In this document: positions 1 through 64,000 of the stretch, piece by piece
Numbering within the stretch: position 1 is the first letter of the stretch
Layout of the letters: every line of letters starts with the position of its first letter
Assembly (NCBI GenBank): GCA_001464815.1
Contig: LNDW01000015.1
Coordinates: 310,001 to 374,000, forward strand
DNA: 64,000 bases
Source: Betaproteobacteria bacterium Ga0077527
Lineage (GTDB): Bacteria > Pseudomonadota > Gammaproteobacteria > Burkholderiales > SG8-41
Direction of reading: 5' to 3'
Program-made: the position numbers and the translations under genes
The notes under the pieces: model-generated
Databases searched by the model: none
Told to the model about the DNA's origin: nothing
The model's input: only the letters and a program-made list of their open reading frames with translations

Positions 1-416
1 GCGAGTTCGGGATGCGCATGCCAGGTGTCGCGCATCGCGCGCGCGGTCATTTCGCTGGTCAGGTTGTTGCCCATCGCGACCAGGTTCTTTTCGGTGAAAG
101 CGCCGGACCACACGCGGTGTTTGGCGCCGGTACGCGCAGCGGTGTTGCCGTCGCGGTCGATCACGCAGACCTGACGGTGTTCGATGCCGGGGTCACTGGC
201 GGCAATCTCGTCGAGCACCTTCTGCGCCGAATAACCCAGGCGCAGCAGGTTCAGCCCCAGCGGCCCCAGCCGGGGGTCGGTGCGTTGCATGGTCACCACC
301 AGCCCCAGCCCCGGCGCGATGAAGGGGCAGCGCGAACTGACCGCCTGGGCGCGGGTGGAAATGGCGACGCCGAAGCGGCCGGTTTGCGCACAGCGCGCGG
401 CAATGGCAAAAGTCAT
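1..416 (-). CDS. DUF1028 family protein, 3' part cut off by window edge
   Basis: About 138 N-terminal residues are visible, starting MTFAIAARCAQTGRFGVAIS and continuing past the window edge. The opening (self-versus-tradition 'ARC..TG..GVA.S' pattern) and the later DRDGNTAARTG stretch fit DUF1028, a family of Ntn-hydrolase-like fold whose biochemical role is not established. The ATG is preceded by GGAG eight bases upstream. The gene starts 21 bases after the stop of the Bug gene at 438-1430 on the same strand, so the two are probably cotranscribed. DUF1028 genes are often found next to transport or amino-acid degradation genes, but no substrate can be named from this sequence. Confidence 0.75.
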   Translation of the reverse strand, partial: MTFAIAARCAQTGRFGVAISTRAQAVSSRCPFIAPGLGLVVTMQRTDPRLGPLGLNLLRLGYSAQKVLDEIAASDPGIEHRQVCVIDRDGNTAARTGAKHRVWSGAFTEKNLVAMGNNLTSEMTARAMRDTWHAHPEL

Positions 417-437
417 GCGGTGTTCTCCAGATCAGGA

Positions 438-1430
438 TTATTGCGGAGGGATTTTGGCAGTCTGGACAATTTTCGCGTATTTCGCGATGTCCCTTCTGAT
501 GAAATCGCCAAACTGCTCGGGTGTGCCGCCTGCGGGGTCAAGCCCCAGTTCACCGAGCCTCGCCTTGAGATCACCGGCCAGCATCCTGTTGACCTCGCCG
601 TTGAGACGGCTGGTCACCGTGGCTGGCGTGCCCGCCGGCCCCATCAATCCGATCCAGCCCAGCAGCTCGAAACCCCTGAGCCCGGATTCATCCATGGTCG
701 GCAGGTCAGGAAACACCGCGGAGCGTTTCAGGCTGGTCACCGCGATGCCGCGCACACGGCCGGACTGCAGCGGCGCGATGGCGTTCGGCGCCGGCGTGAA
801 CATGAAATCGATCTGGCCGGTCATCAGGTCGGTGATCGCCGGCGCACCGCCGCGGTACGGCACATGCACGATCCGGGTGCCGGTCATCATCGCGAACAGC
901 TCCGCGGTCATGTGCTGGGTGGCGCCGATGCCGGAGGAGCCGTAGTTGAACTTGCCGGGATTGGCCTTCACCAGTGTGATGAATTCCTTGAGATTGCGCG
1001 AGGGTACCGAGGGATGCGCGAGCAGCACATTGGGCTGGTTGGCGACATGTACCAGCGGCAGCAGGTCCTTCAGCGGATCGTAGGGCAGCCTGGCATACAT
1101 GCTCGGCGCTGAGGACACCGCGGCGGCACTCGCCATCAGCAGCGAATAACCGTCGGGCGCTGCGCGCACGATGTTCTCGGTGCCGATGATGCCGGCCGCA
1201 CCGGAACGGTTATCGACGACGAACTGCTGGCCGGTGGCCTGGGTAAAACGCTGGCTGGTCAACCGCGCCACGGTGTCGATGCTGCCGCCGGCGGGATAGG
1301 CGACCACCACGCGCACCGCGCGGTTCGGATAAGACTGGGCAAACGATTGCCCGGTAGCGGTGCCGCCGATCAGCAACACAGCGGCCAGTGACAGCGCACG
1401 CGTCACGCCGGTGTTGATGCATGAACTCAT
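438..1430 (-). CDS. Bug/TctC periplasmic substrate-binding receptor
   Basis: 330 residues. An export signal (hydrophobic run ALSLAAVLLIGG ending near FAQS) is followed by the mature start YPNRAVRVVVAYPAGGSIDT, the hallmark of tripartite tricarboxylate receptors, and the VDNRSGAAG and HVPYRGGAP blocks that line the ligand cleft. It should capture a small carboxylate in the periplasm; the ligand cannot be told. I chose the ATG at 1430 because GGAG lies six bases before it; an in-frame upstream extension to 1499 lacks such a site and would precede the signal peptide. The downstream neighbour is the DUF1028 gene. No tctA/tctB partner is nearby. Confidence 0.9.
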   Translation of the reverse strand: MSSCINTGVTRALSLAAVLLIGGTATGQSFAQSYPNRAVRVVVAYPAGGSIDTVARLTSQRFTQATGQQFVVDNRSGAAGIIGTENIVRAAPDGYSLLMASAAAVSSAPSMYARLPYDPLKDLLPLVHVANQPNVLLAHPSVPSRNLKEFITLVKANPGKFNYGSSGIGATQHMTAELFAMMTGTRIVHVPYRGGAPAITDLMTGQIDFMFTPAPNAIAPLQSGRVRGIAVTSLKRSAVFPDLPTMDESGLRGFELLGWIGLMGPAGTPATVTSRLNGEVNRMLAGDLKARLGELGLDPAGGTPEQFGDFIRRDIAKYAKIVQTAKIPPQ

Positions 1431-1493
1431 ATTGGACTCCATCCTGGTTTCGGGAGTGTCTGAATCAGCAATAACCGTGCCCATCCCTTCACC

Positions 1494-1561
1494 CTGCAAA
1501 GGGTATCAACCCTTTGCAGCCAATATCCCCCTTCCCCCACCGGGGGAGGGGCCGGGGTGGG
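1494..1561. repeat. Two adjacent inverted repeats between genes
   Basis: A perfect 10-base inverted repeat (CTGCAAAGGG at 1494-1503 against CCCTTTGCAG at 1510-1519, six-base loop) is followed by a C-rich/G-rich hairpin at about 1526-1551 with the trailing GCCGGGGTGG. The second part resembles REP-like C/G hairpins that are common between genes in Burkholderiales genomes. It lies between the stop of the hydrolase/OsmC gene and the start of the Bug gene, both on the minus strand, so it may end the upstream transcript; there is no clear U-run. Confidence 0.5.
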
Positions 1562-1590
1562 CGCATCAGCTCTGCAGTAAGACCCTCGTC

Positions 1591-2805
1591 TCACTTGGCC
1601 GCCCGCGTCACCACTTTCACCTCACTGTGCAGCGTACGATGCACCGGGCATTTGTCGGCGATCTCCATCAGCTTCGCGCGCTGCGCGTCGTCAAGCCCGC
1701 CCTCCAGGGTGATCTCGCGCTCGATACGGTCGATCTTGCCCTCCCTGGTTTCACAGTCCGCACAGTCGGCGGCGTGGATCTTTTCGTGCTTGAGGCGCAC
1801 GCTGGCGCGCACCAGCGGGATCTTTTTGAGATCGGCATACATGCGGATCGTCATCGCGGTGCAGGCCCCCAAGGCGGAGAGCAGCAGATCGTAAGGTCCC
1901 GGCGCGGACCCGAAACCGCCGACAGACTGCGGCTCGTCCGCGCGCATTTCGTGGCCGGCGGCGGCGATGACCTGGGTAAATTTGCCCTCCCGCGTTTCAG
2001 CGACGATGACTTCGCCCGCCTCTCCGGCAATGCGGTGCGGATCTGCGAGCGGCACAAAGCGCGCGGCCCAGGCGGCGAGCACCGATGCCGCGTAACGCGC
2101 ATCCTCGCGCCGCGTCAGCAGGTGGTCGGCGGTATCGAGCGAGACAAAACTCTTCGGGTGTTTCGCCGCGACGAAAATGCCGGTGGCGTTGGCTATCGGC
2201 ACCGTGTCGTCCACCGGCGAATGCATCACCAGCAGCGCGCGGCGCAGTCTGGCAATCGCCTGCTGCTGCGGCTGCGCATCAAGGTCGTCGAGGAATTCGC
2301 GCTTGATACGAAAGCGCCGGCCGACCAGTTCGACCTCGGCCTCGCCCTGCGCTTCGATCTCGGCAATCGAGGATTTGAGCAGGCCTTTGACATGCGCCGG
2401 CTCGTACGGCGCGCCCAGCGTCGCCACCGCGCGCACTTCGGGGATTTTCGCCGCGGCGGCGAGCACCGCCGCACCACCCAGGCTGTGGCCGATCAGAATC
2501 GCCGGCGCGCCGTGCTGCGCGCGCAGCCAGTCCGCCGCAGCCACCAGATCGGCGACATTGGAACTGAAATCGGTATTGGCGAAATCGCCGTCACTGGCCC
2601 CCAGCCCGGTGAAATCAAAACGCAGCACCGCGATGCCGTGCTCGGCCAGCGCGGCGCTGATGAAACTTGCCGCCTTGCTGTCCTTGGAACAGGTGAAGCA
2701 GTGCGCGAACAGGGCATAGGCGCGTGGCGGCAGCAGCGGCATGTCGAGCCGCGCGGCGAGTTCGGCACCGAGGGCGCCGGGAAAACGGATGGACAGGGCG
2801 GGCAT
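1591..2805 (-). CDS. Alpha/beta hydrolase fused to OsmC-family domain
   Basis: 404 residues in two domains. Residues about 1-250 are an alpha/beta hydrolase with the nucleophile elbow GHSLGG near residue 105 and an acid/His end (HSPVDDTVP, then ADHLLTR). Residues about 270-404 are an OsmC/YhfA-type domain, with SALGACTAMTIRMYAD carrying the redox-active cysteine, and a later CPVHRTL cysteine. OsmC proteins reduce organic hydroperoxides using a cysteine pair. This two-domain arrangement is a known bacterial fusion. Standing alone on the minus strand, its 5' side faces pseudogene debris. Substrate of the hydrolase half is unknown. Confidence 0.88.
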   Translation of the reverse strand: MPALSIRFPGALGAELAARLDMPLLPPRAYALFAHCFTCSKDSKAASFISAALAEHGIAVLRFDFTGLGASDGDFANTDFSSNVADLVAAADWLRAQHGAPAILIGHSLGGAAVLAAAAKIPEVRAVATLGAPYEPAHVKGLLKSSIAEIEAQGEAEVELVGRRFRIKREFLDDLDAQPQQQAIARLRRALLVMHSPVDDTVPIANATGIFVAAKHPKSFVSLDTADHLLTRREDARYAASVLAAWAARFVPLADPHRIAGEAGEVIVAETREGKFTQVIAAAGHEMRADEPQSVGGFGSAPGPYDLLLSALGACTAMTIRMYADLKKIPLVRASVRLKHEKIHAADCADCETREGKIDRIEREITLEGGLDDAQRAKLMEIADKCPVHRTLHSEVKVVTRAAK

Positions 2806-2896
2806 TTGGAATACAGTGCAAAGTCAGACAAGGGCACACTTGAAGCGAAGCAGTGATAAATGATGAGCGCAAACCGGGGTTGGCGCGAGTCCCAAT

Positions 2897-2924
2897 TAAC
2901 CCATTGTTTTAATTGATTATTTTT
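2897..2924 (+). repeat. AT-rich dispersed motif, copy 1
   Basis: TAACCCATTGTTTTAATTGA followed by TTATTTTT, in the gap upstream of the hydrolase/OsmC gene. It is one of seven similar copies in the window (others at 6182, 28866, 33794, 43542, 52297 and 61326) and is strikingly AT-rich against its surroundings. Function unknown. Confidence 0.6.
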
Positions 2925-2956
2925 CACCGCCAGCCCGGGCGGCTTGCTGCAGGCCG

Positions 2957-3315
2957 ATGCCGGCGGCCTTTGAGGCACAGCTGCGCGAACTGGGTTATGA
3001 GCCCGGCAAAAATCTGTGGCTTGATGTGCGTCACGGCGAGGCTGGCGCGAACGATTAAATGATCTCGCGCTGGCGCTGGCCGACAGCGATGCGCGGATCG
3101 TGATGCTTGCCGGCACCGCGCCGGCGGTGATCGCCGGAAAAATCATCAGCGACCGTCCGCCGCTCTTCGCCGGCGTCGGCGATCCGGTGGCGCGGGGTTT
3201 CCTGAAAAGCTTCGCGGTGCCAGAAGGTCGCATGACCGGTTCCAACGACATGCTGCCCGGGGTCACCGAACGCAGGCTGGCGTCTGCTGCACGTCGATGT
3301 GCGCGGCGCCGCTGC
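2957..3315 (+). pseudogene. Remnant of ABC-type substrate-binding protein (PF04392/TrpX-like)
   Basis: Three reading-frame pieces line up with an internal segment of the ABC_sub_bind family. The first encodes FEAQLRELGYEPGKNLWLDV up to a stop near 3056. The next, in another frame, encodes VMLAGTAPAVIAG, then PLFAGVGDPVARGFL and a GRMTGSND-like block. A third shift near 3280 gives RLLHVDV. Both ends and much of the middle of the family are missing, so this cannot make a working protein. It fills most of the 2806-3461 gap; nothing else was recognised there. The order of conserved blocks is clear, but the family name comes from memory of its pattern. Confidence 0.6.
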
Positions 3316-3461
3316 CGCATACCGGCCTCATGCGCTGCTCGACGACCGCCGCGCAAAAAACTGCAGCCCGCCAATGCAGCAGTTGCTCGACCTTAACGGA
3401 TTCTTCACGGCAAGAGGACTATCGTCCGCGCAACTCATGCTCAGGCCTTGCAGGCCCGCCA

Positions 3462-5078
3462 ATGTCCAACACAGCCCTGATCCCGAGTGACGGCTGGCCG
3501 GTCAACCGGCTGATTCTTGCAGTAACCGCCTTCCTGCTGCTCACCGGCAACCTGACCTTCGCCGGCGTGGTGCTCAATGCCTACCCCTTCACCGCCGCCA
3601 CGGCGGCACCGCTGCTTTCGCTGGCGCTGGTGTTCGGCGGTGTCACCGTGCTGCTGCTCGCGCCATTCTGCTTCGGGCGCAGTACGCGGCCGCTGCTCGC
3701 CACGGTGTTGCTGCTGTCGGCGGCGGCGGCGTATTTCATGGACACCTACGGCGTCATCATCAGCGATGACATGCTGGTCAACGTGGCGCACACCAGCATG
3801 GCCGAATCCGCCGAGTTGCTGACGCCGCGCCTGTTCGTGTACCTGGTGTTTCTCGGCGTGCTGCCGGCATGGTTCGTCGCCAAGGTCCCGCTGCGCCGGT
3901 CAGGCTCCCGCGGCGAAGTCCTTGCCCGCGGCAGGCTGCTCGCCGGCGCCGTGCTGGTGGTAATCGCCACCCTGCTCGCCTTCGGCAGTTTTTACGCCTC
4001 GTTTTTCCGGGTCAACAAGGAACTGCGACAGCACGCCAACCCGGTGTACTACCTGTACTCGGCCGCCAGGTTCGCCAGCCTGTCGCTGCGTTCCGGCAAC
4101 CCCGGCGTGGTGCAGCCACTGGGCACCGACGCCGCAATTCCGGTCTCAGACGTCACCCGCGACCTGGTGATCATGGTGGTCGGTGAAACCGCGCGCGCCG
4201 ACCGCTTTTCGATCAACGGCTATCACCGCGAAACCACGCCGCTGATGGCGAAACAGAACGTGGTCAGCCTGACCAATTTCCGCGCCTGCGGCACGTCAAC
4301 CGCGGTGTCGGTGCCCTGCATGTTTCTGCTCAACGGCGAGACCCGCGGCCACGGCAGGATCGCGACCGAGGAAAACGTGCTTGACGTGCTGCAGCATGGC
4401 GGTGTGCATGTGCTCTGGCGCGACAACAACTCGGATTCCAAGGGCGTAGCCAGCCGCGTCGCCTACCAGGACTTCAAGACCCCGGCCAACAATCCCCTGT
4501 GCAATCCCGAGTGCCGTGACGAAGGCATGCTCGCCGGCCTGCAGCAGTACATCGACACCCATACCAGGGGTGACATCCTGATCGTGCTCCACCAGATGGG
4601 CAGCCACGGTCCGGCGTATGCGCGGCGTTATCCGCAGGCCTTCGAGAAATTCAAGCCGGTGTGCCGCGACAGCGACCTGAGCCGCTGTACGCGCGAGGAG
4701 ATCGGCAACGCCTACGACAACACCATCCTCTACACCGACCATTTCCTGAACCAGACAATCCAGCTGCTCAAGCGCAACGACGCCAAATTCGAGACCGCGC
4801 TGTTCTATGTCAGCGACCACGGCGAATCGCTGGGCGAAAACGGCCTTTACCTGCACGGCATCCCCAAGGCGATCGCCCCCGACACGCAACTCCATGTGCC
4901 GGCGCTGATGTGGTTCGGCAAAAATTTCCGCCTGATTGACCCGGCTGACTTGCGCCGCAAATCGGCGCAGCGCTTCACCCACAACAACGTGTTCCACACC
5001 CTGCTCGGTTTGTTCGAGATCGAGACCTCGGTCTATGACACCGGGCAGGACCTGCTGCATCCGGCGCGCCCGAAATGA
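3462..5078 (+). CDS. eptA: Lipid A/core phosphoethanolamine transferase (EptA family)
   Basis: 538 residues. Four to five hydrophobic helices in the first 180 residues anchor the protein in the inner membrane; the rest is a periplasmic alkaline-phosphatase/sulfatase-fold domain. VVGETARADRFSINGY near residue 238 carries a metal-binding Glu; CGTSTAVSVPCMF near 276 holds the expected nucleophilic Thr; HQMGSHGP near 376 and SDHGESLGENG near 450 supply more metal ligands. It moves phosphoethanolamine from phosphatidylethanolamine to lipid A or core, lowering negative surface charge, and leaves diacylglycerol. I start at MSNTALIPSDG: longer in-frame starts run into pseudogene debris. Its stop overlaps the dgkA start by four bases. 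Confidence 0.9.
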   Translation: MSNTALIPSDGWPVNRLILAVTAFLLLTGNLTFAGVVLNAYPFTAATAAPLLSLALVFGGVTVLLLAPFCFGRSTRPLLATVLLLSAAAAYFMDTYGVIISDDMLVNVAHTSMAESAELLTPRLFVYLVFLGVLPAWFVAKVPLRRSGSRGEVLARGRLLAGAVLVVIATLLAFGSFYASFFRVNKELRQHANPVYYLYSAARFASLSLRSGNPGVVQPLGTDAAIPVSDVTRDLVIMVVGETARADRFSINGYHRETTPLMAKQNVVSLTNFRACGTSTAVSVPCMFLLNGETRGHGRIATEENVLDVLQHGGVHVLWRDNNSDSKGVASRVAYQDFKTPANNPLCNPECRDEGMLAGLQQYIDTHTRGDILIVLHQMGSHGPAYARRYPQAFEKFKPVCRDSDLSRCTREEIGNAYDNTILYTDHFLNQTIQLLKRNDAKFETALFYVSDHGESLGENGLYLHGIPKAIAPDTQLHVPALMWFGKNFRLIDPADLRRKSAQRFTHNNVFHTLLGLFEIETSVYDTGQDLLHPARPK

Positions 5079-5464
5079 ACTCGCCCACGGAGCCGCGAAA
5101 TGCAGCACCGCCAAAAAGCCGCGGTGGCCTGCAGCGCCTGCTGCCGGCGCTGCGTTATTCGCTGGCCGGCCTGCGCGCGGCCTGGCGCCACGAAGCCGCC
5201 TTCCGCCAGGAAGTCTATGCCGGACTGCCGCTGCTGCTGATCGCACCCTTCGTTGCGGCGCAACGCTGGCAGGCAGCACTGATGATCGGTGCCATCCTGC
5301 TGGTGTGGATCGTCGAGCTGCTCAACTCGGGACTGGAGGCGCTGTGCGATTCGGTGAGCCGCGAACTGCATCCGCTGCTTGGCCGCGCCAAGGACCTGGG
5401 CAGCGCCGCGGTGCTGCTGAGCATCGTCAATGCGGTGCTGGTCTGGGCGCTGCTTTTGCCCTGA
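5075..5464 (+). CDS. dgkA: Diacylglycerol kinase, prokaryotic type
   Basis: 129 residues, normal for this small trimeric inner-membrane enzyme, with three hydrophobic helices. The conserved amphipathic start (RYSLAGLRAAWRHEAAFRQE), the catalytic region VELLNSGLEALCD and the RAKDLGSAAVLLS helix are present. It phosphorylates diacylglycerol to phosphatidic acid. ATGA overlap with the upstream phosphoethanolamine transferase implies translational coupling. This makes sense because that transferase releases diacylglycerol, which this enzyme would recycle. The 28-residue N-terminal extension rich in Pro and Ala is longer than in E. coli. Confidence 0.93.
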   Translation: MNSPTEPRNAAPPKSRGGLQRLLPALRYSLAGLRAAWRHEAAFRQEVYAGLPLLLIAPFVAAQRWQAALMIGAILLVWIVELLNSGLEALCDSVSRELHPLLGRAKDLGSAAVLLSIVNAVLVWALLLP

Positions 5465-5467
5465 TCC

Positions 5468-6184
5468 GTGATGCCTGCATTGCCAATTACACGGCATCCG
5501 CCGTTGCATATCGCCGCGGCCGGCCTGCTGCTGATCCTGCCGTGGGAACTCTCCGGCGGCGACCTGTGGCTGATGCTGCAGATCGGCAGCGCGCAGGGCT
5601 TTGCGTTGCGTGAACAATGGTGGCTGCGCGTGCTGCTGCATGAAGGGCTGCGCGGACTGGCAACCATCGCTTATCTTTATCTGCTGATCGGCGCCGGGTT
5701 CGCCCTGCCCGGCCTGCGCACATTCACCCGCGCGCAGCGTATCGAGATGTTCTGCGGCGTCTCGTTGTCACTGCTGCTGGTGAGCTGCCTGAAATCGCTG
5801 AGCCTGACCAGCTGTCCCTGGGATCTGGCGAAGTTCGGCGGAGTGGCGTCCTACGTTCCGCACTGGCTGCCGGGTGTCAGCGATGGCGGCGCCGGCCGCT
5901 GTTTTCCCAGCGGCCACGCTTCGGCGGGATTTGCTTTTTTTTCCGTCGCCGCGGCCGTCAGCACACCAGCCCGGCGGCGGCGTGTGCTGATCGTGGTGCT
6001 GCTGTTCGGTGTGCTGTGTGGTGTGGCGCAGGTGCTGCGTGGCGCACATTACCCGAGCCATGTGTTGTGGACGGCCTGGCTCTGCGGCGTGGTCGCGACG
6101 CTGAATCACCACCTTGCCACGTGGCTGCAGAACTTCCGGGAACAATCGAAGACTTTGCCAGCCAACCCCGCAAAATCAATATAA
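5468..6184 (+). CDS. PAP2-family membrane phosphatase
   Basis: 238 residues with about six membrane helices. The phosphatase motifs are KSLSLTSCPWDL near residue 107, CFPSGHASAGF near 139 and the RGAHYPSHVLWTAW segment near 187, giving the Lys, the PSGH His and the last Arg/His. PAP2 enzymes of this kind remove phosphate from lipid A, undecaprenyl pyrophosphate or phosphatidate. Start is GTG at 5468 or ATG at 5471, four to seven bases after dgkA, so it is the third gene of the envelope operon. With its neighbours it points to lipid A or lipid-carrier remodelling; the exact lipid is not shown by sequence. Confidence 0.85.
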   Translation: MMPALPITRHPPLHIAAAGLLLILPWELSGGDLWLMLQIGSAQGFALREQWWLRVLLHEGLRGLATIAYLYLLIGAGFALPGLRTFTRAQRIEMFCGVSLSLLLVSCLKSLSLTSCPWDLAKFGGVASYVPHWLPGVSDGGAGRCFPSGHASAGFAFFSVAAAVSTPARRRRVLIVVLLFGVLCGVAQVLRGAHYPSHVLWTAWLCGVVATLNHHLATWLQNFREQSKTLPANPAKSI

Positions 6185-6210
6185 CCAATTGTTTTTATTG
6201 ATATTTATTT
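6182..6210 (+). repeat. AT-rich dispersed motif, copy 2
   Basis: TAACCAATTGTTTTTATTGA then TATTTATTT. It overlaps the TAA stop of the PAP2 gene at its left end and the reversed stop codon of the M32 peptidase at its right end, so it forms the whole spacer of a convergent gene pair. Confidence 0.6.
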
Positions 6211-7698
6211 CCGCAGATAACGCCGCTCGAGATGGCTGCGGAAATGCGCCGGATTGAGCGCCTCGCCGCTCGCACGCTGCACCAGCTCCGGTGTGGTCCA
6301 GCGGCAGCCCTGTGACCAGACGAATTCACGCTGCCAGTCGAACACCGGCGACAGGTCACCGGCGGCGATACGCGCATCGAAGTCGGGCGTCGCGCGGCGT
6401 ATCACGGCAAACCACTGCGCCGCATACATCGCACCCAGCGTGTAGCAGGGAAAGTAGCCAAAGGAGCCATCGCTCCAGTGCACATCCTGCAGGCAGCCGT
6501 CTTTGAAATTGCCGCGGGTATCGAGTCCGAGCAGCGATTGCATCTTCTCCGCCCACAGCGCGGGAATGTCCTCGGGTTCGATTTCACCTTCGACCAGCGG
6601 CCTCTCGATTTCGTAACGCAGGATGACGTGAGCCGGATAAGTCACCTCGTCCGCATCAACGCGGATGAATCCGGGCTTCACCCGCGTCCACAGCCGGTAC
6701 AGGTTATCGGCATCGAAGGCGGGCTGATCGCCGAAGTGTTTTTTCAGCAGCGGCACGAGCAGGCCGACAAAGGGCCGGCTGCGCGCAAGCTGCATTTCGC
6801 AGGACAGGCTCTGGCTTTCATGCAGTCCATAGGAACGCGCCGTGCCCAGCGGCTGGCCCAGCCACTCGCGCGGCAGATTCTGCTCGTAACGCGCATGGCC
6901 GGTCTCGTGGATGGTGCCGAGCAGGCTGCGCGCGAAATCATCCTCGCTGTAACGCGTGGTCAGGCGCACGTCCTCGGGCACGCCGCCGCTGAAGGGATGC
7001 GCGCTTTCGTCCAGCCGCCCCGCCTCGAAATCAAAACCGAGCAGCGCCATTACCTCGCGGTTCAGCGCGCGCTGCGCCACCACCGGGAAAGGTCCGCGCG
7101 GCAGCGTGATGCTGTCCTGCGCCTGTTTTTTCCGTGCGTCATCAATCAGCGCAGGCAGCCACTGCCGCACCTCAGCGAAGATGCGGTCAACATCCGAGGC
7201 GCGCACACCCGGCTCGAAACGATCCATCAGCGCGTCGTAGCGCGACAAGCCGCTGTCGTCGGCCAGCAGTTGCGCTTCCTCGCGCGCCAGCTTCACCACC
7301 GGACGGAAATTTTCGAGAAAACCCTCCCAGTCATTCGCCGCGCGCTGGCTGCGCCAGGCGTGTTCACATTTGGCACCGGCCAGCGTCTTTTCTTCGACCA
7401 GCCGTTCCGGCAGCGCATTGGCGTCACGCCAGTCGCGGCGGATTTCGCGCAGGTTGGCGCGCGCGATGTCATCCAGCGGTTCGGCTTCAGCCGCAGCAAT
7501 CAGCGTCTTCAGTTCCGGCGCGGTGCGGGTGCGGTGGATCAGTGCATGCAGCTCGGCTTCGGCCGCCGCACGTGCCGCGTTGCCCTTTGGCGGCATCATC
7601 GCGTTGCGGTCCCAGCCGACGATTGAACCGAGATGCTGGAAGCGGTACAGCCGGGTGTAGATGCGGGTCAGTTCGGCATAGGCCGGCGTGGCGCTCAT
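6205..7698 (-). CDS. Metallocarboxypeptidase, M32 (Taq carboxypeptidase) family
   Basis: 497 residues, the usual size for M32. The zinc site HETGHARYEQ lies near residue 262, followed by the family-typical GLHESQSLSCEM segment where the third ligand Glu sits. The C-terminal RVDADEVTYPAHVILRYE region is also characteristic. It trims residues from peptide C-termini in the cytoplasm. The true start is ATG at 7698, overlapping the stop of the FMN-dehydrogenase gene by four bases; the reading frame stays open further upstream but only as a shadow of that gene. Last gene of the three-gene Bug-dehydrogenase-peptidase unit. Confidence 0.92.
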   Translation of the reverse strand: MSATPAYAELTRIYTRLYRFQHLGSIVGWDRNAMMPPKGNAARAAAEAELHALIHRTRTAPELKTLIAAAEAEPLDDIARANLREIRRDWRDANALPERLVEEKTLAGAKCEHAWRSQRAANDWEGFLENFRPVVKLAREEAQLLADDSGLSRYDALMDRFEPGVRASDVDRIFAEVRQWLPALIDDARKKQAQDSITLPRGPFPVVAQRALNREVMALLGFDFEAGRLDESAHPFSGGVPEDVRLTTRYSEDDFARSLLGTIHETGHARYEQNLPREWLGQPLGTARSYGLHESQSLSCEMQLARSRPFVGLLVPLLKKHFGDQPAFDADNLYRLWTRVKPGFIRVDADEVTYPAHVILRYEIERPLVEGEIEPEDIPALWAEKMQSLLGLDTRGNFKDGCLQDVHWSDGSFGYFPCYTLGAMYAAQWFAVIRRATPDFDARIAAGDLSPVFDWQREFVWSQGCRWTTPELVQRASGEALNPAHFRSHLERRYLRK

Positions 7699-8915
7699 GG
7701 CATCTGCTGCGCAGCGCGCATCGGCAGCACAGCGGCGGAAGGTCTGGCCTGCACACCGGGCAGATCGAGCACGCGACGGTCCAGTTCGGCGATGCTGTTC
7801 ACGCCGAGCAGCCCCATGACGCGGTCGGTTTCCTCGCGCAGGATGTCGATGGCGCGGGTGGCGCCGGCCTCGCCCGCGGCCGCGGTGCCGTACAGCGTGG
7901 CGCGGCCGACCAGCACCGCCTTCGCGCCCAGCGCCAGTGCCTTGACCACATCGCTGCCGCGGCGGATGCCGCTGTCCATCATCACCGTGACGCGGTGGCC
8001 GACGGCATCCACCATCGCCGGCAGCACGTCTATGGTGGCCATCGAACTGTCGAGCATGCGGCCGCCGTGGTTGGAAACGATGATGCCATCGACACCGCAG
8101 TCGGCGGCGATGTGCGCATCGTCGGGATGCAGCGTGCCCTTGATCAGCAGCTTGCGCGGCCACAGCTTGCGCAGCGCGCGCAGGTCATCCCAGTTCAGGC
8201 TGTCGTTCTTGAGGATCGATTTCTTGAAGGTGCGCGCGGTGATCCTGTCCTGGATTTCCGGCGGGTAGTTCTCGAAGCGCGGCGTGCCGCGCGTGAGCAG
8301 CTGGCGCAGGTAAACACCGGTGAGCCAGCGCGGATGGGTCATCACGTCGGCAATCAGCCGCGCGTTGGGCTTCATCGGCACGCTGAACCCGTTGCGGTGG
8401 CTGAATTCGCGGTTGGCGGCCACCGCGCCGTCCACGGTAACCACCAGCGCTTCGAAGCCGACACCTTTCGCACGCTCGACCAGCTGGTGCGACAGCCGGC
8501 GGTCCGACCACATATAGAGCTGGAACCACAGGCAGCCGCCGGCTTCGGCGGCGATGGTTTCCATCGAAGTCATCGAGTTGGTGGCCACGGTGAAGGGAAT
8601 GCCGGCCGCCGCCGCGGCGCGCGCCATGCCGACCTCGCCGTTGTTCCACAGCAGGCCGGCGGTGCCGGTGGGCGCAATCACGATCGGCAGGGGCTGGGGC
8701 TTGCCAAAGAGGCTGATCGCCTGGCTGCGCTTCGAGACATCGACCAGCGTGCGCGGGCAGAGCTTGATGCGCTCGAAAGCCTCGCGGTTGTTGGCGAGCG
8801 CGATGTCGTCCTCGGTGCCGCGGTCGATGAATTCAAAAATCGCACGCGGCAGATGAGCCTTCGCCATTTGCCGAAGGTCTTCGATGTTCCAGGCGCCGAG
8901 GTTGTCCGTGCTCAT
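7695..8915 (-). CDS. FMN-dependent alpha-hydroxy-acid dehydrogenase
   Basis: 406 residues of the lactate/glycolate/mandelate oxidoreductase family. Key features: the N-terminal FEFIDRGTEDD segment, PIVIAPTGTAGL phosphate-binding region, WFQLYMWSDR, the active-site VSNHGGRMLD containing the catalytic His near residue 285, and the FMN-phosphate loop MDSGIRRGSDVVKAL. It oxidises an S-2-hydroxy acid to the keto acid. GGAG five bases before the ATG at 8915 fixes the start; a longer in-frame start nine codons upstream is less likely. It follows the Bug gene by 23 bases and overlaps the M32 peptidase by four. Confidence 0.9.
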   Translation of the reverse strand: MSTDNLGAWNIEDLRQMAKAHLPRAIFEFIDRGTEDDIALANNREAFERIKLCPRTLVDVSKRSQAISLFGKPQPLPIVIAPTGTAGLLWNNGEVGMARAAAAAGIPFTVATNSMTSMETIAAEAGGCLWFQLYMWSDRRLSHQLVERAKGVGFEALVVTVDGAVAANREFSHRNGFSVPMKPNARLIADVMTHPRWLTGVYLRQLLTRGTPRFENYPPEIQDRITARTFKKSILKNDSLNWDDLRALRKLWPRKLLIKGTLHPDDAHIAADCGVDGIIVSNHGGRMLDSSMATIDVLPAMVDAVGHRVTVMMDSGIRRGSDVVKALALGAKAVLVGRATLYGTAAAGEAGATRAIDILREETDRVMGLLGVNSIAELDRRVLDLPGVQARPSAAVLPMRAAQQMP

Positions 8916-8938
8916 GCTTGCTCCATATCCCGTGGCGG

Positions 8939-9931
8939 TCATTCGCTGCGGATGTTGTTGTCGCGAATGACCTTGCCCCAGCGCGCGAGCTCGGTCTTGA
9001 CGTAAGCACCGAATTCCTCGGGCGTGCTGCCCACCGGATCGGAGCCCATGCCCACCAGCCGCTCACGCACATCGGGCGAGTTCAGCGCCTTCACCACCTC
9101 GGCATGAACCTTGGTGATGATCGCACGCGGCGTTTTTGCCGGGGCAAACATGCCGTTCCAGGACATCGCCTCGTAACCGGTCACGCCGGACTCGGCCAGC
9201 GTCGGCAGATTGGGCACCGCGGGCGCACGCTTCGGGCTGGTCACCGCGATCGCCTTCAACCTTCCGCCATTGACGTGGGGCAGCACCGCAAGAATGTTGT
9301 TGAAGCCGATCTGCGACTCACCGCCAACCAGCGCCTGAACCGCCGGACCCGAGCCCTTGTACGGCACATGGGTCATGCGCACCTTGGCAATCGACTGGAA
9401 TAATTCAACCGCAAGGTGGCCGGAACCGCCGGCACCCGATGAGGCATAGGTGAGCTTGTTCGGCTGCGTCTGGGCCAGCGCGACCAGCTCCTTCACCGAA
9501 TTGACCGGCACCGAGGGATGCGCCACCACCAGCATGGCCTGACCGCTGGTCTGGGTGATGGCGATGAAATCGCGCACCGGGTCGTACGGAACCTTGTTCA
9601 TGTTCGGGCTGATCGCAATCGAACCGCTGGTACCCATCATCAGAGTGTGGCCGTCCGGCACTGCACGCATCGCCAGCTCGGTGCCGATGGCCCCGGCGGC
9701 TCCGGGCCGGTTGTCGATCACCACCTGCCTGCCCCAGGCCTCGGACATTTTCACCGCAACCAGTCGCGCCACCACACCGGAACCGCCGCCGGGCGCGTAG
9801 GGATCAATCAAGCGGATCGGGCGCTGCGGAAAATTCTGCGCCTCGTTCTGTGCCGCCTGCAACGGCAGTGTCATGAACAGCATGGCAAGCAGCAAGCCGG
9901 CCACCTGGGTGCTTTTGTGTTTTATCAGCAT
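8939..9931 (-). CDS. Bug/TctC periplasmic substrate-binding receptor
   Basis: 330 residues with a signal peptide (VAGLLLAMLFMTLPLQA) cut near AQNEAQ. The mature start FPQRPIRLIDPYAPGGGSG, the VIDNRPGAAGAIGTE loop and THVPYKGSGPAVQ are the family marks. A GGAGGAG site lies about 11 bases before the ATG at 9931. It is first in a run with the FMN dehydrogenase and M32 peptidase, which suggests that its ligand may be a 2-hydroxy acid; this is inferred from position only. It is divergent from the amidase gene. Confidence 0.9.
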   Translation of the reverse strand: MLIKHKSTQVAGLLLAMLFMTLPLQAAQNEAQNFPQRPIRLIDPYAPGGGSGVVARLVAVKMSEAWGRQVVIDNRPGAAGAIGTELAMRAVPDGHTLMMGTSGSIAISPNMNKVPYDPVRDFIAITQTSGQAMLVVAHPSVPVNSVKELVALAQTQPNKLTYASSGAGGSGHLAVELFQSIAKVRMTHVPYKGSGPAVQALVGGESQIGFNNILAVLPHVNGGRLKAIAVTSPKRAPAVPNLPTLAESGVTGYEAMSWNGMFAPAKTPRAIITKVHAEVVKALNSPDVRERLVGMGSDPVGSTPEEFGAYVKTELARWGKVIRDNNIRSE

Positions 9932-10021
9932 GATGCTGGCTCCTCCCCGAGTTTGTACGGCACCATACCGCAATCGCCGCAGCCTGACTGCGGCCAGTCC
10001 ACAAAGAAGACCCTTTTCAAC

Positions 10022-11302
10022 ATGAATGAACTGATCAGACTTGGCGCCGCCGAAGCCGCCCGCCGAATCGCCGCAGGCACCCTGAGCGCCGAGGCCCTGG
10101 TTGCCGCCTGCCTCGAACGTATCCGCGAACGTGACGGCGCGGTGCAGGCCTGGGTGCATTGTGACTTTGATGCCGCGCTGGCCGCGGCGCGCCGGGTGGA
10201 CCGAGACAAGCCGCGCGGGCCGCTTGCCGGCATTCCCGTCGGATTCAAGGACGTGATTGACACCGCAGGCATGCCCACCGGTTACAACTCGCCGATCTAC
10301 AGCGGCCATGTGCCGGTGATTGACGCTGCCTGCGTGGCACTGGTGCGCGAAGCCGGCGGCATCGTCCTCGGCAAGACGGTGACCACCGAATTCGCCTCGC
10401 GCACGCCGGGCCCGACGCGCAACCCGCTGAACCTCGAACACACCCCCGGCGGTTCTTCCAGCGGTTCGGCCGCGGCAGTTGCCGATTTCATGGTGCCACT
10501 CGCGTTCGGCACCCAGACCGGCGGCTCGACCATACGGCCTGCGGCCTACTGCGGGATCACCGGCTACAAGCCGAGCTACGGCAGCATCAACCGCGCCGGC
10601 CTGAAACAGCTTGCCGAATCACTGGACACCATCGGCGTGATGGCGCGCAATGTCGAGGACTGTGCGCTGCTGGTGCATGCCGTGTCGGCGCGTACGATGC
10701 CGGATTTCGGGACTGCGCTGCCGCGGGCGCCGCGTATCGGACTGCTGCGCACCTCGCGCTGGCAGGACGCCTCGCCGGCAGCACAGGCGGCACTGGAAAA
10801 TGCCGCCACAATTCTTGCCGCCAGGGGCGCCCATGTGCGCGATGCGGAACTGCCACCCGAATTCGACTGCCTGCACGAAGACCAGGTGCTGATCATGAAT
10901 TTCGAGGCGGCGCGGGCCCTCGCCCATGAACGCCTCACCACCCCGCAACTGCTGAGTGAACACCTGCGCGGAAAACTCGCCGAATACGCGGTGAAGCCGC
11001 GCGGCCTTTACGACGAGGCACAGCAACGTGCCCGCGCCGCGCGCCAGCGCTACACCGACCAGTTCTCCGATATCGACGTATTCCTCACGCCCAGCGCACC
11101 AGGCGAGGCACCCGCCGGCATCAGCGGCACTGGTAATTCGCTGTTCAACCGTTCATGGACGCTGCTCGGCGCACCCTGTGTCACGGTGCCTGCCGGCACC
11201 GGGCCGCAGGGACTGCCGCTGGCGGTGCAAATCGTTGGCGCCTTCGACGATGACGAGCGCGTCCTGCGTTGCGCGGAATGGGCGCGCCAGGCGCTGGGCT
11301 GA
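10022..11302 (+). CDS. Amidase (amidase-signature family)
   Basis: 426 residues. The Ser-cisSer-Lys machinery is complete: Lys in GFKDVIDTAG near residue 80, the glycine/serine-rich GGSSSGSAAAVAD near 155, and the nucleophilic Ser in TQTGGSTIRPAAYCGITGYK near 178. Such enzymes hydrolyse amides to acid and ammonia; size and lack of extra domains fit a stand-alone amidase rather than GatA. Divergent from the Bug gene at 8939-9931 with a 90-base shared gap, so uptake and hydrolysis may be co-regulated. The ATG at 10022 begins the conserved LIRLGAAEAARRIAAG helix. Confidence 0.9.
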   Translation: MNELIRLGAAEAARRIAAGTLSAEALVAACLERIRERDGAVQAWVHCDFDAALAAARRVDRDKPRGPLAGIPVGFKDVIDTAGMPTGYNSPIYSGHVPVIDAACVALVREAGGIVLGKTVTTEFASRTPGPTRNPLNLEHTPGGSSSGSAAAVADFMVPLAFGTQTGGSTIRPAAYCGITGYKPSYGSINRAGLKQLAESLDTIGVMARNVEDCALLVHAVSARTMPDFGTALPRAPRIGLLRTSRWQDASPAAQAALENAATILAARGAHVRDAELPPEFDCLHEDQVLIMNFEAARALAHERLTTPQLLSEHLRGKLAEYAVKPRGLYDEAQQRARAARQRYTDQFSDIDVFLTPSAPGEAPAGISGTGNSLFNRSWTLLGAPCVTVPAGTGPQGLPLAVQIVGAFDDDERVLRCAEWARQALG

Positions 11303-11303
11303 T

Positions 11304-11729
11304 TCAGCCTCCTCTTTTATCGAGCAGCGCCCTGATCTTCGGCTCGGGTTTCCAGTAGTTCGGGCCCTTCAGGAATTTGCCGTTGGCATCGTAGACCGGC
11401 TTGCCGTCGGCGCCGAGCTTGCTTTCGTTGCTGTCCATGATGATGCCGAGCACTTCTTCCAGCGGCAGGCCGTATTTCAGCGCTTCAGAGCGGCAATAGA
11501 CGATGACGTCGCCGAGCAGGTCGGCTATCGCGGTCAGCACTTCCGCCGGCGCCGCACCCTTGCGCGCGAGGTCAACGATGTCGTCGATCTCGTGCACCTC
11601 GTCAATCAGCGTCGCCTTGAATTTCACCAGACGTTCTGCAGCATCTGCAGGCAGGGTCGGCTGCTGCGCGGCGGGCAGCTTGTACATCGCGTTCATCGCC
11701 GCGATGCGGCGGGCAAAGTCGGGGCTCAT
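11304..11729 (-). CDS. MazG/phosphoribosyl-ATP pyrophosphohydrolase-like protein
   Basis: 141 residues, mostly helical. The LIDEVHEIDDIVD and IADLLGDVIVYCRSE segments give the paired acidic ExxE..ExxD metal sites of all-alpha NTP pyrophosphatases. The C-terminal KPVYDANGKFLKGPNYWKPEP tail is seen in a subgroup annotated as phosphoribosyl-ATP pyrophosphatase-like. It probably hydrolyses a nucleotide to a monophosphate and pyrophosphate; the substrate is not evident and it is not near his genes. I use the ATG at 11729 with AAGGA nine bases upstream. It converges on the amidase with one base between stops. Confidence 0.75.
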   Translation of the reverse strand: MSPDFARRIAAMNAMYKLPAAQQPTLPADAAERLVKFKATLIDEVHEIDDIVDLARKGAAPAEVLTAIADLLGDVIVYCRSEALKYGLPLEEVLGIIMDSNESKLGADGKPVYDANGKFLKGPNYWKPEPKIRALLDKRGG

Positions 11730-11828
11730 GGTGACTGATCCTTCTGCAACATTGAGGGTGTAACGCATTGTACGGTGTTAACGCACGGCGGCCTGCGGAT
11801 GGCGGGGCCCTCCAATACGCTGGCGAAT

Positions 11829-11842
11829 TTGATCTGGATCAA
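11829..11842. promoter_or_regulatory. FNR/ANR-type binding site
   Basis: TTGATCTGGATCAA is an exact match to the FNR/ANR consensus TTGAT-N4-ATCAA. It sits 152 bases before the universal stress protein start and 100 bases from the start of the divergent MazG-like gene. In many proteobacteria two-domain universal stress proteins are induced by low oxygen through this site. No convincing -10 box could be placed, so the target promoter is an inference. Confidence 0.75.
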
Positions 11843-11993
11843 GGTCCCTTGAACCAGCCGTCACTGCAGGGAACTTTGTTCCTGCACCCGTCGTCCATTG
11901 GCGGCATGCGCGCAGCCCCGATACGGATTCCGGATCGTGGTGTCCGTGCATGGGGACATCCGAACAGATACCCACAATACCCAGGAGGAATGC

Positions 11994-12857
11994 ATGAAAA
12001 TCTTGTTGCCGGTTGATGGCAGTCGTTGCGCGCTGAATGCGGTGCGCATGGTCGCGGAGCGCCTATGGCCCCAGGCCGCGGGACTCGAACTGGTGCTGCT
12101 GCATGTGCACTACCGGATCCCGAGCCGGGCCGCCGCTGCCGCCGGGCGCGAACTGGTCAACGACTTCTACCGCAAGGGTGCGGAAGAGGCCCTGGCCAAG
12201 GCTCGCAGCCTGCTGGACCACCATGCCATTCCGTACAAGGTAAAGACCATGCTGGGGGCGCCCGGTGAAGTCATCGCGCAGGCCGCGGAAAACAGCGGCA
12301 GTGACCTGATCGTCATCGGCTCCCACGGCCTGGGTTCGGCCGGGAGCCTGCTCCTCGGTTCGGTGACCCAGACCGTGATCGGTGAATGCAATACGCCGTT
12401 GCTGGTGGTGCGTGAGGGCCACCTTCCGCCGCCAAGCGGAGAGGTGCTGGCTGCCATCGATGGCAGCGCCCACACCAAGCGGGCTGTGTCCTTCCTGCTG
12501 CGTCATCGCAAATGGCTGGCACCCCGCAATCGCATCACCTTCATGCATGTCAGTCCTGAACTGCGCCGGCTGACCTCCAGCGCCAGCAACAAGGTGCTGG
12601 CCGCTGAACGCCAGGCCGAGTTTGAACGCGCTTTGCGGGATGTGAGCACGTTGGCCGACAAAGCCGGGGTCCGCTACCGGCCCCTGCGTGTCACTGGCGA
12701 TCCGGGCGAACGCATCGCCAACCACGCCCGCGGCCAGCACAGCAGCCTGCTGGTGATGGGCTCGCACGGGCGCAGCGGAGTGGGCAAGCTGATGCTCGGC
12801 TCTGTCGCCCAGAAAACAATCGCCGGCTGCAACACGCCCGCACTGATCGTGCGCTGA
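11994..12857 (+). CDS. Tandem-domain universal stress protein
   Basis: 287 residues forming two UspA domains, about 1-140 and 147-287. Each opens with a strand ending in an acidic ATP-contact (ILLPVDGS; VLAAIDGSAHT) and each closes with the nucleotide-binding G-x2-G-x9-G-S/T pattern (GSHGLGSAGSLLLGSVTQ; GSHGRSGVGKLMLGSVAQ). Such proteins bind ATP and support survival under stress or anaerobiosis. AGGAGGA before the ATG at 11994 is a strong ribosome site and excludes the longer upstream frame. The FNR box at 11829 suggests oxygen control. Confidence 0.92.
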   Translation: MKILLPVDGSRCALNAVRMVAERLWPQAAGLELVLLHVHYRIPSRAAAAAGRELVNDFYRKGAEEALAKARSLLDHHAIPYKVKTMLGAPGEVIAQAAENSGSDLIVIGSHGLGSAGSLLLGSVTQTVIGECNTPLLVVREGHLPPPSGEVLAAIDGSAHTKRAVSFLLRHRKWLAPRNRITFMHVSPELRRLTSSASNKVLAAERQAEFERALRDVSTLADKAGVRYRPLRVTGDPGERIANHARGQHSSLLVMGSHGRSGVGKLMLGSVAQKTIAGCNTPALIVR

Positions 12858-12899
12858 ACGGCGGTGCCGGGTCGCGGGCGGCAGAAGCCGCTCGTGGCG

Positions 12900-13400
12900 T
12901 CAGCGGTGCGCGGCGGCAGTGCGGCGGTAGGTTTCCTGCACCACCCAGGCGTCGAAACTGGCGCGATGGCGTGGTTCGGCGATTTCAGCGAGCAGGCGGT
13001 CCTTGGTGGCGTGCCAGTGTTCCATCTGGCCTTCGCTGAGAATCAGCTCGAGCGGGCTGACGCGGAACTTCATGTCGAGACCCGCCCGGTGAAACAGCGT
13101 GACGAGCCAGGCGCGGTCGACCACCCAGCCGTCGGTGTAGAGGGTCCTGCCCTCAAGCAGCTCGTTAAGCCGTTGCGCGACCTCGCGCACCGGCTTGCCG
13201 TGGGTGTACAGCAGCTCACGGCCGATGTGGTGCACTTTCTCGGCCTCGCTGTCCCAGTGTTGCCAGTCCGGCGCCGGTGAAATCAGCGTGCAGAATTTGC
13301 TGTTGTCGTCGAGCACGACACCGACCTCGATCGGGTAGCTCGCGCCACCGAAGCCCGAGGCTTCAATGTCGATGATGATCGGATTGGCGGGGCGCGGCAT
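12900..13400 (-). CDS. DEDDh-type 3'-5' exonuclease-like protein
   Basis: 166 residues. IIIDIEASGFG near residue 8 gives the first Asp and Glu, LYTDGWVVDRAWL near 87 the second Asp, and HRASFDAW near 147 the His and last Asp, so the DEDDh catalytic set seems complete. The fold is that of the epsilon/oligoribonuclease superfamily, but the protein is short and diverged, and whether it cuts DNA or RNA cannot be told. It lies 18 bases downstream of the DUF3500 gene on the same strand. Confidence 0.7.
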   Translation of the reverse strand: MPRPANPIIIDIEASGFGGASYPIEVGVVLDDNSKFCTLISPAPDWQHWDSEAEKVHHIGRELLYTHGKPVREVAQRLNELLEGRTLYTDGWVVDRAWLVTLFHRAGLDMKFRVSPLELILSEGQMEHWHATKDRLLAEIAEPRHRASFDAWVVQETYRRTAAAHR

Positions 13401-13418
13401 GGGTCAGTTATCCGGGCC

Positions 13419-14603
13419 TCAGTGACGATGCCGCTGGTGATGCTGGCGCAGCAGGTCCTTGCCGTAATCGTTGCCGTTGGGCGTACGCACCACGGTGTGA
13501 ATATGGTTGCGCGTCGCACTGCCGGAGCGGCCGATCGCCACCGGCCGCTGATGGTCGAACTCGATCAGGATTACCGGGCTGTGGATGCGGTAATAGAAAA
13601 CGCCCCCGGGCTCGGTGCTGCCGATCCAGCCGAACCAGGTGTTGTCGAGGTGCTTCTGCACTTCGGACATTTTCACTTTGGCGTGGCCTTCCTTCATGTT
13701 GCCGACATATTCGGCAATCAGGCCAAGCAGTTGAGCCTTGCGTGCGGCGTCGAGCTTAGATGCGCGCAGCCCGGCGAAATCGAGCACCAGATTGTCCCTG
13801 TAGGCGGCGGACAGCACGTCATCACCACCCTTGTCCTTGCGCAGGCGGGCCTCGGCCTGCTGCGCGGCATCCAGCGCAAGCATCAATGCGAGGCCCTTAT
13901 CCTGCTCGTCCTGAAACACCACCGTGCCCCTGAAGCGCCCCTCGTCGGCGCGCACCGGCTCCGAGCCCATGAACACCGGCGTCATCACCACCTGGTCACC
14001 AAGCACAAAGTAATTGATGGTCAGGTGGTGGCCTTCGAGCTGCCAGCCCCAGGGCGCGGTGGCCGAGGGCTCGCCCATCAGCGTGATCCAGTAGAACCAC
14101 TCGCTGTATTCCTCCGGTCGGCCGGAAAGCTCGGCCAGCGTGCCGTTGAGGTTCATGATGTGACGGCTCAGGCGCAGGCCCTTGGCACTGAGGCTTTCGC
14201 GCATCAGCTCGAAGGCGCGCTGGCGCTGCTGCGGGCTCATTTCGAAAAAGCCGATACCCTGCCGCGTCGGGAAATGGCGGTTGTCCCAGCGCCGCCATTC
14301 GTCGTCGGTGACGGCAAACAGGGTCTTTTTGCGCTGGTCGTCGTCGAGGCTGCGCACAAAGGCTGCCGCCGCGCGCTGCACCGGCGCGGTGGACACGCCG
14401 GTCTGCGCGAGTTCGAACAGGGCGGGCACCACCTTGCCATCGGTGGTGACGCCGCGGAACGGCTCGGCCCAAAGCGCAGCACTCACATCGCGCAGCAGCA
14501 GCGGCGCGCGGAAGATGTCGGTGGTGGCGGCAGCAGCAGTCACGCCCAGCGCGGCCACCAGCAGGCTTTTCAGCAGCAGCCTCTTGGACAGCATGGATTT
14601 CAA
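13419..14603 (-). CDS. DUF3500 exported protein
   Basis: 394 residues with a signal peptide ([17 protein letters not shown]). The body matches DUF3500: [20 protein letters not shown], a NLNGT block, [16 protein letters not shown] near residue 187 and the end [13 protein letters not shown] with [15 protein letters not shown]. The repeated His residues suggest metal binding, but the family has no assigned reaction. The start is probably TTG at 14603, which has GGAG seven bases before it; the in-frame ATG at 14594 is too far from that site. The C-terminal tail is His-rich. Confidence 0.82.
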
Positions 14604-14675
14604 TCAGGCACTCCCATTCAGGCAAGCGGCGAGTGTTGAAGAATGCCAGCGGCGCGTCAAGCCGGGCGACCGCGA

Positions 14676-15653
14676 TTATTCAGCCTTGATGCCGGCTTCG
14701 CGCACGATCCGGCCGAGGCGCTGGATCTCCGATTTCATGAAATCGCCGAACTGCTGGGGCGAACTGCCCGCGGCCTCGACACCGGCCAGGGCCAGGCGGT
14801 CCCGCGTGTCCTGGGCTTTCAGCGCCGCATTGACACGCGCATTGAGCAGCGTGACCAGTGGTGCGGCAGTGCCGCTGCGGACCAGCATGCCGTACCAGGT
14901 ATTCACCTGCAGGCCCGGCATACCAGCCTCGACCGCGGTTGGCACCTCGGGCAGCGCCGCGATGCGCCGATCGCGCAGCACCGCGAGCACGCGCACCTTG
15001 CCCGAGGGCAGCAGCGGCAGCGCGGCCGGGGGACTGATCGCGACCATCTGGATTTCACCGGCCACCAGCGAAGCCAGCGCCTGTCCGGTGCCCTTGTAGG
15101 CGACATGCACGATATCGATACGCGCCAGAGATTTCATCAACTCCATCGCCAGATGGTTCGACGAACCGACGCCACCGGAACCGTAGTTCAGAAATCCGGG
15201 CCGCGAACGCGCGAGTTCGAGCAGTTCCTTCAGCGATTTGGCCGGTACCGCCGGGTTGACGATCAGCAGCGTCGGGATTGTTGCCACCATGCTGACCGGC
15301 GCGAGATCAAGCTGCGGGTCGTAGTTGAGCCGGCGGTACAGGCTGGGGCTGATCGCACAGGTCGGCGAGCACAGCAGCAGGGTGTAGCCGTCGGCCGCGG
15401 ATTTCGCGGCCAGTTCGATGCCGAGGTTGCCGCCGGCACCAGGACGGTTGTCGACCAGCACGTTCTGCCCCAGCGATTCACCGAGTTTCTGCGCGAGGGT
15501 GCGGCCGATGGTGTCGGTGGCGCCACCGGCGGGAAACGGCAGGATGAAACGCAGCGGGCGCAACGGATAATCAGCTGCGCCCGCCGCAATGGGTGACAGC
15601 GCTGCGGGGCCTGTCAGCAGCGCCACCGCAAAGGCGACAAGCGAAATCCGCAT
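14676..15653 (-). CDS. Bug/TctC periplasmic substrate-binding receptor
   Basis: 325 residues. Signal MRISLVAFAVALLTGPAAL, cut near AAGA; mature part opens YPLRPLRFILPFPAGGATDT, then VDNRPGAGGNLG and HVAYKGTGQALASL. A GGGAGGGG site seven bases before the ATG at 15653 rules out the much longer upstream frame. The gene is divergent from the bicupin gene, with 251 bases between them holding a small palindrome at 15767. The DUF3500 gene follows 72 bases downstream. Confidence 0.9.
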   Translation of the reverse strand: MRISLVAFAVALLTGPAALSPIAAGAADYPLRPLRFILPFPAGGATDTIGRTLAQKLGESLGQNVLVDNRPGAGGNLGIELAAKSAADGYTLLLCSPTCAISPSLYRRLNYDPQLDLAPVSMVATIPTLLIVNPAVPAKSLKELLELARSRPGFLNYGSGGVGSSNHLAMELMKSLARIDIVHVAYKGTGQALASLVAGEIQMVAISPPAALPLLPSGKVRVLAVLRDRRIAALPEVPTAVEAGMPGLQVNTWYGMLVRSGTAAPLVTLLNARVNAALKAQDTRDRLALAGVEAAGSSPQQFGDFMKSEIQRLGRIVREAGIKAE

Positions 15654-15766
15654 CTGGCAACCCCTCCCGCATTGCGGACGCAAGGCCCGCTCGGCATGTT
15701 GACCGCGAATCGCAGCATCCGCGTGACCGCACTGTAGCAGCCACCGGTCGCGCACCGCACGCATCG

Positions 15767-15779
15767 TCCAGAGTCTGGA
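15767..15779. promoter_or_regulatory. Short palindrome in divergent promoter gap
   Basis: TCCAGAGTCTGGA is a perfect palindrome around a central G, placed between the divergent Bug (14676-15653) and bicupin (15905) genes. It has the size of a regulator half-site pair but matches no operator I know, and a 13-base palindrome can arise by chance. Confidence 0.25.
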
Positions 15780-15904
15780 TTTCGGCAACGTGTCCCCGCA
15801 GATTTGCATATCATGTCCGCCGCGAAGATGGCTACTGTCAGCACCGTGGCCAGCCCTGTTTTTTTCCCGCGCTTTTTTCATTCATCCCTGCCGAGACTTC
15901 CACC

Positions 15905-17059
15905 ATGTCCAGCCTCAAACCCATACGCCGGCTGCTTGCCGGCAACGATGCCGCCGGCCGTTCCACCGTGCTGATCGACGGTGCGGCACCCAATGCGCAT
16001 CCGTCTTCGATGTCGGCCGGCCGCGGCCATACCGACCTCTGGGTGTGGAACGATTCACCGATGGCGCTCAGCGGCAGCAGCGATGACAGCCTGCTCAAAT
16101 ACCGTTTTCCCGGTGAGCCGCGTGGCGGCCACCTGCGCGTGGTGCAGAGTGTGGGCCGCCCCTCCGACTACGATCCGGCAAAAGATCCGGAAGTGGTTCC
16201 GCACCATCCGCCGAAGCTGCGCCCCGGCACCACCGGCACCTGGGACCGTGGCGGCAACAGCCTCTACACCTCGTCAATGCACAAGACGCAGACGGTGGAT
16301 TACGGAATGATGCTCAACGGCAACCGTGAGTTGCGCCTCGATGAAGGCACGGTGCTGATGCAGCCCGGCGACATCGTGATCCAGGTCGGCGCCTGGCATG
16401 AGTGGGCCTACCCGACCGATGCGCAGATGGCCTTCGACATGATCGGCGCGGATTTCCCCGGCGGCGTCGGCACCGCCATCGGCAACGATGCGCCGCTCGT
16501 GCCGAAGCCGGCACCGGCGGGCATCAAGCTCAACCGCCGCATCGTCACCATCGACCGGCCCTCCGACGGCAAGAGCGTCATCGTCAGCGACGGCCCCTGC
16601 CCCGATGTGCTGCTCGATCCGGCGCGCCCCGGTTACGCCTCGCAGCGGATGTGGGTCACCGAAGGCTGCCCGGCGAAGATGGTCTACGAAACACTGCACT
16701 TGCCGCGCACGATGGAACCGCAGGACGGCGGCACCGTGTTCCGTGTCGACATCCTGCCGCCGGATGCGGTGTGGCAGGGCAAGGCGACCGTCGATGACGC
16801 ACAGAAATTTTTTGCAGCGATGGGTTCATCCAGGGCTTCAGCAGGGCATGACGGGGCGAAACACCCGTACCTGCAACAGACCGCGACCTTCGATTACTGT
16901 GTGCTGCTCGAAGGTGAACTGACGCTGCTGCTGGATACGCAGGAAGTACCGTTCAAGGCCGGCGAAGTGGCGCTGCTCAAGGGTGTGCGCCATGCCTGGA
17001 GCAACCGCAGCGGCGCACGCGCCGTACTCGCCATCAGCAGTCATCACGGTCGTCGCTGA
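15905..17059 (+). CDS. Two-domain cupin protein (bicupin)
   Basis: 384 residues with two beta-barrel cupin domains, about 110-180 and 300-380. The first holds YGMMLNGNRELRLDEGTVLMQPGDIVIQ and GAWHEWAY, the second YCVLLEGELTLLLDT and GEVALLKGVRHAWSN; the glycine-rich turns and a late His fit metal-binding cupin motifs. Early His residues of the first motif are less clear. Possible roles include a ring- or keto-acid dioxygenase/hydrolase, but gentisate dioxygenase identity is not supported. The Bug gene at 17081 begins 21 bases downstream and is surely in the same transcript. Confidence 0.78.
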   Translation: MSSLKPIRRLLAGNDAAGRSTVLIDGAAPNAHPSSMSAGRGHTDLWVWNDSPMALSGSSDDSLLKYRFPGEPRGGHLRVVQSVGRPSDYDPAKDPEVVPHHPPKLRPGTTGTWDRGGNSLYTSSMHKTQTVDYGMMLNGNRELRLDEGTVLMQPGDIVIQVGAWHEWAYPTDAQMAFDMIGADFPGGVGTAIGNDAPLVPKPAPAGIKLNRRIVTIDRPSDGKSVIVSDGPCPDVLLDPARPGYASQRMWVTEGCPAKMVYETLHLPRTMEPQDGGTVFRVDILPPDAVWQGKATVDDAQKFFAAMGSSRASAGHDGAKHPYLQQTATFDYCVLLEGELTLLLDTQEVPFKAGEVALLKGVRHAWSNRSGARAVLAISSHHGRR

Positions 17060-17080
17060 ATATCCCGGAGGATAAAATAT

Positions 17081-18058
17081 ATGAATAAAATCAATATCTT
17101 ACTGATAATCCTCGGCGCAGCAGCGCTGGCTGCGGCAAGTCCGGCGCTGCAGGCCCAGGCCTTTCCGGCAAAACCGCTGCGGCTGATCCTGCCCTATCCG
17201 CCGGGCGGAGGCAGCGACACGATTGCGCGGCCCTTCGCACGCAAGATGGCGGAGAACACCGGGCAGCAGGTGATCGTGGACAACCGCGGCGGCGCCGGCG
17301 GCAACATCGGCATGGAAGCCGCCGCGCGCGCGGCACCTGACGGCTACACCTTTGTGCTGGGCCTCACCGCGCAACTCGCGGTGAATCCCGGCCTGTATCC
17401 GAAGCTGCCCTACGATCCGGTGAAGGATTTCGAACCGATCATGCTGCTCGCCAACGGCGCCTACCTGCTGGTGGCGCATCCGTCGCTGCCGGCGAAAACA
17501 ATGAAGGACGTGATCGCGATCGCGAAAAAGCGGCCGGGTGAAATCCTCTATGCCTCCTCCGGCAACGGCTCCGGCGCGCACCTCGCCACCGAACTGCTCA
17601 ACACCATGACCGGCATCCGCCTCGTGCACGTGCCCTACAAGGGCGGCGGCCCGGCGCTGGTGGATACCATCTCCGGCCAGACCCAGCTGCTGTTCGCGAC
17701 GCCGATCGCCTCCACCGGCCATATCCAGGCGGGACGCCTGCGCGCGATCGCGGTGAGCACCACCAGGCGCGTGAGCAGCATGCCGCAGGTGCCGACGGCT
17801 TCCGAATCCGGCGTGCCGGGTTTCGATGCCGGGGTCTGGTACGCGATGCTGGCCCCGCGCGGAACGCCGCGCGACATCGTCAACCGGCTTAACGAGGAGT
17901 TCCGCAAGGTCCTGGCCGATCCCGGCATCCGCGAATTCCTGACCAAATCCGGCGTTGATCCCGAAGGCGGCACGCCCGAGGAACTGGCCAGATACCTGCG
18001 CAGCGAAATCACCAAATGGGCGCGGGTGATCAAGGAAGCGAATGTAAAGGTCGATTGA
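17081..18058 (+). CDS. Bug/TctC periplasmic substrate-binding receptor
   Basis: 325 residues. Signal MNKINILLIILGAAALAAAS, cut near LQAQA; then FPAKPLRLILPYPPGGGSDT, VDNRGGAGGNIGMEAAARAA and HVPYKGGGPALVDT. GGAGGAT precedes the ATG. It is translationally close to the bicupin, so its ligand may be the bicupin substrate. The pseudogene at 19786 shares long identical stretches with this protein and looks like a decayed duplicate of it. Confidence 0.92.
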   Translation: MNKINILLIILGAAALAAASPALQAQAFPAKPLRLILPYPPGGGSDTIARPFARKMAENTGQQVIVDNRGGAGGNIGMEAAARAAPDGYTFVLGLTAQLAVNPGLYPKLPYDPVKDFEPIMLLANGAYLLVAHPSLPAKTMKDVIAIAKKRPGEILYASSGNGSGAHLATELLNTMTGIRLVHVPYKGGGPALVDTISGQTQLLFATPIASTGHIQAGRLRAIAVSTTRRVSSMPQVPTASESGVPGFDAGVWYAMLAPRGTPRDIVNRLNEEFRKVLADPGIREFLTKSGVDPEGGTPEELARYLRSEITKWARVIKEANVKVD

Positions 18059-18298
18059 CGCATCACGATCTGACTGCGGCCGCACCCGTTTCCAGGCAAG
18101 CCGCACGAGGAGTTGAGGTGTATTGCCGTCAGCGGAACGCGCCGCGTCGACGGCAGCAATCATGGGGTGGTCACAAATCATGTAAAGCCCAATAATGCAG
18201 CCGCTGACAATGTGCCGGCCGCTTTCAGGCTCGGGGCATTACGGGCAGGCGCATTCAGTACCAGGAAAATCAGGGCATCAACAAAATGGAGTCACTCC

Positions 18299-18721
18299 AT
18301 GACGGAAAAACTGTGCGGTCTAGCGGCAATCTTGAGCCTATTGCTAGGGCGCCTGTGCCTGGCGGGGCTGTTCCTGCAGTCCGGCATCGACAAACTGCTT
18401 CATTTCGACAAAACGGTGAGACTGATGGCATCGAAGGCGATACCGATGCCGGAAATCCTGCTGCCGCCGGCAATCGCAATCCTGCTCGCGGGTGGCGTGA
18501 TGCTTCTGGCAGGCTGGAAAGCGCGCTGGGGTGCGCTCGCACTGATCATGTTCATGATTCCTGCGACACTGGTGTTCCACAGCTTCTGGACTTACCCCGA
18601 AGCGCAGTTCGTCAACCAGTTTCATCATTTTTTCAAGAACATCGCCATCATCGGCGGACTGCTGCTTATCGTCGGCATGGGATCGGGACGGATGAGCCTT
18701 GACCGGTCAGGGGACCGCTGA
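18299..18721 (+). CDS. DoxX-family membrane protein
   Basis: 140 residues with four hydrophobic helices. GRLCLAGLFLQSGIDKLLHF near residue 18 and the later FVNQFHHFFKNIAIIGGLLLI match DoxX/YqjF proteins, inner-membrane proteins linked to thiosulfate- or sulfide-quinone oxidation in some organisms and of unclear role in most. TGGAG seven bases before the ATG at 18299 supports this start. The next gene, a metallo-beta-lactamase-fold protein, starts 34 bases downstream, so the two form a unit. The 240-base gap before it holds no recognisable gene. Confidence 0.85.
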   Translation: MTEKLCGLAAILSLLLGRLCLAGLFLQSGIDKLLHFDKTVRLMASKAIPMPEILLPPAIAILLAGGVMLLAGWKARWGALALIMFMIPATLVFHSFWTYPEAQFVNQFHHFFKNIAIIGGLLLIVGMGSGRMSLDRSGDR

Positions 18722-18755
18722 TTTCACTGATCACCAACCACGGGAGGGATTGCTG

Positions 18756-19709
18756 ATGAAACACCTGCTTATGACTGCTTGCGCGGCGATACTGATGGTA
18801 ATCGCTGGCGGAGCACTGGCGCAGGCCAGTGGTGCCGGCGAAATCGAGGAAAAGAACATCCCGATAAAGGTCACCGAGGTCGCGCCGGGACTGTTTTTCC
18901 AGTACCACCACGAGGAATCCAACAACGCCTGGCTGGTCACCGATGTCGGCGTGCTGGTGATCGATACCCGCCAGCACCCGCGCCGCGCCGAGGAGCTGCT
19001 CGCCGCAATCCGCAAGACCACTGACAAGCCGGTGCGCTGGGTCGTCAACACCCACGCTCATGGCGACCACTATTTCGGCAACAGCGTATTCAAGCGCGAA
19101 GGCGCGACTTTGATCGCGCACCGCGATACTGCGGGGATGATGCAGGCGCTCTATCCGCTTGAACAGAAGCGGCGACAGGGTTATTTCAAGCAGCGCGGCT
19201 TTGACCCGAAGGAAGCGGTGCTGGTAATGCCTGACATCACTTTCGATTCGGCGTTGACACTCAATATCGGTGGCCGAAGCGTCGAACTGCTCTACCTCGG
19301 CGCGGGACAGAACCCGGGCGATACCTTCGTACGTTTTCCGAAGGAGCGCGTGCTGTTCGCTGGCGGCCCGTTCTCGAAGAACAGTTGGCCAAACCCCTCA
19401 TTCACACCCTCAATGGCGAACTGGGTCAGCCTGCTGAACAAGCTCGCCGCGATGGACGTGGATGTTTATCTCGGCGGCCACGGCGACATCGGCAACAAGT
19501 CCGACGTGCTGCGTCAGGCACGGATGCTGGAGGATTTCGATCGCGGCATGCGCGAGGCGGTGGCCAGGGGCATGAGTCGCGACGAGATCTTCAAGACATC
19601 GCCGTTCGCGCAATACCGCGACGTGCGCAACTACTACCGCATGAATCTCTTCATCAACAGCTATCACCATTTCCTGACCACGGGCCGCCCCGAGAACGCG
19701 TACCCCTGA
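18756..19709 (+). CDS. Exported metallo-beta-lactamase-fold hydrolase
   Basis: 317 residues with a signal peptide (LMTACAAILMVIAGGALAQA). NTHAHGDHYFGN near residue 98 is the zinc-binding THxHxDH motif, and the LGGHGDIG block near 240 gives a downstream His. The spacing is like SoxH/quinoprotein-relay hydrolases, but residues that should mark substrate are not diagnostic. GGGAGGG before the ATG at 18756 sets the start. It lies behind a DoxX gene; sulfur or quinone chemistry is possible but not shown. Confidence 0.85.
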   Translation: MKHLLMTACAAILMVIAGGALAQASGAGEIEEKNIPIKVTEVAPGLFFQYHHEESNNAWLVTDVGVLVIDTRQHPRRAEELLAAIRKTTDKPVRWVVNTHAHGDHYFGNSVFKREGATLIAHRDTAGMMQALYPLEQKRRQGYFKQRGFDPKEAVLVMPDITFDSALTLNIGGRSVELLYLGAGQNPGDTFVRFPKERVLFAGGPFSKNSWPNPSFTPSMANWVSLLNKLAAMDVDVYLGGHGDIGNKSDVLRQARMLEDFDRGMREAVARGMSRDEIFKTSPFAQYRDVRNYYRMNLFINSYHHFLTTGRPENAYP

Positions 19710-19785
19710 GTAGTGACCGGTCCAAGCTGAGGCGGGCATCGCACACCGTTATCATGCCGCGCCGCGCTCCGGAAGGAGAACAACA

Positions 19786-20433
19786 ATGAACAGGCATGGC
19801 TTGCTGATCACCCTCGGCGCGGCGCTGCTTGCGGCCACCGGCGGCATGGCCATGGCCCAGGCATTTCCTGCCAAACGATCCGGCTGATCCTGCCCTATCC
19901 GCCCGGTGGCGGCACCGACACCATCTCGCGGCCCTTCGTGCGCAGGATGGCGGAAAACATCGGCCAGCAGGTGCTGATCAACAACCGCGGTGGTGCCGGC
20001 GGCAACATCGGCATGGAAGCCGCGGCCCGGGCGGCACCCGATGGCTGCACCGTGGTGATGGGGCTCACCGCGCAGCTTGCGGTGAATCCTGCGTGTTCCC
20101 GAAAATCCCCTGCGACCCGCTGAAGGGTTTTGAGCCGATCATGCTCTTCGCCAACGGCGGCTATCTGCTGGTTGCACATCCCTCGCTGCCGGTGAAGAAC
20201 GCAGCTGAACTGATTGGCATCGCCAAACGGCGGCCGGGGGAACTGTGCTCTATGCCTAATCGGGCAACGGCTCCGGCGGGCATCTGGCGAGGGAAGTGTC
20301 CAACTTGATGGCCGGCATCCGCACCAGCCATGTGCCGTACAAGGGTGCCGCCGGGGAGCTGTCGCGCTATAAGCGCAGCGAATTGATCAAATGGGCGCGT
20401 GTGATCAAGGACAGCAATATCCGCATGGATTGA
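19786..20433 (+). pseudogene. Decayed Bug/TctC receptor gene
   Basis: The start MNRHGLLITLGAALLAATGG and signal peptide are intact, then a deletion near 19880 shifts the frame at FPAK. The frame resumes at RLILPYPPGGGTDT, continues through NNRGGAGGNIGMEAAARAAP and breaks again near 20095; another shift occurs near 20245 with an in-frame stop. After HVPYKGAAG the central third of the family is missing and only the last residues LIKWARVIKDSNIRMD remain. Blocks such as GLTAQLAVNP and LLVAHPSLPVK are nearly the same as in the receptor at 17081-18058, so it is a broken tandem duplicate. Confidence 0.88.
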
Positions 20434-20486
20434 TCAGTGCGGCGGTGAACAGACGCAAGGTCAGCAGCGCAAGACCAGGGCAGAGC

Positions 20487-20915
20487 TCAACCGGCATGAT
20501 GGGCGGCAGTATTGCGCGCAATCAGCCAGTGCAGCAGCCCGGCGCCAGCCAGCAAGACAATGAGGCCAAAACCCCAGCACAACCAGATCAACGGCACCAT
20601 CCAGCCCAACATTGAACTGAATATCGGCAACAAGGCGTCGAGCGCACGCAATCCTTCGAGCAACCATTGCTGAAACAGCTGCAGGGCCGCCGGGTCGATC
20701 CACGGCGGCAGCCACTCGGGTTGCGGCCAAGGCGTGGCGTCGCGACCGACATTGGCCAGGTCACCGGCAGCGACACGGCCGGCAAACCAACTGGTGAGAT
20801 TGGCTGAAATCAGCGCGCCGCCAGTCCATAGCAAAGCAAGCATGCAGGTAATGATCCACAGTGCAATTTTCATCAGGGTCTCGATAAGACTCACCGCGAT
20901 TGCGGTGCTGTCCAT
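20487..20915 (-). CDS. Small membrane protein of unknown function
   Basis: 142 residues. Two clear hydrophobic segments flank a Trp/Pro-rich loop: IALWIITCMLALLWTGGALI near residue 16 and LIWLCWGFGLIVLLAGAGLL near 108. The middle WPQPEWLPPWIDP stretch and WLLEGLRALDALLP look amphipathic. I recognise no family. The start could be 20915 or the internal ATG at 20873, which would place the first helix right at the N-terminus. It lies 36 bases downstream of the DUF1499 gene on the same strand and may share its transcript. Confidence 0.6.
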   Translation of the reverse strand: MDSTAIAVSLIETLMKIALWIITCMLALLWTGGALISANLTSWFAGRVAAGDLANVGRDATPWPQPEWLPPWIDPAALQLFQQWLLEGLRALDALLPIFSSMLGWMVPLIWLCWGFGLIVLLAGAGLLHWLIARNTAAHHAG

Positions 20916-20951
20916 AGACTCGGTGCAAGGATGATGGTTCCCGGATAAATC

Positions 20952-21419
20952 TCAGCGTACCGTCAACCGCTGCAAACGCAGCAGCCAGTCCTCGATGCGA
21001 CGGCGGTTGGTGCCGAGGTCTGAATAACCAACACGAGAAGCCGAGTAGATCGCCAGCGTCGAGCGTTCCGGCGACAGTGCGATGAACTGCACACGCACAT
21101 CATCCTGATAACGAAATAGCGCGGTGGTGCTCACCGCATGCAGGAAATCCGCAGACTGAGCAACGACCTCAACCCGCGGCGTGTCGCGCAGCATGGCGAT
21201 GAACTGCTCTCGCAGGCGCTGCGCCGGCAGCACGAATTCCGGCGCCACGGTGTCGGGCTTATGCACAAAATCCGCCGGTGCCACCAGCCAGTGGTTGGGC
21301 GAATCGGGGCGCTTCAGTGTACTGAACCAGCCGTTGTTGGTGGCCGGGGATTCAGCGGACATGGCAGGCATAACGCAAAGCAGCAGGCTGCAAAGCCACG
21401 CTGCGACCCATCGACTCAT
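20952..21419 (-). CDS. DUF1499 exported protein
   Basis: 155 residues with a signal peptide (WVAAWLCSLLLCVMPAMSA). The body shows the DUF1499 pattern: an SPNH start, TPRVEVVAQSADFLHAVSTT, RYQDDVRVQF and the end RVGYSDLGTNRRRIEDWL. The family is widespread and has no known reaction. Its ATG overlaps the stop of the upstream Bug gene by four bases, so the two are translationally coupled. Confidence 0.82.
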   Translation of the reverse strand: MSRWVAAWLCSLLLCVMPAMSAESPATNNGWFSTLKRPDSPNHWLVAPADFVHKPDTVAPEFVLPAQRLREQFIAMLRDTPRVEVVAQSADFLHAVSTTALFRYQDDVRVQFIALSPERSTLAIYSASRVGYSDLGTNRRRIEDWLLRLQRLTVR

Positions 21420-22402
21420 TCGACCTTGATGCCGCCGGATTTGATCACCTTGCCCCAGCGCGCGATCTCAGACTTGATGTAGGCGCCGAACTCGGCCGGC
21501 GTGCTGCCCACCGGAATCACCGCCTCTTCAACCAGCTTGTTGGTGATTGCCGGCGATTTGGTGATGCGGATGATTTCAACTGACAGCCGGTCAATCGCGT
21601 GTTTCGGAGTGCCCGCCGGGGCAACCGCGCCGTACCAGGAGCCGGTCTCGTAACCCTTCAGTCCCGCCTCGGCAACCGTCGGGATGTCGGGAATCGCCGC
21701 CGAACGTTTGGAACCGGTCATCGCCACCGCGCGCAGCCGCCCGGCCTTGACCTGCGGCAGCATCGCCACCGCGCTGGAAAACATCACCTGCACTTCGCCC
21801 GACATCAGGTCGGTCAGCGCCGGGGCGAGGCCCTTGTACGGCACATGGGTCATCCTGGTGCCGGCCATCATGTCGAACAGCTCGACCGCCATGTGCGAGG
21901 AACCGCCAGTGCCGTTGGACGCATAATTGATGACGCCGGGCTTGGACTTGGCCAAGGCGATCAGCTCCTTGACGTTTCTCACCGGCAAGGACGGATGCAC
22001 CACCACCAGCAACGGTGCCGAGGCGATCAGGCTGATCGCGTCGAAATCCCTGACCGCGTCATAGGGCAGCTTCTTGCGCAGGTTCGGGTTCAGCCCGTGG
22101 CTGCCGACGCCGGCCAGGAAAATGGTGTAGCCGTCTGCCGGCGAAGTCGCCGCCACCTGTGCGCCTAGTGCGCCTGCAGCACCGGGCCTGTTGTCAATCA
22201 GCACCTGCTGGCCAAGTGCGGTCGCCATCTGCTGCCCGATCAGGCGCGCGATGGTGTCGTTGCCGCCGCCCGGCGGGAAAGGCACGATCCAGCGGATCGC
22301 CTTGCTCGGGTATTTGGCGGGGTCTTCGGCGGCCTGCGCCACCGGGGAAATGGCCATCAGGGCTGCCGCCAGCATCAGCGGCCGCATTAAAACAGCAGTC
22401 AT
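21416..22402 (-). CDS. Bug/TctC periplasmic substrate-binding receptor
   Basis: 328 residues. Signal MRPLMLAAALMAISPVAQA, mature part with YPSKAIRWIVPFPPGGGNDT, IDNRPGAAGALG and HVPYKGLAPALTDL. AGGAGAA before the ATG at 22402 supports this start over the longer frame. It drives a short unit with DUF1499 and perhaps the small membrane protein, an unusual partnership for a receptor gene. Confidence 0.9.
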   Translation of the reverse strand: MTAVLMRPLMLAAALMAISPVAQAAEDPAKYPSKAIRWIVPFPPGGGNDTIARLIGQQMATALGQQVLIDNRPGAAGALGAQVAATSPADGYTIFLAGVGSHGLNPNLRKKLPYDAVRDFDAISLIASAPLLVVVHPSLPVRNVKELIALAKSKPGVINYASNGTGGSSHMAVELFDMMAGTRMTHVPYKGLAPALTDLMSGEVQVMFSSAVAMLPQVKAGRLRAVAMTGSKRSAAIPDIPTVAEAGLKGYETGSWYGAVAPAGTPKHAIDRLSVEIIRITKSPAITNKLVEEAVIPVGSTPAEFGAYIKSEIARWGKVIKSGGIKVE

Positions 22403-22509
22403 TGTGGTTCTCCTCTGAATATCGGCATTGCCGACCTTGCGATGGTGCGGCAGCCGGCGAATAAGGCTGCCGATTGTAAAACAGGGGCAGGACCTGGGCG
22501 AGGCGGATC

Positions 22510-24759
22510 TCATTCAAGCGCGCGCAGGGCACCGCTGGTGGTGCGCAGGCGCTGCGCGATCTCGCGGCTGAGGTTGCGGTAGAACTTCACGCCGAGCTGG
22601 GGACTCTCGCGCATCGCACCGTCCAGTGCCCGCTCCGTCAGCGAGTACAGCACGACCTTTTCACCCTTGGCAAAAGCATCGGCCGAGCGCTGCTCGCCCT
22701 CCATCAGTCCGGCTTCACCGAAAAACACGCCGGGCACGAAGGTGGCAAGGCGGCGTGCGCGCCCGTCATCTCCCAGACTGAGCTTGATGCTGACGGCGCC
22801 GCGCGCAATCAGATAAAGCCGGTCACCGGGATCGCCCTCGCGGAACAGCACTTCACCATGGGCCAGTTCGCGGCGTTCGAGAGCGCGCTCCAGGACCGCG
22901 ATTTCGCCGTCGTCCATGCCGGCGAACAAGGCCATCTCGCGCGGTGCAAGTTCGGGCTGGTCCTCGTAGCGATCACGCTCCAGCAGGCTGTCCTCGCTCC
23001 ATTCAAGCGCCCGATCAAGATCGGGAAACCAGTATTGCGGCGGGATCGATGCGGAAATACCGAAGGCGCGCAGGGCGCGGCCGTGGCCCTCGTCCTCGCG
23101 CAGGTGGCTCAGCAACACCTGCAAATCGCGGCCGGCGGCGGTATGGCAGATCGTCTCCAGCGCCCTCGCGCCGCTGGCGTCGATCTCGGTCACACGGCGG
23201 AAATCGAGAATCACAAAGCGGCTGTCCGGCGGCAAGGCCTCGACATCGGCCTGCAAGCGGTCTGCAGTCCCGAAAAAAATCGCACCCTCTAGCTCGAATA
23301 CCCGGATCCGGTGCACCAGCGGGCGCAGCATCGCGCGCTCCACCGGCCCGCGCAGCTTGAGCGAGGCGCGGATGCTGCCGTCAAGGGCGCGCCGCACCGG
23401 GGAGCCGCTGAGCTTGACCAGCAGCAGGAACACCGCGCCGGCGATGCCCACGGCAAAGGCGGTCATCAGGTTGAACGCCAGCATCGCCAGCGTGACGCTG
23501 AGCACCACGGCAAGATTGAACAGGATTTCCCGGCGGTCGGTGCCGGTTGCCGCAAGCCGCCGCAGCAGGTCGCGGCTCCAGCGGTCGACGAGGGTGATCG
23601 CGGTGTACACAATCACGCCCGCCAGCGCGGCCAGCGGAACTCCGGCGATCAGCGGCGCCAGAGAAAACAAGGCAAGCACCATGAACAGGGCGTGAAACAG
23701 CGCACAGGCCGGCGTGCGGCCGCCGCTGACATAGGCCGCTGCGCGGGTGTGCGTGCTGGCCGCCGGCGGTATCGCGCCGAAGGCTGCGGCGATGGCGGCG
23801 GCAGCGCCCTGTGCCTTGAGCAGGCGGTCGCTGTCGTGCCGGCTGCGCGTCACCGGATCAATCACCACGGCCGCCAGCAGGCCATCAAGAGCGATCACCC
23901 CGGCAAGCAGCAAGGCGCCGGGCAGCAGGAAGGTCAGCCAGGCGATGAAATCGTCGCGCACGGTGAAGTGCAGCATCGACACCAGTTCGCGCGGGGCAAA
24001 ATCAGCCAGCGGCAGCATGCCGACCACCGGACCGACCGATTGCGGCGCCAGCGCGGCAAGCAGGTAATGCAAAGGCACTCCGACCAGCAGGCCGCAGAGC
24101 AGCACCGGCAGGCGGCGGGTGATCCGCGGCGCCAGCAGGGCCGCTGCGATAACTGCCGCGGTAACCAGCAGGCTGCCCGGCCGGATCAGCGAGGGATCGG
24201 CGACGATTGCCGCAAGCGGGAGATTCGAGTCCACGCCCAGGGCCGGTGCAATCTGCGAAACGATCATCAACAGCGCGATGCCGTTCATGAAGCCCGCGAG
24301 TACCGGATAAGGCACAAACTTGATCGCACGGCCCAGCCGCAGCGCACCGAAGCCGGTCAGGAACAAGCCGGCGAGGAATACCGCGATGAACGACAGGGTC
24401 AGTATCCGCGGCACATCGGGGCCCTGCGCGCCCTGCAGCGCGGGATGCGCAACCAGCGCGGCAAGAATTCCCGCGAACACCATTGTCACCGAAGTGCGCG
24501 CACCCATTATCTGGCAGGTGCCCGAAGGCATGGCTCCGGCCACGGCGCTGCCGACCATGCAGCTGAGCATGCCGGCAATCACGCCCACCGGCGCCCAGGC
24601 CGGGCCCAGGGCCGCAAACGCGAGCAGCCCCAGACCCATCGCATGGGGTATCGCAATCAGGGTGGCGATCAGGCCGCCAAGTGCATCGCCAGGCAGGCTC
24701 TTCAACCACTGCTCGCGCCAGCCGCCACGCACCGCGATGGCGGCTTCCCTGTTTTTCAT
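22510..24759 (-). CDS. SulP-type anion transporter with STAS and cyclic-nucleotide-binding domains
   Basis: 749 residues. Residues about 20-440 form the SulP membrane domain (for example LIATLIAIPHAMGLGLLAFA and the PVLAGFMNGIALLMIVSQ helix). A STAS domain at about 475-580 contains FVILDFRRVTEIDASGARAL, and a cNMP-binding domain near 620-745 has GEVLFREGDPGDRLYLIARG and the phosphate-binding cassette FGEAGLMEGEQRSADAF. It should move sulfate, bicarbonate or another anion across the inner membrane, gated by a ligand bound to the C-terminal domain. The ATG at 24759 starts just before the amphipathic NREAAIAVRGGW; the frame extends upstream without features. Confidence 0.88.
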   Translation of the reverse strand: MKNREAAIAVRGGWREQWLKSLPGDALGGLIATLIAIPHAMGLGLLAFAALGPAWAPVGVIAGMLSCMVGSAVAGAMPSGTCQIMGARTSVTMVFAGILAALVAHPALQGAQGPDVPRILTLSFIAVFLAGLFLTGFGALRLGRAIKFVPYPVLAGFMNGIALLMIVSQIAPALGVDSNLPLAAIVADPSLIRPGSLLVTAAVIAAALLAPRITRRLPVLLCGLLVGVPLHYLLAALAPQSVGPVVGMLPLADFAPRELVSMLHFTVRDDFIAWLTFLLPGALLLAGVIALDGLLAAVVIDPVTRSRHDSDRLLKAQGAAAAIAAAFGAIPPAASTHTRAAAYVSGGRTPACALFHALFMVLALFSLAPLIAGVPLAALAGVIVYTAITLVDRWSRDLLRRLAATGTDRREILFNLAVVLSVTLAMLAFNLMTAFAVGIAGAVFLLLVKLSGSPVRRALDGSIRASLKLRGPVERAMLRPLVHRIRVFELEGAIFFGTADRLQADVEALPPDSRFVILDFRRVTEIDASGARALETICHTAAGRDLQVLLSHLREDEGHGRALRAFGISASIPPQYWFPDLDRALEWSEDSLLERDRYEDQPELAPREMALFAGMDDGEIAVLERALERRELAHGEVLFREGDPGDRLYLIARGAVSIKLSLGDDGRARRLATFVPGVFFGEAGLMEGEQRSADAFAKGEKVVLYSLTERALDGAMRESPQLGVKFYRNLSREIAQRLRTTSGALRALE

Positions 24760-24908
24760 GTACTCGTTGATCCCTTGTCTGCCGGAACCGCCATGGCCGC
24801 GATGCGACGGCCCCGGCATTCCCCTGTTGTCCTTGCAGTATAAGGGCTGGTGCGCCGGAATTTGATGACAGCGGAGGCGAAGGCCCGTGCCGAACCCGGC
24901 TTCGGGGA

Positions 24909-26006
24909 TTACCCCCCGGGCAAGCGAACAGGCCGGTATTCGGAGCGGGTCGGCTGGCCGGCGGCAACCCACATCACCTCATTCTTGAGGTCGAACACCG
25001 TGGAGGCAATGGTCATGCTGCTGCCCTGGCCCTGGTATTCATGCGGCGAGCGGCAGATCGCGCGCGGCGCGCCGAACTCGTCGCGCAGCACTGCCTGCAC
25101 GTCCCCGACCGTGATCTCGCCGATCTTCGGTTCAAGCAGCTGGCGCGCGCGAAAGTCGCGATAGAGGCTGTCGCCGTTGTACGACTTGGCCACACCCTGC
25201 ACCTGCGCCGCAAGATGCTGGAAATGATTGGCATGGGTGAGCAGGCCACGCTCCGGATAAACCGGATAGACATTATCGGGCGTGGTCTCGAAATCAATCG
25301 CCACACCGTCGCGATGCGCCAGCAGGTAGTTGCCGGAAGCGCCGCGCGGCGAACGGGTCAGCGTGTCGATGGCCTCGTAGAACCGTTCGGAATTGAGGAT
25401 GCGCCGGCGCAGGATCGGGATCGGCACGCCGACCTTGCCGGTGTCCTCGCTCGAGGTCAGCATGTTGCCGCAGACCACGATGCCGTGCTCGTTGAAGCCG
25501 TCGCGGCCGACCATGCCGGCCTCGACGATCAGGGCCTGCGCCGGCTTGCCCTGCTGGCGGATGCGCAGCAGCACCACGCTGTCCAGCGCCGGGCTGCGCC
25601 AGTCCCAGTTCTTGCCGACGATGACGCCGTGATCACGCGTCGCCCCGGGCAGCGCGACGATGGTGGTGCATTCGGTGGCGGCGCGGCTGCCGCGCGAGGC
25701 GCCGTACATCAGCTCGGTGCGGCAGTTCACCGCGACGATGTCTTCCAGCATCTGCTTCGAGCCGGCGGCGATGCCCTCGATCTCGGCCATGATCGCACTG
25801 TCGATGGCTGTGATTTGCGCCGCGTAACCGCGTGCGCGTTCACGCACCTGGTCCAGGCTCAGTTTGGAATGGCGGCCGAACACGCCGAGATAGAACTCGA
25901 TGGTCTTCGCCACGCGGCCGGCGGCCAGTTCGCCGTGCTGCACGCCGCAGTCGCGGGCGTCACCCTCAAGGCTGTAGACCGGAAATGGCTCGTAGCGGAC
26001 GGTCAT
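24909..26006 (-). CDS. C45-family Ntn hydrolase/acyltransferase-like protein
   Basis: 365 residues similar to the acyl-CoA:6-aminopenicillanate acyltransferase family. The N-terminal block YSLEGDARDCGVQHGELAAG and the internal ATECTTIVALPGA, whose Cys near residue 110 is the expected self-cleavage nucleophile, are present, as is the KNWDWRSP segment. Proteins of this kind cleave or transfer amide bonds after autoprocessing. Its ATG overlaps the stop of the Bug gene at 26003 by four bases, so capture of a ligand and an amide-hydrolase step are tightly linked. Confidence 0.83.
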   Translation of the reverse strand: MTVRYEPFPVYSLEGDARDCGVQHGELAAGRVAKTIEFYLGVFGRHSKLSLDQVRERARGYAAQITAIDSAIMAEIEGIAAGSKQMLEDIVAVNCRTELMYGASRGSRAATECTTIVALPGATRDHGVIVGKNWDWRSPALDSVVLLRIRQQGKPAQALIVEAGMVGRDGFNEHGIVVCGNMLTSSEDTGKVGVPIPILRRRILNSERFYEAIDTLTRSPRGASGNYLLAHRDGVAIDFETTPDNVYPVYPERGLLTHANHFQHLAAQVQGVAKSYNGDSLYRDFRARQLLEPKIGEITVGDVQAVLRDEFGAPRAICRSPHEYQGQGSSMTIASTVFDLKNEVMWVAAGQPTRSEYRPVRLPGG

Positions 26007-26989
26007 TGCTCTAGCTTGATGCCCTGCTCGTTGATGATGCGCGCGAGCTTGTCGATGTTGGCGCGCAGCATGTCGCGCAACTCCTCTGGACTGCTCGCCT
26101 GCGGATCGAGTCCGGTGTCGAGCATCGGCGTGCGCACTTCCGGCAGCGTCACCATCTTGCGCACCTCGGCATTGAGCAGCTTGACCACGTTGTCGGGCAG
26201 GCCGGCCGGGCCGTAGAAGCCCATCCACGAAGGGAAATCGTAGCCGGGCAGACCGGTCTCGGCGATGGTCGGAATGTGCTGCGCGGCAGCGGTGCGTTTG
26301 GCGCTGGTCACACCAAGCGCGCGCAGCTTGCCGGTCTTCACGTGCTGCATGGCGGCGGCGATGACGCCGAAGGAAAGGTCGATGCGGCCCGCCATCAGGT
26401 CGGTGTAAGCGGGGCCGCTGCCCTTGTAAGCGACATGCAGCATGTCGATCTTGGCCATCGACTTGAACAGCTCCGCGGCGAGATGCGGCCCCTGGCCGAT
26501 GCCGGAAGAGCCGAAGGAGAGCTTGCCCGGATTCTTCCGTGCGATCGCGATGATGTCGCGCGCCGTCTTCGCCGGCACCGCCGGATGGGTGACCAGCATC
26601 AGCGGATAGGTCGCGAACAGCGAGATCGGCGTGAACTCGCGCAGAATGTCGAGCTTGACGTTGGGATACAGCGTGGGCAGCGCTGCCATCGCGCTGCCGG
26701 CGATGATCAGCGTGTAGCCGTCAGGGGCAGAACGCGCAACATATTGGCGACCGATCACCGCGCCGCCGCCGGGACGGTTCTCGATGATGAACTGGCGGCC
26801 AGTGGCGTCGGTAAGCTGCTTGGCGATGATGCGGCCCATGAAATCATCCGAACCGCCGGGTGCCGCAGTCACCACGATGCGGACCGGTTTCACCGGGTAG
26901 GGCGGATTGCCCTGACTCTGGGCCTGCGCCGGCATTGTGATTGTCCAGGCCGCAGCCAATAAAAATGTCCCGCGAATCCACGACTTCAT
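26003..26989 (-). CDS. Bug/TctC periplasmic substrate-binding receptor
   Basis: 328 residues. Signal GTFLLAAAWTITMPAQAQ; mature part with YPVKPVRIVVTAAPGGSDDF (the usual Pro-Gly-Gly becomes APGGSDD), IENRPGGGAVIG and HVAYKGSGPAYTDL. GGGGAG before the ATG at 26989 fixes the start. First gene of a two-gene unit with the C45 hydrolase, and divergent from the enolase-superfamily gene. Confidence 0.9.
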   Translation of the reverse strand: MKSWIRGTFLLAAAWTITMPAQAQSQGNPPYPVKPVRIVVTAAPGGSDDFMGRIIAKQLTDATGRQFIIENRPGGGAVIGRQYVARSAPDGYTLIIAGSAMAALPTLYPNVKLDILREFTPISLFATYPLMLVTHPAVPAKTARDIIAIARKNPGKLSFGSSGIGQGPHLAAELFKSMAKIDMLHVAYKGSGPAYTDLMAGRIDLSFGVIAAAMQHVKTGKLRALGVTSAKRTAAAQHIPTIAETGLPGYDFPSWMGFYGPAGLPDNVVKLLNAEVRKMVTLPEVRTPMLDTGLDPQASSPEELRDMLRANIDKLARIINEQGIKLEQ

Positions 26990-27035
26990 CTGCACTCCCC
27001 GTTGTTTTATCGGCGCCAGGAACGGCAACCCCCGA

Positions 27036-27046
27036 ATACAGTGTAT
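27036..27046. promoter_or_regulatory. Palindrome between divergent Bug and enolase-superfamily genes
   Basis: ATACAGTGTAT is a perfect 11-base palindrome, 47 bases upstream of the Bug start and 88 upstream of the enolase-superfamily start. Its ATAC..GTAT arms resemble sites of GntR-type regulators. No regulator gene is adjacent, so this is only a candidate operator. Confidence 0.35.
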
Positions 27047-27133
27047 AGGGCGCACAGCGGCGCTTCAATCGCGGCTCAAGCAGCAGCCATTTAACCGTTA
27101 CACTGCGACGGCCCGAAAAAGAGACTTCTGCCG

Positions 27134-28192
27134 ATGACCATCACCCGCATCACCGCCTCCGCCGAGCACCTGAAACCAGCGCGTGCCGCCGACGCCTACG
27201 CCGGTCAGGAAAGTCTGACCTTCGTCCGCTGCACCGTGACCACCGCCGACGGCGTGATTGGCCACGGCGTGACCGGCCGTTTTCTGTCCGCCGAGGTTGT
27301 GCATCTGCTCGAACACGGCTTCGCCGGCACCATCGTTGGCCTGGATCCGCTGGACATTGAATCGGTGACCGCGACACTGGCGAAAAAATTCAACCCGCGG
27401 CAATCGACCGGCGTCTTTGTCTCCGCGATGTCGGCGCTCGACCTCGCGCTGTGGGACATCAAGGGCAGGCTGCTCGGACAACCGGTGGCAACACTGATCG
27501 GCGGCGCGCGCAAGGCGGTGCCGGCCTATGCCACCGTCGGCCTTCCGGCGTACAGCGAGGCCGAACTGGTCGAAGCCTGCACCACCGCGCTGGCGCAGGG
27601 TTACCGCGGCGCGAAAATCCTCGTCGGCGCCGGACGCAGCCTCGATGAAGACGTGCAGCGTATCCGTGCCGTGCGCAAGGCCATCGGCAATGCAGCGCTG
27701 ATGCTCGACGCCAACTGTGCTTTCAGCGTCGCCGAAGCCAAGCGCCTGGCCACCCTGGTCGCTGATTGCGACATCGCGTTTTTCGAGGAACCTTTACGCG
27801 GCAACGATATCGCCGGCCTGGTCGAACTGCGCCGTGCGGTGACGATGCCGCTGGCTTCCGGACAGATGATCCAGTCGATGACCTGGTTCCGTGACGCGCT
27901 GGCACAGGGCGCACTCGACATCCTGCAGCCGAATGCCGCGTTCTGCGGCGGCATCAGCGCGATGCTGCGGCTGCTCGCGATGGCCGAAGCACATGGCGTA
28001 CCGGTCACCGGCGCCGGCGGCTTCGAGGCGGCCAGCCTGCCGGTGATGGCCGGACACAGCCACGGCGGCATGCTCGAGGTGCATGGCGCACATGCCGTGC
28101 TGCGCACGCGTTTCGCCAGCCACGCCGAATTCCGCGACGGCCAGATCCATGTGCCCGATGCGCCGGGCCTGGGCTTCAGCCTGAAAGATTGA
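27134..28192 (+). CDS. Enolase-superfamily enzyme (mandelate racemase/muconate lactonising group)
   Basis: 352 residues: an N-terminal capping domain to about 115, then a TIM-barrel. Metal ligands by pattern: Asp in LMLDANCAF near residue 194 and Glu in FFEEPLRG near 220. The third, normally Glu in a GE motif, appears as Gln in LASGQMIQ near 246. The catalytic Lys region reads YRGAKILVGAG. The enzyme would act on a carboxylate through an enolate intermediate. It is divergent from the Bug-C45 unit, and a shared acid substrate is plausible. Substrate not predictable. Confidence 0.82.
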   Translation: MTITRITASAEHLKPARAADAYAGQESLTFVRCTVTTADGVIGHGVTGRFLSAEVVHLLEHGFAGTIVGLDPLDIESVTATLAKKFNPRQSTGVFVSAMSALDLALWDIKGRLLGQPVATLIGGARKAVPAYATVGLPAYSEAELVEACTTALAQGYRGAKILVGAGRSLDEDVQRIRAVRKAIGNAALMLDANCAFSVAEAKRLATLVADCDIAFFEEPLRGNDIAGLVELRRAVTMPLASGQMIQSMTWFRDALAQGALDILQPNAAFCGGISAMLRLLAMAEAHGVPVTGAGGFEAASLPVMAGHSHGGMLEVHGAHAVLRTRFASHAEFRDGQIHVPDAPGLGFSLKD

Positions 28193-28205
28193 AGCCGGCG
28201 GCGCC

Positions 28206-28211
28206 TATAAT
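28206..28211 (+). promoter_or_regulatory. Consensus -10 box
   Basis: A perfect TATAAT lies 41 bases before the cyclase-domain gene start, directly after the stop of the enolase-superfamily gene. No good -35 hexamer is found at 16-18 bases, so it may need an activator or be fortuitous. Confidence 0.4.
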
Positions 28212-28251
28212 GGACAGGATTCCGGCGCAAGACCGGACCTGGAGAATGCGC

Positions 28252-28839
28252 ATGACCGCTTCCGTGATCGACCTGCCCGCGCCGGCGCGCCTGCCGGTTG
28301 TGATTCTTTACGCCGAGACCCGCGGTTTCACCCGCACCTCGGCCATGCTTGAACCTGGCGTGGTGCTGCAACAGGCTGGCGTTTTTTTCGAACTCGCACG
28401 CGCAGTGGTCACCCGCAACGGTGGCACCGTGCGCAGCCAGCTCAACGACACGCTGATGGCCTCGTTCGGCGGTGAAGCCCGGGCCAGCCAGGCGCTGCAG
28501 GCCGCGCAGGAACTGCAACGCGATTTCGACGCGATCGAGGAAACCTGGGCCGGCAACTTTGGTATCCGTGCCGCGGTGGCGATGGGTCTGCATGCCGGTG
28601 AAGCGGTGGTCAGCGCCGGCGCGCAGCCGATGATCATCGGCGACAGCGTCAGCATCGCCGAACGCCTGCTGCACCGTGCGCGCGCCGGCGAGTTCGTGCT
28701 CTCCGGCCCGCTGTTCGATGCCCTCGGCGCCGAAGCCGCGGTGCTGGATGCCGAGCCCTTGCCGGCGCTGGAAATCGCGCGCCGCGAATCGATACCGCTC
28801 TACGGCGTACTGCGTGATGCGCGGCTGGATTTCACCTGA
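28252..28839 (+). CDS. Degenerate class III cyclase-homology domain protein
   Basis: 195 residues that are nearly only a CHD-type domain. VVILYAETRGFTRTS aligns with the metal-binding start, but the first Asp is Glu. The second block GTVRSQLNDTLMASFGG keeps the Asp while the substrate-specifying Lys appears replaced. The later MIIGDSVSIAERLL matches the VIGDAVNLAARL motif with its Arg. Loss of the purine-specifying Lys suggests it may not make cAMP and may be a binding or regulatory relic. GGAG seven bases before the ATG at 28252 sets the start, and a consensus -10 box lies upstream. Confidence 0.75.
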   Translation: MTASVIDLPAPARLPVVILYAETRGFTRTSAMLEPGVVLQQAGVFFELARAVVTRNGGTVRSQLNDTLMASFGGEARASQALQAAQELQRDFDAIEETWAGNFGIRAAVAMGLHAGEAVVSAGAQPMIIGDSVSIAERLLHRARAGEFVLSGPLFDALGAEAAVLDAEPLPALEIARRESIPLYGVLRDARLDFT

Positions 28840-28865
28840 GCCGCAAGCCGCGTAAGCTGCGCTGG

Positions 28866-28896
28866 TAACTATTTGTTTTTATTGATTATTTTATTG
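28866..28896 (+). repeat. AT-rich dispersed motif, copy 3
   Basis: TAACTATTTGTTTTTATTGA followed by TTATTTTATTG, ending eight bases before the CMD-family start codon. In this position it could influence transcription or translation of that gene. Confidence 0.6.
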
Positions 28897-28903
28897 GCTC
28901 GCG

Positions 28904-29515
28904 ATGAATGACCATACAGACAACCGCCGCTTCAAACTGATTCCGCTGGACCAACTGACCGCCGAACAGCAGGCGCTGTCGGATGCCATCAAGTCCGGCC
29001 CTCGCGCCAAACTCGCCAGCTCCGGCGCATCGAAGCCGGGACCGCTGGGCGGGCCCTTCAATGTCTGGCTGCGCAGTCCCGGCATCGGCAACCTGGTGCA
29101 GCAGCTCGGCGAGGAAATCCGTTTCCGCAGCTCGCTCGCAGGCAAGCTCAATGAGCTGGCGATCCTGGTCACCGCGCGCAACTGGACTTCGCAGTACGAA
29201 TGGGTGGCCCACCACAAGCTCGCGCTCGAAGGCGGCCTTGATCCGAAAATCGCCGAAGCCATCGCGCAGGGCCGGCGTCCCGAAGGCATGGATGCCGACG
29301 AAACGCTGGTCTACGAATTTTCGACCGAGCTGCAGGCCTCGCAAGGGGTCAGTGATGCGATGTATGCACGCGCCGTGGCGCGCTTCGGCGAACGCGGCGT
29401 GGTTGACCTGATTTCGGTCAATGGCTTCTACGTGCTGGTGTCGATGTGCCTCAATGTCGACCGCACACCGGTGCCTCCGGGAACCCCGCTGCCGCTGCCT
29501 CCGCTGAACAAATAA
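28904..29515 (+). CDS. Carboxymuconolactone decarboxylase (CMD/AhpD-fold) family protein
   Basis: 203 residues. The central helical part LNELAILVTARNWTSQYEWVAHHKLALEGG is the CMD signature with the E..H arrangement, but it has no CxxC pair, so it is not an AhpD peroxidase. Family members range from gamma-carboxymuconolactone decarboxylases to proteins of unknown function. A C-terminal Pro-rich tail (PVPPGTPLPLPP) is present. The start follows an AT-rich motif with a poor ribosome site. The HIT-like gene starts at the very next base after the stop. Confidence 0.82.
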   Translation: MNDHTDNRRFKLIPLDQLTAEQQALSDAIKSGPRAKLASSGASKPGPLGGPFNVWLRSPGIGNLVQQLGEEIRFRSSLAGKLNELAILVTARNWTSQYEWVAHHKLALEGGLDPKIAEAIAQGRRPEGMDADETLVYEFSTELQASQGVSDAMYARAVARFGERGVVDLISVNGFYVLVSMCLNVDRTPVPPGTPLPLPPLNK

Positions 29516-29968
29516 GTGGCGATCATTTACGAGGCGCGGCACTTCGTGCTGCGCACGCTGGACCAGCCGCATGTTTCGCGTGAAGACGGCGGCCACATCG
29601 TCATCGACCCCAGGGTTGCGCTCGAAGACCGCACGCAGCTCACACGCGAGCAGGCGGTCGAGCTGGTGAAGCTGACCATGGTCGGCGGCGAGGCACTGAA
29701 GACCGTGCTCGGCCGCAGCGGCATCGACATCGGCCGCATCAATTACCAGGACAACGGCAACTGGCGCGCCGAACTGCATGTGCACATCTACGGCCGCGCG
29801 CTGAAGGCCCGTCGCCAGCCCTACGGTCACTCGCTGGATTTCTGCGGCACGCGCGAGGATTTTCGCAGGGAGATGGGGCAACTCGAAGCGCTCAACGCAG
29901 ATGATGTCGCCGCGCTGCGCGATGAGATCACCCGCCTGCTGGCGGGTGACAAATACCGGGATTTTTAA
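29516..29968 (+). CDS. HIT-like domain protein
   Basis: 150 residues. The ELHVHIYGRA segment near residue 81 has the HxHxxGR core of the histidine-triad superfamily, and INYQDNGNWRAEL before it matches the strand leading to the triad. HIT proteins bind nucleotides and cleave phosphate bonds; this one is diverged and its substrate is unknown. Start is GTG immediately after the CMD stop codon, implying coupled translation. A strong bidirectional terminator follows at 29972. Confidence 0.7.
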   Translation: MAIIYEARHFVLRTLDQPHVSREDGGHIVIDPRVALEDRTQLTREQAVELVKLTMVGGEALKTVLGRSGIDIGRINYQDNGNWRAELHVHIYGRALKARRQPYGHSLDFCGTREDFRREMGQLEALNADDVAALRDEITRLLAGDKYRDF

Positions 29969-29971
29969 CAA

Positions 29972-30006
29972 CCAAAACGGCGCGGCGGGGTGACGCGCCG
30001 TTTTGG
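29972..30006. terminator. Bidirectional intrinsic terminator
   Basis: Perfect 13-base stem CCAAAACGGCGCG against CGCGCCGTTTTGG with a nine-base loop. The AAAA/TTTT run at the stem base serves as a U-tract in both directions, between the convergent HIT-like and Bug genes. Confidence 0.85.
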
Positions 30007-30026
30007 CAGTGGCCCCGAGTGAAAAA

Positions 30027-31004
30027 TCAGCCGGGCGTCGCGCCCGAAGATTTCACCACCTCGCCCCACTTCTTGATCTCGAGCGGCATGATCCTGGCCA
30101 GCTCATCGGGCGTGCCCGCGGTCACTTCAACACCCTGATCGGCAAGACGCTTGCTGATTTCCGGCGTGCGCAGCGCCTTGGCAAACCCGTCATGGATGCG
30201 CAACGTGGTTTCACGCGGTATCCCTGCAGGTCCGAGCAGCGCATACCAGCCGCTGGTATTAAAACCCTTCACCGTCTCGCCGATGGCCTGCACGCCGGGC
30301 AGCGCCGCCGAGCGCTGCGCGCTGCACACACCGATCGCGCGCAACCGGCCCATTTCGATGAAGGGCTTGGCGGCGAGCAGCGTATTGACCTGAAACTGGA
30401 TGTGGCCGGCGACAAGGTCGGACAGCGCCTGGCCGGCACCCTTGTACGGGATGTTCAATGCATCAATGCCCGCCATGGTCTTCAGCATCTCGACGGCAAG
30501 GTAGGCCGAATTGCCGGCGGCGGTACCGGCGGTAAGCTGGCCAGGTCTGGCCTTGGCCAGCGTGATGAACTCCTTGACGTTTTTCACCGGCAGCGACGGA
30601 TGCACCACCAGCACGGTGGTGGTCAGGCCGAGCTGGCTGATCATGGTGAAATCCTTGATCGGATCGAAGGGCACTTTTTTATACAGCGTCGGGTTGATCG
30701 CATGCGGCGTGGTGGCGATGACCATGGTGTGACCATCCGGTGCTGAACGCGCGACAAATTCGGTGCCGATCATCGTCGCGCCACCGGCGCGGTTTTCGAT
30801 GACGATCTGCTGGCCGAACTGCTTGCCCAGTTCGGGGCTCAGCAACCGCGCCAGAATGTCGGTGCCACCGCCGGGTGCCGCGGGCACGACGATACGAATC
30901 GGTTTCGACGGAAAGGGCTGTGCGCCAACGGCAGGAGTCAGCGACAGGGCCAGTAAGGCCAGGGCAGCGCCGGGCAGGTGCCGGACGAGGTCATGGATTT
31001 TCAT
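30027..31004 (-). CDS. Bug/TctC periplasmic substrate-binding receptor
   Basis: 325 residues. Signal LPGAALALLALSLTPAVGAQ; mature FPSKPIRIVVPAAPGGGTDI, IENRAGGATMIGTE, and NIPYKGAGQALSDL. Start at 31004 leaves a normal-length signal; the ribosome site is weak (GGAG 12 bases away). It lies 44 bases after another Bug gene and ends at the 29972 terminator, making two receptors in one transcript. Confidence 0.9.
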   Translation of the reverse strand: MKIHDLVRHLPGAALALLALSLTPAVGAQPFPSKPIRIVVPAAPGGGTDILARLLSPELGKQFGQQIVIENRAGGATMIGTEFVARSAPDGHTMVIATTPHAINPTLYKKVPFDPIKDFTMISQLGLTTTVLVVHPSLPVKNVKEFITLAKARPGQLTAGTAAGNSAYLAVEMLKTMAGIDALNIPYKGAGQALSDLVAGHIQFQVNTLLAAKPFIEMGRLRAIGVCSAQRSAALPGVQAIGETVKGFNTSGWYALLGPAGIPRETTLRIHDGFAKALRTPEISKRLADQGVEVTAGTPDELARIMPLEIKKWGEVVKSSGATPG

Positions 31005-31048
31005 GTCAGGAATGATCTCCGGGAAATGTTGCGGTTTTGCGATGATGT

Positions 31049-32062
31049 TCAGTCGGCCTGGATTCCCGCCTCGCGGATGACTTTTGCCCATTGGCTCATC
31101 TGCACGTTGAAAAAGGCGGTGAATTCGGCCTGGCTGCCACCGACGGCATCGGCACCCTGCAGGCGCAACTGCTCGCGGGTTTCAGGCAGATTGATGATGC
31201 GCGACATTTCGGCGTTGAGCTTGGCCATCACCGGCCGCGGCACACCGGTCGGTGCCGCCACGCCATAAAAAGAGACCGCCTCGAAGCCGGGCAGGGTTTC
31301 GGCTATCGCCGGCACCTCGGGCAGCGTGGCGGTGCGCTTCGGCGAACTCACACCCAGCGCGCGCAGCTTGCCTGCTTTCACATGCGGCAGTGTCGGCAGG
31401 ATGGTGCCGAACATCCAGTTCACGCGTCCTGCAAGCAGGTCGATGGTCGCCGGATTGGCACCCTTGTACGGCACATGGGTCATTTTCACGCCCCCCATCA
31501 ATCCCAGCAGTTCGGCAGCGAGGTGGGTGGTAGAACCGGTGCCGCCCGAGGCAAAGATCACCGCACCGGGCTTGGCCTTGGCCAGGGCCAGCAATTGCGC
31601 GATGTTGCTGGCCGGCACCCCGGGATGGGTCACCAGCAGGTTCGGCGAGAACGCCAGGTTGATCAGCGGCGTCAGATCCTTTGCCGTATTGAATGACAGT
31701 TTTTTCTGCAGCACGGGATTCACCGCGGTGCTCAACGACACCATCAGCAGCGTATGGCCGTCGGCCGGAGCGCGCACGGCCAGTTCGGTGCCGATCACGG
31801 TGCCGGCACCGGGCCGGTTGTCGATCACCACCTGCTGGCCCCAGGATTCGGAGAGCCTGACGCCGACCATCCTCGCCAGCAGGTCGTTGGGGCCTTGCGG
31901 GGCAAACGGCACGATCATGCGAATCGGCCGGCTGGGAAAACCCGGCGCGGGATCGGCGGCCTTGCTTGCGGCAGCCAGCGCCGCGGGGCTGGTGAGCAGT
32001 GCGGCGAGCAGCACTGCGATTTGCGTACGTCCCTGCGGAAATCGTTTGGTCATCATGGTCAT
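31049..32062 (-). CDS. Bug/TctC periplasmic substrate-binding receptor
   Basis: 337 residues. Signal QIAVLLAALLTSPAALAA, then FPSRPIRMIVPFAPQGPNDL, in which the usual Gly-Gly is Gln-Gly, plus IDNRPGAGTVIG and HVPYKGANPATIDL. Its ATG overlaps the thioesterase stop by four bases, so it is translated in a coupled thioesterase-Bug-Bug unit. Confidence 0.9.
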   Translation of the reverse strand: MTMMTKRFPQGRTQIAVLLAALLTSPAALAAASKAADPAPGFPSRPIRMIVPFAPQGPNDLLARMVGVRLSESWGQQVVIDNRPGAGTVIGTELAVRAPADGHTLLMVSLSTAVNPVLQKKLSFNTAKDLTPLINLAFSPNLLVTHPGVPASNIAQLLALAKAKPGAVIFASGGTGSTTHLAAELLGLMGGVKMTHVPYKGANPATIDLLAGRVNWMFGTILPTLPHVKAGKLRALGVSSPKRTATLPEVPAIAETLPGFEAVSFYGVAAPTGVPRPVMAKLNAEMSRIINLPETREQLRLQGADAVGGSQAEFTAFFNVQMSQWAKVIREAGIQAD

Positions 32063-32490
32063 GCCTGCGTTTTTTTGTCGTACACCGTCTTCGGCAGGAT
32101 GCGGTAATTGGCGCTGGCACGGCAGGCCAGTGCACCGTCCTCGCCGAAAACCTCGGCCTCGGTGAACATCACGCTGCGACCGCGCTTGACCACGCTGCCC
32201 TTGCAGATGATTTCGCCCTTCGCCGGCGCCAGGTAATTCAGCGTCATCGTCATCGTCGCCACACCCATCTCGCGGTCGACCAGCGAACGCACTGCCTGCG
32301 ACATCGCGGCATCGATGATCGCGGCGACGGTGCCGCCATGCACTTCGCCACGGCTGTTGCCGAGATGGGGCTGGAAAGCCAGCCGCACCTGCGACCGTCC
32401 GTCATCCAGCGCATCGAGCGTGAAGCCGAGATGAATATAAAGCGGAACGGTGGAGCGCCACTGCGGCGACGGGTGAGACGTGTCAGTCAT
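32059..32490 (-). CDS. PaaI-type hotdog-fold thioesterase
   Basis: 143 residues. The signature GEVHGGTVAAIIDAAMSQAV near residue 48 has the HGG loop and acidic residue of PaaI/YdiI-like acyl-CoA thioesterases. It would release free acids from CoA esters in the cytoplasm. The gene heads a minus-strand unit with two receptors and is divergent from a VOC-family protein similar to methylmalonyl-CoA epimerase, which together suggest acyl-CoA or branched-acid metabolism. Confidence 0.85.
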   Translation of the reverse strand: MTDTSHPSPQWRSTVPLYIHLGFTLDALDDGRSQVRLAFQPHLGNSRGEVHGGTVAAIIDAAMSQAVRSLVDREMGVATMTMTLNYLAPAKGEIICKGSVVKRGRSVMFTEAEVFGEDGALACRASANYRILPKTVYDKKTQA

Positions 32491-32600
32491 GGCGTGCAGT
32501 CTGCAATCCGGAACGGGAACACGATGTTACACCGCCATGACGCTTGAGTCGGCGCCGCGCCGGCGTCATCATGCCGGGGCACATCCAGAGGAGGATCACC

Positions 32601-33017
32601 ATGAAAGTCAAACGTATCGAACATGTCGGCATCGTCGTACGCGATGTCGAAGCCAGCCGCCGGCTGTGGGAAGGCTGCTTCGGCATCCCGCTCGGCGGCA
32701 CCGAAGACAATGCGACACGCCGCCTGGCGCTGTATCCGGTCGGCGATTCCATGGTCGAGCTGATCGCCGGCCTGACCCCGGACAGCAAGCAGGCGAAGCT
32801 GATCGCCGCGGGCAAGGGCGGGCTGAATCATGTCTGCCTGGAGGTGGAGAACATTGATGAAGCGCTGGCCGAGCTCAAGGCGAAGGGCATCCCGCTGCTC
32901 GACGAAGTGCCGCGCATCGGTCATGCCGGCTGCCGCATCGCCTTTCTCGATCCGGCGGGTACTGAAAACTGCCTGATCGAACTGGCGGAACTGCCTGCGG
33001 GCCACACGCCCCACTGA
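32601..33017 (+). CDS. VOC-family protein, methylmalonyl-CoA epimerase-like
   Basis: 138 residues, a single vicinal-oxygen-chelate unit of two beta-alpha-beta modules. IEHVGIVVRDVEASRRLWEG gives the first metal His, GLNHVCLEVENIDEALAEL the second, and the end GTENCLIELAEL the Glu. Length and order fit methylmalonyl-CoA epimerase-like proteins, but VOC enzymes are diverse and mutase genes are not here. GAGGAGGA before the ATG is a strong site. Confidence 0.78.
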   Translation: MKVKRIEHVGIVVRDVEASRRLWEGCFGIPLGGTEDNATRRLALYPVGDSMVELIAGLTPDSKQAKLIAAGKGGLNHVCLEVENIDEALAELKAKGIPLLDEVPRIGHAGCRIAFLDPAGTENCLIELAELPAGHTPH

Positions 33018-33035
33018 AGCACATCAAGGGATGCG

Positions 33036-33305
33036 TTAGCCCCCGAGTCCGCGCCGCAGCAGTCCGGCCACCGCATCGTTGAGCGGCTGGCCGTTCTTTT
33101 CGGCGTGGGCGCGGATTTCGGCAACCAGGTCGCGATTCAGTTTCACGGCAAACGGCACCAGGCCCGCGGCCTGATCGATCCGCCGCTGTTCGCGGCGGTC
33201 CGGTGCATCAGCATCCGCCAGCGCACCGTGGCGCGCCGATTTGCGCGTGGCATCGAGCAGACGCTCGGCATTGCGTTTGAACAGTTGTGCAGCTTTCATC
33301 GCCAT
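33036..33305 (-). CDS. Small protein with ribbon-helix-helix-like C-terminus
   Basis: 89 residues. The C-terminal VPFAVKLNRDLVAEIRAHAE followed by a glycine-asparagine turn and a second helix looks like a CopG/RHH DNA-binding unit, as in many antitoxins, though the first strand is only suggestive. The N-terminal half is charged (QLFKRNAERLLDATRKS). No toxin partner is adjacent: the converging gene is the VOC protein. Start at 33305 with AAGGA ten bases upstream; 33299 is possible. Confidence 0.55.
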   Translation of the reverse strand: MAMKAAQLFKRNAERLLDATRKSARHGALADADAPDRREQRRIDQAAGLVPFAVKLNRDLVAEIRAHAEKNGQPLNDAVAGLLRRGLGG

Positions 33306-33349
33306 CGCTGAAACATCCTTATGGTCTGGCGCCGCATGATCGCGGCCAC

Positions 33350-33375
33350 AAAAAAAGCCGCGCTTGGCGCGGCTT
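33350..33375 (-). terminator. Intrinsic terminator
   Basis: On the minus strand a seven-base GC stem (GCCGCGC/GCGCGGC, loop of three) is followed by a run of seven T. It ends the transcript of the low-complexity protein gene at 33392-33760. Confidence 0.88.
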
Positions 33376-33391
33376 GTTGATATGGGTCGGT

Positions 33392-33760
33392 TTATTGCGG
33401 CGGCTGACCGCCGCCATTACCACCAATGCCGCCGCCATTGCCGCCACCACCGCCACGGCGCTTGCCCGGGCGTTTGTGGAATTTCTTGCCGCCGCCCTGA
33501 TTCTTGTTCTGATTCTGGTTCTGCGGACGGTTGTTGCCCATTTTCTGCTGGCCGCCACCAGGACCGGGCATCACACCAATGCCGCGGCGCTGTTGATTGG
33601 GGTCGGGCGCGCCGGATCGGTTGCCTGATGCGAGCGCGATTTCCAGTTCGTTCAGCTCATCCCATTCCGCGTCGGTGCGGTTGCGGTCAGGAATGGCCAG
33701 CAGTTCCTGCATGCGCTGGCGTGGCGAAATCGAGGGCGAGGGTGGTTGCGAATCATTCAT
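33392..33760 (-). CDS. Low-complexity basic Gly/Asn/Gln-rich protein
   Basis: 122 residues. The first 50 residues form a normal sequence with RQRMQELLAIPDRNRTDAEW and DELNELEIALA. The rest is disordered: NNRPQNQNQNKNQGGGKKFH then RPGKRRGGGGGNGGG repeats. Such arginine/glycine-rich tails bind RNA or DNA in other proteins, but I know no family here. A strong terminator follows directly, arguing that it is expressed. The ATG at 33760 lacks a good ribosome site. Confidence 0.62.
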   Translation of the reverse strand: MNDSQPPSPSISPRQRMQELLAIPDRNRTDAEWDELNELEIALASGNRSGAPDPNQQRRGIGVMPGPGGGQQKMGNNRPQNQNQNKNQGGGKKFHKRPGKRRGGGGGNGGGIGGNGGGQPPQ

Positions 33761-33793
33761 GGGTGGGATTATCGCACTGTACGCGGCAACCTT

Positions 33794-33812
33794 CAATTAA
33801 AACAATGGGTTA
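33794..33812 (-). repeat. AT-rich dispersed motif, copy 4
   Basis: On the minus strand TAACCCATTGTTTTAATTG, identical for its first 19 bases to copy 1 at 2897. It lies 34 bases upstream of the low-complexity protein start codon and at the left end of the 33761-34213 gap. Confidence 0.65.
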
Positions 33813-33982
33813 GCGACGAGACCAGGGATGGCGGCAGCGCCAAGCCCTTGATTTTTCAGGGCCTCGACCAGGGCCTGCTAACAATTAGGGGGCGTGTGCG
33901 GCGGCGGCTCTGCGGAATGCGATGCGCGGAAGACTCGCTCAGGCATATCGAGAATATGCCAAGCGAGGCCGTCGACCCAGCG

Positions 33983-34090
33983 CGCCCCGAAGGAAGTCCC
34001 CCTGGGGGGCGCCCCGAAGGAAGTCCCCCTGGGGGACGCCCCGAAGGAAGTCCCCCTGGGGGACGCCCCGAAGGAAGTCCTCTTGGGGAG
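33983..34090. repeat. Four 27-base tandem repeats with internal hairpin
   Basis: Four head-to-tail units start at 33983, 34010, 34037 and 34064; each opens CGCCCCGAAGGAAGTCCCCC and contains the palindrome TCCCCCTGGGGGA. The fourth unit has diverged. Because 27 is a multiple of three, all frames stay open and create spurious repeat-peptide reading frames. A related single hairpin occurs at 54816-54835. The unit resembles intergenic hairpin repeats common in betaproteobacteria. Apart from this and an AT-rich motif I see nothing in the 33761-34213 gap. Confidence 0.85.
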
Positions 34091-34213
34091 CGCCCGCAGG
34101 GCTCCGTCCCTGAAGGGTTGCGGCCAAGATCGCCGCCGGCGGCGTTGCTGGCCTTGGCACCAACGATTTTGGCCACAACGCACACGCACTCTAATGTTTA
34201 ACAGACCCCAAGC

Positions 34214-35440
34214 TCAGCGCAGCGCCTGGGCCACCAGCGTGTGCAACAACTGGCGGTGGTAATAGCGGATCGCACCCGGAGCATGGGCCATGAACACCAC
34301 CACCAGCCGTTCCGCGGGATCGACCCAGAAGTAGGTGCCGGTGGAGCCAGCCCAGTGGAATTCGCCGGCGCTCGACGGCATGCCGCCGCGGCCGGTACCG
34401 CGGCGCACCGCGACGCCAAGGCCGAAGCCGTAACCACGGATATTCGGGTAATTGTTCAGCGCCGACAGATCGACTTCGGGCCCGAGGTGATCGCTGGTCA
34501 TGTAATCGATCAGCATGCGCGACAGGATGCGCACACCCTCCAGTTCACCGCCGTTGGCCAGCATCTGCGCAAAACGCAGGTAATCCGCCGCCGTGGATAT
34601 CGCGCAGCCGCCGCCGCAGTCGAACTTGTGCGGTGTGGTGCCGTCACGCAAAGTCTGCGGCTCGCCGGTGACCGGATCGCGGGGCAGCGCTTTGGCGTAA
34701 CGACCAACCTCACCCGGCGGCACCGTGAATGTGGTGTCGCGCATCGCCAGCGGCCGGAACAGGCGCTCGGCAAGAAAATCAGACAGGCGCTGCCCGGTGA
34801 TGGCTTCGATCACCAGTCCCAGCACATCAAGGCCGAGGCTGTATTCCCATTTCGAACCGGGCTGGTAATGCAGCGGCAGACGGGCGAGTTCGTCGAGAAA
34901 TTCCCCGCCGCTCCAGCGTGTCGAAGCCACATCCGAGGAAAATGGATAACGCGCGTAGAGCGCTTTCTCACCGCGGCCATAACTGAGGCCTGCGGTGTGG
35001 CGCATCAAGTCTTCTATCGTCATCTCGCGCCGCAGCGCCTCGACCGGGTCACCTGCCGCGCCCTCGCATTGCGGCGGATTTACACGCATCGCATTCAGTT
35101 GCGGCAGGTAACGGCGCACCGGCTCGTTCACCGCAAGACGGCCCTCCTCGCACAACATCAGCGCGCCCACGGTTACCAGCGGCTTGGTCATCGAGGCGAT
35201 GCTGAACAGCGCGTCCGGGGGCATCGCGGTGCCGGCGGCCGGATCGAGATGGCCGAAAGTTTCGCTGTACGCCAGCCGGCCTTCACGCGCGATCATCAGC
35301 ACCGCGCCTGGCAGCGCGCCGCGCGCGACTTCCCCGGTCATGGCGGCCTGGATGCGCGGCAGGCGGCTGGCGACAAAACCCAGGCTGTCGGCAGCGGCCG
35401 GTGGCAACGGTGTACGGGTGTCGGGACTATTTGGATTCAT
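34214..35440 (-). CDS. Serine hydrolase, beta-lactamase/class C-like family
   Basis: 408 residues. The nucleophile motif SxxK is SMTK near residue 87 (ALFSIASMTKPLVT), the Tyr motif is in EYSLGLDVLG near 208, and the third motif is HWAGSTGTYFWVDP near 362. This is the layout of EstB-type esterases and penicillin-binding-like hydrolases rather than a true beta-lactamase. No signal peptide is seen, so it is likely cytoplasmic and acts on an ester. Start at 35440 is 14 bases after slyX on the same strand. Confidence 0.87.
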   Translation of the reverse strand: MNPNSPDTRTPLPPAAADSLGFVASRLPRIQAAMTGEVARGALPGAVLMIAREGRLAYSETFGHLDPAAGTAMPPDALFSIASMTKPLVTVGALMLCEEGRLAVNEPVRRYLPQLNAMRVNPPQCEGAAGDPVEALRREMTIEDLMRHTAGLSYGRGEKALYARYPFSSDVASTRWSGGEFLDELARLPLHYQPGSKWEYSLGLDVLGLVIEAITGQRLSDFLAERLFRPLAMRDTTFTVPPGEVGRYAKALPRDPVTGEPQTLRDGTTPHKFDCGGGCAISTAADYLRFAQMLANGGELEGVRILSRMLIDYMTSDHLGPEVDLSALNNYPNIRGYGFGLGVAVRRGTGRGGMPSSAGEFHWAGSTGTYFWVDPAERLVVVFMAHAPGAIRYYHRQLLHTLVAQALR

Positions 35441-35454
35441 GCTGTCAGGCGCTC

Positions 35455-35667
35455 TCAGTAATGCGGCGGCACTTCGTCGGCCGGCGATGCCGGATCGGCG
35501 GGCAGGCTGCGTTGCAGTTGCAGGCGCAAATCGCGCATGCGGTGATCGAGTTCGGCGATCTGCTGTTGCTGACGGGCGACAGTCCGGTTCAGCTCCTCGA
35601 GCAGGTCTTCGCTGAAACTGAGCTTGATCTCGAGCTCGGCAATACGCGTGGCAAGATCGCCGTTCAT
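35455..35667 (-). CDS. slyX: SlyX family protein
   Basis: 70 residues, the normal size. One long coiled coil (RIAELEIKLSFSEDLLEELN then a Gln-rich heptad stretch) ends with the conserved Pro-rich tail and terminal HY of SlyX. The function is unknown. Its ATG overlaps the stop of the S4-domain gene by four bases. Confidence 0.88.
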   Translation of the reverse strand: MNGDLATRIAELEIKLSFSEDLLEELNRTVARQQQQIAELDHRMRDLRLQLQRSLPADPASPADEVPPHY

Positions 35668-35912
35668 GTCGCGGCCGCACCGGGCGCGGCGAGCACGCGC
35701 ACTTTCACGCCGCCGCATTCCACCAGCTGGCCGGCGCGGATCTTGGCGGTCTTGCGGGTTTCGACGGCGCCGTCAACCGTGACCGCGCCGCTGGCGGCCA
35801 GTTGCTTGCCCTGGCCGCCGCTTTCGGCGATGCCGGCGAGCTTGAGCAGGTCGCACAGACGCACATGTTCTTCGCGGAGCGTGAATTCCTGTTCCCTGGA
35901 GGCACTCATCAT
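35664..35912 (-). CDS. S4-domain RNA-binding protein, YbcJ-like
   Basis: 82 residues comprising one S4 RNA-binding fold: LCDLLKLAGIAESGGQGKQL followed by GAVTVDGAVETRKTAKIRAG. This matches the small YbcJ/RlbA group, thought to bind RNA. ATGA overlap with slyX shows a coupled pair, followed by a serine hydrolase gene. The start is 35912 or the neighbouring ATG at 35909. Confidence 0.85.
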   Translation of the reverse strand: MMSASREQEFTLREEHVRLCDLLKLAGIAESGGQGKQLAASGAVTVDGAVETRKTAKIRAGQLVECGGVKVRVLAAPGAAAT

Positions 35913-36042
35913 CGGGGCTGGTCGTACGATGGACAGGGCGCATCATACTGGATTACCCGCGGGAACCCGTGCCTGCGGTTAGACTCCCAACAAGATCATC
36001 AACGCGAATTTCATCCCCGGCCCATACAGCAACAAGAACACC

Positions 36043-36657
36043 ATGCGCACCATACAGCCCCTTCACGTCGTTCTGCGCACCGCCTGCGCCACAGCACTGC
36101 TGCTGATCGCCGCCTGCGGCGTGACGCCCGCCGGAATTGATGTGCCACCACCGCCGATGGCCGCCGAGCCTGCGGAAACCGCGACCACACCCGCCCCCGC
36201 GGCCCCGCCGGCTGCGCTGACCAAACCAGCGGCAGCGCCTGCCGGCCGCATCGATGCGCCCGCACCAAAAGCGGAACCCCGGCCCGAACCACGCGCCGCG
36301 GAAAAACCGGAACCACGCGCCGCTGCCAAACCACCGGCCGTTGCCAAACCCGCCGCGGCACCGCCTCTGGCGCTAGACACGCTGGAGCAGCGGCTGAAGG
36401 ACACGCCGGCCATCGGCACCTTCACCAAGCTCACGCTGAAAAACCAGGTTGATGACCTGCTCGACCGTTTTCGCGACCACTACGGCGGCCGCGGCGGGGC
36501 GACGCTGGCGCAGTTGCGGCAGAGTTACGAGCAACTGATCCAGCGCGTACAGGGCCTGCTGCGTGAAGGTGATCCCGCGCTGGCCACGGCCATCGCCAAC
36601 TCACGCGAGGCGATCTGGGCCGTGTTGTCCGATCCGGTTAAATTCGCAAAACTCTAG
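36043..36657 (+). CDS. Putative lipoprotein with Pro/Ala-rich linker
   Basis: 204 residues. The signal ends in a lipobox LLLIAAC near residue 25, so it should be lipid-anchored. Residues about 32-110 are a flexible spacer of Pro, Ala, Lys and Glu; the C-terminal 90 residues form a helical domain (LTLKNQVDDLLDRFRDHYGG and QSYEQLIQRVQGLL). I recognise no family. The small exported protein gene starts nine bases downstream, so the two form an operon. Confidence 0.72.
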   Translation: MRTIQPLHVVLRTACATALLLIAACGVTPAGIDVPPPPMAAEPAETATTPAPAAPPAALTKPAAAPAGRIDAPAPKAEPRPEPRAAEKPEPRAAAKPPAVAKPAAAPPLALDTLEQRLKDTPAIGTFTKLTLKNQVDDLLDRFRDHYGGRGGATLAQLRQSYEQLIQRVQGLLREGDPALATAIANSREAIWAVLSDPVKFAKL

Positions 36658-36666
36658 GAATACATC

Positions 36667-36909
36667 ATGAAGCGCTTTGTTTTGCTGTCGTCTGTATTGG
36701 CTTTGCTGCCGGGCATCGCTGCCGCGGCCGAAAGTCCCGCCCTGCACAAGGATCTCGCCGCCTCGCTGGCGCTGCTCGGCCAGCCCTGCGCGCAGGTGGT
36801 TTCCGCCGCCGCCCAGGGGGACCGGGACTACCTGGTCAGTTGCAGCGACGGCAATCGCTATCGCGTCTACGTCAACGCCCAGGGCCGGGTATCCGCCGAA
36901 AAACGCTGA
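36667..36909 (+). CDS. Small exported protein of unknown function
   Basis: 80 residues: signal peptide (FVLLSSVLALLPGIAAAA) and a 60-residue mature part with two cysteines (QPCAQVVS and YLVSCSDG) able to form a disulfide. The tail YRVYVNAQGRVSAEKR resembles PepSY-like beta hairpins. It is the second gene of the lipoprotein unit and converges with the acetyltransferase. Confidence 0.68.
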   Translation: MKRFVLLSSVLALLPGIAAAAESPALHKDLAASLALLGQPCAQVVSAAAQGDRDYLVSCSDGNRYRVYVNAQGRVSAEKR

Positions 36910-36915
36910 TCGGGT

Positions 36916-37437
36916 TCAGCGCCCGGCAGGCTCTTTGATGCGCAATTGCATGATCACGCTGTCCAGCCAGCGCCCGAACTTGAAGCCGACATCACGCAGC
37001 ACGCCGACATCGCGAAAACCCAGCGCACGGTGCAGGCCGATCGAGGCGGTGTTGCCGCTGTCGCCGATGATCGCGACCAGTTCGCGGCAGCCGGCGGCGG
37101 CGCAGCGGCTGATCACCGCCTCCAGCAGCAACCGGCCCGCGCCGCGGCCGGCGGCCGCCGGATCGAGATAGATCGAATCCTCGGCGGTATGGCGGTAGGC
37201 ACTGCGCGTCCGGTAGCGGCCGGCATAGGCATAACCGATGACATGACCCTGGTCCTCCGCCACCAGCCAGGGCAGGCCGGCGGCGAGTACGGCCTCGCGC
37301 CGCTTCAGCATTTCCGCGAGATCCGGCGGCACCTCCTCGAACGAAGCGGTACCGTGCAGCACGTGACCGGCATAGATCGCCTGCACCGCCGCCATGTCGG
37401 CGGCAGCGGCATCACGGATCAGCAATGGCGACGCCAT
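36916..37437 (-). CDS. GNAT acetyltransferase, phosphinothricin acetyltransferase-like
   Basis: 173 residues. The acetyl-CoA loop is DPAAAGRGAGRLLLEAVI near residue 95, and the N-terminal ASFEEVPPDLAEM and late GFRDVGVLRDVGFKFGRWLD segments are the usual marks of the PAT/MddA group, which acetylates amino-group substrates such as phosphinothricin or methionine sulfoximine. The natural substrate is likely an amino acid analogue. Eight bases separate it from the methyltransferase upstream. Confidence 0.85.
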   Translation of the reverse strand: MASPLLIRDAAAADMAAVQAIYAGHVLHGTASFEEVPPDLAEMLKRREAVLAAGLPWLVAEDQGHVIGYAYAGRYRTRSAYRHTAEDSIYLDPAAAGRGAGRLLLEAVISRCAAAGCRELVAIIGDSGNTASIGLHRALGFRDVGVLRDVGFKFGRWLDSVIMQLRIKEPAGR

Positions 37438-37445
37438 CGCCCGGC

Positions 37446-38216
37446 TCAGGGCTTGACCGCGACCGTCAGCGCGGCGTGATGTTCAAAACGCAGTTCGCCG
37501 TTTTCCATGCGCAGGCCGATGCCGGCCTGCGTGCCGGCCCTGGCGAGCGCGGTCATCACCACCCGCAGCGGTCCGACGCGTTCCGGCGCGTTGGTGATTT
37601 TCATCCACTCGCCATATTCGCGGTGATTGCTCCACGGCAGGAAACTCCCGATCCGCAGTCCGGCCGCCACCAGCGCGGCATGCAGCTCGCTTTTCGCCAG
37701 CATCCGCACATGGGAAGGGTCGCGGATGATCTCCAGCGCGTTATGCAGCGCGGCATCGGCGGCATCCTCTGCAGCGGTGACATCGACGGTGATCACCCGG
37801 CCGCCGGATCTGGTAACCCGTGCCATCTCGCGCAGCGCAGCCGGCGGATCGGTAAAGTGATGCACCGCGGAGCGTGAAACCACGGCATCGAAGTAACCGT
37901 CATCGAAGGGCAGCGCCTCGGCGCGGCCCGGCACCGCGCGCACATTGGCGAGGCCGGCCTTTGCGCAGCGCTGCCGCATTTTTTCCAGCATCTCCGGCGT
38001 GATGTCGCAGCCGACCACTTCGGCCGCCCCCGGCGCGAGCTTTTCGACGACGATGCCAGGCCCGCAGGCGACATCGAGGATGCGCGGCGAGGCCATGAAA
38101 TGCGCCGCGTCGCGGATGCGTTCGAGCACCGTGGCATCATTGAACAGCGCGGCGCCAGCCATCGCGTCGGCCTGGCGCGTGAATTCGCGGCGGACCACGT
38201 CATCGTGATCGGACAT
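37446..38216 (-). CDS. Class I SAM-dependent methyltransferase
   Basis: 256 residues. ILDVACGPGIVVEKLAPG near residue 47 is the SAM-binding motif I, the acidic VVGCDITPEML is motif II, and FDAVVSRSAVHHFTDP is the post-motif region seen in UbiE/COQ5-like enzymes. The substrate is not evident. AAGGAA seven bases before the ATG at 38216 sets the start. Divergent from the FMN-dehydrogenase gene. Confidence 0.85.
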   Translation of the reverse strand: MSDHDDVVRREFTRQADAMAGAALFNDATVLERIRDAAHFMASPRILDVACGPGIVVEKLAPGAAEVVGCDITPEMLEKMRQRCAKAGLANVRAVPGRAEALPFDDGYFDAVVSRSAVHHFTDPPAALREMARVTRSGGRVITVDVTAAEDAADAALHNALEIIRDPSHVRMLAKSELHAALVAAGLRIGSFLPWSNHREYGEWMKITNAPERVGPLRVVMTALARAGTQAGIGLRMENGELRFEHHAALTVAVKP

Positions 38217-38416
38217 GGAACAGTTCCTTTCGCTTGCGGTGATGTTGTTGCGGGGCACACGGCTGCGGCCCGCCCGGCGCGCATTATCACCGCTGCCGGC
38301 GCCGGTGGCACCTCACGCCACGATCTCACACGAAGTGGACTGTGTGACCTGCTGCGGCAGGACTGCCGGCGAAAACGCTATCATTGCGCGGACTTTTCAT
38401 GAATGAAGGCCACGCC

Positions 38417-39667
38417 ATGACCACCGCACCCGCCACCCCCGCCAGCCTCTCCTCCGCCGACCGCACCACACCGCAACTCGCCGCAGCCATGGTGCCGCCC
38501 CACCTGCGCATGATGCTGGCGCTGCAGGATTTTGAAGCCCCGGCGCGGCGCTACATGCCGCGCCCGATCTTCGGCTACGTCGCCGGCGGCGTCGAAGGCA
38601 ACGTCACGCTGGACTGGAACCGCTCGACCTTCGACGACATCGCGCTGGTGCCGCGGATGCTGGTCAATGTGTCGAAGCGCACGCAGCAAACCGAACTCTT
38701 CGGCCGCACTTACGATTGCCCCTTCGGCATCAGCCCCATGGGCGGCACCTCGCTCGCCGGCTTCGAGGGCGACCTCAACCTGGCGCGGGCCGCCGCCGGC
38801 TGCAACATCCCGATGATCCTCAGCGGCGCCTCGCTGACCAAACTGGAGGAAGTGCGCGCGGCCTGTCCGCAGCACAGCTGGTTCCAGGCCTACCTGCCGG
38901 GTGAGGAAAAAGCGATCACCGACATGGTCGAACGCGTGGCGAAGGCCGGTTACGACACGCTGGTGCTGACGGTGGACATCCCCGTCGGCGCCAACCGCGA
39001 AAACAACGTGCGCAACGGCTACGACGCGCCGCTGCGGCCGAGCCTGCGCCTGGCGCTGCAGTGCCTCGCGCATCCGCGCTGGCTGGCCGGCACCGCGCTG
39101 CGCAGCTACTTCAGCCGCGGCATGCCGCACTTCGAGAACATGGGCCCGCGCACCCCGGTGATGTCGCGCAGCGCCGTGCGCGGCCGCGCCAACCGCGACC
39201 ACCTGAACTGGGAACACTTCGACCTGATGCGCCGGCTGTGGAAAGGCAAGCTGGTGATCAAGGGCATCCTCGACAAGCGCGACGCGGTGATCGCGCGCGA
39301 GCATGGTGCCGACGGCATCATCGTCTCCAACCACGGTGGCCGCCAGCTCGACACCGCGACCTCGCCGCTGCGCGTGCTGCCGGGCATTGTCGCCGCGGCA
39401 GGATCGATGACAGTGATGATGGACAGCGGCATCCGCCGCGGCACCGACGCGCTCAAGGCACTGGCCCTCGGCGCCAAATTCGTGTTTGTCGGCCGGCCGA
39501 TGCTCTACGCCGCTGCGGTCGCAGGTGAAGCCGGTGTACGCCACGCCATCGGCCTGCTGCGCGCCGAGATCGACCGCGACATGGGCATGCTCGGCGCGAA
39601 CAGCATCACCGAAGTCAACCGCGACATGCTGATGCCGGCGCGGGCTTTTGACGGGTATCCGGGCTAA
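38417..39667 (+). CDS. FMN-dependent alpha-hydroxy-acid dehydrogenase
   Basis: 416 residues, a second member of the lactate/mandelate oxidoreductase family in the window. PRPIFGYVAGGVEGN, GISPMGGTSLAG, SWFQAYLPG, the catalytic-His loop VSNHGGRQLD near residue 305 and DSGIRRGTDALKAL are present. Compared with the copy at 7695 it has a longer N-terminus. Starts at 38417 (AAGG seven bases upstream) or 38399. It converges on the TfdA-like dioxygenase with four bases between stops. Confidence 0.9.
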   Translation: MTTAPATPASLSSADRTTPQLAAAMVPPHLRMMLALQDFEAPARRYMPRPIFGYVAGGVEGNVTLDWNRSTFDDIALVPRMLVNVSKRTQQTELFGRTYDCPFGISPMGGTSLAGFEGDLNLARAAAGCNIPMILSGASLTKLEEVRAACPQHSWFQAYLPGEEKAITDMVERVAKAGYDTLVLTVDIPVGANRENNVRNGYDAPLRPSLRLALQCLAHPRWLAGTALRSYFSRGMPHFENMGPRTPVMSRSAVRGRANRDHLNWEHFDLMRRLWKGKLVIKGILDKRDAVIAREHGADGIIVSNHGGRQLDTATSPLRVLPGIVAAAGSMTVMMDSGIRRGTDALKALALGAKFVFVGRPMLYAAAVAGEAGVRHAIGLLRAEIDRDMGMLGANSITEVNRDMLMPARAFDGYPG

Positions 39668-39671
39668 CCTC

Positions 39672-40580
39672 TCAGGCCGGCAAAGCTTCCGGCGGCGCCA
39701 CCCCCGCCTGCTCACAGGAATTGGCGACGTCGCTGATGGTGACCCGCCGCATCACGCGCACCCAGCGCAGGTCGTCGAAGTCGGTGCCGCGGTGCATCGT
39801 GCAGCGGTTGTCCCACATCACCAGTTCGTTGGCACGCCAGCGGTGGGTATAGACAAACTGGCGCTGGGTGACATGGGCGATCAGCTCGTCGATCAGCGCG
39901 CGGCCTTCGTCATCGGGCATGCCCCAGATGCGTCCGGCATGTGAGGCGACAAACAACGACTTGCGGCGGTTCTGGGGAATCAGCCGCACCAGCATCTGCG
40001 GCACAGGCGGCAGGCGTTTGCGCTCATCCTCGTTGAATTCATGAAAGCCGCTGCGCCGGCGCGAGGTGGCGATCCAGTGTTCGGCGACAAGTCCTTCCAG
40101 CTTTTTCTTCATCGCCTCCGGCAGCGCATCGTAGGCGGCGCGCTGGTCGGCGAATTCGGTGTGGCCGCCGATCGGCACCACGGTCTCCGCATAGAGCAGT
40201 GAACACAGGCTGGGCAGGCGCTTGAAGGAACTGTCGGTGTGCCACAGCTTGTTGCCGGCCTTGTACATGCGCTGGCGGCTGTCCTCGCCCCAGATTTCAC
40301 CGGCGGCGTTGAGGTTGGAGATGTCGGCGAAGGCACCGCTGAAACGCGTCGGTGTCGCCTTCGGGTCCAGTGTGCGTTCTTTTTCCACCGGACCCCAGTG
40401 CCCGGAAAACGCCAGTTGCTGGTCTGTGGTGAGCTGCTGCTGCGGAAACACCAGCACCGCGTATTTCCAGAATGCCTGGCGAATGGCTTCGAGGTCTGCA
40501 CCCGAAAGCGGCAGCGAGAGATCAACATCGCCGATTTCGGCGACGAAATCCGGCGTGACCGGCATCACGGTGATGGGCAT
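39672..40580 (-). CDS. TauD/TfdA-family alpha-ketoglutarate-dependent dioxygenase
   Basis: 302 residues. The iron-binding triad is WHTDSSF near residue 113 (His and Asp) and CTMHRG near 262 (distal His); the ketoglutarate-binding Arg is in VRVMRRVT near 275. The sequence between them (GHTEFADQRAAYDALP) is typical of the TfdA branch, which cleaves aryloxyalkanoate or sulfonate ethers. The exact substrate is not predictable. The metallo-hydrolase gene lies 30 bases upstream on the same strand. Confidence 0.88.
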   Translation of the reverse strand: MPITVMPVTPDFVAEIGDVDLSLPLSGADLEAIRQAFWKYAVLVFPQQQLTTDQQLAFSGHWGPVEKERTLDPKATPTRFSGAFADISNLNAAGEIWGEDSRQRMYKAGNKLWHTDSSFKRLPSLCSLLYAETVVPIGGHTEFADQRAAYDALPEAMKKKLEGLVAEHWIATSRRRSGFHEFNEDERKRLPPVPQMLVRLIPQNRRKSLFVASHAGRIWGMPDDEGRALIDELIAHVTQRQFVYTHRWRANELVMWDNRCTMHRGTDFDDLRWVRVMRRVTISDVANSCEQAGVAPPEALPA

Positions 40581-40610
40581 GTTATTTCACCTCCGGTACT
40601 GGCGATACGC

Positions 40611-41645
40611 TCAGGGCGCGCAGCCGGTGACACAGCGGCCGGCGCCGTCAAATTCCATGGTGCGGCCGCTGATCGCCAGATGCGCCGGCGGCCGCAGCAG
40701 TTTCATGAAAGCCGCGGTGCGCGAACCGGGGCGCAGCTTGCCCCCTTCGGTGACCGGTTCATTGGCGTGGGTCAATATCACCGAGGCCGGGCGGATGAGT
40801 TCGTTGATGGCATGCCCTCCGGAATAAAAGATGCCCGGATTCGGCCCGAGATTGAGCACGGCAAGATTCGCCTTGTGGAATTCGTTGACCACCGTCTTCA
40901 TTTCAGAATGAATTCCGGTGTCGCCACTGAGGTAAACCGTGAGGCCGTTGGTGAACTTGACCACAAAACCGGTGGCCGGTCCGTACTCGAGGACAGCGCC
41001 ATCCGCCCTCAGCGCGGCGCGCTGGGCCTCGGACAACAGAGCCGGCGGCGCATTATTCACATGCGAGGCATAGACGATGGAAATTTCAACGCCACGGGCG
41101 GCATCGGCCGTCTTTGCCACAAAAACACCGCCCAGGTCGGTCTGCGACGCACACACCGTGGCCACTGGCACAATGGTGGCGTCACCAGTCTGCGGGCAAA
41201 AACCGACGGGTTTGCCTTCGCGAATGGCCAGCACCTTGTTGCCGACAAAACCGCTCATCGCGCGGGTCATCACCAGCGCCGCATTCTTCGCCGCGGCGAC
41301 TTCAGCGGTGGTGGAATGTGGAGCGGGAACCCGTTCCGAATTGGCACAGCTTCCTGCGCCCGGCGCCTTCAGCTTGAGATCGCCGAGGTGATCACCGTGC
41401 ATATGGCTGAGCAGCACCATATGGATGGCGCCCAGCCTCGGATCGTCACCGCCGGTCACGTTATGCGCGGGGTCATAAAGAAAACGCACACCCGTCGGAT
41501 CCTCGAACACTATTGCGCGGTCGTTGGCGCAGAGTTCGCCTGGATGGGAACCAATCGGCGTGATCTTGACGTTTTGAGCCAACACTGGCGCCGCGGCGAC
41601 TCCAAGAAACAGGGCTACGGACAGCGTGGTGAAGATTTTTTTCAT
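40611..41645 (-). CDS. Exported metallo-beta-lactamase-fold hydrolase, MBL/UlaG-like
   Basis: 344 residues with a signal peptide (TLSVALFLGVAAAPVLA). The zinc motif LSHMHGDHLGDL lies near residue 78; YASHVNN, YLSGDTGIH and the closing LTHANEP supply further His/Asp ligands. GGAGGA before the ATG at 41645 fixes the start. In an operon with the TfdA-like dioxygenase, it may act on an ester or lactone before the oxidative step. Its family has no firm substrate. Confidence 0.84.
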   Translation of the reverse strand: MKKIFTTLSVALFLGVAAAPVLAQNVKITPIGSHPGELCANDRAIVFEDPTGVRFLYDPAHNVTGGDDPRLGAIHMVLLSHMHGDHLGDLKLKAPGAGSCANSERVPAPHSTTAEVAAAKNAALVMTRAMSGFVGNKVLAIREGKPVGFCPQTGDATIVPVATVCASQTDLGGVFVAKTADAARGVEISIVYASHVNNAPPALLSEAQRAALRADGAVLEYGPATGFVVKFTNGLTVYLSGDTGIHSEMKTVVNEFHKANLAVLNLGPNPGIFYSGGHAINELIRPASVILTHANEPVTEGGKLRPGSRTAAFMKLLRPPAHLAISGRTMEFDGAGRCVTGCAP

Positions 41646-41704
41646 GCTTCCTCCGGATGGTGGCGCGGCAAAGCTGTTCGCCAAGAATGCGGCCTGCCAA
41701 GGCG

Positions 41705-43534
41705 TTAACTTACTCTGTCGCCCAATTCGGCGCCACTGCCGGAGTCATTGTTTACGATACGCAGCAGCGCCGTGCCGTACCGCTCAAGTTTTTTGGCGCC
41801 TATGCCACTGATGCCGGACAGCACAGCCATGTCCTGCGGCCTTGTGGCGGCGATTTCCGCCAGGGTCCGGTCGTGCAGGATCACATAGGCCGGCACCGCC
41901 TGGGTTCGTGCCTCGTCAAGCCGCCAGGCCTTCAACCGATCAAGCAACCCTGCATCGGCGCCATAGACCCCTGCTGTGGCGGCGCTGCGGCTTTTTTTCG
42001 CGGCCTTTCGCGGCTGCAGCTCGCGCATCGCCACTGACTGCTCGCCCTTGAGCACCGCGCGGCTGGCTTCGGTCAGCCGCAGCGCACCATAGGCCGCGTG
42101 GTCGGGTTCGGCATAACCCAGCGCCACCAGCTGGCGGAATACGTTGCGCCACGCGGCCTCGTCCAGTTCGGCGCCGACGCCGAACACCGGCAGCCGGTCA
42201 TGGCCCCATTGCGCTGTGCGTTCGGTGGCACGGCCGCGCAACACGTCAATCAGGTGTACCACGCCGAAACGCTGGCCGGTACGGTAGATGCAGGACAGCG
42301 CCTTCTGCGCCGCCTCGGTGGCGTCCCAGGTGCGCGGCGGCTCAAGGCAGGTGTCGCAGTTGCCGCAGGGGGCACTGGCTTCGCCGAAATATTCGAGCAG
42401 GCGCACACGACGGCAACCGGCGGTCTCGCACAGACCGAGCAGCGCATCGAGCTTGACGGTGGACACGCGGCGGAATTCCTCGCTGCCCTGCGATTCATCG
42501 ATCATCCGCCGCTGCTGCACCACGTCGCCCAGGCCATAGGCCATCCAGGCATCGGCGGGCTGGCCGTCACGGCCGGCGCGCCCGGTCTCCTGATAGTAGG
42601 CCTCGATGCTTTTCGGCAGGTCGAGGTGTGCGACAAAACGCACGTCGGGCTTGTCGATGCCCATGCCAAAGGCGATGGTGGCGACGATGACCACGCTGTC
42701 CTCGCGCTGGAAGCGACCCTGGTGCGCGGCGCGTGAAGATGCATCCATGCCGGCGTGATACGGCAGCGCGTGGATACCGTGCGACACCAGCCAGGCCGCG
42801 GTCTCGTCGACCTTTTTGCGCGACAGGCAATAGACGATGCCGGCATCACCCGCATGGTCTTCGCGGATGAAGCGCAACAGCTGGTTGCGTGCATCCTGCT
42901 TGTCGGTGATGGTATAACGGATGTTCGGCCGGTCGAAGCTGGAGATGAACACCCGCGCGTCGTCGAGCGCGAGGCGGCTGATGATCTCGTCGCGGGTCTG
43001 CGGATCGGCGGTGGCGGTCAGCGCGATGCGCGGAATGCCGGGAAAACGCTCGTGCAGCACAGACAGCTGCAGATACTCGGGACGGAAATCATGGCCCCAC
43101 TGCGATACGCAGTGCGCCTCGTCGATCGCAAACAGCGCGATGCGTGTTTCACCCAACAGCTCAAGCATGCGCGGCATCATCAGCCGCTCCGGCGCGACAT
43201 AAAGCAGATCAAGCTCGCCGGCGCGCAACGCCTTCTCGCAGGCATTCACCTCGCGGCCGTCGAGTGTGGAGTTGAGGAAGGCGGCACGCACGCCGAGCTG
43301 GGTCAGCGCCGCGACCTGGTCCTGCATCAGCGCGATCAGCGGCGACACCACCAGCGCGGTGCCCTCGCGCAACAGCGCCGGCAACTGGTAACACAGCGAC
43401 TTGCCGCCGCCGGTGGGCATCAACACCAGTGCATCGCCGCCGCTGGCGACATGGCCGACGATCTCGGCCTGGGCGCCGCGAAAGGCGGCGTGGCCGAACA
43501 CTTCGCGCAGCAGTTGCAGCGCGCGGTCAGCCAT
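41705..43534 (-). CDS. recQ: ATP-dependent DNA helicase RecQ
   Basis: 609 residues, full-length. Walker A MPTGGGKSLCYQLP near residue 39, DEAH box with aromatic loop (IDEAHCVSQWGHDFRPEY) near 137, motif VI YYQETGRAGRDGQ near 317, the zinc cysteines in APCGNCDTC near 393, the winged-helix region and a C-terminal HRDC-like domain (LKAWRLDEARTQAVPAYVIL) are all in place. It unwinds DNA for recombination and repair. Downstream of the Ldh2-family gene across an AT-rich motif. Confidence 0.97.
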   Translation of the reverse strand: MADRALQLLREVFGHAAFRGAQAEIVGHVASGGDALVLMPTGGGKSLCYQLPALLREGTALVVSPLIALMQDQVAALTQLGVRAAFLNSTLDGREVNACEKALRAGELDLLYVAPERLMMPRMLELLGETRIALFAIDEAHCVSQWGHDFRPEYLQLSVLHERFPGIPRIALTATADPQTRDEIISRLALDDARVFISSFDRPNIRYTITDKQDARNQLLRFIREDHAGDAGIVYCLSRKKVDETAAWLVSHGIHALPYHAGMDASSRAAHQGRFQREDSVVIVATIAFGMGIDKPDVRFVAHLDLPKSIEAYYQETGRAGRDGQPADAWMAYGLGDVVQQRRMIDESQGSEEFRRVSTVKLDALLGLCETAGCRRVRLLEYFGEASAPCGNCDTCLEPPRTWDATEAAQKALSCIYRTGQRFGVVHLIDVLRGRATERTAQWGHDRLPVFGVGAELDEAAWRNVFRQLVALGYAEPDHAAYGALRLTEASRAVLKGEQSVAMRELQPRKAAKKSRSAATAGVYGADAGLLDRLKAWRLDEARTQAVPAYVILHDRTLAEIAATRPQDMAVLSGISGIGAKKLERYGTALLRIVNNDSGSGAELGDRVS

Positions 43535-43541
43535 GAGGAGA

Positions 43542-43572
43542 CAATAAATTATTAAATAAAAACAATGACTTA
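43542..43572 (-). repeat. AT-rich dispersed motif, copy 5
   Basis: Minus strand: TAAGTCATTGTTTTTATTTA then ATAATTTATTG. It fills the spacer between the stop of the Ldh2-family gene and the recQ start. Confidence 0.55.
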
Positions 43573-43575
43573 CAA

Positions 43576-44589
43576 TTATTTCCCGGTCTTGCGCCCGGCC
43601 AGCCTGAGTAATTCCTGGTGCAGGGCATCGGGAATCTGCAGGCCTGCAGCGCGGGCCTGCGCGGTCGCCTGCTGGCGGCGCGCGCCGGGCAGCCGCACAC
43701 CGGCGTCCTTGAGCATGCCGGACACCAGGTCTTCGATACGCGCCGCATAAACCTCGGCGCCGGCCAGTGCCGCCGGGTTGATCACGATCAGCGCGTGCCC
43801 GATACGCGGCTTGTTGCCGGGTTCGAAGTACGAATCATTTTCAACGCTCAGCGCGGCGCCGGTCAGCGCCACACACAGCGCCTCGACCATCAACGCCAGT
43901 GCGGTGCCCTTGACGCCACCGATCGCGGTCAGGCTGCCGGTCAGCGCGGCCTGCGCGCTGGTGGTGGGATTGCCGTCACGGTCCACTGCCCAGCCCAACG
44001 GAATCGGCTTGTCCTCCTTCGCCATCAGCATGATCTTGCCGCGGGTGACTTCGGTCAGTGAGAGATCGATGACGATCGGCGGCTTGTCCTGGCGCGGAAA
44101 AATCGCGGCAACCGGATTGGTGCCGAAAAACGCCTGCTTGCCGCCCCAGGCATTGATCGCCGCCGGCGAGTTGGTCAGCGCGATACCGGCCATGCCGGCT
44201 CCGGCGATCGGCGCGAGGTGGTAGGCCGCGGCACCGAAGTGATGGCTGTTGGTGACGCCGACAAAGGCCACGCCGTAGCGTTGCGCGCGCTTGATGCCCT
44301 CTTTCACCGCAAGCGCGGCAGCCGGAAAAGCGAGGCCACCGCCGGCGTCGATCAGCGCCGTGGCGCCGGCCTTGCGCAGCAGCTTCGGTTTGGCCTTGCC
44401 GTCGGCGCGGCCTTCGCGCAGATGTTGCGCATACAGGGCGACCCGCGACAGGCCGTGGCCGGAGAGGCCCTCGCAGTCGGCGGCGACCAGCGCCTGCGCG
44501 GTGGCCTCGGCCATTGTCTTGCCGGCGCCGGCGCGCTTGAGTGCACGCGTCGCGAGTTCGGTCCATTCGGTGATCGGCAGTGTGGCCAT
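43576..44589 (-). CDS. Ldh2/malate dehydrogenase-family oxidoreductase, possible sulfolactate dehydrogenase
   Basis: 337 residues of the NAD(P)-dependent Ldh2 family, unrelated to Rossmann-type lactate dehydrogenases. Markers are CEGLSGHGLSRVALY near residue 40, TNSHHFGAAAYHLAP with the catalytic His near 116, GTNPVAAIFPR and PLGWAVDRDGNPTT. This family includes ComC, the (R)-sulfolactate dehydrogenase, as well as malate, ureidoglycolate and lactate enzymes; the substrate here is inferred only from the SuyAB-like genes of the same run. Start at 44589 excludes a long shadow extension. Confidence 0.82.
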   Translation of the reverse strand: MATLPITEWTELATRALKRAGAGKTMAEATAQALVAADCEGLSGHGLSRVALYAQHLREGRADGKAKPKLLRKAGATALIDAGGGLAFPAAALAVKEGIKRAQRYGVAFVGVTNSHHFGAAAYHLAPIAGAGMAGIALTNSPAAINAWGGKQAFFGTNPVAAIFPRQDKPPIVIDLSLTEVTRGKIMLMAKEDKPIPLGWAVDRDGNPTTSAQAALTGSLTAIGGVKGTALALMVEALCVALTGAALSVENDSYFEPGNKPRIGHALIVINPAALAGAEVYAARIEDLVSGMLKDAGVRLPGARRQQATAQARAAGLQIPDALHQELLRLAGRKTGK

Positions 44590-44609
44590 TGCTGGTTCAA
44601 TCCGCTGGT

Positions 44610-45590
44610 TTAATCCACTGTGGTGCCGGATTTTTTGGCAACTTCCGACCACTTCGCCGCCTCCGAACGGACAAACGCGGCGAATTCGGCCGGTGTATTG
44701 CCGCTGGGTTCGGCACCCTCGCTGCGGATGCGCTGAATGACTTCGGGCGACTTCAGCGTCGCCACCCAGTCCCTGTAAAGGCGCTCCTGGATCGGCGCCG
44801 GGGTTTTCACGGGGACAAAGAGGCCGTTCCATTGCAGCGCGATGATGCCCTTGAAACCCTGCTCCTCGATCGTCGGAACATTCGGCATCACGTTCGAGCG
44901 CACCCGATCAGCCACCCCCAGACCGCGCAGACGCCCGGCACTGACCTGGGGCGCCGCGACCGGCATCACGACAAAGGCCACCTGCGATTCGCCGGTGAGC
45001 AGCGCCACGGAAGCCGGCGCCGCACCTTTGTATGGCAGATGGTTGATGCGGGTGCCGGTGGTCACGCGCAGGAGTTCCATCGCCATGTGCGACATGGTGC
45101 CGGTGCCGGCCGAGGAGTAATCCAGTGCATTGGGCTTGCCTTTGGCCAGCACCACCAGATCCTTGACGGCCTTGACCGGCAGCGCGGGATGGGAGACCAG
45201 CGCGAAGGGGTAGGAGGAGGCCATCGAGATCGCGGCAAAATCCCTGACCGGATCGAAATTGATCTTTTTGAAAATCGCCGGGCTGATCGAAATCGAGGAA
45301 TTGGCGAAAAACACCGTGTAGCCGTCCGCCGGCGCCCTGGCGACGATCTCGGCGGCGATGTTGCCGCTGGCGCCGGCACGGTTGTCGACCACCACCTGCT
45401 GGCCGAGTTGCTGTGCATACCGCTGCGCGATGATGCGAGCCACCACGTCACTGCCACCGCCGGCGGGGAACGGCAGCACCATGCGGATGCTGCGGTTGGG
45501 AAATTCCTGCGCTGACACAGGCAGAGCCGCAGCCAAGATTGTTACGATCACTACGGATGCGCGCAGGGCGCTGCGGTTCAGGGCAGTCAT
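44610..45590 (-). CDS. Bug/TctC periplasmic substrate-binding receptor
   Basis: 326 residues. Signal VVIVTILAAALPVSAQ; mature FPNRSIRMVLPFPAGGGSDV, VDNRAGASGNIAAE and HLPYKGAAPASVAL. GGAGGAG is placed well before the ATG at 45590. It lies 72 bases after the flavoprotein gene and 20 bases before the Ldh2-family gene. In the sulfolactate clusters I recall from Chromohalobacter, a tripartite tricarboxylate carrier is the suggested importer, so a receptor here fits. Confidence 0.9.
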   Translation of the reverse strand: MTALNRSALRASVVIVTILAAALPVSAQEFPNRSIRMVLPFPAGGGSDVVARIIAQRYAQQLGQQVVVDNRAGASGNIAAEIVARAPADGYTVFFANSSISISPAIFKKINFDPVRDFAAISMASSYPFALVSHPALPVKAVKDLVVLAKGKPNALDYSSAGTGTMSHMAMELLRVTTGTRINHLPYKGAAPASVALLTGESQVAFVVMPVAAPQVSAGRLRGLGVADRVRSNVMPNVPTIEEQGFKGIIALQWNGLFVPVKTPAPIQERLYRDWVATLKSPEVIQRIRSEGAEPSGNTPAEFAAFVRSEAAKWSEVAKKSGTTVD

Positions 45591-45662
45591 GAAAACTCCT
45601 CCGGGAGCAGTGGTTTGAAGCGGATGCGCAGTCTCGCCCGCCGCGTCCGAAAAATCAAACGC

Positions 45663-47393
45663 TCAGGCGGGCACCGCAGTCTCGGGCTTGAGCAGGCTGT
45701 CGCCGGGCTTGACGCGGGTGAACTTCACCGGCCTTGTCTCGATGCTGAAGCGGCCCTCCTGCCAGCCGACGCAGGTGTAGCGTGAATTCTCGAGGTCGCG
45801 CACGCCGGGATGGTCGGCGCGGTAATGCGCACCGCGCGAATCACCACGCGCCATCGCCGCGAAGCGGATCGATTGAGACACCAGCACCAGATTTTTCAGG
45901 TTGAGCCAGTCGTGCCAGGTCAGGTTGAAGGCGCGGGTGGCGCCGTCGATGCCCACCGCATCGAGCCGTGTGTCAAGTTCGTTGAGCAGGCCGTCGGCGC
46001 GTTCCAGCGATGCGGCGTCGCGGATGATGCCGACGTCATCCCACATCACGTTGTACAGCGCCTCGCGGATTTCGTTGAGGTCGCCGCCGCGGCGGGAAAA
46101 CGGCGCCATGCAGCGCGCCACCGCGGCATCGATCGCGGCCTGATCGGGCGCGCGCAGTTCGCCGTTCGCGCGGACCCAGCCAGGCATCACGTCACCGGCG
46201 ATGCCGCCGAACACCGTGGAGTTGGCGACACCGTTGCCGCCAAGACGGTTGGCGCCATGTACGCCGCCGGAGTCCTCGCCGGCGACAAACAGTCCCGGCA
46301 GGTCGGTGGTGCAATCGGTCCTGAACACCACGCCGCCCATCATGTAGTGCGCGGTCGGCACCACGTCGGCGAGCCCGCCGACGAGGTCGAAACCGCAGTC
46401 GGCGCAACGCTCGACCATACCCTTGAATTCGCGCCGCACCATCACCGGATCGAGGTGACGCATGGTGATGTAGAGGCCGCCGCGCGGACCGACGCGGCCG
46501 GCGCGCATTTCCTCGTACATGCCGCGGCTGACGATGTCGCGCGTGGCGCGTTCATTGCGCGGGTCGTAGTTGTGCATGAAACGCTCGCCGTCGCCGTTAA
46601 GCAGGTGGCCGCCGGCGCCGCGCAGGCCCTCCTCGATGATGGTGCCGGTGATGCGGGTGTCGGCGCCGGCAATCAGGCCGGTCGGGTGGAACTGCACCAT
46701 CTCCATGTCGCGCAGCATCAGCCCGCCGCGCAGCGCCATCGCCATGCCGTCGCAGCTCTTGTCGCCGGAGGGTGTATGGTACTTGTACATGGTCGGGCCG
46801 CCGCCGGTGGCGAGCAGCACCGCCTTGGCCTGCACGAACACGAACTCACCCGTGCGCATGTCGATCATCAGCACGCCGGAAATCGCCGAACCGTCCCTGG
46901 ACTTGATGAACTCGACCGCGCGATGCTCTTCCAGGCGGTCGATGCCGCGCGCCCACACCTGCTCGGCAAGTCGGTTGATGATTTCGATGCCGGTGAGATC
47001 GCCCTTGTGCACGGTGCGGTCGAAGGTCTGCCCGGCGAATGCCTTCTGGTGAATCGTGCCGTCCGGGTTGCGGTCGAAAAAGCAGCCCAGTTCGTTCTCG
47101 AGTTCGTGCACACGCTCGACCGCGGTCTCGACCAGCATCCACGCCAGGTCCTGGTCGGGCAGCCATTTGCCGCCTTCGATGGTGTCCATGAAATGGCGTT
47201 CAACGGAGTCACCCTCGGCCAGCGCGACGTTGTAGCCGCCCTGCACCATGCGCGTGCAACCGCTTTTGCCGAGGAGGCCCTTCACCGCGACGGTGATGGA
47301 GAGCTGCGGGTTGTGCTGGTGCGCATGCAGCGCCGCGAACAGACCGGCGCCGCCGGAGCCGAGGATCAGAATGTCGGTTTGGATGGTTTTCAT
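45663..47393 (-). CDS. Succinate dehydrogenase/fumarate reductase-like flavoprotein subunit
   Basis: 576 residues. ILILGSGGAGLFAALHA near residue 8 binds the FAD ADP part; LLATGGGPTMYKYHT, MVQFHPTGL, the catalytic-Arg region (RGGLYITMRHLDP) and TAHYMMGGVVF near 340 are the flavoprotein landmarks. Where covalent flavoproteins have Ser-His-Thr, this one reads KSGCTRMVQGGYN, so by eye the flavin-linking His is Cys and FAD may be non-covalent. Its iron-sulfur and anchor partners lie 5-7 kb upstream, separated by sulfatase, Bug and fumarase genes. The start at 47393 has no clear ribosome site. Confidence 0.85.
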   Translation of the reverse strand: MKTIQTDILILGSGGAGLFAALHAHQHNPQLSITVAVKGLLGKSGCTRMVQGGYNVALAEGDSVERHFMDTIEGGKWLPDQDLAWMLVETAVERVHELENELGCFFDRNPDGTIHQKAFAGQTFDRTVHKGDLTGIEIINRLAEQVWARGIDRLEEHRAVEFIKSRDGSAISGVLMIDMRTGEFVFVQAKAVLLATGGGPTMYKYHTPSGDKSCDGMAMALRGGLMLRDMEMVQFHPTGLIAGADTRITGTIIEEGLRGAGGHLLNGDGERFMHNYDPRNERATRDIVSRGMYEEMRAGRVGPRGGLYITMRHLDPVMVRREFKGMVERCADCGFDLVGGLADVVPTAHYMMGGVVFRTDCTTDLPGLFVAGEDSGGVHGANRLGGNGVANSTVFGGIAGDVMPGWVRANGELRAPDQAAIDAAVARCMAPFSRRGGDLNEIREALYNVMWDDVGIIRDAASLERADGLLNELDTRLDAVGIDGATRAFNLTWHDWLNLKNLVLVSQSIRFAAMARGDSRGAHYRADHPGVRDLENSRYTCVGWQEGRFSIETRPVKFTRVKPGDSLLKPETAVPA

Positions 47394-47406
47394 AAAGTCA
47401 AAACTC

Positions 47407-47496
47407 AGCCACAGAGGACACAGAGAGCACAGAGGAAACCCCAACAACCAGTCCGTGCTTTTGATGTTCTCTGTGAACTCTGTGCCCTCTGTGGCT
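47407..47496. repeat. CTCTGTG-type inverted repeat
   Basis: Left arm 47407-47436 reads AGCCACAGAGGACACAGAGA and on; right arm 47466-47496 reads GTTCTCTGTGAACTCTGTGC and on to CTCTGTGGCT. The arms are imperfect complements of each other across a 29-base loop. Elements of this CTCTGTG type are scattered between genes in many bacteria. It lies between fumarase beta and the flavoprotein gene and could form an RNA hairpin that lowers expression of the downstream gene. Confidence 0.75.
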
Positions 47497-47514
47497 TGCA
47501 GTTGAAGTTGATGT

Positions 47515-48126
47515 TCAGGATTTCACACCCAGTGCGGCCAGCACGCCGGCGCGCTTGTCCTTCGCCGCGGCATTGACCTCGGTATAAAGGCTGCCGCCGT
47601 GGGAATCCATCGCCACCAGCAGCGGGCCGAAGCCCTTGATGCGGAATTTCCACAGCGACTCGGGATTGAGATCATCGAGGTCGACCTCCTCGATCTGCTC
47701 GATCCAGGTGGTCTCCAGCGCCGCGGTGCCACCGATGATTGCAAGATAGACGCCGCCGATGTCCTTGAATGCCTTGGCCGATGCCGCGAACAAACCACCC
47801 TTGCCGATGATGATGCGCACACCATACTGCGCCATCAGCGGCTGGGTGAAGCGCTCCATGCGCGCACTGGTGGTGGTACCGATGCAGATCGGCGCGTAGC
47901 CGGAGGGATGCTCCATCGTCTCGCCGACCCATTTGACGTTGGGGGCGGTATGCACCACGGCGTGCCCACGCATGTCGAAGCGCGTCTTGCGACCATGGTC
48001 GAACATGTGAATCTGTGTGGCGTCACGGATACCGAACAAGGTGTCGTGCAGGGTGACGGTGTCGTTGACGCGCAGCTTGCGAATCTGCTCCTCGCTCGCC
48101 GGCATATGGATTTCATAATGGGCCAT
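47515..48126 (-). CDS. Class I fumarate hydratase/L-tartrate dehydratase, beta subunit
   Basis: 203 residues matching the C-terminal swivelling domain of class I fumarases. DTLFGIRDATQIHMF, HTAPNVKW, GTTTSARMERFTQPL and the IIGKGGLF segment are characteristic. Together with the alpha subunit at 48142 it makes an iron-sulfur hydro-lyase adding or removing water on fumarate/malate or tartrate. The 15-base spacing to the alpha gene shows one operon. Confidence 0.88.
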   Translation of the reverse strand: MAHYEIHMPASEEQIRKLRVNDTVTLHDTLFGIRDATQIHMFDHGRKTRFDMRGHAVVHTAPNVKWVGETMEHPSGYAPICIGTTTSARMERFTQPLMAQYGVRIIIGKGGLFAASAKAFKDIGGVYLAIIGGTAALETTWIEQIEEVDLDDLNPESLWKFRIKGFGPLLVAMDSHGGSLYTEVNAAAKDKRAGVLAALGVKS

Positions 48127-48141
48127 CTTGGTGTCCGTAGC

Positions 48142-49017
48142 TCAGTATCCGTATTCCAGGCCCTGCGGCGTGAAGGTGGCGCGGGCGCGCCGCGCCGAAT
48201 GGCACTGCATGTTCACCGCCACCGGGTTCATCGTGATGTGTGTCGCCGCGGTCTCGACGTGCACCGCAAAGGCAGTCGAATCACCACCCAGCCCTTGGGC
48301 ACCGACACCCAGCTTGTTGACCACGGCGGAAAGCTCGGCCTCGAGCTTTGCACCTTCAGGGTCTTCGCATTTTGTGCCCAGCGGCCGCGTCGCAGCCACC
48401 TTGGACAGGTGCACGCAAAGATCGGCGGTGCCTCCGACACCAACGCCGACAATCACCGGCGGGCAGCTCTTGCCGCCGGCATCAAGCACGCAGTCGATGA
48501 CAAAGGTCTTGATTGCATCGATGCCATCGGCGGGGATCGCCATCTTCAGCCAGGAATTGTTTTCCGAACCCGAGCCCTTGGGAATCATCTCTATCGACAG
48601 CGTTTCGGAATTGTCCGAAAAATCGATGTTGATCACCGGCACGTGGCGGCCGCCGGAGGTGTGCAGGTTCTTGCGCGTGGTCGGATGTACCACCGAGGAA
48701 CGCAGCGGGTGCTCCTGGGTGGCACGGGTGCAGCCGCCGACGATGGCCTGCTTCAGCGCGTGGCCGTCCACCTCGACACCGCTGCCGATGACCACGTTGT
48801 AGATCGGAATGCCGGTGTCCTGGCACAGCAGGTTGGTGTTGTCCTCGGCGACCCTGATGTTGCGGATCATGGTGCCGAGTATCGCCTTGCCGGTGGCGTT
48901 GGTTTCAGCCTGGTCGAGTTGCTGAAAACCCTGCTTGATATCAGGCGGCAGCATCTTCAATGCCCTGATATAAAGCTCCTTGCACGCCTCTTCCACCTGC
49001 TTCAGATCAAGCTTCAA
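48142..49017 (-). CDS. Class I fumarate hydratase/L-tartrate dehydratase, alpha subunit
   Basis: 291 residues, N-terminal domain of class I fumarase. Three 4Fe-4S cysteines are seen: NLLCQDTGIPIY near residue 65, GGKSCPPVIVGVG near 184 and NMQCHSARRARA near 271; the substrate-binding GCTRATQEHPLRSSVVHP block is near 95. Fumarase and tartrate dehydratase cannot be separated by eye. It follows a Bug gene by 41 bases on the same strand, consistent with uptake of a C4 hydroxy acid. Confidence 0.88.
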   Translation of the reverse strand: MKLDLKQVEEACKELYIRALKMLPPDIKQGFQQLDQAETNATGKAILGTMIRNIRVAEDNTNLLCQDTGIPIYNVVIGSGVEVDGHALKQAIVGGCTRATQEHPLRSSVVHPTTRKNLHTSGGRHVPVINIDFSDNSETLSIEMIPKGSGSENNSWLKMAIPADGIDAIKTFVIDCVLDAGGKSCPPVIVGVGVGGTADLCVHLSKVAATRPLGTKCEDPEGAKLEAELSAVVNKLGVGAQGLGGDSTAFAVHVETAATHITMNPVAVNMQCHSARRARATFTPQGLEYGY

Positions 49018-49058
49018 TGCCGCATCCTCGCTGACAGTTTTGCTGCACGACCGGCCAT

Positions 49059-50024
49059 TTACTTCACCTGCAGGCCGCGCTCCTTGATGATCTTTGCCCA
49101 GCGCGCCGATTCCGATTTGAGGTCACGCGCGAACTCCTCCTGCGAATTGCCGACGGTGACCATGCCGATTTCAGTCACGCGCTTGCGCAGGTCCGGGCTT
49201 TGCAGCGCCTTGATCGTGTCGGCGTGCACCTTGTTGATCACCGCCTTCGGCGTGCCGGTGGGCACCATGAAACCGAACCAGCCGAGGTTCTCGAATCCGG
49301 GCAGCGTTTCCGCCACCGCCGGCACATTGGGCAGCTGCGGCGAACGCTCCTTGCTGGTCACCGCCAGTGCGCGCAGCTTGCCGCCGTTGACCTGGTTGAT
49401 CGCCGCCGACAGATTGGGCGTGACAAACTGGATCTGGCCACCGACCAGATCTGTGATCGCAGGACCCTCACCCTTGTACGGGATATGAGTGACTTCGATA
49501 CCTGCGGTGTAGATGAAGTTTTCCGCGGCAAGGTGGGTCTGGGTGCCGATGCCGGCGGAACCGAAGGTCATCGACTTCGGTTTGGCCTTGGCCATGGCGA
49601 TCATTTCCTTCAACGTCTTTGCCGGATTGCTCGGGTTGACCACAATGGCCTGCGGTCCGCTGGCGACATTGGTGATGCCGACCAGGTCCTTCTCCGGGCT
49701 GAACGGCATCTTGGCGTACATGTGCTGGTTGGCGGTGACAATGGAGCCCGAGGTCAGGAACAGCGTGTAGCCGTCGGGCGTCGCCCTCGCTGCAATCTCG
49801 CCGCCGATGTTGCCACCGGCGCCGGCGCGGTTATCAACCACCACCGGCTGCCCCCACAGCTCGTTCAGCTTCTGCGACACCAGCCGGGCGACGATGTCGG
49901 TGGCGCCGCCCGGGGAGAACGGCACGATCACACGTACCGGGCGGTTGGGATAGGCGGCGTCGGCAGCCTGCGCAGCAGGCACTGCCAACAGGCTGGCGGC
50001 GATCATCATCAGCATCTTGTTCAT
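49059..50024 (-). CDS. Bug/TctC periplasmic substrate-binding receptor
   Basis: 321 residues. Signal MLMMIAASLLAVPAAQAA; mature YPNRPVRVIVPFSPGGATDI, VDNRAGAGGNIGGE and HIPYKGEGPAITDL. Placed between the sulfatase and fumarase alpha genes, it is one of two receptors in the long minus-strand run, so the pathway may handle two related ligands. Confidence 0.9.
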   Translation of the reverse strand: MNKMLMMIAASLLAVPAAQAADAAYPNRPVRVIVPFSPGGATDIVARLVSQKLNELWGQPVVVDNRAGAGGNIGGEIAARATPDGYTLFLTSGSIVTANQHMYAKMPFSPEKDLVGITNVASGPQAIVVNPSNPAKTLKEMIAMAKAKPKSMTFGSAGIGTQTHLAAENFIYTAGIEVTHIPYKGEGPAITDLVGGQIQFVTPNLSAAINQVNGGKLRALAVTSKERSPQLPNVPAVAETLPGFENLGWFGFMVPTGTPKAVINKVHADTIKALQSPDLRKRVTEIGMVTVGNSQEEFARDLKSESARWAKIIKERGLQVK

Positions 50025-50110
50025 CGGCTTCTCCTCTTTATGGTTTATGCCGGATCGCGGGGCGACCCCTGCGAATCAAGATACCCGACACATCGGTGTG
50101 CAGCAACCGC

Positions 50111-51508
50111 TCACAGACCCAGCGCATCAGCGGCGAGTTTGCGCAACTCGCGGCTGAGTTTGTTGCGCAGCGGCTTCGCGGCCGGCCGGTGCGCGATGTT
50201 GACCAGCTCGTACGGATCCTTCTGCAGGTCGTACATTTCATCGAGCTCGCCGTTGCGTGCGCGATTGACCCAGTGGATGTACTTGTAGCGGTCGGTGCGC
50301 ACCGCCTTGTAGCTCATGCCGACCAGCCAGGGATAGGCGTTCTCGGCCCAGTATTCGCAGAGCAGCGACTTGCGCCAGCCGCCGCGGCGCCCGGCAATCA
50401 GCGGCCACAGGGATCGGCCCTGGACATGTTTGCCAGGCTTGCCGCCGGCAACTTCGATCAGGGTCGGCGCGATGTCCTGCAGGATCACCAGCTCGCGCAC
50501 GCGGGAGCCGGGCTTGATGGTTTTCGGCCAGCGGATCAGCAGCGGCGCGCGGATGCCCTCTTCGTACGGGAAGCGGCGCTCCGGCCCGAGGCCGTGCTCG
50601 CCGAAAAAGTAGCCGTTGTCGCCGAGGAACAGGATCACCGTGTTGTCGAGCTCGCCGGTCTCCTTCAAGGCTTCAAACAGCATGCCCACACCCTCGTCCA
50701 CCGCGGCCATCATCGCCGCGCGCAGGCGGATCTCCTCCTGCTTTCCGGAGTGAATCGCGTCGTGCATGATTTTCGAAGCCTCGGTCTTGCGCAGCGCCAC
50801 GGCCTCGGTCCACACCGGCTTGTGCTTGAGGAATTCGGTGGGTTTCTGCATGTTCGGTTTTTTCGGGAACACGCAGCCCTTGTAGAGGTTCTCGTGGCGC
50901 TTCGCCGGCCGATAACCGTCCATCCGGAAACTGCCGTCTGCTGCCTGCTCGGCATCGGGATGCACCGCTTTGTGCGCAAACCACAGTGACCACGGCTTTT
51001 TCGATTTGCTCTTCGCGCGGCCGCGGATCCACTCCGACGCCATGGTGTTCATGATGTCGGTGACGTAGCCCTTGTGCTGGACGTAGGTGCCGTTCTCACA
51101 GAGTTTCGGATCGTAGAGGCTGCCGTGGCCGTCGTAAGCCACCCAGTGGTCATAGCCCGGACGCGGCTTGCCGTCGTTGCCCATATGCCACTTGCCGATG
51201 TGCGCAGTCTGGTAACCGAGGCGCTGCAGTTCGAGGTGGTAGTTGGGCAGGCGGTGGCTGGCGAGGTCGCGCGCGACGTTGTCGATGATGCCGTGGCGGC
51301 TGGCGTACTGCCCGGTGAGGATCGAGGCGCGGTTGGGCGAGCAGATCGAGGTGGTGTGGAAGGCGCGGTCGAACATCACGCCTTCGTGAGCGATGCGGTC
51401 GATGTGGGGCGTCTTCATGTAGGGATGGCCGCCGGCACCGAATTCGTCGAAGCGCAGGTCATCGACCAGGATCAGCAGGATGTTGGGTTTTTTCGCGGTT
51501 TTTTTCAT
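50111..51508 (-). CDS. Type I sulfatase (formylglycine-dependent)
   Basis: 465 residues. NILLILVDDLRFDEFGAGGH near residue 9 gives the paired Asp for calcium; TSICSPNRASILTGQYASRHG near 55 contains the CxPxR motif whose Cys is converted to formylglycine; GKWHMGN near 104 and LFLGDNGYFFGEHGL near 297 complete the site. It hydrolyses sulfate esters. No signal peptide is visible, so it is likely cytoplasmic. It needs a formylglycine-generating enzyme, not in this window. Position inside the run with the SuyAB-like genes suggests an organosulfur substrate. Confidence 0.88.
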   Translation of the reverse strand: MKKTAKKPNILLILVDDLRFDEFGAGGHPYMKTPHIDRIAHEGVMFDRAFHTTSICSPNRASILTGQYASRHGIIDNVARDLASHRLPNYHLELQRLGYQTAHIGKWHMGNDGKPRPGYDHWVAYDGHGSLYDPKLCENGTYVQHKGYVTDIMNTMASEWIRGRAKSKSKKPWSLWFAHKAVHPDAEQAADGSFRMDGYRPAKRHENLYKGCVFPKKPNMQKPTEFLKHKPVWTEAVALRKTEASKIMHDAIHSGKQEEIRLRAAMMAAVDEGVGMLFEALKETGELDNTVILFLGDNGYFFGEHGLGPERRFPYEEGIRAPLLIRWPKTIKPGSRVRELVILQDIAPTLIEVAGGKPGKHVQGRSLWPLIAGRRGGWRKSLLCEYWAENAYPWLVGMSYKAVRTDRYKYIHWVNRARNGELDEMYDLQKDPYELVNIAHRPAAKPLRNKLSRELRKLAADALGL

Positions 51509-51545
51509 TGCATCTCCTCAGACGCCCGGACGGGCACGCAACACA

Positions 51546-51923
51546 TCAACCCAGGTTCAGGGCAAAGGCCAGACCAAAGGCCAGGGACAGGCCCGCAGCC
51601 ACCGCCAGCAAGGACTTCTGCCACTCGCGCCAGTCCAGGAATTCGATCAGCAGCAGGCGCGCGCCTCCAGCCATGTGCGCGGCGAGCAGCAGCACCAATC
51701 CGGTCTCGGCAAATTTCACCAGCGGGTTCTGCGTCCAGGCGAGAAAACCATCAAGGCCGGCTGCACCGTGGAAAGCCTGACCCAGTGCCCAGAAATGCAG
51801 CGGCAGGAACAGCGTCAGCAGCAGGCCGGAGAGCCGGTGCACGATGAACGCCCAGTATGCTGGATGGTTGCGCGCGCGATAGTCGTTTTTCATGCCTGGG
51901 GTGTGGATGCCTGCCGCGCTCAT
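51546..51923 (-). CDS. SDH-like membrane anchor subunit
   Basis: 125 residues with three hydrophobic helices. NHPAYWAFIVHRLSGLLLTLFLPLHFWAL near residue 19 resembles SdhC, where HRLSG and the following His contact quinone and haem. The start at 51923 overlaps the stop of the other anchor gene by four bases and has GGAGG before it. It should anchor the complex in the inner membrane and pass electrons to quinone. Confidence 0.78.
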   Translation of the reverse strand: MSAAGIHTPGMKNDYRARNHPAYWAFIVHRLSGLLLTLFLPLHFWALGQAFHGAAGLDGFLAWTQNPLVKFAETGLVLLLAAHMAGGARLLLIEFLDWREWQKSLLAVAAGLSLAFGLAFALNLG

Positions 51924-52270
51924 GCCGGACCTCCGCCGAACACCGCAAACACCGCACGCAAGCCCCACAGCGCCAGCGCGATGCCGAAGGCCGTGAGCAG
52001 CAGATTGGTCGCGCCGCCGCGCCAGCCCAGGGTCTCGCCAAGAATGGTGCGCAGGCCGATCGGCGCGTGCACCGACACTGCAATCACGAATAGTGTGTAG
52101 AACGCGAACCAGGCCACGTTGCCCTGGGTGCGACCGAGGATTTCAGCACCGGAAAGACCGCTGCGCACGGCGAGGATCATGGTGATCAGATGCACCACCA
52201 CGCACAGCGCGAGCACCATCGCGCTCATTCGCTGCGCCCCCCACAGCAACACCTCAGAACGCCGGCTCAA
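51920..52270 (-). CDS. SDH-like membrane anchor subunit
   Basis: 116 residues, three helices. LALCVVVHLITMILAVRSG near residue 20 has a haem-type His and HAPIGLRTILGETLGW near 68 a second candidate ligand; this matches small anchors of Burkholderiales SDH-like complexes. The start is TTG at 52270 with GGAG seven bases upstream. It lies 46 bases after the iron-sulfur subunit across an AT-rich motif. Confidence 0.76.
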   Translation of the reverse strand: MSRRSEVLLWGAQRMSAMVLALCVVVHLITMILAVRSGLSGAEILGRTQGNVAWFAFYTLFVIAVSVHAPIGLRTILGETLGWRGGATNLLLTAFGIALALWGLRAVFAVFGGGPA

Positions 52271-52296
52271 CGTTGCTCTCCACTGAGAATATTTCG

Positions 52297-52327
52297 TAAC
52301 TTATTGTTTTTAAACATTAAATTTTAC
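52297..52327 (+). repeat. AT-rich dispersed motif, copy 6
   Basis: TAACTTATTGTTTTTAAACA then TTAAATTTTAC, overlapping the stop codon of the iron-sulfur subunit on the other strand. The second half has diverged from the consensus. Confidence 0.5.
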
Positions 52328-53030
52328 CGCTCAACGTGGCCGACAGCACCGCACGCTTCAGCCCGGCAATACCTGCCGTCGGCGACAGGCCCTTGGGGCA
52401 ACGCTCGGTGCAATTAAGATGGGTGTGGCAGGCGTGGCAGCCGGCGTCGCCCGCCACCGCGGCAAGCCGCTCCGACTGGGCGGTATCACGCACGTCGTTG
52501 ACCAGGGTCCAGGCACGATTAAGTGCGGCCGGTCCGAGGTAATCCTTGTTCCAGCTCACCACATCACAGGCGCTGTAGCAGACGCCGCAGCCGATACATT
52601 CGATGCCGGCATCCACACGCTTGCGCTCTTTCGACTCCGGAGACACCCGCTCAAACTCGTCCTTGCGTGTCTTGCTGCCGCTGAAACGGCCGCGTGCCTT
52701 CGCCCACTTGTCGAAGAATTCGCGCATGTCGGTGACCAGATCCTTGATCACCGGCAGATTGCGCAGCGGCGCGATTTCCACGCTGCCGTCCTCCGCCACC
52801 TTGTCGACATGGGTGCGGCAGGTCCAGCGTGAACGGCCATTGACCGTCATCGCGCAGGAACCGCAGACACCGACACGGCAGGCGAAACGGTAGGCGAGTG
52901 TCGGGTCGCATTTGCGCTGGACGTAGGTCACCACGTCGAGCACCGTCTGGCTTTCCTGGCGCGGGACTTCGAATTCCTGGAAGGCGCCGTTCTCGGCGCC
53001 GCGCCAGACCTTGACTTTGAGCGTTTGCAT
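52317..53030 (-). CDS. SDH/fumarate reductase-like iron-sulfur subunit
   Basis: 237 residues. The 2Fe-2S ligands lie in FACRVGVCGSCAMTV near residue 49 with the fourth Cys in WTCRTH; ECIGCGVCYSAC near 145 binds a 4Fe-4S cluster; CHTHLNCTERCPKGLSP near 201 completes the 3Fe-4S and 4Fe-4S sites. An extra CHAC pair precedes the last motif. It carries electrons between flavoprotein and membrane subunits. 25 bases after the ThDP enzyme gene. Confidence 0.9.
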   Translation of the reverse strand: MQTLKVKVWRGAENGAFQEFEVPRQESQTVLDVVTYVQRKCDPTLAYRFACRVGVCGSCAMTVNGRSRWTCRTHVDKVAEDGSVEIAPLRNLPVIKDLVTDMREFFDKWAKARGRFSGSKTRKDEFERVSPESKERKRVDAGIECIGCGVCYSACDVVSWNKDYLGPAALNRAWTLVNDVRDTAQSERLAAVAGDAGCHACHTHLNCTERCPKGLSPTAGIAGLKRAVLSATLSGKI

Positions 53031-53055
53031 GTTGATTTGAATTCCAATGTGTCCG

Positions 53056-54708
53056 TTACGCAGGCAGCGTCACCGTCGGCGCGGCAATACGCTGGATCAT
53101 CACGTTGACACAGGCCGGCTTGCCGCTCGCCAGCGCGCGTTCGAGTGCGGGTTTCAGCTCGGCGGCACGGGTCACCAGTTCACCGTGGCCACCGAGGGCC
53201 GCGACCACCTGATCATAACGTGTGGCCAGCAGCTCGAGGCCATGAGCACGTTCCCGGCCGTAGCTGCGCAACTGGATCTGGTATTCGGCATTCCAGCAGG
53301 TATCGTTGCCGATCACCACCACCATCGGCACACCTTCACGCACCGCGGTGTCGAACTCCATCAGGTGAAAACCCGCCGAACCGTCGCCCATCACCGCGAT
53401 CACGGTGGCGCCGTTGCGCGCCATACGCGCGGCGAATGCAAATGGGATGCCACTGCCAATCGAACCGCCGACACCGTTGATCACACGCACCGGTGCATTG
53501 ATGCAGGCCTGCGCCCACTGGCCGATCTCGCCGCCATCGGCAACAAAAACTGCTTCCGGCGCGGCGGCCAGCGCGGCCTGCACCGCGCGGCCGAGTTCGA
53601 CCGGATGCACCGGACCGCTGCCGCCGCTGTCTTTGTCACTGTCGATGTCCTGCCAGGCCGCAGGCCGGTGGTTCACTGCGGCAGTAACGGCATCAAACCA
53701 CTGCCGGTTTGCATTTTTTGTGGTGGTTGCCGTCGTCAGCTTGCGCACTGCAGCCGCGGTGTCGGACTGCGCTGAAAGCGCCACACGCGCCGCGCCGATA
53801 TTGCCCAGCGAACGTTGCAACACTTCAGCATCGGGATCGATGACCACAAAACGGCAATCCGCGGCCACTGCCGGCGCCTTCGCAAAACGCAGCGTGAAAT
53901 CGGGTTGTTTGCCGATGAGCACAATCAGGTCGGCTTTCGCCAGCACACCGGCAAAGGCACCCAGCGACGGATCATTGACGCCGCGCGGGCTTTCCATCAC
54001 CAGCGCCGGCACGCCGGTCGCTGCGGCCAGCGGCCTGACCAGACCTGCAAGCGGCGCCTGCGCCATCACCGGGCTCAACAAAATCAGTGGCCGCGCCGCG
54101 CCCTGCAATTGCGCGAGCAGCGCAGCGCAGGTCTGGTCATCCAGCACCTGCTCTGCCGCCCGGAAGTCAGCCGCGGCTGCGATCAAACTTTCGCCGTTGT
54201 CGAGCTTCGCATCCAGCAGGTTGGCCGGCAGGCTCAGATGCACCGGACCCGGCCGGCCTGAGCGTGCAATACGGCAGGCCCTGGCAATATCAGCGCCCAT
54301 GTCCTCGGCTTTGGCCGCGGTCCACGAGGCCTTGCACAGCGGTGCCGCGATATCGGCCTGACGCATTTCCTGGAAGGCACCACGGCCCAGTTCATTGAGC
54401 GGCGCATGGCCGGAGACCAGCACCAGCGGCGACTCGGCCGCCAGCGCGGTATACAGCGCACCCACGCCATTGGCATGGCCGGGCCCGCCAGTCAGCCAGA
54501 CGATGCCCGGCTCGCCGGTAAGCCGTGCCCAGGCATCGGCCATGTGCACGGCCGCACCTTCGTAGCGGACATGGGTAATCGAAAGCTTCGCCTCGATCGC
54601 CGCATCGTAAAGCGGCATGATGTGATTGCCGGACAGCGCAAACACCCGCCGCAGGCCCGCCGCGGCCAGCGAACGGCAGAAAATGTCGGCACCACGCAAT
54701 GAACTCAT
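53056..54708 (-). CDS. Thiamine-diphosphate-dependent enzyme, acetolactate synthase-like
   Basis: 550 residues in the three-domain ThDP layout: pyrimidine-binding N-terminal part with the catalytic Glu in VRYEGAAVHMADAWAR near residue 50, a central domain, and the ThDP-magnesium motif GDGSAGFHLMEFDTAVREG...N near 445. Members decarboxylate or ligate 2-keto acids. It is shorter than sulfoacetaldehyde acetyltransferase (Xsc) and its N-terminus does not look like Xsc, so I give no product. In this run it could act on a keto acid made by the Ldh2-type dehydrogenase. Confidence 0.8.
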   Translation of the reverse strand: MSSLRGADIFCRSLAAAGLRRVFALSGNHIMPLYDAAIEAKLSITHVRYEGAAVHMADAWARLTGEPGIVWLTGGPGHANGVGALYTALAAESPLVLVSGHAPLNELGRGAFQEMRQADIAAPLCKASWTAAKAEDMGADIARACRIARSGRPGPVHLSLPANLLDAKLDNGESLIAAAADFRAAEQVLDDQTCAALLAQLQGAARPLILLSPVMAQAPLAGLVRPLAAATGVPALVMESPRGVNDPSLGAFAGVLAKADLIVLIGKQPDFTLRFAKAPAVAADCRFVVIDPDAEVLQRSLGNIGAARVALSAQSDTAAAVRKLTTATTTKNANRQWFDAVTAAVNHRPAAWQDIDSDKDSGGSGPVHPVELGRAVQAALAAAPEAVFVADGGEIGQWAQACINAPVRVINGVGGSIGSGIPFAFAARMARNGATVIAVMGDGSAGFHLMEFDTAVREGVPMVVVIGNDTCWNAEYQIQLRSYGRERAHGLELLATRYDQVVAALGGHGELVTRAAELKPALERALASGKPACVNVMIQRIAAPTVTLPA

Positions 54709-54815
54709 TTTTCGGCGTCCTCAAACCACCATCTGTCCGTTGACACCACCAGACAGATCATTAAAAGATCCAGACTGACTGAAACCGGACGAGCGGCGCA
54801 ATGGCAAGGAGCACA

Positions 54816-54835
54816 GCGTCCCCCAAGGGGACTTG
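54816..54835. repeat. Single hairpin related to the 27-base tandem repeat
   Basis: GCGTCCCCCAAGGGGACTTG is the reverse complement of a unit very like those at 33983-34090 (AAGTCCCC..GGGGGACGC). It lies in the 222-base gap between the SuyB-like and ThDP genes. Confidence 0.65.
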
Positions 54836-54891
54836 TTGCACTGCGCGCAGCAGCCGAGACCTATCCCGGAGAGTAGGCGAGGCTGCGAGCA

Positions 54892-54920
54892 CTGCGCGAC
54901 GCCGCCATTGCGTCGCGCAG
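54892..54920. terminator. Strong hairpin just after the SuyB-like gene
   Basis: CTGCGCGACGC pairs perfectly with GCGTCGCGCAG over 11 bases with a seven-base loop, eleven bases beyond the SuyB-like stop on the minus strand. There is no U-run, so it may be a Rho-dependent end, an mRNA-stabilising stem or an attenuation point that divides SuyAB from the genes downstream. Confidence 0.5.
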
Positions 54921-54930
54921 CCGGTTTCAA

Positions 54931-56100
54931 TTAAGCGCTTTCGTAGAGTCGGGTCAGCACAAACTCCCTATGCCCCAGCGCCTCGGCGGCGGTCAGCCGG
55001 CCGTTGCAGGTGCGCAGCATGACTTCGATCAGTTCGTCGCCGGTCTGGTCGAGGTTTTTCTCACGCTGCAGCAGGCCCGAGCAATCGTAGTCGACGTGTT
55101 CACTCATGGTGCGCACGGTGCGCGGATTCGCGGTGAGCTTCACCACCGGCACGATCGGATTGCCGATGACATTGCCCTGCCCGGTCGGGAACAGGTGCAC
55201 TACATAACCGGATGCCGCGCACAGCGTGACCATTTCCGCCGCGGCGGAGGACGAATCCATGAACCACAGACCCGGCTTGGTTGGCTCTTCGGCCTTATCG
55301 AGCACACCGATGACCTTGCACTTCTTGCCGATTTTCTGGATGTTGCCCAGCGCTTTTTCCTCGATCGTGGTCAGGCCGCCGGCGATGTTGCCCTTGGTCG
55401 GCTGCGAATCGGAGAGGTCGCTGGTTTTGTTTTTCTCGACAATGGCCTGGTAACGATCAAACATGCGCATGAATTCCTTGCGCACTTCAGGCGTTGCGCA
55501 GCGGTCGGCAACAATGTTTTCGCCGCCGGTGATTTCCGTGGTTTCACCAAAACACATGGTCACACCCAGCGGCTCGAGCTTGTCGAAGGCGCTGCCCACG
55601 GTCGGGTTGGAACCGCAGCCCGAGGTCGTGTCGGACTCACCACACTTGGTCGACACCCACAGGTCGCTGATCGGACATTCGACGCGCTGCAGCTCGGAGG
55701 CCCACTGCACGTATTCCTTGGCCACCTTGGACGCGCGCATGATGGTGTCGTGGTCGCCGTGCAGCTCGATGCCGAAGCCGGTGACCGGCTTGCCGGTCTT
55801 GGCTATGCCATCGACCACTTTTTTCGCCCAGCCTTCTTCAATACAGATCACCACCACGGCCGCGACATTGGGATTGGCGCCGGCGCCGATGATGGTGCGG
55901 AAATGCAGGTCCAGGTCGGCGCCGAACTGCAGCCGGCCATAGGGATGCGGGATCGCAATCGCGCCCTTGATATTGTTGGCCACGGCTTCGGCGGCGGCGT
56001 TCGACAAGTCGTCCACCGGCAGGATCAGGACGTGGTTGCGGACACCAACACGGCCGTTCTCGCGGCGGTAGCCCATGAATGTGGTTTTGCTGTTGATCAT
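54931..56100 (-). CDS. suyB: (R)-sulfolactate sulfo-lyase beta subunit-like (UxaA/altronate dehydratase superfamily)
   Basis: 389 residues. [20 protein letters not shown] near residue 10 is the opening of the large UxaA/GarD domain. Cysteines for an iron-sulfur or metal site are seen in [29 protein letters not shown] near 155 and [19 protein letters not shown] near 305. The length, the [20 protein letters not shown] block and the split from the SAF subunit agree with SuyB as I remember it; altronate dehydratase is usually one chain. It would cleave sulfolactate to pyruvate and sulfite. A GGAG precedes the ATG at 56100. Confidence 0.72.
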
Positions 56101-56138
56101 CTGTTAACTCTCCGGAATAAGTCGGTGCGGGTTGGTCG

Positions 56139-56180
56139 GCGGCGTTTTAGCAGCGGCGTTTTGCCAGCGGCGTTTTACCA
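56139..56180. repeat. Three 14-base tandem repeats
   Basis: GCGGCGTTTTAGCA, GCGGCGTTTTGCCA and GCGGCGTTTTACCA stand head to tail in the 86-base spacer between the SuyA-like and SuyB-like genes. A partial fourth unit runs into the SuyA-like stop. No function is evident; slipped-strand variation in spacing is possible. Confidence 0.8.
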
Positions 56181-56186
56181 GCGTCC

Positions 56187-56468
56187 TTACCAACGTTTGG
56201 TTTTAATGTTGTGCACGTGGGCATGTTCGCCGACCTTGATGTCAGCCACCGCCTTGCCGATATCGAAACCATATTTGATGATGGTGTCGCCCTTCTTGAT
56301 GTCACAGAGCGCCGCCTTGTGACCGATGGGGATGTCATTAAGCGCCTTGACCTTGATCGTGGAGTCGTCTTCCATCACCCAGCCGATCATTTCCTGTCCG
56401 GCCTTGATGCCTTCGATGACGGCCACGCCGACCATGTCTTTTTTGTCGTGTACCAATATGTGAATCAT
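56187..56468 (-). CDS. suyA: (R)-sulfolactate sulfo-lyase alpha subunit-like (SAF domain)
   Basis: 93 residues, one SAF domain. ILVHDKKDMVGVAVIEGIKA opens it, GWVMEDDSTIKVKALNDIP follows, and it ends HAHVHNIKTKRW, the ending I recall for SuyA. The His residues of the last motif are expected to bind metal or substrate together with the beta subunit. AGGAGG before the ATG at 56468 is strong. First gene of the run facing the GntR-type regulator, with an operator-like palindrome in between. Confidence 0.72.
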   Translation of the reverse strand: MIHILVHDKKDMVGVAVIEGIKAGQEMIGWVMEDDSTIKVKALNDIPIGHKAALCDIKKGDTIIKYGFDIGKAVADIKVGEHAHVHNIKTKRW

Positions 56469-56563
56469 TGCGCCTCCTGAATATGTAAACGCTGCGGTGG
56501 ACCACAACCCGGCATCAAAATCCGGGGTGCAGGGTCGCAGATGCTACCTCCGGTATTTCCGGC

Positions 56564-56581
56564 AGGTCAACTATATGACCT
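56564..56581. promoter_or_regulatory. Operator-like palindrome in suyA-regulator gap
   Basis: AGGTCAACTATATGACCT: perfect six-base arms AGGTCA and TGACCT around six A/T-rich bases, 95 bases from the SuyA-like start and 38 bases before the regulator start. Size and symmetry fit the site of a HutC-type GntR dimer. A repeat of CTATATGA directly follows in the same area. Confidence 0.6.
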
Positions 56582-56619
56582 ATATGAATCCTGAAAAGCC
56601 ATGCTAGACTGCGCCGGCG

Positions 56620-57372
56620 ATGAACACCGTCCACCCTGACAGCCTGACTGCCAACCCGCTGTACCGCGAAGTGCAATGGCGCATCACCCGCGCGCTGGCC
56701 GCAGGCGAATGGAAGCCGGGCGAGGCCATCCCCAGCGAAAGCCGGCTGGCGGCGCAGTACAAAGTGTCGATCGGCACCATCCGCCGCGCCATCGACGAAC
56801 TGGTCGCCGGCCGCATCCTGGTGCGACAGCAGGGGCGCGGCACCTTTGTTGCGACGCACACCGAAGACCGCACGCTGTTTTACTTTTTCCACGTGGTCGG
56901 CAAGGACGGCAGCCGGGAGTTTCCGGAGTCGGAGCTGCAGGATTTCCGCAAGGAACGCTCGGACGAGGCCGACGAGCGGGATTTCGGCCTGGCGCGGGGC
57001 ACCCGCGTCGCCCGGGTTCGCAACCTGCTCAAACTCGGCGGCCTGCCGGTGGTGCTCGATGACATCACGGTACCCACCGAGGAATTTCCGAAGCTCGACG
57101 AAGCCACTTTCCGCAAGCGCGAAGGCACCATCTACGGCCTTTACCAGGCGCGTTACGGGGTCAACGTGGTGCGCATCAGCGAACGGCTGTCGGCGGCGCA
57201 TCCGCCGGCCAACATCGCCGCCATCCTCGGCATGCACGCAAGCCAGCCGGCATTGCAGATGCGCCGCATCGCCTACAGCTACAACGATTCACCGGTGGAA
57301 TACCGCCGCAGCTGGATCAACACCGCCGGGCACGAATACCTGAGCGACCTGTGGAAAACCGCGGCACGGTGA
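56620..57372 (+). CDS. GntR-family transcriptional regulator, HutC/UTRA type
   Basis: 250 residues. The N-terminal winged helix YREVQWRITRALAAGEWKPG, then IPSESRLAAQYKVSIGTIRRAIDEL near residue 40 and VRQQGRGTFVATH, is the GntR DNA-binding domain; residues about 90-245 form the UTRA ligand domain, ending RIAYSYNDSPVEYRRSWI. It is divergent from the SuyA-like gene and so the likely controller of the 43.6-56.5 kb run, usually a repressor released by the substrate or an intermediate. Confidence 0.88.
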   Translation: MNTVHPDSLTANPLYREVQWRITRALAAGEWKPGEAIPSESRLAAQYKVSIGTIRRAIDELVAGRILVRQQGRGTFVATHTEDRTLFYFFHVVGKDGSREFPESELQDFRKERSDEADERDFGLARGTRVARVRNLLKLGGLPVVLDDITVPTEEFPKLDEATFRKREGTIYGLYQARYGVNVVRISERLSAAHPPANIAAILGMHASQPALQMRRIAYSYNDSPVEYRRSWINTAGHEYLSDLWKTAAR

Positions 57373-57374
57373 AC

Positions 57375-57390
57375 CCGCCGGGAACGGCGG
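57375..57390. terminator. GC hairpin between convergent stops
   Basis: CCGCCG-GGAA-CGGCGG forms a tight stem with a tetraloop just after the regulator stop and at the edge of the exported helical protein stop. There is no T-run; weak or Rho-aided termination is possible. Confidence 0.35.
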
Positions 57391-59079
57391 TCAGAAACCC
57401 AGTTCGCGTCGCGCCAGCGCGATGTGCGCCGGATCGCGCGCATTTTTAAGCAGCCATTCAAACTGCGCACGTGCATCCTCGCGCAATCCGGCACGCGCGA
57501 GGTTGAGGCCCGCCTGCAGCCGCGCCGCAGCCATCGCCCCGGCGTCACCGCCGCGCGCGGCCACCCGCAGAAAATAGTCGGCGGCGAACTGCGGCTGATT
57601 GAGCCGTGCAAAACCTTCGGCCAGGGCGGTCAGTAATTCGCGCGTCTGCGCGGCATCGGCCAGCGGCAGTACGCGCTCCGCAAGCAGCTGGGCCGCTTCG
57701 AACACACCGTGGTTGGCGCACTGTAACGTAACCGCGATCCATTCCTCGATTGGCGCGGGAGCGGCGGCAGCGCCGGCAAGCTGACGTGCCATGGTGCTTG
57801 CCTCTTCATAACGACCGGCGCGCAGCGCGGTCGCGATCAAGCGCAGCGACCACAGCGCCGGTGTGGTGCCGGCGGGTGCCGCGAGTCCGCGCCGGTAATC
57901 GAATGCGGCGGCATGGTCACCGGCGTTCTCGGCCAAGGTCGCCAATACAAACCGCGCGTCATCGGTCAGCGCGGCGTGACCACCAGGCCAGGCCGAAATG
58001 AGGCGCAATGCCGTTCGCGGCAGGCGGGATTCGATCAGGCTGGCAAGCAGTGCGCCTTGTGCGGACTGGCGGACGGCCCCGTTTGCCGCCCCCCGCGCCA
58101 GCAAGGCGAAGTAGCTACGCGACAGCACCGGCTCCGCAGTCATGCGGCGGCGCGCAAACTCCAGCCACCCGGCCTCGTCGCCGGCCAGCAGCTGATGGCT
58201 GTTGGCGGCGTTGCGCGCATACGCGGCATAAGCCTTCCACAAGGTTTCCGCGCCTGCGCTGCCGGCACCCGCACGGTCCAGCAGCGCCTCCTCGACCTCG
58301 ATGCGCAACAGTGGCGAAGGCAGACGGTCCGCGGCCTCACCCAGAACCTGCCACCACGCCGCATCATCACCACGATTAAGCGCTGCCCGTGACTGCGACA
58401 CCGCCTCGGCCGCGCTCACCACGCCAGCGTACAGCCGCAAACGCAGCCGCGTCGGACCGCGCTCGTCAAGCTGGCCCAGCCAATGCAAGGCATCGGCGGC
58501 ACGGCCAAGATCGAGCAGTCCATCGACAAACTGCGAGGCCGCCGCGGCATCAAGCGGACGGTAATCCTGCTGGAACCGCAGCATGCTGCGGTAAGCGTCG
58601 TCAGTCAGGCGGTCGGCGACCAAGCTGCGGATCAGCAGCAGGCGCAATTCACGCAGCCGCGGCTCGACGACACCTCCGGCCCACAGCGCTTTCGCGACCT
58701 GCCCGCGTGCGTCAGCACCGCGACCCAGCGCCATCGCGGCTCGGGCCGCGGCTTCGTGCAGATCGCTGCCGGTGCCGCCACCACTCCAGCCCGACACACG
58801 TTTGAGCAGCGCCTCGTGCCGCCCTGATCCGGCGAGCAGTTGCAGGCGCAACCGCTCCCATTCCCGCCAGATCTCCGCGGCAGCCCCGCCCTTGGCGAAC
58901 GACACATCCTGTGGCGGTTGCAACACCTCAATACGCTGCAGCGCGAGTTGCACGGCGCCGCTGCGTGCCAGCTCACGCACCGCAGCCAGTGCATCCGGCG
59001 CTTCGGCGGCCTGCGCACAGGTCGCCACCAGGCCAAGCACTGCGATGCCGCGGCAAACAAGTTTTTTGAACGTCATCAT
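57391..59079 (-). CDS. Exported helical-repeat (TPR/Sel1-like) protein
   Basis: 562 residues with a signal peptide (KLVCRGIAVLGLVATCAQA). The mature part is almost all Ala/Leu-rich helix pairs, such as AAARAAMALGRGADARGQVA and LLTALAEGFARLNQPQFAADYFLR, with a terminal RAGLREDARAQFEWLL typical of TPR repeats. These act as protein-binding scaffolds, often in biofilm or polysaccharide export, but no partner is adjacent. No clear ribosome site; start 59079 or 59076. It lies downstream of the rplS terminator. Confidence 0.72.
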   Translation of the reverse strand: MMTFKKLVCRGIAVLGLVATCAQAAEAPDALAAVRELARSGAVQLALQRIEVLQPPQDVSFAKGGAAAEIWREWERLRLQLLAGSGRHEALLKRVSGWSGGGTGSDLHEAAARAAMALGRGADARGQVAKALWAGGVVEPRLRELRLLLIRSLVADRLTDDAYRSMLRFQQDYRPLDAAAASQFVDGLLDLGRAADALHWLGQLDERGPTRLRLRLYAGVVSAAEAVSQSRAALNRGDDAAWWQVLGEAADRLPSPLLRIEVEEALLDRAGAGSAGAETLWKAYAAYARNAANSHQLLAGDEAGWLEFARRRMTAEPVLSRSYFALLARGAANGAVRQSAQGALLASLIESRLPRTALRLISAWPGGHAALTDDARFVLATLAENAGDHAAAFDYRRGLAAPAGTTPALWSLRLIATALRAGRYEEASTMARQLAGAAAAPAPIEEWIAVTLQCANHGVFEAAQLLAERVLPLADAAQTRELLTALAEGFARLNQPQFAADYFLRVAARGGDAGAMAAARLQAGLNLARAGLREDARAQFEWLLKNARDPAHIALARRELGF

Positions 59080-59123
59080 GGGCGCCATTTTAGTACTGAC
59101 TGGCAACAACCAGAGCCCGGACA

Positions 59124-59150
59124 ATAAAAAACCGCCCGAAGGCGGTTTTT
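59124..59150 (-). terminator. Intrinsic terminator of the rpsP-rplS operon
   Basis: Minus strand: AAAAACCGCC, loop TTCG, GGCGGTTTTTT. A stable six-base GC stem with the UUCG-type tetraloop and a T-run, 35 bases after the rplS stop. Confidence 0.93.
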
Positions 59151-59184
59151 GCGCGCGCCCCGGAATCCCGGGGCACCCTTGCAA

Positions 59185-59586
59185 TTACTGCTGCTCGGCC
59201 GCTGCTTCGGCTTCCACGGCAACGGCGGGACCGGTGGAGAGTTTCTCCTTGATGCGTGCCGCCTTGCCTGACAGGCCGCGCAGGTAGTACAGCTTCGAAC
59301 GGCCGACGTCGCCACGGCGCTTGACCTCGATGCTGGCAATCGCCGGCGAGTAGGTCTGGAAGGTCCGCTCGACACCTTCACCCGAGGAAATCTTGCGCAC
59401 GATGAACGACGAGTTGATGCCGCGGTTGCGCTTGGCAATCACCACGCCTTCGTAGGCCTGGACGCGCTTGCGCTCGCCCTCAACCACGTTGACGTTGACG
59501 ATGACCGTGTCACCGGTGACGAATTCCGGGGTCTTGCGGCCCAGACGCTTGATTTCTTCCTGTTCCAGCTGCTGAATTACGTTCAT
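59185..59586 (-). CDS. rplS: 50S ribosomal protein L19
   Basis: 133 residues. [19 protein letters not shown], the beta-barrel [37 protein letters not shown] and [20 protein letters not shown] are typical. It sits at the 30S-50S interface. The C-terminal Ala/Glu tail ([10 protein letters not shown]) is longer than in E. coli. Last gene of the rpsP-rimM-trmD-rplS operon, ended by the 59124 terminator. Confidence 0.98.
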
Positions 59587-59660
59587 GTCCAGACTCCCTT
59601 GAACTTGTTCTCTAAACTTGATTGCGCCCGCCGTATGGCGTTCGCGGTTAAACCTTGCCG

Positions 59661-60434
59661 CTACCTGACACCCTCCAGCTCGCGGCGGTATTCATCGAGC
59701 AACTGCTGTTCTTCCACGCTCAGCTTGCGCCGCTCCAGCAAATCCGGCCGTCGCTGCCAGGTGCGTCCCAGCGCCTGCTTCAGGCGCCAGCGTGTGATCA
59801 CCGCATGGTTGCCCGACATCAGCTCCGGCGGCACCACCATGCCCTCATACGTCTCCGGACGCGTGAAGTGCGGGTGGTCGAGCAGTCCGTCCACAAACGA
59901 ATCCTGCGCAGCCGAACCGGCATCACCCAGGGCTCCGGGCAACTGCCTCACCACGGCATCCATCAGCACCATCGCGGCCAGTTCACCACCACTCAGCACA
60001 TAGTCACCAATCGAAATTTCCTCGACCGCGTGATCCAGCACCTGGTGTCCGAACAACCGTTCATCAACACCTTCGTAACGCCCCGCAAGCAGCACCAGCC
60101 CCTGCTCGCGCGACAATTCCAGCACCAGCCGGTGGTCCAGCACCCGGCCCTGCGGTGACAGGTGCAGCACCCGCGGCTTCGCGACACCCTGACCGCACTG
60201 CCTCTGGCAGGCCGCGTTCAGCGAACGGCGCAGCGGTTCCACCAGCATCACCATCCCCGGTCCGCCACCATAAGGCCGGTCATCCACGGTGCGGTGGACG
60301 TTGCCCGCGAAATCGCGCGGGTTCCACGCCACCAGCTGATACAAACCCCGCGACCTTGCTCGCCCGGTAACACCCTGCTCGGTCACCGCGTCGAACATCG
60401 CCGGGAACAGCGTCACCACGTCAAACTGCAGCAT
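59661..60434 (-). CDS. trmD: tRNA (guanine-37-N1)-methyltransferase
   Basis: 257 residues of the SPOUT class. [26 protein letters not shown] near residue 36 holds the tRNA/SAM-site motif, and [20 protein letters not shown] near 133 is the trefoil-knot SAM site. It methylates G37 to prevent frameshifting. The start overlaps the rimM stop by one base (TGATG), giving coupled translation. Confidence 0.97.
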
Positions 60435-60919
60435 CAGTATTCAGCGCTCCAATCCACGCTGATCGTGCCCGCAGCCAGATCAACACTGCGGATCACCGTA
60501 CTGATGAACGGCAACAGCCGCTCACGATCACCTTGCACCACCATCACGTCATTGGCGCCGGTTTCAAACAAACGCAGCACCTTGCCGAGCACGACCCCTT
60601 CTGCATTCACCACCTGCAGCCCGGCGAGATCGGCCCAGTAATACTCTTGGCCTGCTGCCGGCGGAAACTCGCTGCGCGCCACCGCGATGCGCTGGCCCTG
60701 AAAGGCCGCCGCCTGATCACGATCATCAACACCAGCAAGTTTTGCCACGACCACCGCGCCGTGAACCCTGGCCTCGACTACCGGCCATGTTCTCCACGCA
60801 CCTTCATGCCCGACCTGCCACTGGCTGTAGCCAAGCAGGCCTTTTTGTTCCTGGGTGAAGGGCTGCACCTTGATCCAGCCCTGCACGCCGTGGGGCGCAA
60901 CCACGCGCCCCATCACCAC
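60434..60919 (-). CDS. rimM: Ribosome maturation factor RimM
   Basis: 161 residues: an N-terminal RimM barrel ([19 protein letters not shown]) and a C-terminal PRC barrel ([20 protein letters not shown] with the later [14 protein letters not shown]). It assists 16S processing of the 30S head and binds S19. Located 20 bases after rpsP. Confidence 0.96.
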
Positions 60920-60939
60920 CAGACGCTCGGAAGACGCGC

Positions 60940-61197
60940 TTATGCGGCGGCCTTCTGCGCGCCCGCCTGCTTGACGAGACGGGTCACGGTGTCTGACAGT
61001 ATGGCGCCCTTGCTTTTCCAGAAAGCGAGGCGTTCCTGGTTGACACGCAGACGTTCACGGCCTTCCGGCGCCTTCGGATCGTAAAAACCGAGGCGTTCGA
61101 TGAAACGGCCATCGCGCGGAAACTGCGAATCGGCAACGACGAGATTGAAGAACGGACGCTTTTTGGCGCCGCCACGAGCTAAACGAACCACCACCAT
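60940..61197 (-). CDS. rpsP: 30S ribosomal protein S16
   Basis: 85 residues, full length. [20 protein letters not shown], the [20 protein letters not shown] stretch and the [19 protein letters not shown] helix are the S16 signature. First gene of the conserved rpsP-rimM-trmD-rplS operon. Confidence 0.98.
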
Positions 61198-61325
61198 GAT
61201 GATTTCCCGGTGACTGAAAAAGTCGAAAGGGGCGGATTTTACGTTACTTTCAGGCCTTTAAGCAATGTACGACTGCGCCGGGCCCACACAGGTTGAATAT
61301 TGGACCGGCAATCGAGTAATTATTT

Positions 61326-61345
61326 TAACTATTTGATTTAAATGG
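61326..61345 (+). repeat. AT-rich dispersed motif, copy 7
   Basis: TAACTATTTGATTTAAATGG, a variant of copy 3 (TAACTATTTG shared), preceded by TAATTATTT. It overlaps the nitroreductase start codon at 61342. Confidence 0.4.
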
Positions 61346-62202
61346 AATTTATGGAAAATAGCCTGAGCAACGCTGCCGTACGCATCGAAGCCGACCTGCA
61401 CACCCGCTTCGGTATCCGCTTCCCGATCCCGGAGAACCAGCCCGGTCTGTCTGCGCTGGCCGCCATGGCCGGGCATCGCTCGATCCGCCGTTTTCGCGCC
61501 GACGCGGTGGCACCGGAGCTGCTGCGGCTGCTGTTCGCCTGCGCGCTGTCTGCACCAACCAAGAGCGACCTGCAGCAGGCCGACATCATCCATGTCGCCG
61601 ACCTGCAAAAACGCCGGCGTATCGTCGCCCACCTGCCGGACATGGCGTGGATACTCGATGCGCCGGTGTTCCTGGTGTTCTGCGGCAACAACCGGCGCAT
61701 CCGCCACATCGGCGAATGGCGCGGCAAACCCTTCGCCAACGAGCACCTCGACCATTTCATGAATGCCGCAGTCGATGCCGGGATTGTGATGATGCATTTC
61801 ATCAGCGCCGCCGAGGCCGCCGGACTGGGCACCTGCCCGATCAGTGCAATCCGCAACGCGGTCGATACCGTCAGCGCCGAACTCGCACTGCCGCAGGGCG
61901 TGTTTCCGGTGGCTGGCCTGTGTGTCGGATACCCCTCCAGCGGCGGACACATCAGCCCCAGGCTGCCGCTGGAAGTTACGGTGCACACCGACCGGTATGA
62001 CGAGTCGATGCTGCGCGAACAGGTTGACGGCTACGACCGGCGCCGCCACGACAATCACCCCTACGCCAAGCAGCGGCGGACCAAAAGTTTTGGCGAGTCG
62101 GCGTTCTACGGCTGGTCGGAGGACAAGGCGCGGCAATATGCCGAACCGGAGCGCGCGGACTTTGGCGACTACATCCGGCGCCAGGGTTTCAGCCTGAAAT
62201 AA
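61342..62202 (+). CDS. Nitroreductase-family (FMN) oxidoreductase
   Basis: 286 residues. MAGHRSIRRFRADAVAPELL near residue 43 is the FMN-phosphate binding start; LSAPTKSDLQQADI and the AAEAAGLGTCPISAIRN segment near 160 fit the NfsA-like fold. The C-terminal YAKQRRTKSFGESAFYGWSEDK is longer than in E. coli nitroreductases. It would reduce nitro, quinone or similar substrates with NAD(P)H. ATG at 61342 or 61351. Divergent from rpsP across a 144-base gap. Confidence 0.85.
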   Translation: MEFMENSLSNAAVRIEADLHTRFGIRFPIPENQPGLSALAAMAGHRSIRRFRADAVAPELLRLLFACALSAPTKSDLQQADIIHVADLQKRRRIVAHLPDMAWILDAPVFLVFCGNNRRIRHIGEWRGKPFANEHLDHFMNAAVDAGIVMMHFISAAEAAGLGTCPISAIRNAVDTVSAELALPQGVFPVAGLCVGYPSSGGHISPRLPLEVTVHTDRYDESMLREQVDGYDRRRHDNHPYAKQRRTKSFGESAFYGWSEDKARQYAEPERADFGDYIRRQGFSLK

Positions 62203-62253
62203 GAGGGACGCAGAGCGGCCGCAGCGCAGGAAGGTGCTGCGGGCCCCTGGTCG

Positions 62254-63603
62254 TCAGCGCATGCCGGGGAACATGCCCTTCATGCCACGCATCATCTTTG
62301 CCATGCCACCCTTGGCCACCATTTTCATCATCTTCTGCGTCTGCTCGAACTGGTTGAGCAGGCGATTGACTTCCTGAACTGTGACACCGGCACCCGCGGC
62401 AATACGCCGCTTGCGCGAAGCCTTGATCAGCTCGGGCTTGGCGCGTTCCAGCGGTGTCATCGCGTTGATGATGCCCTCGAGGCGGCGGATGGTCTTGTCC
62501 TCCATCTGCGGCGCGGCCTGGGCTGCCTGCGCAAGCTGCGCCGGCAGCTTGTCCATCAACGCGCTCATGCCGCCCATCTTGCGCATCTGCGCGATCTGCT
62601 GCTTGAAATCCTCGAGGTCGAAACCCTTGCCGGACTTGACCTTGCGCGCGAGTTTTTCGGCCTCCAAATGATCAACTGAACGGGTGACGTCCTCGATCAG
62701 CGACAGCACATCACCCATGCCAAGGATGCGTGAAGCCATGCGGTCGGGATGGAAGGCCTCGAGGCCGTTGATCTTCTCCCCGGTGCCGGCGAACTTGATA
62801 GGCTTGCCGGTGACATGGCGCACCGAAAGCGCCGCGCCGCCACGGGCATCACCATCAAGCTTGGTCAACACCACGCCGGTCAGCGGCAGTGCGTCGGCAA
62901 AGGCCCTGGCAACATTGACCGCATCCTGGCCCTGCATCGCGTCCACCACGAACAGCGTTTCCACCGGCAGCAGCGCGGCGTGCAATTCGCGGATCTCCTG
63001 CATCATCGCTTCGTCGATCGCGAGCCTGCCGGCGGTGTCGACAATCAGCACATCGTGATAATGGGTGCGCGCGAATTCCAGTGCGCGCCGGGCAATCGCA
63101 AGCGGCTGCTCACCCGCGGCCACCGGATGAAAATCAGCCTCGACCTGCCCGGACAGCACCCGCAACTGCTCGATCGCCGCGGGGCGATAGACGTCGCAGC
63201 TGGCGAGCAGCACCTTTTTTTTCTGCCCGCGCAGCAGGAGCGCCAGTTTCGCCGCGGTGGTGGTCTTGCCGGCGCCCTGCAGGCCCGCCATCAGCACCAC
63301 CGCCGGCGGCTGCACCGCAAGGTTGAGCGCCTCGTTGTGCTCGCCCATTAGCGCGATCAGCTCGCGATGCACCACACCGACCAGCGCCTGCCCCGGGGTC
63401 AGGCTGCCGACAACCTCCTCGCCAACCGCCTTCTCGCGGATGCGTTCAATGAAGGCCTTGACCACAGGCAGCGCGACATCGGCCTCAAGCAGCGCGACGC
63501 GCACTTCGCGCAGCGCATCGGCAATATTGGTTTCGGTAAGCCGTGCTTCGCCACGCAGCGTTTTTACGACGCGCGACAGGCGCTGGGTGAGGTTATCGAA
63601 CAT
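62254..63603 (-). CDS. ffh: Signal recognition particle protein Ffh
   Basis: 449 residues, complete. The N domain (LTQRLSRVVKTLRGEARLTE) is followed by the GTPase P-loop LQGAGKTTTAAKLA near residue 110, DTAGRLAIDE near 190, TKLDGDARGG near 247, and the Met-rich M domain ending in FPGMR. It binds 4.5S RNA and signal sequences to target inner-membrane proteins. Confidence 0.98.
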   Translation of the reverse strand: MFDNLTQRLSRVVKTLRGEARLTETNIADALREVRVALLEADVALPVVKAFIERIREKAVGEEVVGSLTPGQALVGVVHRELIALMGEHNEALNLAVQPPAVVLMAGLQGAGKTTTAAKLALLLRGQKKKVLLASCDVYRPAAIEQLRVLSGQVEADFHPVAAGEQPLAIARRALEFARTHYHDVLIVDTAGRLAIDEAMMQEIRELHAALLPVETLFVVDAMQGQDAVNVARAFADALPLTGVVLTKLDGDARGGAALSVRHVTGKPIKFAGTGEKINGLEAFHPDRMASRILGMGDVLSLIEDVTRSVDHLEAEKLARKVKSGKGFDLEDFKQQIAQMRKMGGMSALMDKLPAQLAQAAQAAPQMEDKTIRRLEGIINAMTPLERAKPELIKASRKRRIAAGAGVTVQEVNRLLNQFEQTQKMMKMVAKGGMAKMMRGMKGMFPGMR

Positions 63604-63672
63604 GCGCGAGAGGATGAAATCAGAAAAAGGCGTGCGGAAAGAAGCAGACGGCTTGGTGTAGACTGGCAGTCA

Positions 63673-64000
63673 ATGTTGCCGATACTACCTTACTTGATCA
63701 ACGCTCTGCTTTATGGCGCGCTTGCCGCGTATTTCTGGCATGCCTACTGGTCGCCGGGGGCCCGCGCCCTTAACACGCAGGCGGTATTAAGTTGGCGTGA
63801 TCACTGGATGGTGCTGGTGCCGCTCGCGCTGCACACCTCGCTGCTGATCCGTTCGGCCTATGCTCCTGACGGACTGCATCTCGGCATTGGCAACTCGGTG
63901 TCGGCGATACTTTGGCTGACCGTGATGATCTACTGGATCGGGCATTTTTTTTACCGCCTTGACGGCCTGCAGATTCTGGTGCTTCCGGTCGCGGCACTGG
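63673..64000 (+). CDS. YpjD/CcsA-like cytochrome c assembly-type membrane protein, 3' end cut off
   Basis: About 109 residues are visible and the frame runs past the window edge. It is hydrophobic with helices PILPYLINALLYGALAAYFW, MVLVPLALHTSLLI and VSAILWLTVMIYWIGHFFY; His residues in LALHTS could be haem-ligand positions. The pattern and the position beside ffh match the ypjD/ccsA-like gene found divergent from ffh in many proteobacteria. The function in cytochrome c assembly is not established for YpjD. Confidence 0.8.
   Translation, partial: MLPILPYLINALLYGALAAYFWHAYWSPGARALNTQAVLSWRDHWMVLVPLALHTSLLIRSAYAPDGLHLGIGNSVSAILWLTVMIYWIGHFFYRLDGLQILVLPVAAL

Follow-up and report, generated by a model that had tools for sequence, protein, structure and literature searches.

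A SuyAB gene cluster with succinate dehydrogenase-like and fumarase-like enzymes as candidate genes for 3-sulfopropionate catabolism

In the window (the whole 64,000-nucleotide stretch of contig LNDW01000015.1 of Betaproteobacteria bacterium Ga0077527 that was analysed), a run of genes around a SuyAB-type sulfo-lyase probably encodes, as judged from sequence, the catabolism of 3-sulfopropionate via a sulfonate counterpart of the steps that lead from succinate to malate in the citric acid cycle. 3-Sulfopropionate can be regarded as succinate with one carboxylate exchanged for sulfonate, and sulfolactate as the analogue of malate. In the pathway that we propose, Bug receptors would serve in uptake and an SdhABCD-like membrane complex would oxidize 3-sulfopropionate to 3-sulfoacrylate, with the electrons passed to quinone; a fumarase-like hydratase with α and β subunits would then add water to give 3-sulfolactate. 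If the addition follows the spatial course of ordinary fumarase, the product would be (R)-sulfolactate, that is, the isomer with the geometry of L-malate (the CIP label differs because CH2SO3 outranks COOH); this is the substrate of SuyAB, which would convert it to pyruvate and sulfite. An Ldh2-family dehydrogenase and a ThDP enzyme, together with the Xsc of the genome, may form a side branch via sulfopyruvate and sulfoacetaldehyde.

The SDH-like complex and the fumarase are the conserved core of this variant. They suggest that the substrate enters upstream of sulfolactate, 3-sulfopropionate being the simplest choice. The same intermediates appear in PMC11489063, which cites a thesis for the degradation of 3-sulfopropionate via sulfoacrylate and sulfolactate by Roseovarius nubinhibens ISM; in this organism, a member of the same SdhA clade is encoded next to a different type of fumarase and TauE. 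The openly searchable literature yielded no genes assigned to 3-sulfopropionate breakdown, and the earlier note's statement that no known cluster includes an SDH-like complex and a fumarase agrees with the matches listed from that open literature.

According to ORFs and family matches, thirteen genes run on the minus strand from suyA to the Ldh2 gene, and the gene for a HutC-type GntR/UTRA regulator is divergent on the plus strand (56620–57372; Pfam GntR and UTRA; best NCBIfam match HutC TIGR02018 with 105.7 bits, cut-off 220). In the 5′ to 3′ direction, the minus-strand genes encode SuyA (56187–56468), SuyB (54931–56100), the ThDP enzyme (53056–54708), an SdhB-like iron-sulfur subunit (52317–53030), SdhD-like (51920 to ~52270, start uncertain) and SdhC-like (51546–51893, alternative start 51923) membrane anchors, a type I sulfatase (50111–51508), a first Bug/TctC solute receptor (49059–50024; PF03401), the α (48142–49017) and β (47515–48126) subunits of the class I fumarase-like hydratase, the SdhA-like flavoprotein (45663–47393), a second Bug/TctC receptor (44610–45590; PF03401, 227 bits) and the Ldh2-family dehydrogenase (43576–44589). 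The earlier note had described a HutC gene facing suyAB and the same-strand genes downstream; all of these are present in the order claimed, as are two membrane-anchor genes (both Pfam Sdh_cyt) that it had not listed separately. Start codons were picked by hand, and those of SuyA, SdhA and Ldh2 are downstream of the longest-ORF starts. The intergenic gaps range from 15 to 222 nt; the largest separates SuyB from the ThDP gene, and ~120 nt separate the β subunit from SdhA. A scan for terminators located one minus-strand site inside the ThDP gene, one inside the fumarase α gene and none between genes, with fewer terminator-like sites in total than in shuffled sequences.

The window SuyB (PF20629/PF04295) is 81.7% identical to the hpsN/hpsO-linked copy of Cupriavidus pinatubonensis and shares with it a 100/100 clade that holds 29 of the 34 tree rows, with UxaA and GarD outside; the tree includes 34 of 60 SuyB homologues and has long outgroup branches. 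Among the plasmid matches listed, identity falls from 62.7% to 38.3%. The tree and this identity gap rule out a UxaA/GarD identity for the large subunit, so the SuyAB assignment made in the earlier note holds. The small subunit is a separate ORF that adjoins SuyB and is kept beside suyB in relatives; it has no domain match in the Pfam scan and matches the galactarate dehydratase model weakly and at its N-terminus only (TIGR03248, 32.8 bits), so the label ‘SAF’ is given by resemblance. The window pair is assigned as (2R)-sulfolactate sulfo-lyase, with predicted release of sulfite and pyruvate from (R)-sulfolactate.

The SDH-like complex has the subunits of canonical succinate dehydrogenase in Pfam and NCBIfam searches: a flavoprotein (PF00890/PF02910), an iron-sulfur subunit (TIGR00384, above cut-off) and two membrane anchors (PF01127 Sdh_cyt; 33.6 bits for SdhD, on 51920–52300, with a cut-off of 25.8, and 48.2 bits for SdhC). 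The flavoprotein, the proposed 3-sulfopropionate dehydrogenase, belongs to a clade separate from ordinary SdhA; it is 36% identical to the ordinary SdhA of the same genome, and plasmid sdhA genes are no closer among the matches listed. Once sequences shorter than 450 aa and identical duplicates were dropped, 118 remained, and 115 of these, no two with an identical core, are at 45% identity or more. All 115 have EEG in the substrate loop in place of the TEG seen in E. coli FrdA and in the ordinary SdhA of the genome, and all 115 have Cys at the position of the flavin-linking His of ordinary SdhA and FrdA; EEG and GCTRM are signatures of the clade. The canonical loop Thr and covalent-flavin His are absent from the clade, and the genome's other SdhA (locus L081) has TEG and SHT; the HPTG, RDxVS, HY and NRLG residues are retained. 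FrdA variants that lack the flavin-linking His lose succinate oxidation, so the Cys in its place leaves the direction of the reaction insecure. The Glu in the substrate loop is no obvious sulfonate-binding change. Because ordinary SdhA and FumC are encoded elsewhere in the genome (as is Xsc), we judge a housekeeping role of the window SDH and fumarase unlikely.

In the fumarase pair, the α subunit is above the cut-offs of NF004885 (299 bits, cut-off 276) and TIGR00722 and not above that for tartrate dehydratase, and as a query it finds a single match in the whole genome; the β subunit (PF05683) scores 138.9 bits with TIGR00723, slightly below the cut-off of 145.15. The cysteines at CQDTG, SCPP and QCH, which we take to be cluster ligands, are present. 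L(+)-tartrate dehydratase is a further match of the β subunit (133 bits, cut-off 264), as it might be if the run encoded a tartrate or hydroxy-acid pathway in which the fumarase pair is tartrate dehydratase and SuyB a dehydratase of the altronate/galactarate type; we consider this extremely unlikely, since SuyB is outside UxaA/GarD, the α subunit passes the fumarase cut-off and the SDH-like complex would have no use.

The SDH and fumarase genes accompany SuyAB across the order. SuyB occurs in 51 of 300 genomes, and 38 of the 39 genomes with a window-type SdhA also have SuyB, 31 of them with both within 20 kb; in 7 of the 38 the two are on different contigs or far apart, and in the single genome without SuyB (G211) the contig starts at SdhB. 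Pieces at contig ends in G002 and G010, though, have SuyB next to Sdh genes. We also compared 40 neighborhoods, that is, stretches around SuyB homologues, some of which end at contig ends: SdhB and fumarase α are found together with SuyAB in 25, and SdhB alone is found with it in two more whose stretch ends there. This arrangement is not chance. The gaps of 222 and ~120 nt and the shuffled gene order in some relatives are what adjacent but unrelated transcription units might show; however, SuyB and SdhA are within 20 kb of each other in nine families of the order and in Methylobacterium oryzae (and ~20 kb apart in Rhodococcus RHA1), which makes unrelated units very unlikely.

Thirteen of the 40 loci have SuyAB and Ldh2 without SdhB; these SDH-negative loci include five from genomes with SdhA elsewhere (L045, L052, L056, L065 and the second copy L072) and one (L055) counted as negative despite two short, weak matches to SdhA and the β subunit (42% over 92 and 38% over 81 residues). 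A HutC homologue is found in 33 of the 40 neighborhoods and in 10 of these 13. Such loci would fit a plain sulfolactate cluster to which the window adds a redundant second succinate dehydrogenase and fumarase that help to burn pyruvate, but we regard this as unlikely: the SdhA is in a distinct clade with low identity to ordinary SdhA and an altered substrate loop, it occurs beside sulfite exporters where SuyAB is not adjacent, and in two records a separate operator-like site belongs to the SDH unit. A D-2-hydroxyacid dehydrogenase gene, presumably SlcC-like, is present in 10 of the 13 SDH-negative versus 5 of the 27 SDH-positive SuyB loci (p = 0.001, a value that overstates independence because the genomes are related). 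The SlcC and Ldh2-type (ComC) pair inverts (S)- to (R)-sulfolactate; if (R)-sulfolactate is formed directly, the SlcC-like gene should be missing from most SDH-positive loci, as it is. The lower frequency of Ldh2 in the SDH-positive (15/27) than in the SDH-negative (13/13) loci counts against the proposed pathway.

For the complex, the hydratase, Ldh2 and the ThDP enzyme, all substrates and reactions named here are inferred. The best NCBIfam match of the Ldh2 protein (PF02615), putatively acting from (R)-sulfolactate to sulfopyruvate, is the ComC-type L-sulfolactate dehydrogenase NF040650 (204.2 bits), under the cut-off of 500, as are the Ldh2 proteins of M. oryzae (163.6 bits) and of haloarchaea (340.2 bits). 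The ThDP enzyme (PF02776 and PF02775, above cut-off) may be a 2-oxoacid decarboxylase or lyase, possibly sulfopyruvate decarboxylase; it scores 143.9 bits with the Xsc (sulfoacetaldehyde acetyltransferase) model, which does not reach the cut-off of 676.4, and no sulfopyruvate decarboxylase model is among the best 25 of 51 matches. Its gene is present in 11 of the 27 SDH-positive versus none of the 13 SDH-negative loci. The sulfatase (PF00884/PF16347), whose CSPNR fits the sulfatase CxPxR motif, has a counterpart of at least 70% identity in just 7 of the 40 neighborhoods (L033, L034, L035 and L039–L042); this distribution rules it out as a core enzyme, and it is accessory. The earlier note had proposed a new pathway variant for sulfolactate or a sulfated hydroxy acid; a new variant around sulfolactate is supported, and the rarity of the sulfatase speaks against a sulfated hydroxy acid.

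A wider SdhA search confirmed at least 564 relatives, of which 80 were examined. Where SuyAB is not adjacent, the SDH-fumarase module is again found next to sulfite exporters and sometimes sulfite oxidases; TauE is found at 47 of 80 loci. From these relatives, 31 genomes with a second fumarase type (type B; that of the window is type A) were searched for SuyB and Xsc; 24 of the 31, R. nubinhibens among them, lack SuyB, which means that SuyAB is not in every case supplied by the SDH module. The proteins scanned around the window's own cluster include no sulfite exporter. Di- and tricarboxylates are often taken by Bug/TTT carriers, and 23 of 80 type B loci encode a TctA at 60% or more; this cargo and the TctA genes would suit sulfosuccinate or another sulfonated C4 acid as the substrate of the same enzymes, which would be converted via sulfofumarate and hydroxysulfosuccinate to oxaloacetate and sulfite, with the sulfite lost spontaneously or by a SuyAB-like elimination. 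We think this rather unlikely because SuyB is a close member of the clade for the C3 compound sulfolactate and the cited R. nubinhibens route begins with 3-sulfopropionate; the open-literature matches listed include no gene-level work on sulfosuccinate.

The HutC regulator would control the whole run from one palindromic operator. The candidate operator, the inverted repeat GGTCATATAGTTGACC (56565–56580, minus strand, from a pattern search), overlaps the −35 of a promoter-like site at 56570–56541. The strict pattern KRTCATMTAKWTGAYY occurs just once in the genome (3.4 Mb; assembly 91% complete), before suyA; an earlier pattern, GGTCA-N6-TGACC, matched one relative only. A looser pattern stands upstream of suyA at 33 of 43 loci, against a background of 0.9%; since these regions also served to derive the pattern, this is not an independent test. 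The unique genomic match took no part in deriving it; neither did related operator-like sites before the SDH unit itself in two records, those of Methylobacterium oryzae (L073) and G064 (L061).

Known SuyAB clusters, unlike that of the window, are entered at DHPS or sulfolactate and have neither an SDH-like complex nor a fumarase. The hpsN-hpsO-suyAB cluster of C. pinatubonensis shares with the window SuyAB orthologues (~80% identical), a Bug receptor and the operator; the suyAB-slcC-comC type of the same order shares Ldh2 and HutC but usually has an SlcC-like gene. The window complex shares with complex II the four-subunit layout and the conserved residues listed above; it differs in the loop and flavin-site residues, in identity and in its sulfonate gene context. 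Likewise, the hydratase resembles two-subunit class I fumarases in its α-subunit score and cysteines and differs from ordinary ones in its sulfonate context, with FumC also in the genome. R. nubinhibens shares the SdhA clade, a two-subunit class I fumarase and, by the cited route, the proposed intermediates, but its fumarase is of the other type (α subunit ~31% identical), Xsc is present and no SuyB was found in its genome. In bacterial coenzyme M synthesis, sulfoacrylate is formed and consumed by XcbC and XcbD. A haloarchaeal lyase beside the SdhA clade matches XcbC (257 bits, cut-off 575) but fits argininosuccinate lyase better (323 bits, above cut-off); the window has a different enzyme.

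The SdhA clade extends over Pseudomonadota, Actinomycetota and haloarchaea. It is possible, although doubtful when all parts are taken jointly, that the clade is a dedicated 3-sulfopropionate:quinone oxidoreductase for which three hydratases were recruited: the type A fumarase of the window, type B (~31% identical) and the haloarchaeal enzyme of the ArgH/FumC superfamily. Type A would supply (R)-sulfolactate to SuyAB; type B would hydrate the carbon that bears the sulfonate, and the product, the bisulfite adduct of malonate semialdehyde, would decompose and release sulfite with no need for a desulfonase. In Pseudomonas sp. MPC6, the gene for a CoA-acylating methylmalonate-semialdehyde dehydrogenase overlaps the fumarase β gene by one base; the 80 other type B loci all lack this dehydrogenase. 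The malonate-semialdehyde step is at odds with the sulfolactate route cited for R. nubinhibens, a type B organism.

3-Sulfopropionate arises from fermentation of sulfoquinovose and DHPS and from homotaurine use, and published sources describe its bacterial degradation as unreported apart from the thesis, or its mechanism as unclear (PMC11489063, PMC12890257). The cluster provides specific, widely conserved candidate genes for aerobic 3-sulfopropionate breakdown. Public records annotate the genes as succinate dehydrogenase or fumarate hydratase, labels that would mislead pathway inference; the cluster also suggests a route by which complex II and fumarase may have been re-used for a sulfonate.

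The gene run described in the earlier note is present and laid out as stated there. Pfam and NCBIfam matches in the window identify a UxaA/GarD-superfamily large subunit, a ThDP enzyme, an SdhB-like subunit, two Sdh_cyt membrane anchors, a type I sulfatase, two Bug/TctC receptors, the alpha and beta subunits of a class I fumarase, an SdhA-like flavoprotein, an Ldh2 enzyme and a GntR/UTRA regulator; no Pfam match was found for the SuyA small subunit. The gaps in the run (suyA to ldh2, 56468-43576, minus strand; the regulator, HutC, is divergent at 56620-57372) are at most 222 nt, and a scan of the window found no terminator-like sites between its genes on the cluster strand. Near the cluster lies a TauD/TfdA-family dioxygenase gene (39672-40580; it scores 156 bits against the taurine dioxygenase model, whose cut-off is 313), a homologue of which (87%) is also found 3' of recQ in the fetched stretch L034.

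By its sequence, the large subunit is a relative of sulfolactate sulfo-lyase. A maximum-likelihood tree built from 34 rows places the window SuyB within a 100/100 clade of 29. Outside it fall UxaA-type sequences from Escherichia albertii and Variovorax, two copies from haloarchaea and the other member of the family in this genome; only this exclusion is taken from the tree, because the outgroup branches are long. The phylogeny that the earlier note proposed as a check thus upholds its assignment as SuyB. Thirteen of 316 plasmid records contain SuyB matches of at least 60%, the following ones, among the matches listed, being at 38%; the best (81.7%), from Cupriavidus pinatubonensis HN-2, adjoins hpsN and hpsO. 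C. pinatubonensis JMP134 is given in PMC12890257 as the organism where SuyAB was identified.

The cluster SdhA (45663-47393) is unlikely to be a housekeeping enzyme. The genome also encodes an ordinary SdhA (36% identical) as well as FumC and Xsc, each above its own cut-off; a second copy of the cluster's fumarase alpha was not found in the genome. FrdA and the ordinary SdhA have TEG and SHT (in complex II the Thr is a substrate contact and the His is the FAD carrier), whereas EEG at the substrate-loop position and GCTRM are common to the 115 homologues at 45% identity or more among 118 distinct sequences of at least 450 aa (EEG by strict pattern in 114 of the 115; Rhodococcus RHA1 reads GAVLEEG). 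The Cys of GCTRM, invariant in 115/115 clade members, replaces the flavin-linking His of complex II, and the flavin of this clade could possibly be cysteinyl or non-covalently bound.

Among sulfonates, 3-sulfopropionate corresponds to succinate, sulfoacrylate to fumarate, sulfolactate to malate and sulfopyruvate to oxaloacetate. The complex II-like, fumarase-like and Ldh2 enzymes encoded beside SuyAB would match this series step by step.

The SDH-fumarase module goes with SuyAB. Among 300 Burkholderiales genomes, SuyB (best copy at least 75%, some few being contig-end fragments) is found in 51 and the SDH-like SdhA (E ≤ 1e-150, at least 65%) in 39, with both in 38 (Fisher p ~1e-35, which is overstated because the genomes are related). 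In 31 of these 38 the two genes are within 20 kb on one contig (in G046 on the basis of a 66-residue SuyB piece), in one they are far apart, and in six they are on different contigs, although in two of the six (G010 and G002; loci L205 and L057) SuyB adjoins Sdh genes at contig ends. The sole SdhA-positive genome lacking SuyB is G211, in which one contig starts at SdhB (L200). The window's kind of fumarase (type A) occurs unlinked to SuyB in G098 and G228, the unlinked G138 and G158 carry the other kind (type B; L202, L203), and in G104 SdhA alone was seen from the module.

Forty SuyB neighborhoods were fetched, 27 with SdhB and 13 without. An SlcC-like gene, which encodes a D-2-hydroxyacid dehydrogenase, is present in 5/27 SdhB-positive vs 10/13 SdhB-negative loci (p = 0.001), Ldh2 in 15/27 vs 13/13 (p = 0.004), the ThDP gene in 11/27 vs 0/13 (p = 0.007) and TauE in 4/27 vs 1/13. 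SlcC and ComC turn (S)-sulfolactate into (R)-sulfolactate; a route yielding (R)-sulfolactate directly could do without the SlcC-like gene.

Between HutC and suyA there is a candidate operator palindrome, GGTCATATAGTTGACC (56565-56580), which overlaps a hexamer resembling a promoter element; its pattern has a single match in the 3.4 Mb assembly. Of 43 loci, 33 have a related site within 260 bases upstream of suyA, the hps cluster of C. pinatubonensis among them, compared with 0.9% of 20,000 random stretches; the pattern was derived from those same regions. In Methylobacterium oryzae such a site was found upstream of the transporter-SdhB run and not upstream of suyA; G064 (L061) has two copies, one upstream of suyA and one upstream of the HutC-SdhBDC-Fum-SdhA unit. 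Because operator-like sites precede both, the SDH module and suyAB may form one regulon, with HutC as the putative binding protein. L201 and L204, two stretches with an unlinked SDH module, yielded no such site.

Genome contigs were scanned with an SdhA alignment of seven rows, headed by a Sulfitobacter sequence; among the matches listed, 80 loci were kept, and these have type B fumarase (alpha 31% and beta 24% identical to the window's). SdhA is present in all 80 and fumarase alpha in 79, the exception (L169) ending at a contig edge. These loci, many of them short, contain TauE-like exporters (at least 40%; 47 loci), TctA (23), a weakly SorA-like protein (at least 28%; 9) and SuyB (2). A NIPSNAP-family gene recurs beside type B modules (L074:18353-18667, L075:16135-16461 and others) and is found in 8 of the 80 loci, and an amidohydrolase-family gene (~60% identity) is directly 3' of type B FumAB in C. 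necator N-1, G138, G158 and Methylobacterium nodulans (L197:14300-15200, L079:14688-15527, L202, L203). The 1.2 Mb contig L161 bears the title Oceanobacillus sp. HTM 045, yet its SdhA shares 79% identity with the Sulfitobacter sequence; the assembly is possibly mislabelled or mixed.

Xsc is common in bacteria such as these. Of 31 type B genomes, 26 have Xsc and 7 have SuyB (at least one in 28, neither in 3). The module may thus supply more than one desulfonating end, which this distribution supports weakly because Xsc is so common. Roseovarius nubinhibens ISM (L117) encodes TauE, LysR, a TTT carrier, SdhBDCA and FumAB; its genome contains Xsc, and SuyB was not found in it. The available part of one report (PMC11489063) states that bacterial breakdown of 3-sulfopropionate was previously unreported and cites a thesis (Mayer, Konstanz) in which R. 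nubinhibens uses homotaurine via 3-sulfopropionate, then sulfoacrylate and sulfolactate.

On a Pseudomonas sp. MPC6 plasmid (L075:12740-15899), SdhBDCA-FumAB runs directly into a gene for CoA-acylating methylmalonate-semialdehyde dehydrogenase (MMSDH; 695 bits, above cut-off), whose first base is also the final one of fumarase beta. TauE, a sulfate exporter and a sulfite oxidase are encoded nearby, and SuyAB was not found within the stretch; this layout suggests a route that frees sulfite by hydration. Type B fumarase may add water at the other carbon of sulfoacrylate. In C. necator N-1 the module has a full-length MMSDH gene nearby, and M. nodulans has a 75-residue match; at a threshold of at least 50%, none was found in the 80 type B loci.

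The module, or its SdhA clade, also occurs in other lineages. In M. oryzae a single run comprises the module, its fumarase being type A-like (66%), together with the ThDP enzyme, TauE, SuyAB, an SlcC-like gene, Ldh2 and a regulator of the GntR family. On plasmid pRHL1 of Rhodococcus jostii RHA1, a distance of 15-20 kb separates FumAB, SdhA and SdhB from SuyAB, Ldh2 and an SlcC-like gene, and the membrane-anchor genes had no match at this module. Two haloarchaea (L077:4485-11453, L198:3437-11434) encode a UxaA pair, TauE, the cluster's SdhA clade, SdhB and a lyase-like protein that matches argininosuccinate lyase better (above cut-off) than XcbC of coenzyme M synthesis (below cut-off). In that synthesis XcbC and XcbD make and use sulfoacrylate. 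These loci are possibly an archaeal version with a different hydratase.

Among the matches listed in the open literature, SuyAB, an SDH-like complex and a fumarase were not found jointly; the gene assignment may already be in print, because subscription papers and theses lie mostly outside the literature covered. The earlier note had suggested a possible new pathway variant for sulfolactate or a sulfated hydroxy acid. We now read the cluster as probably a 3-sulfopropionate operon, with its reactions predicted from the genes, and as such a new variation on the sulfolactate (SuyAB) type of cluster.
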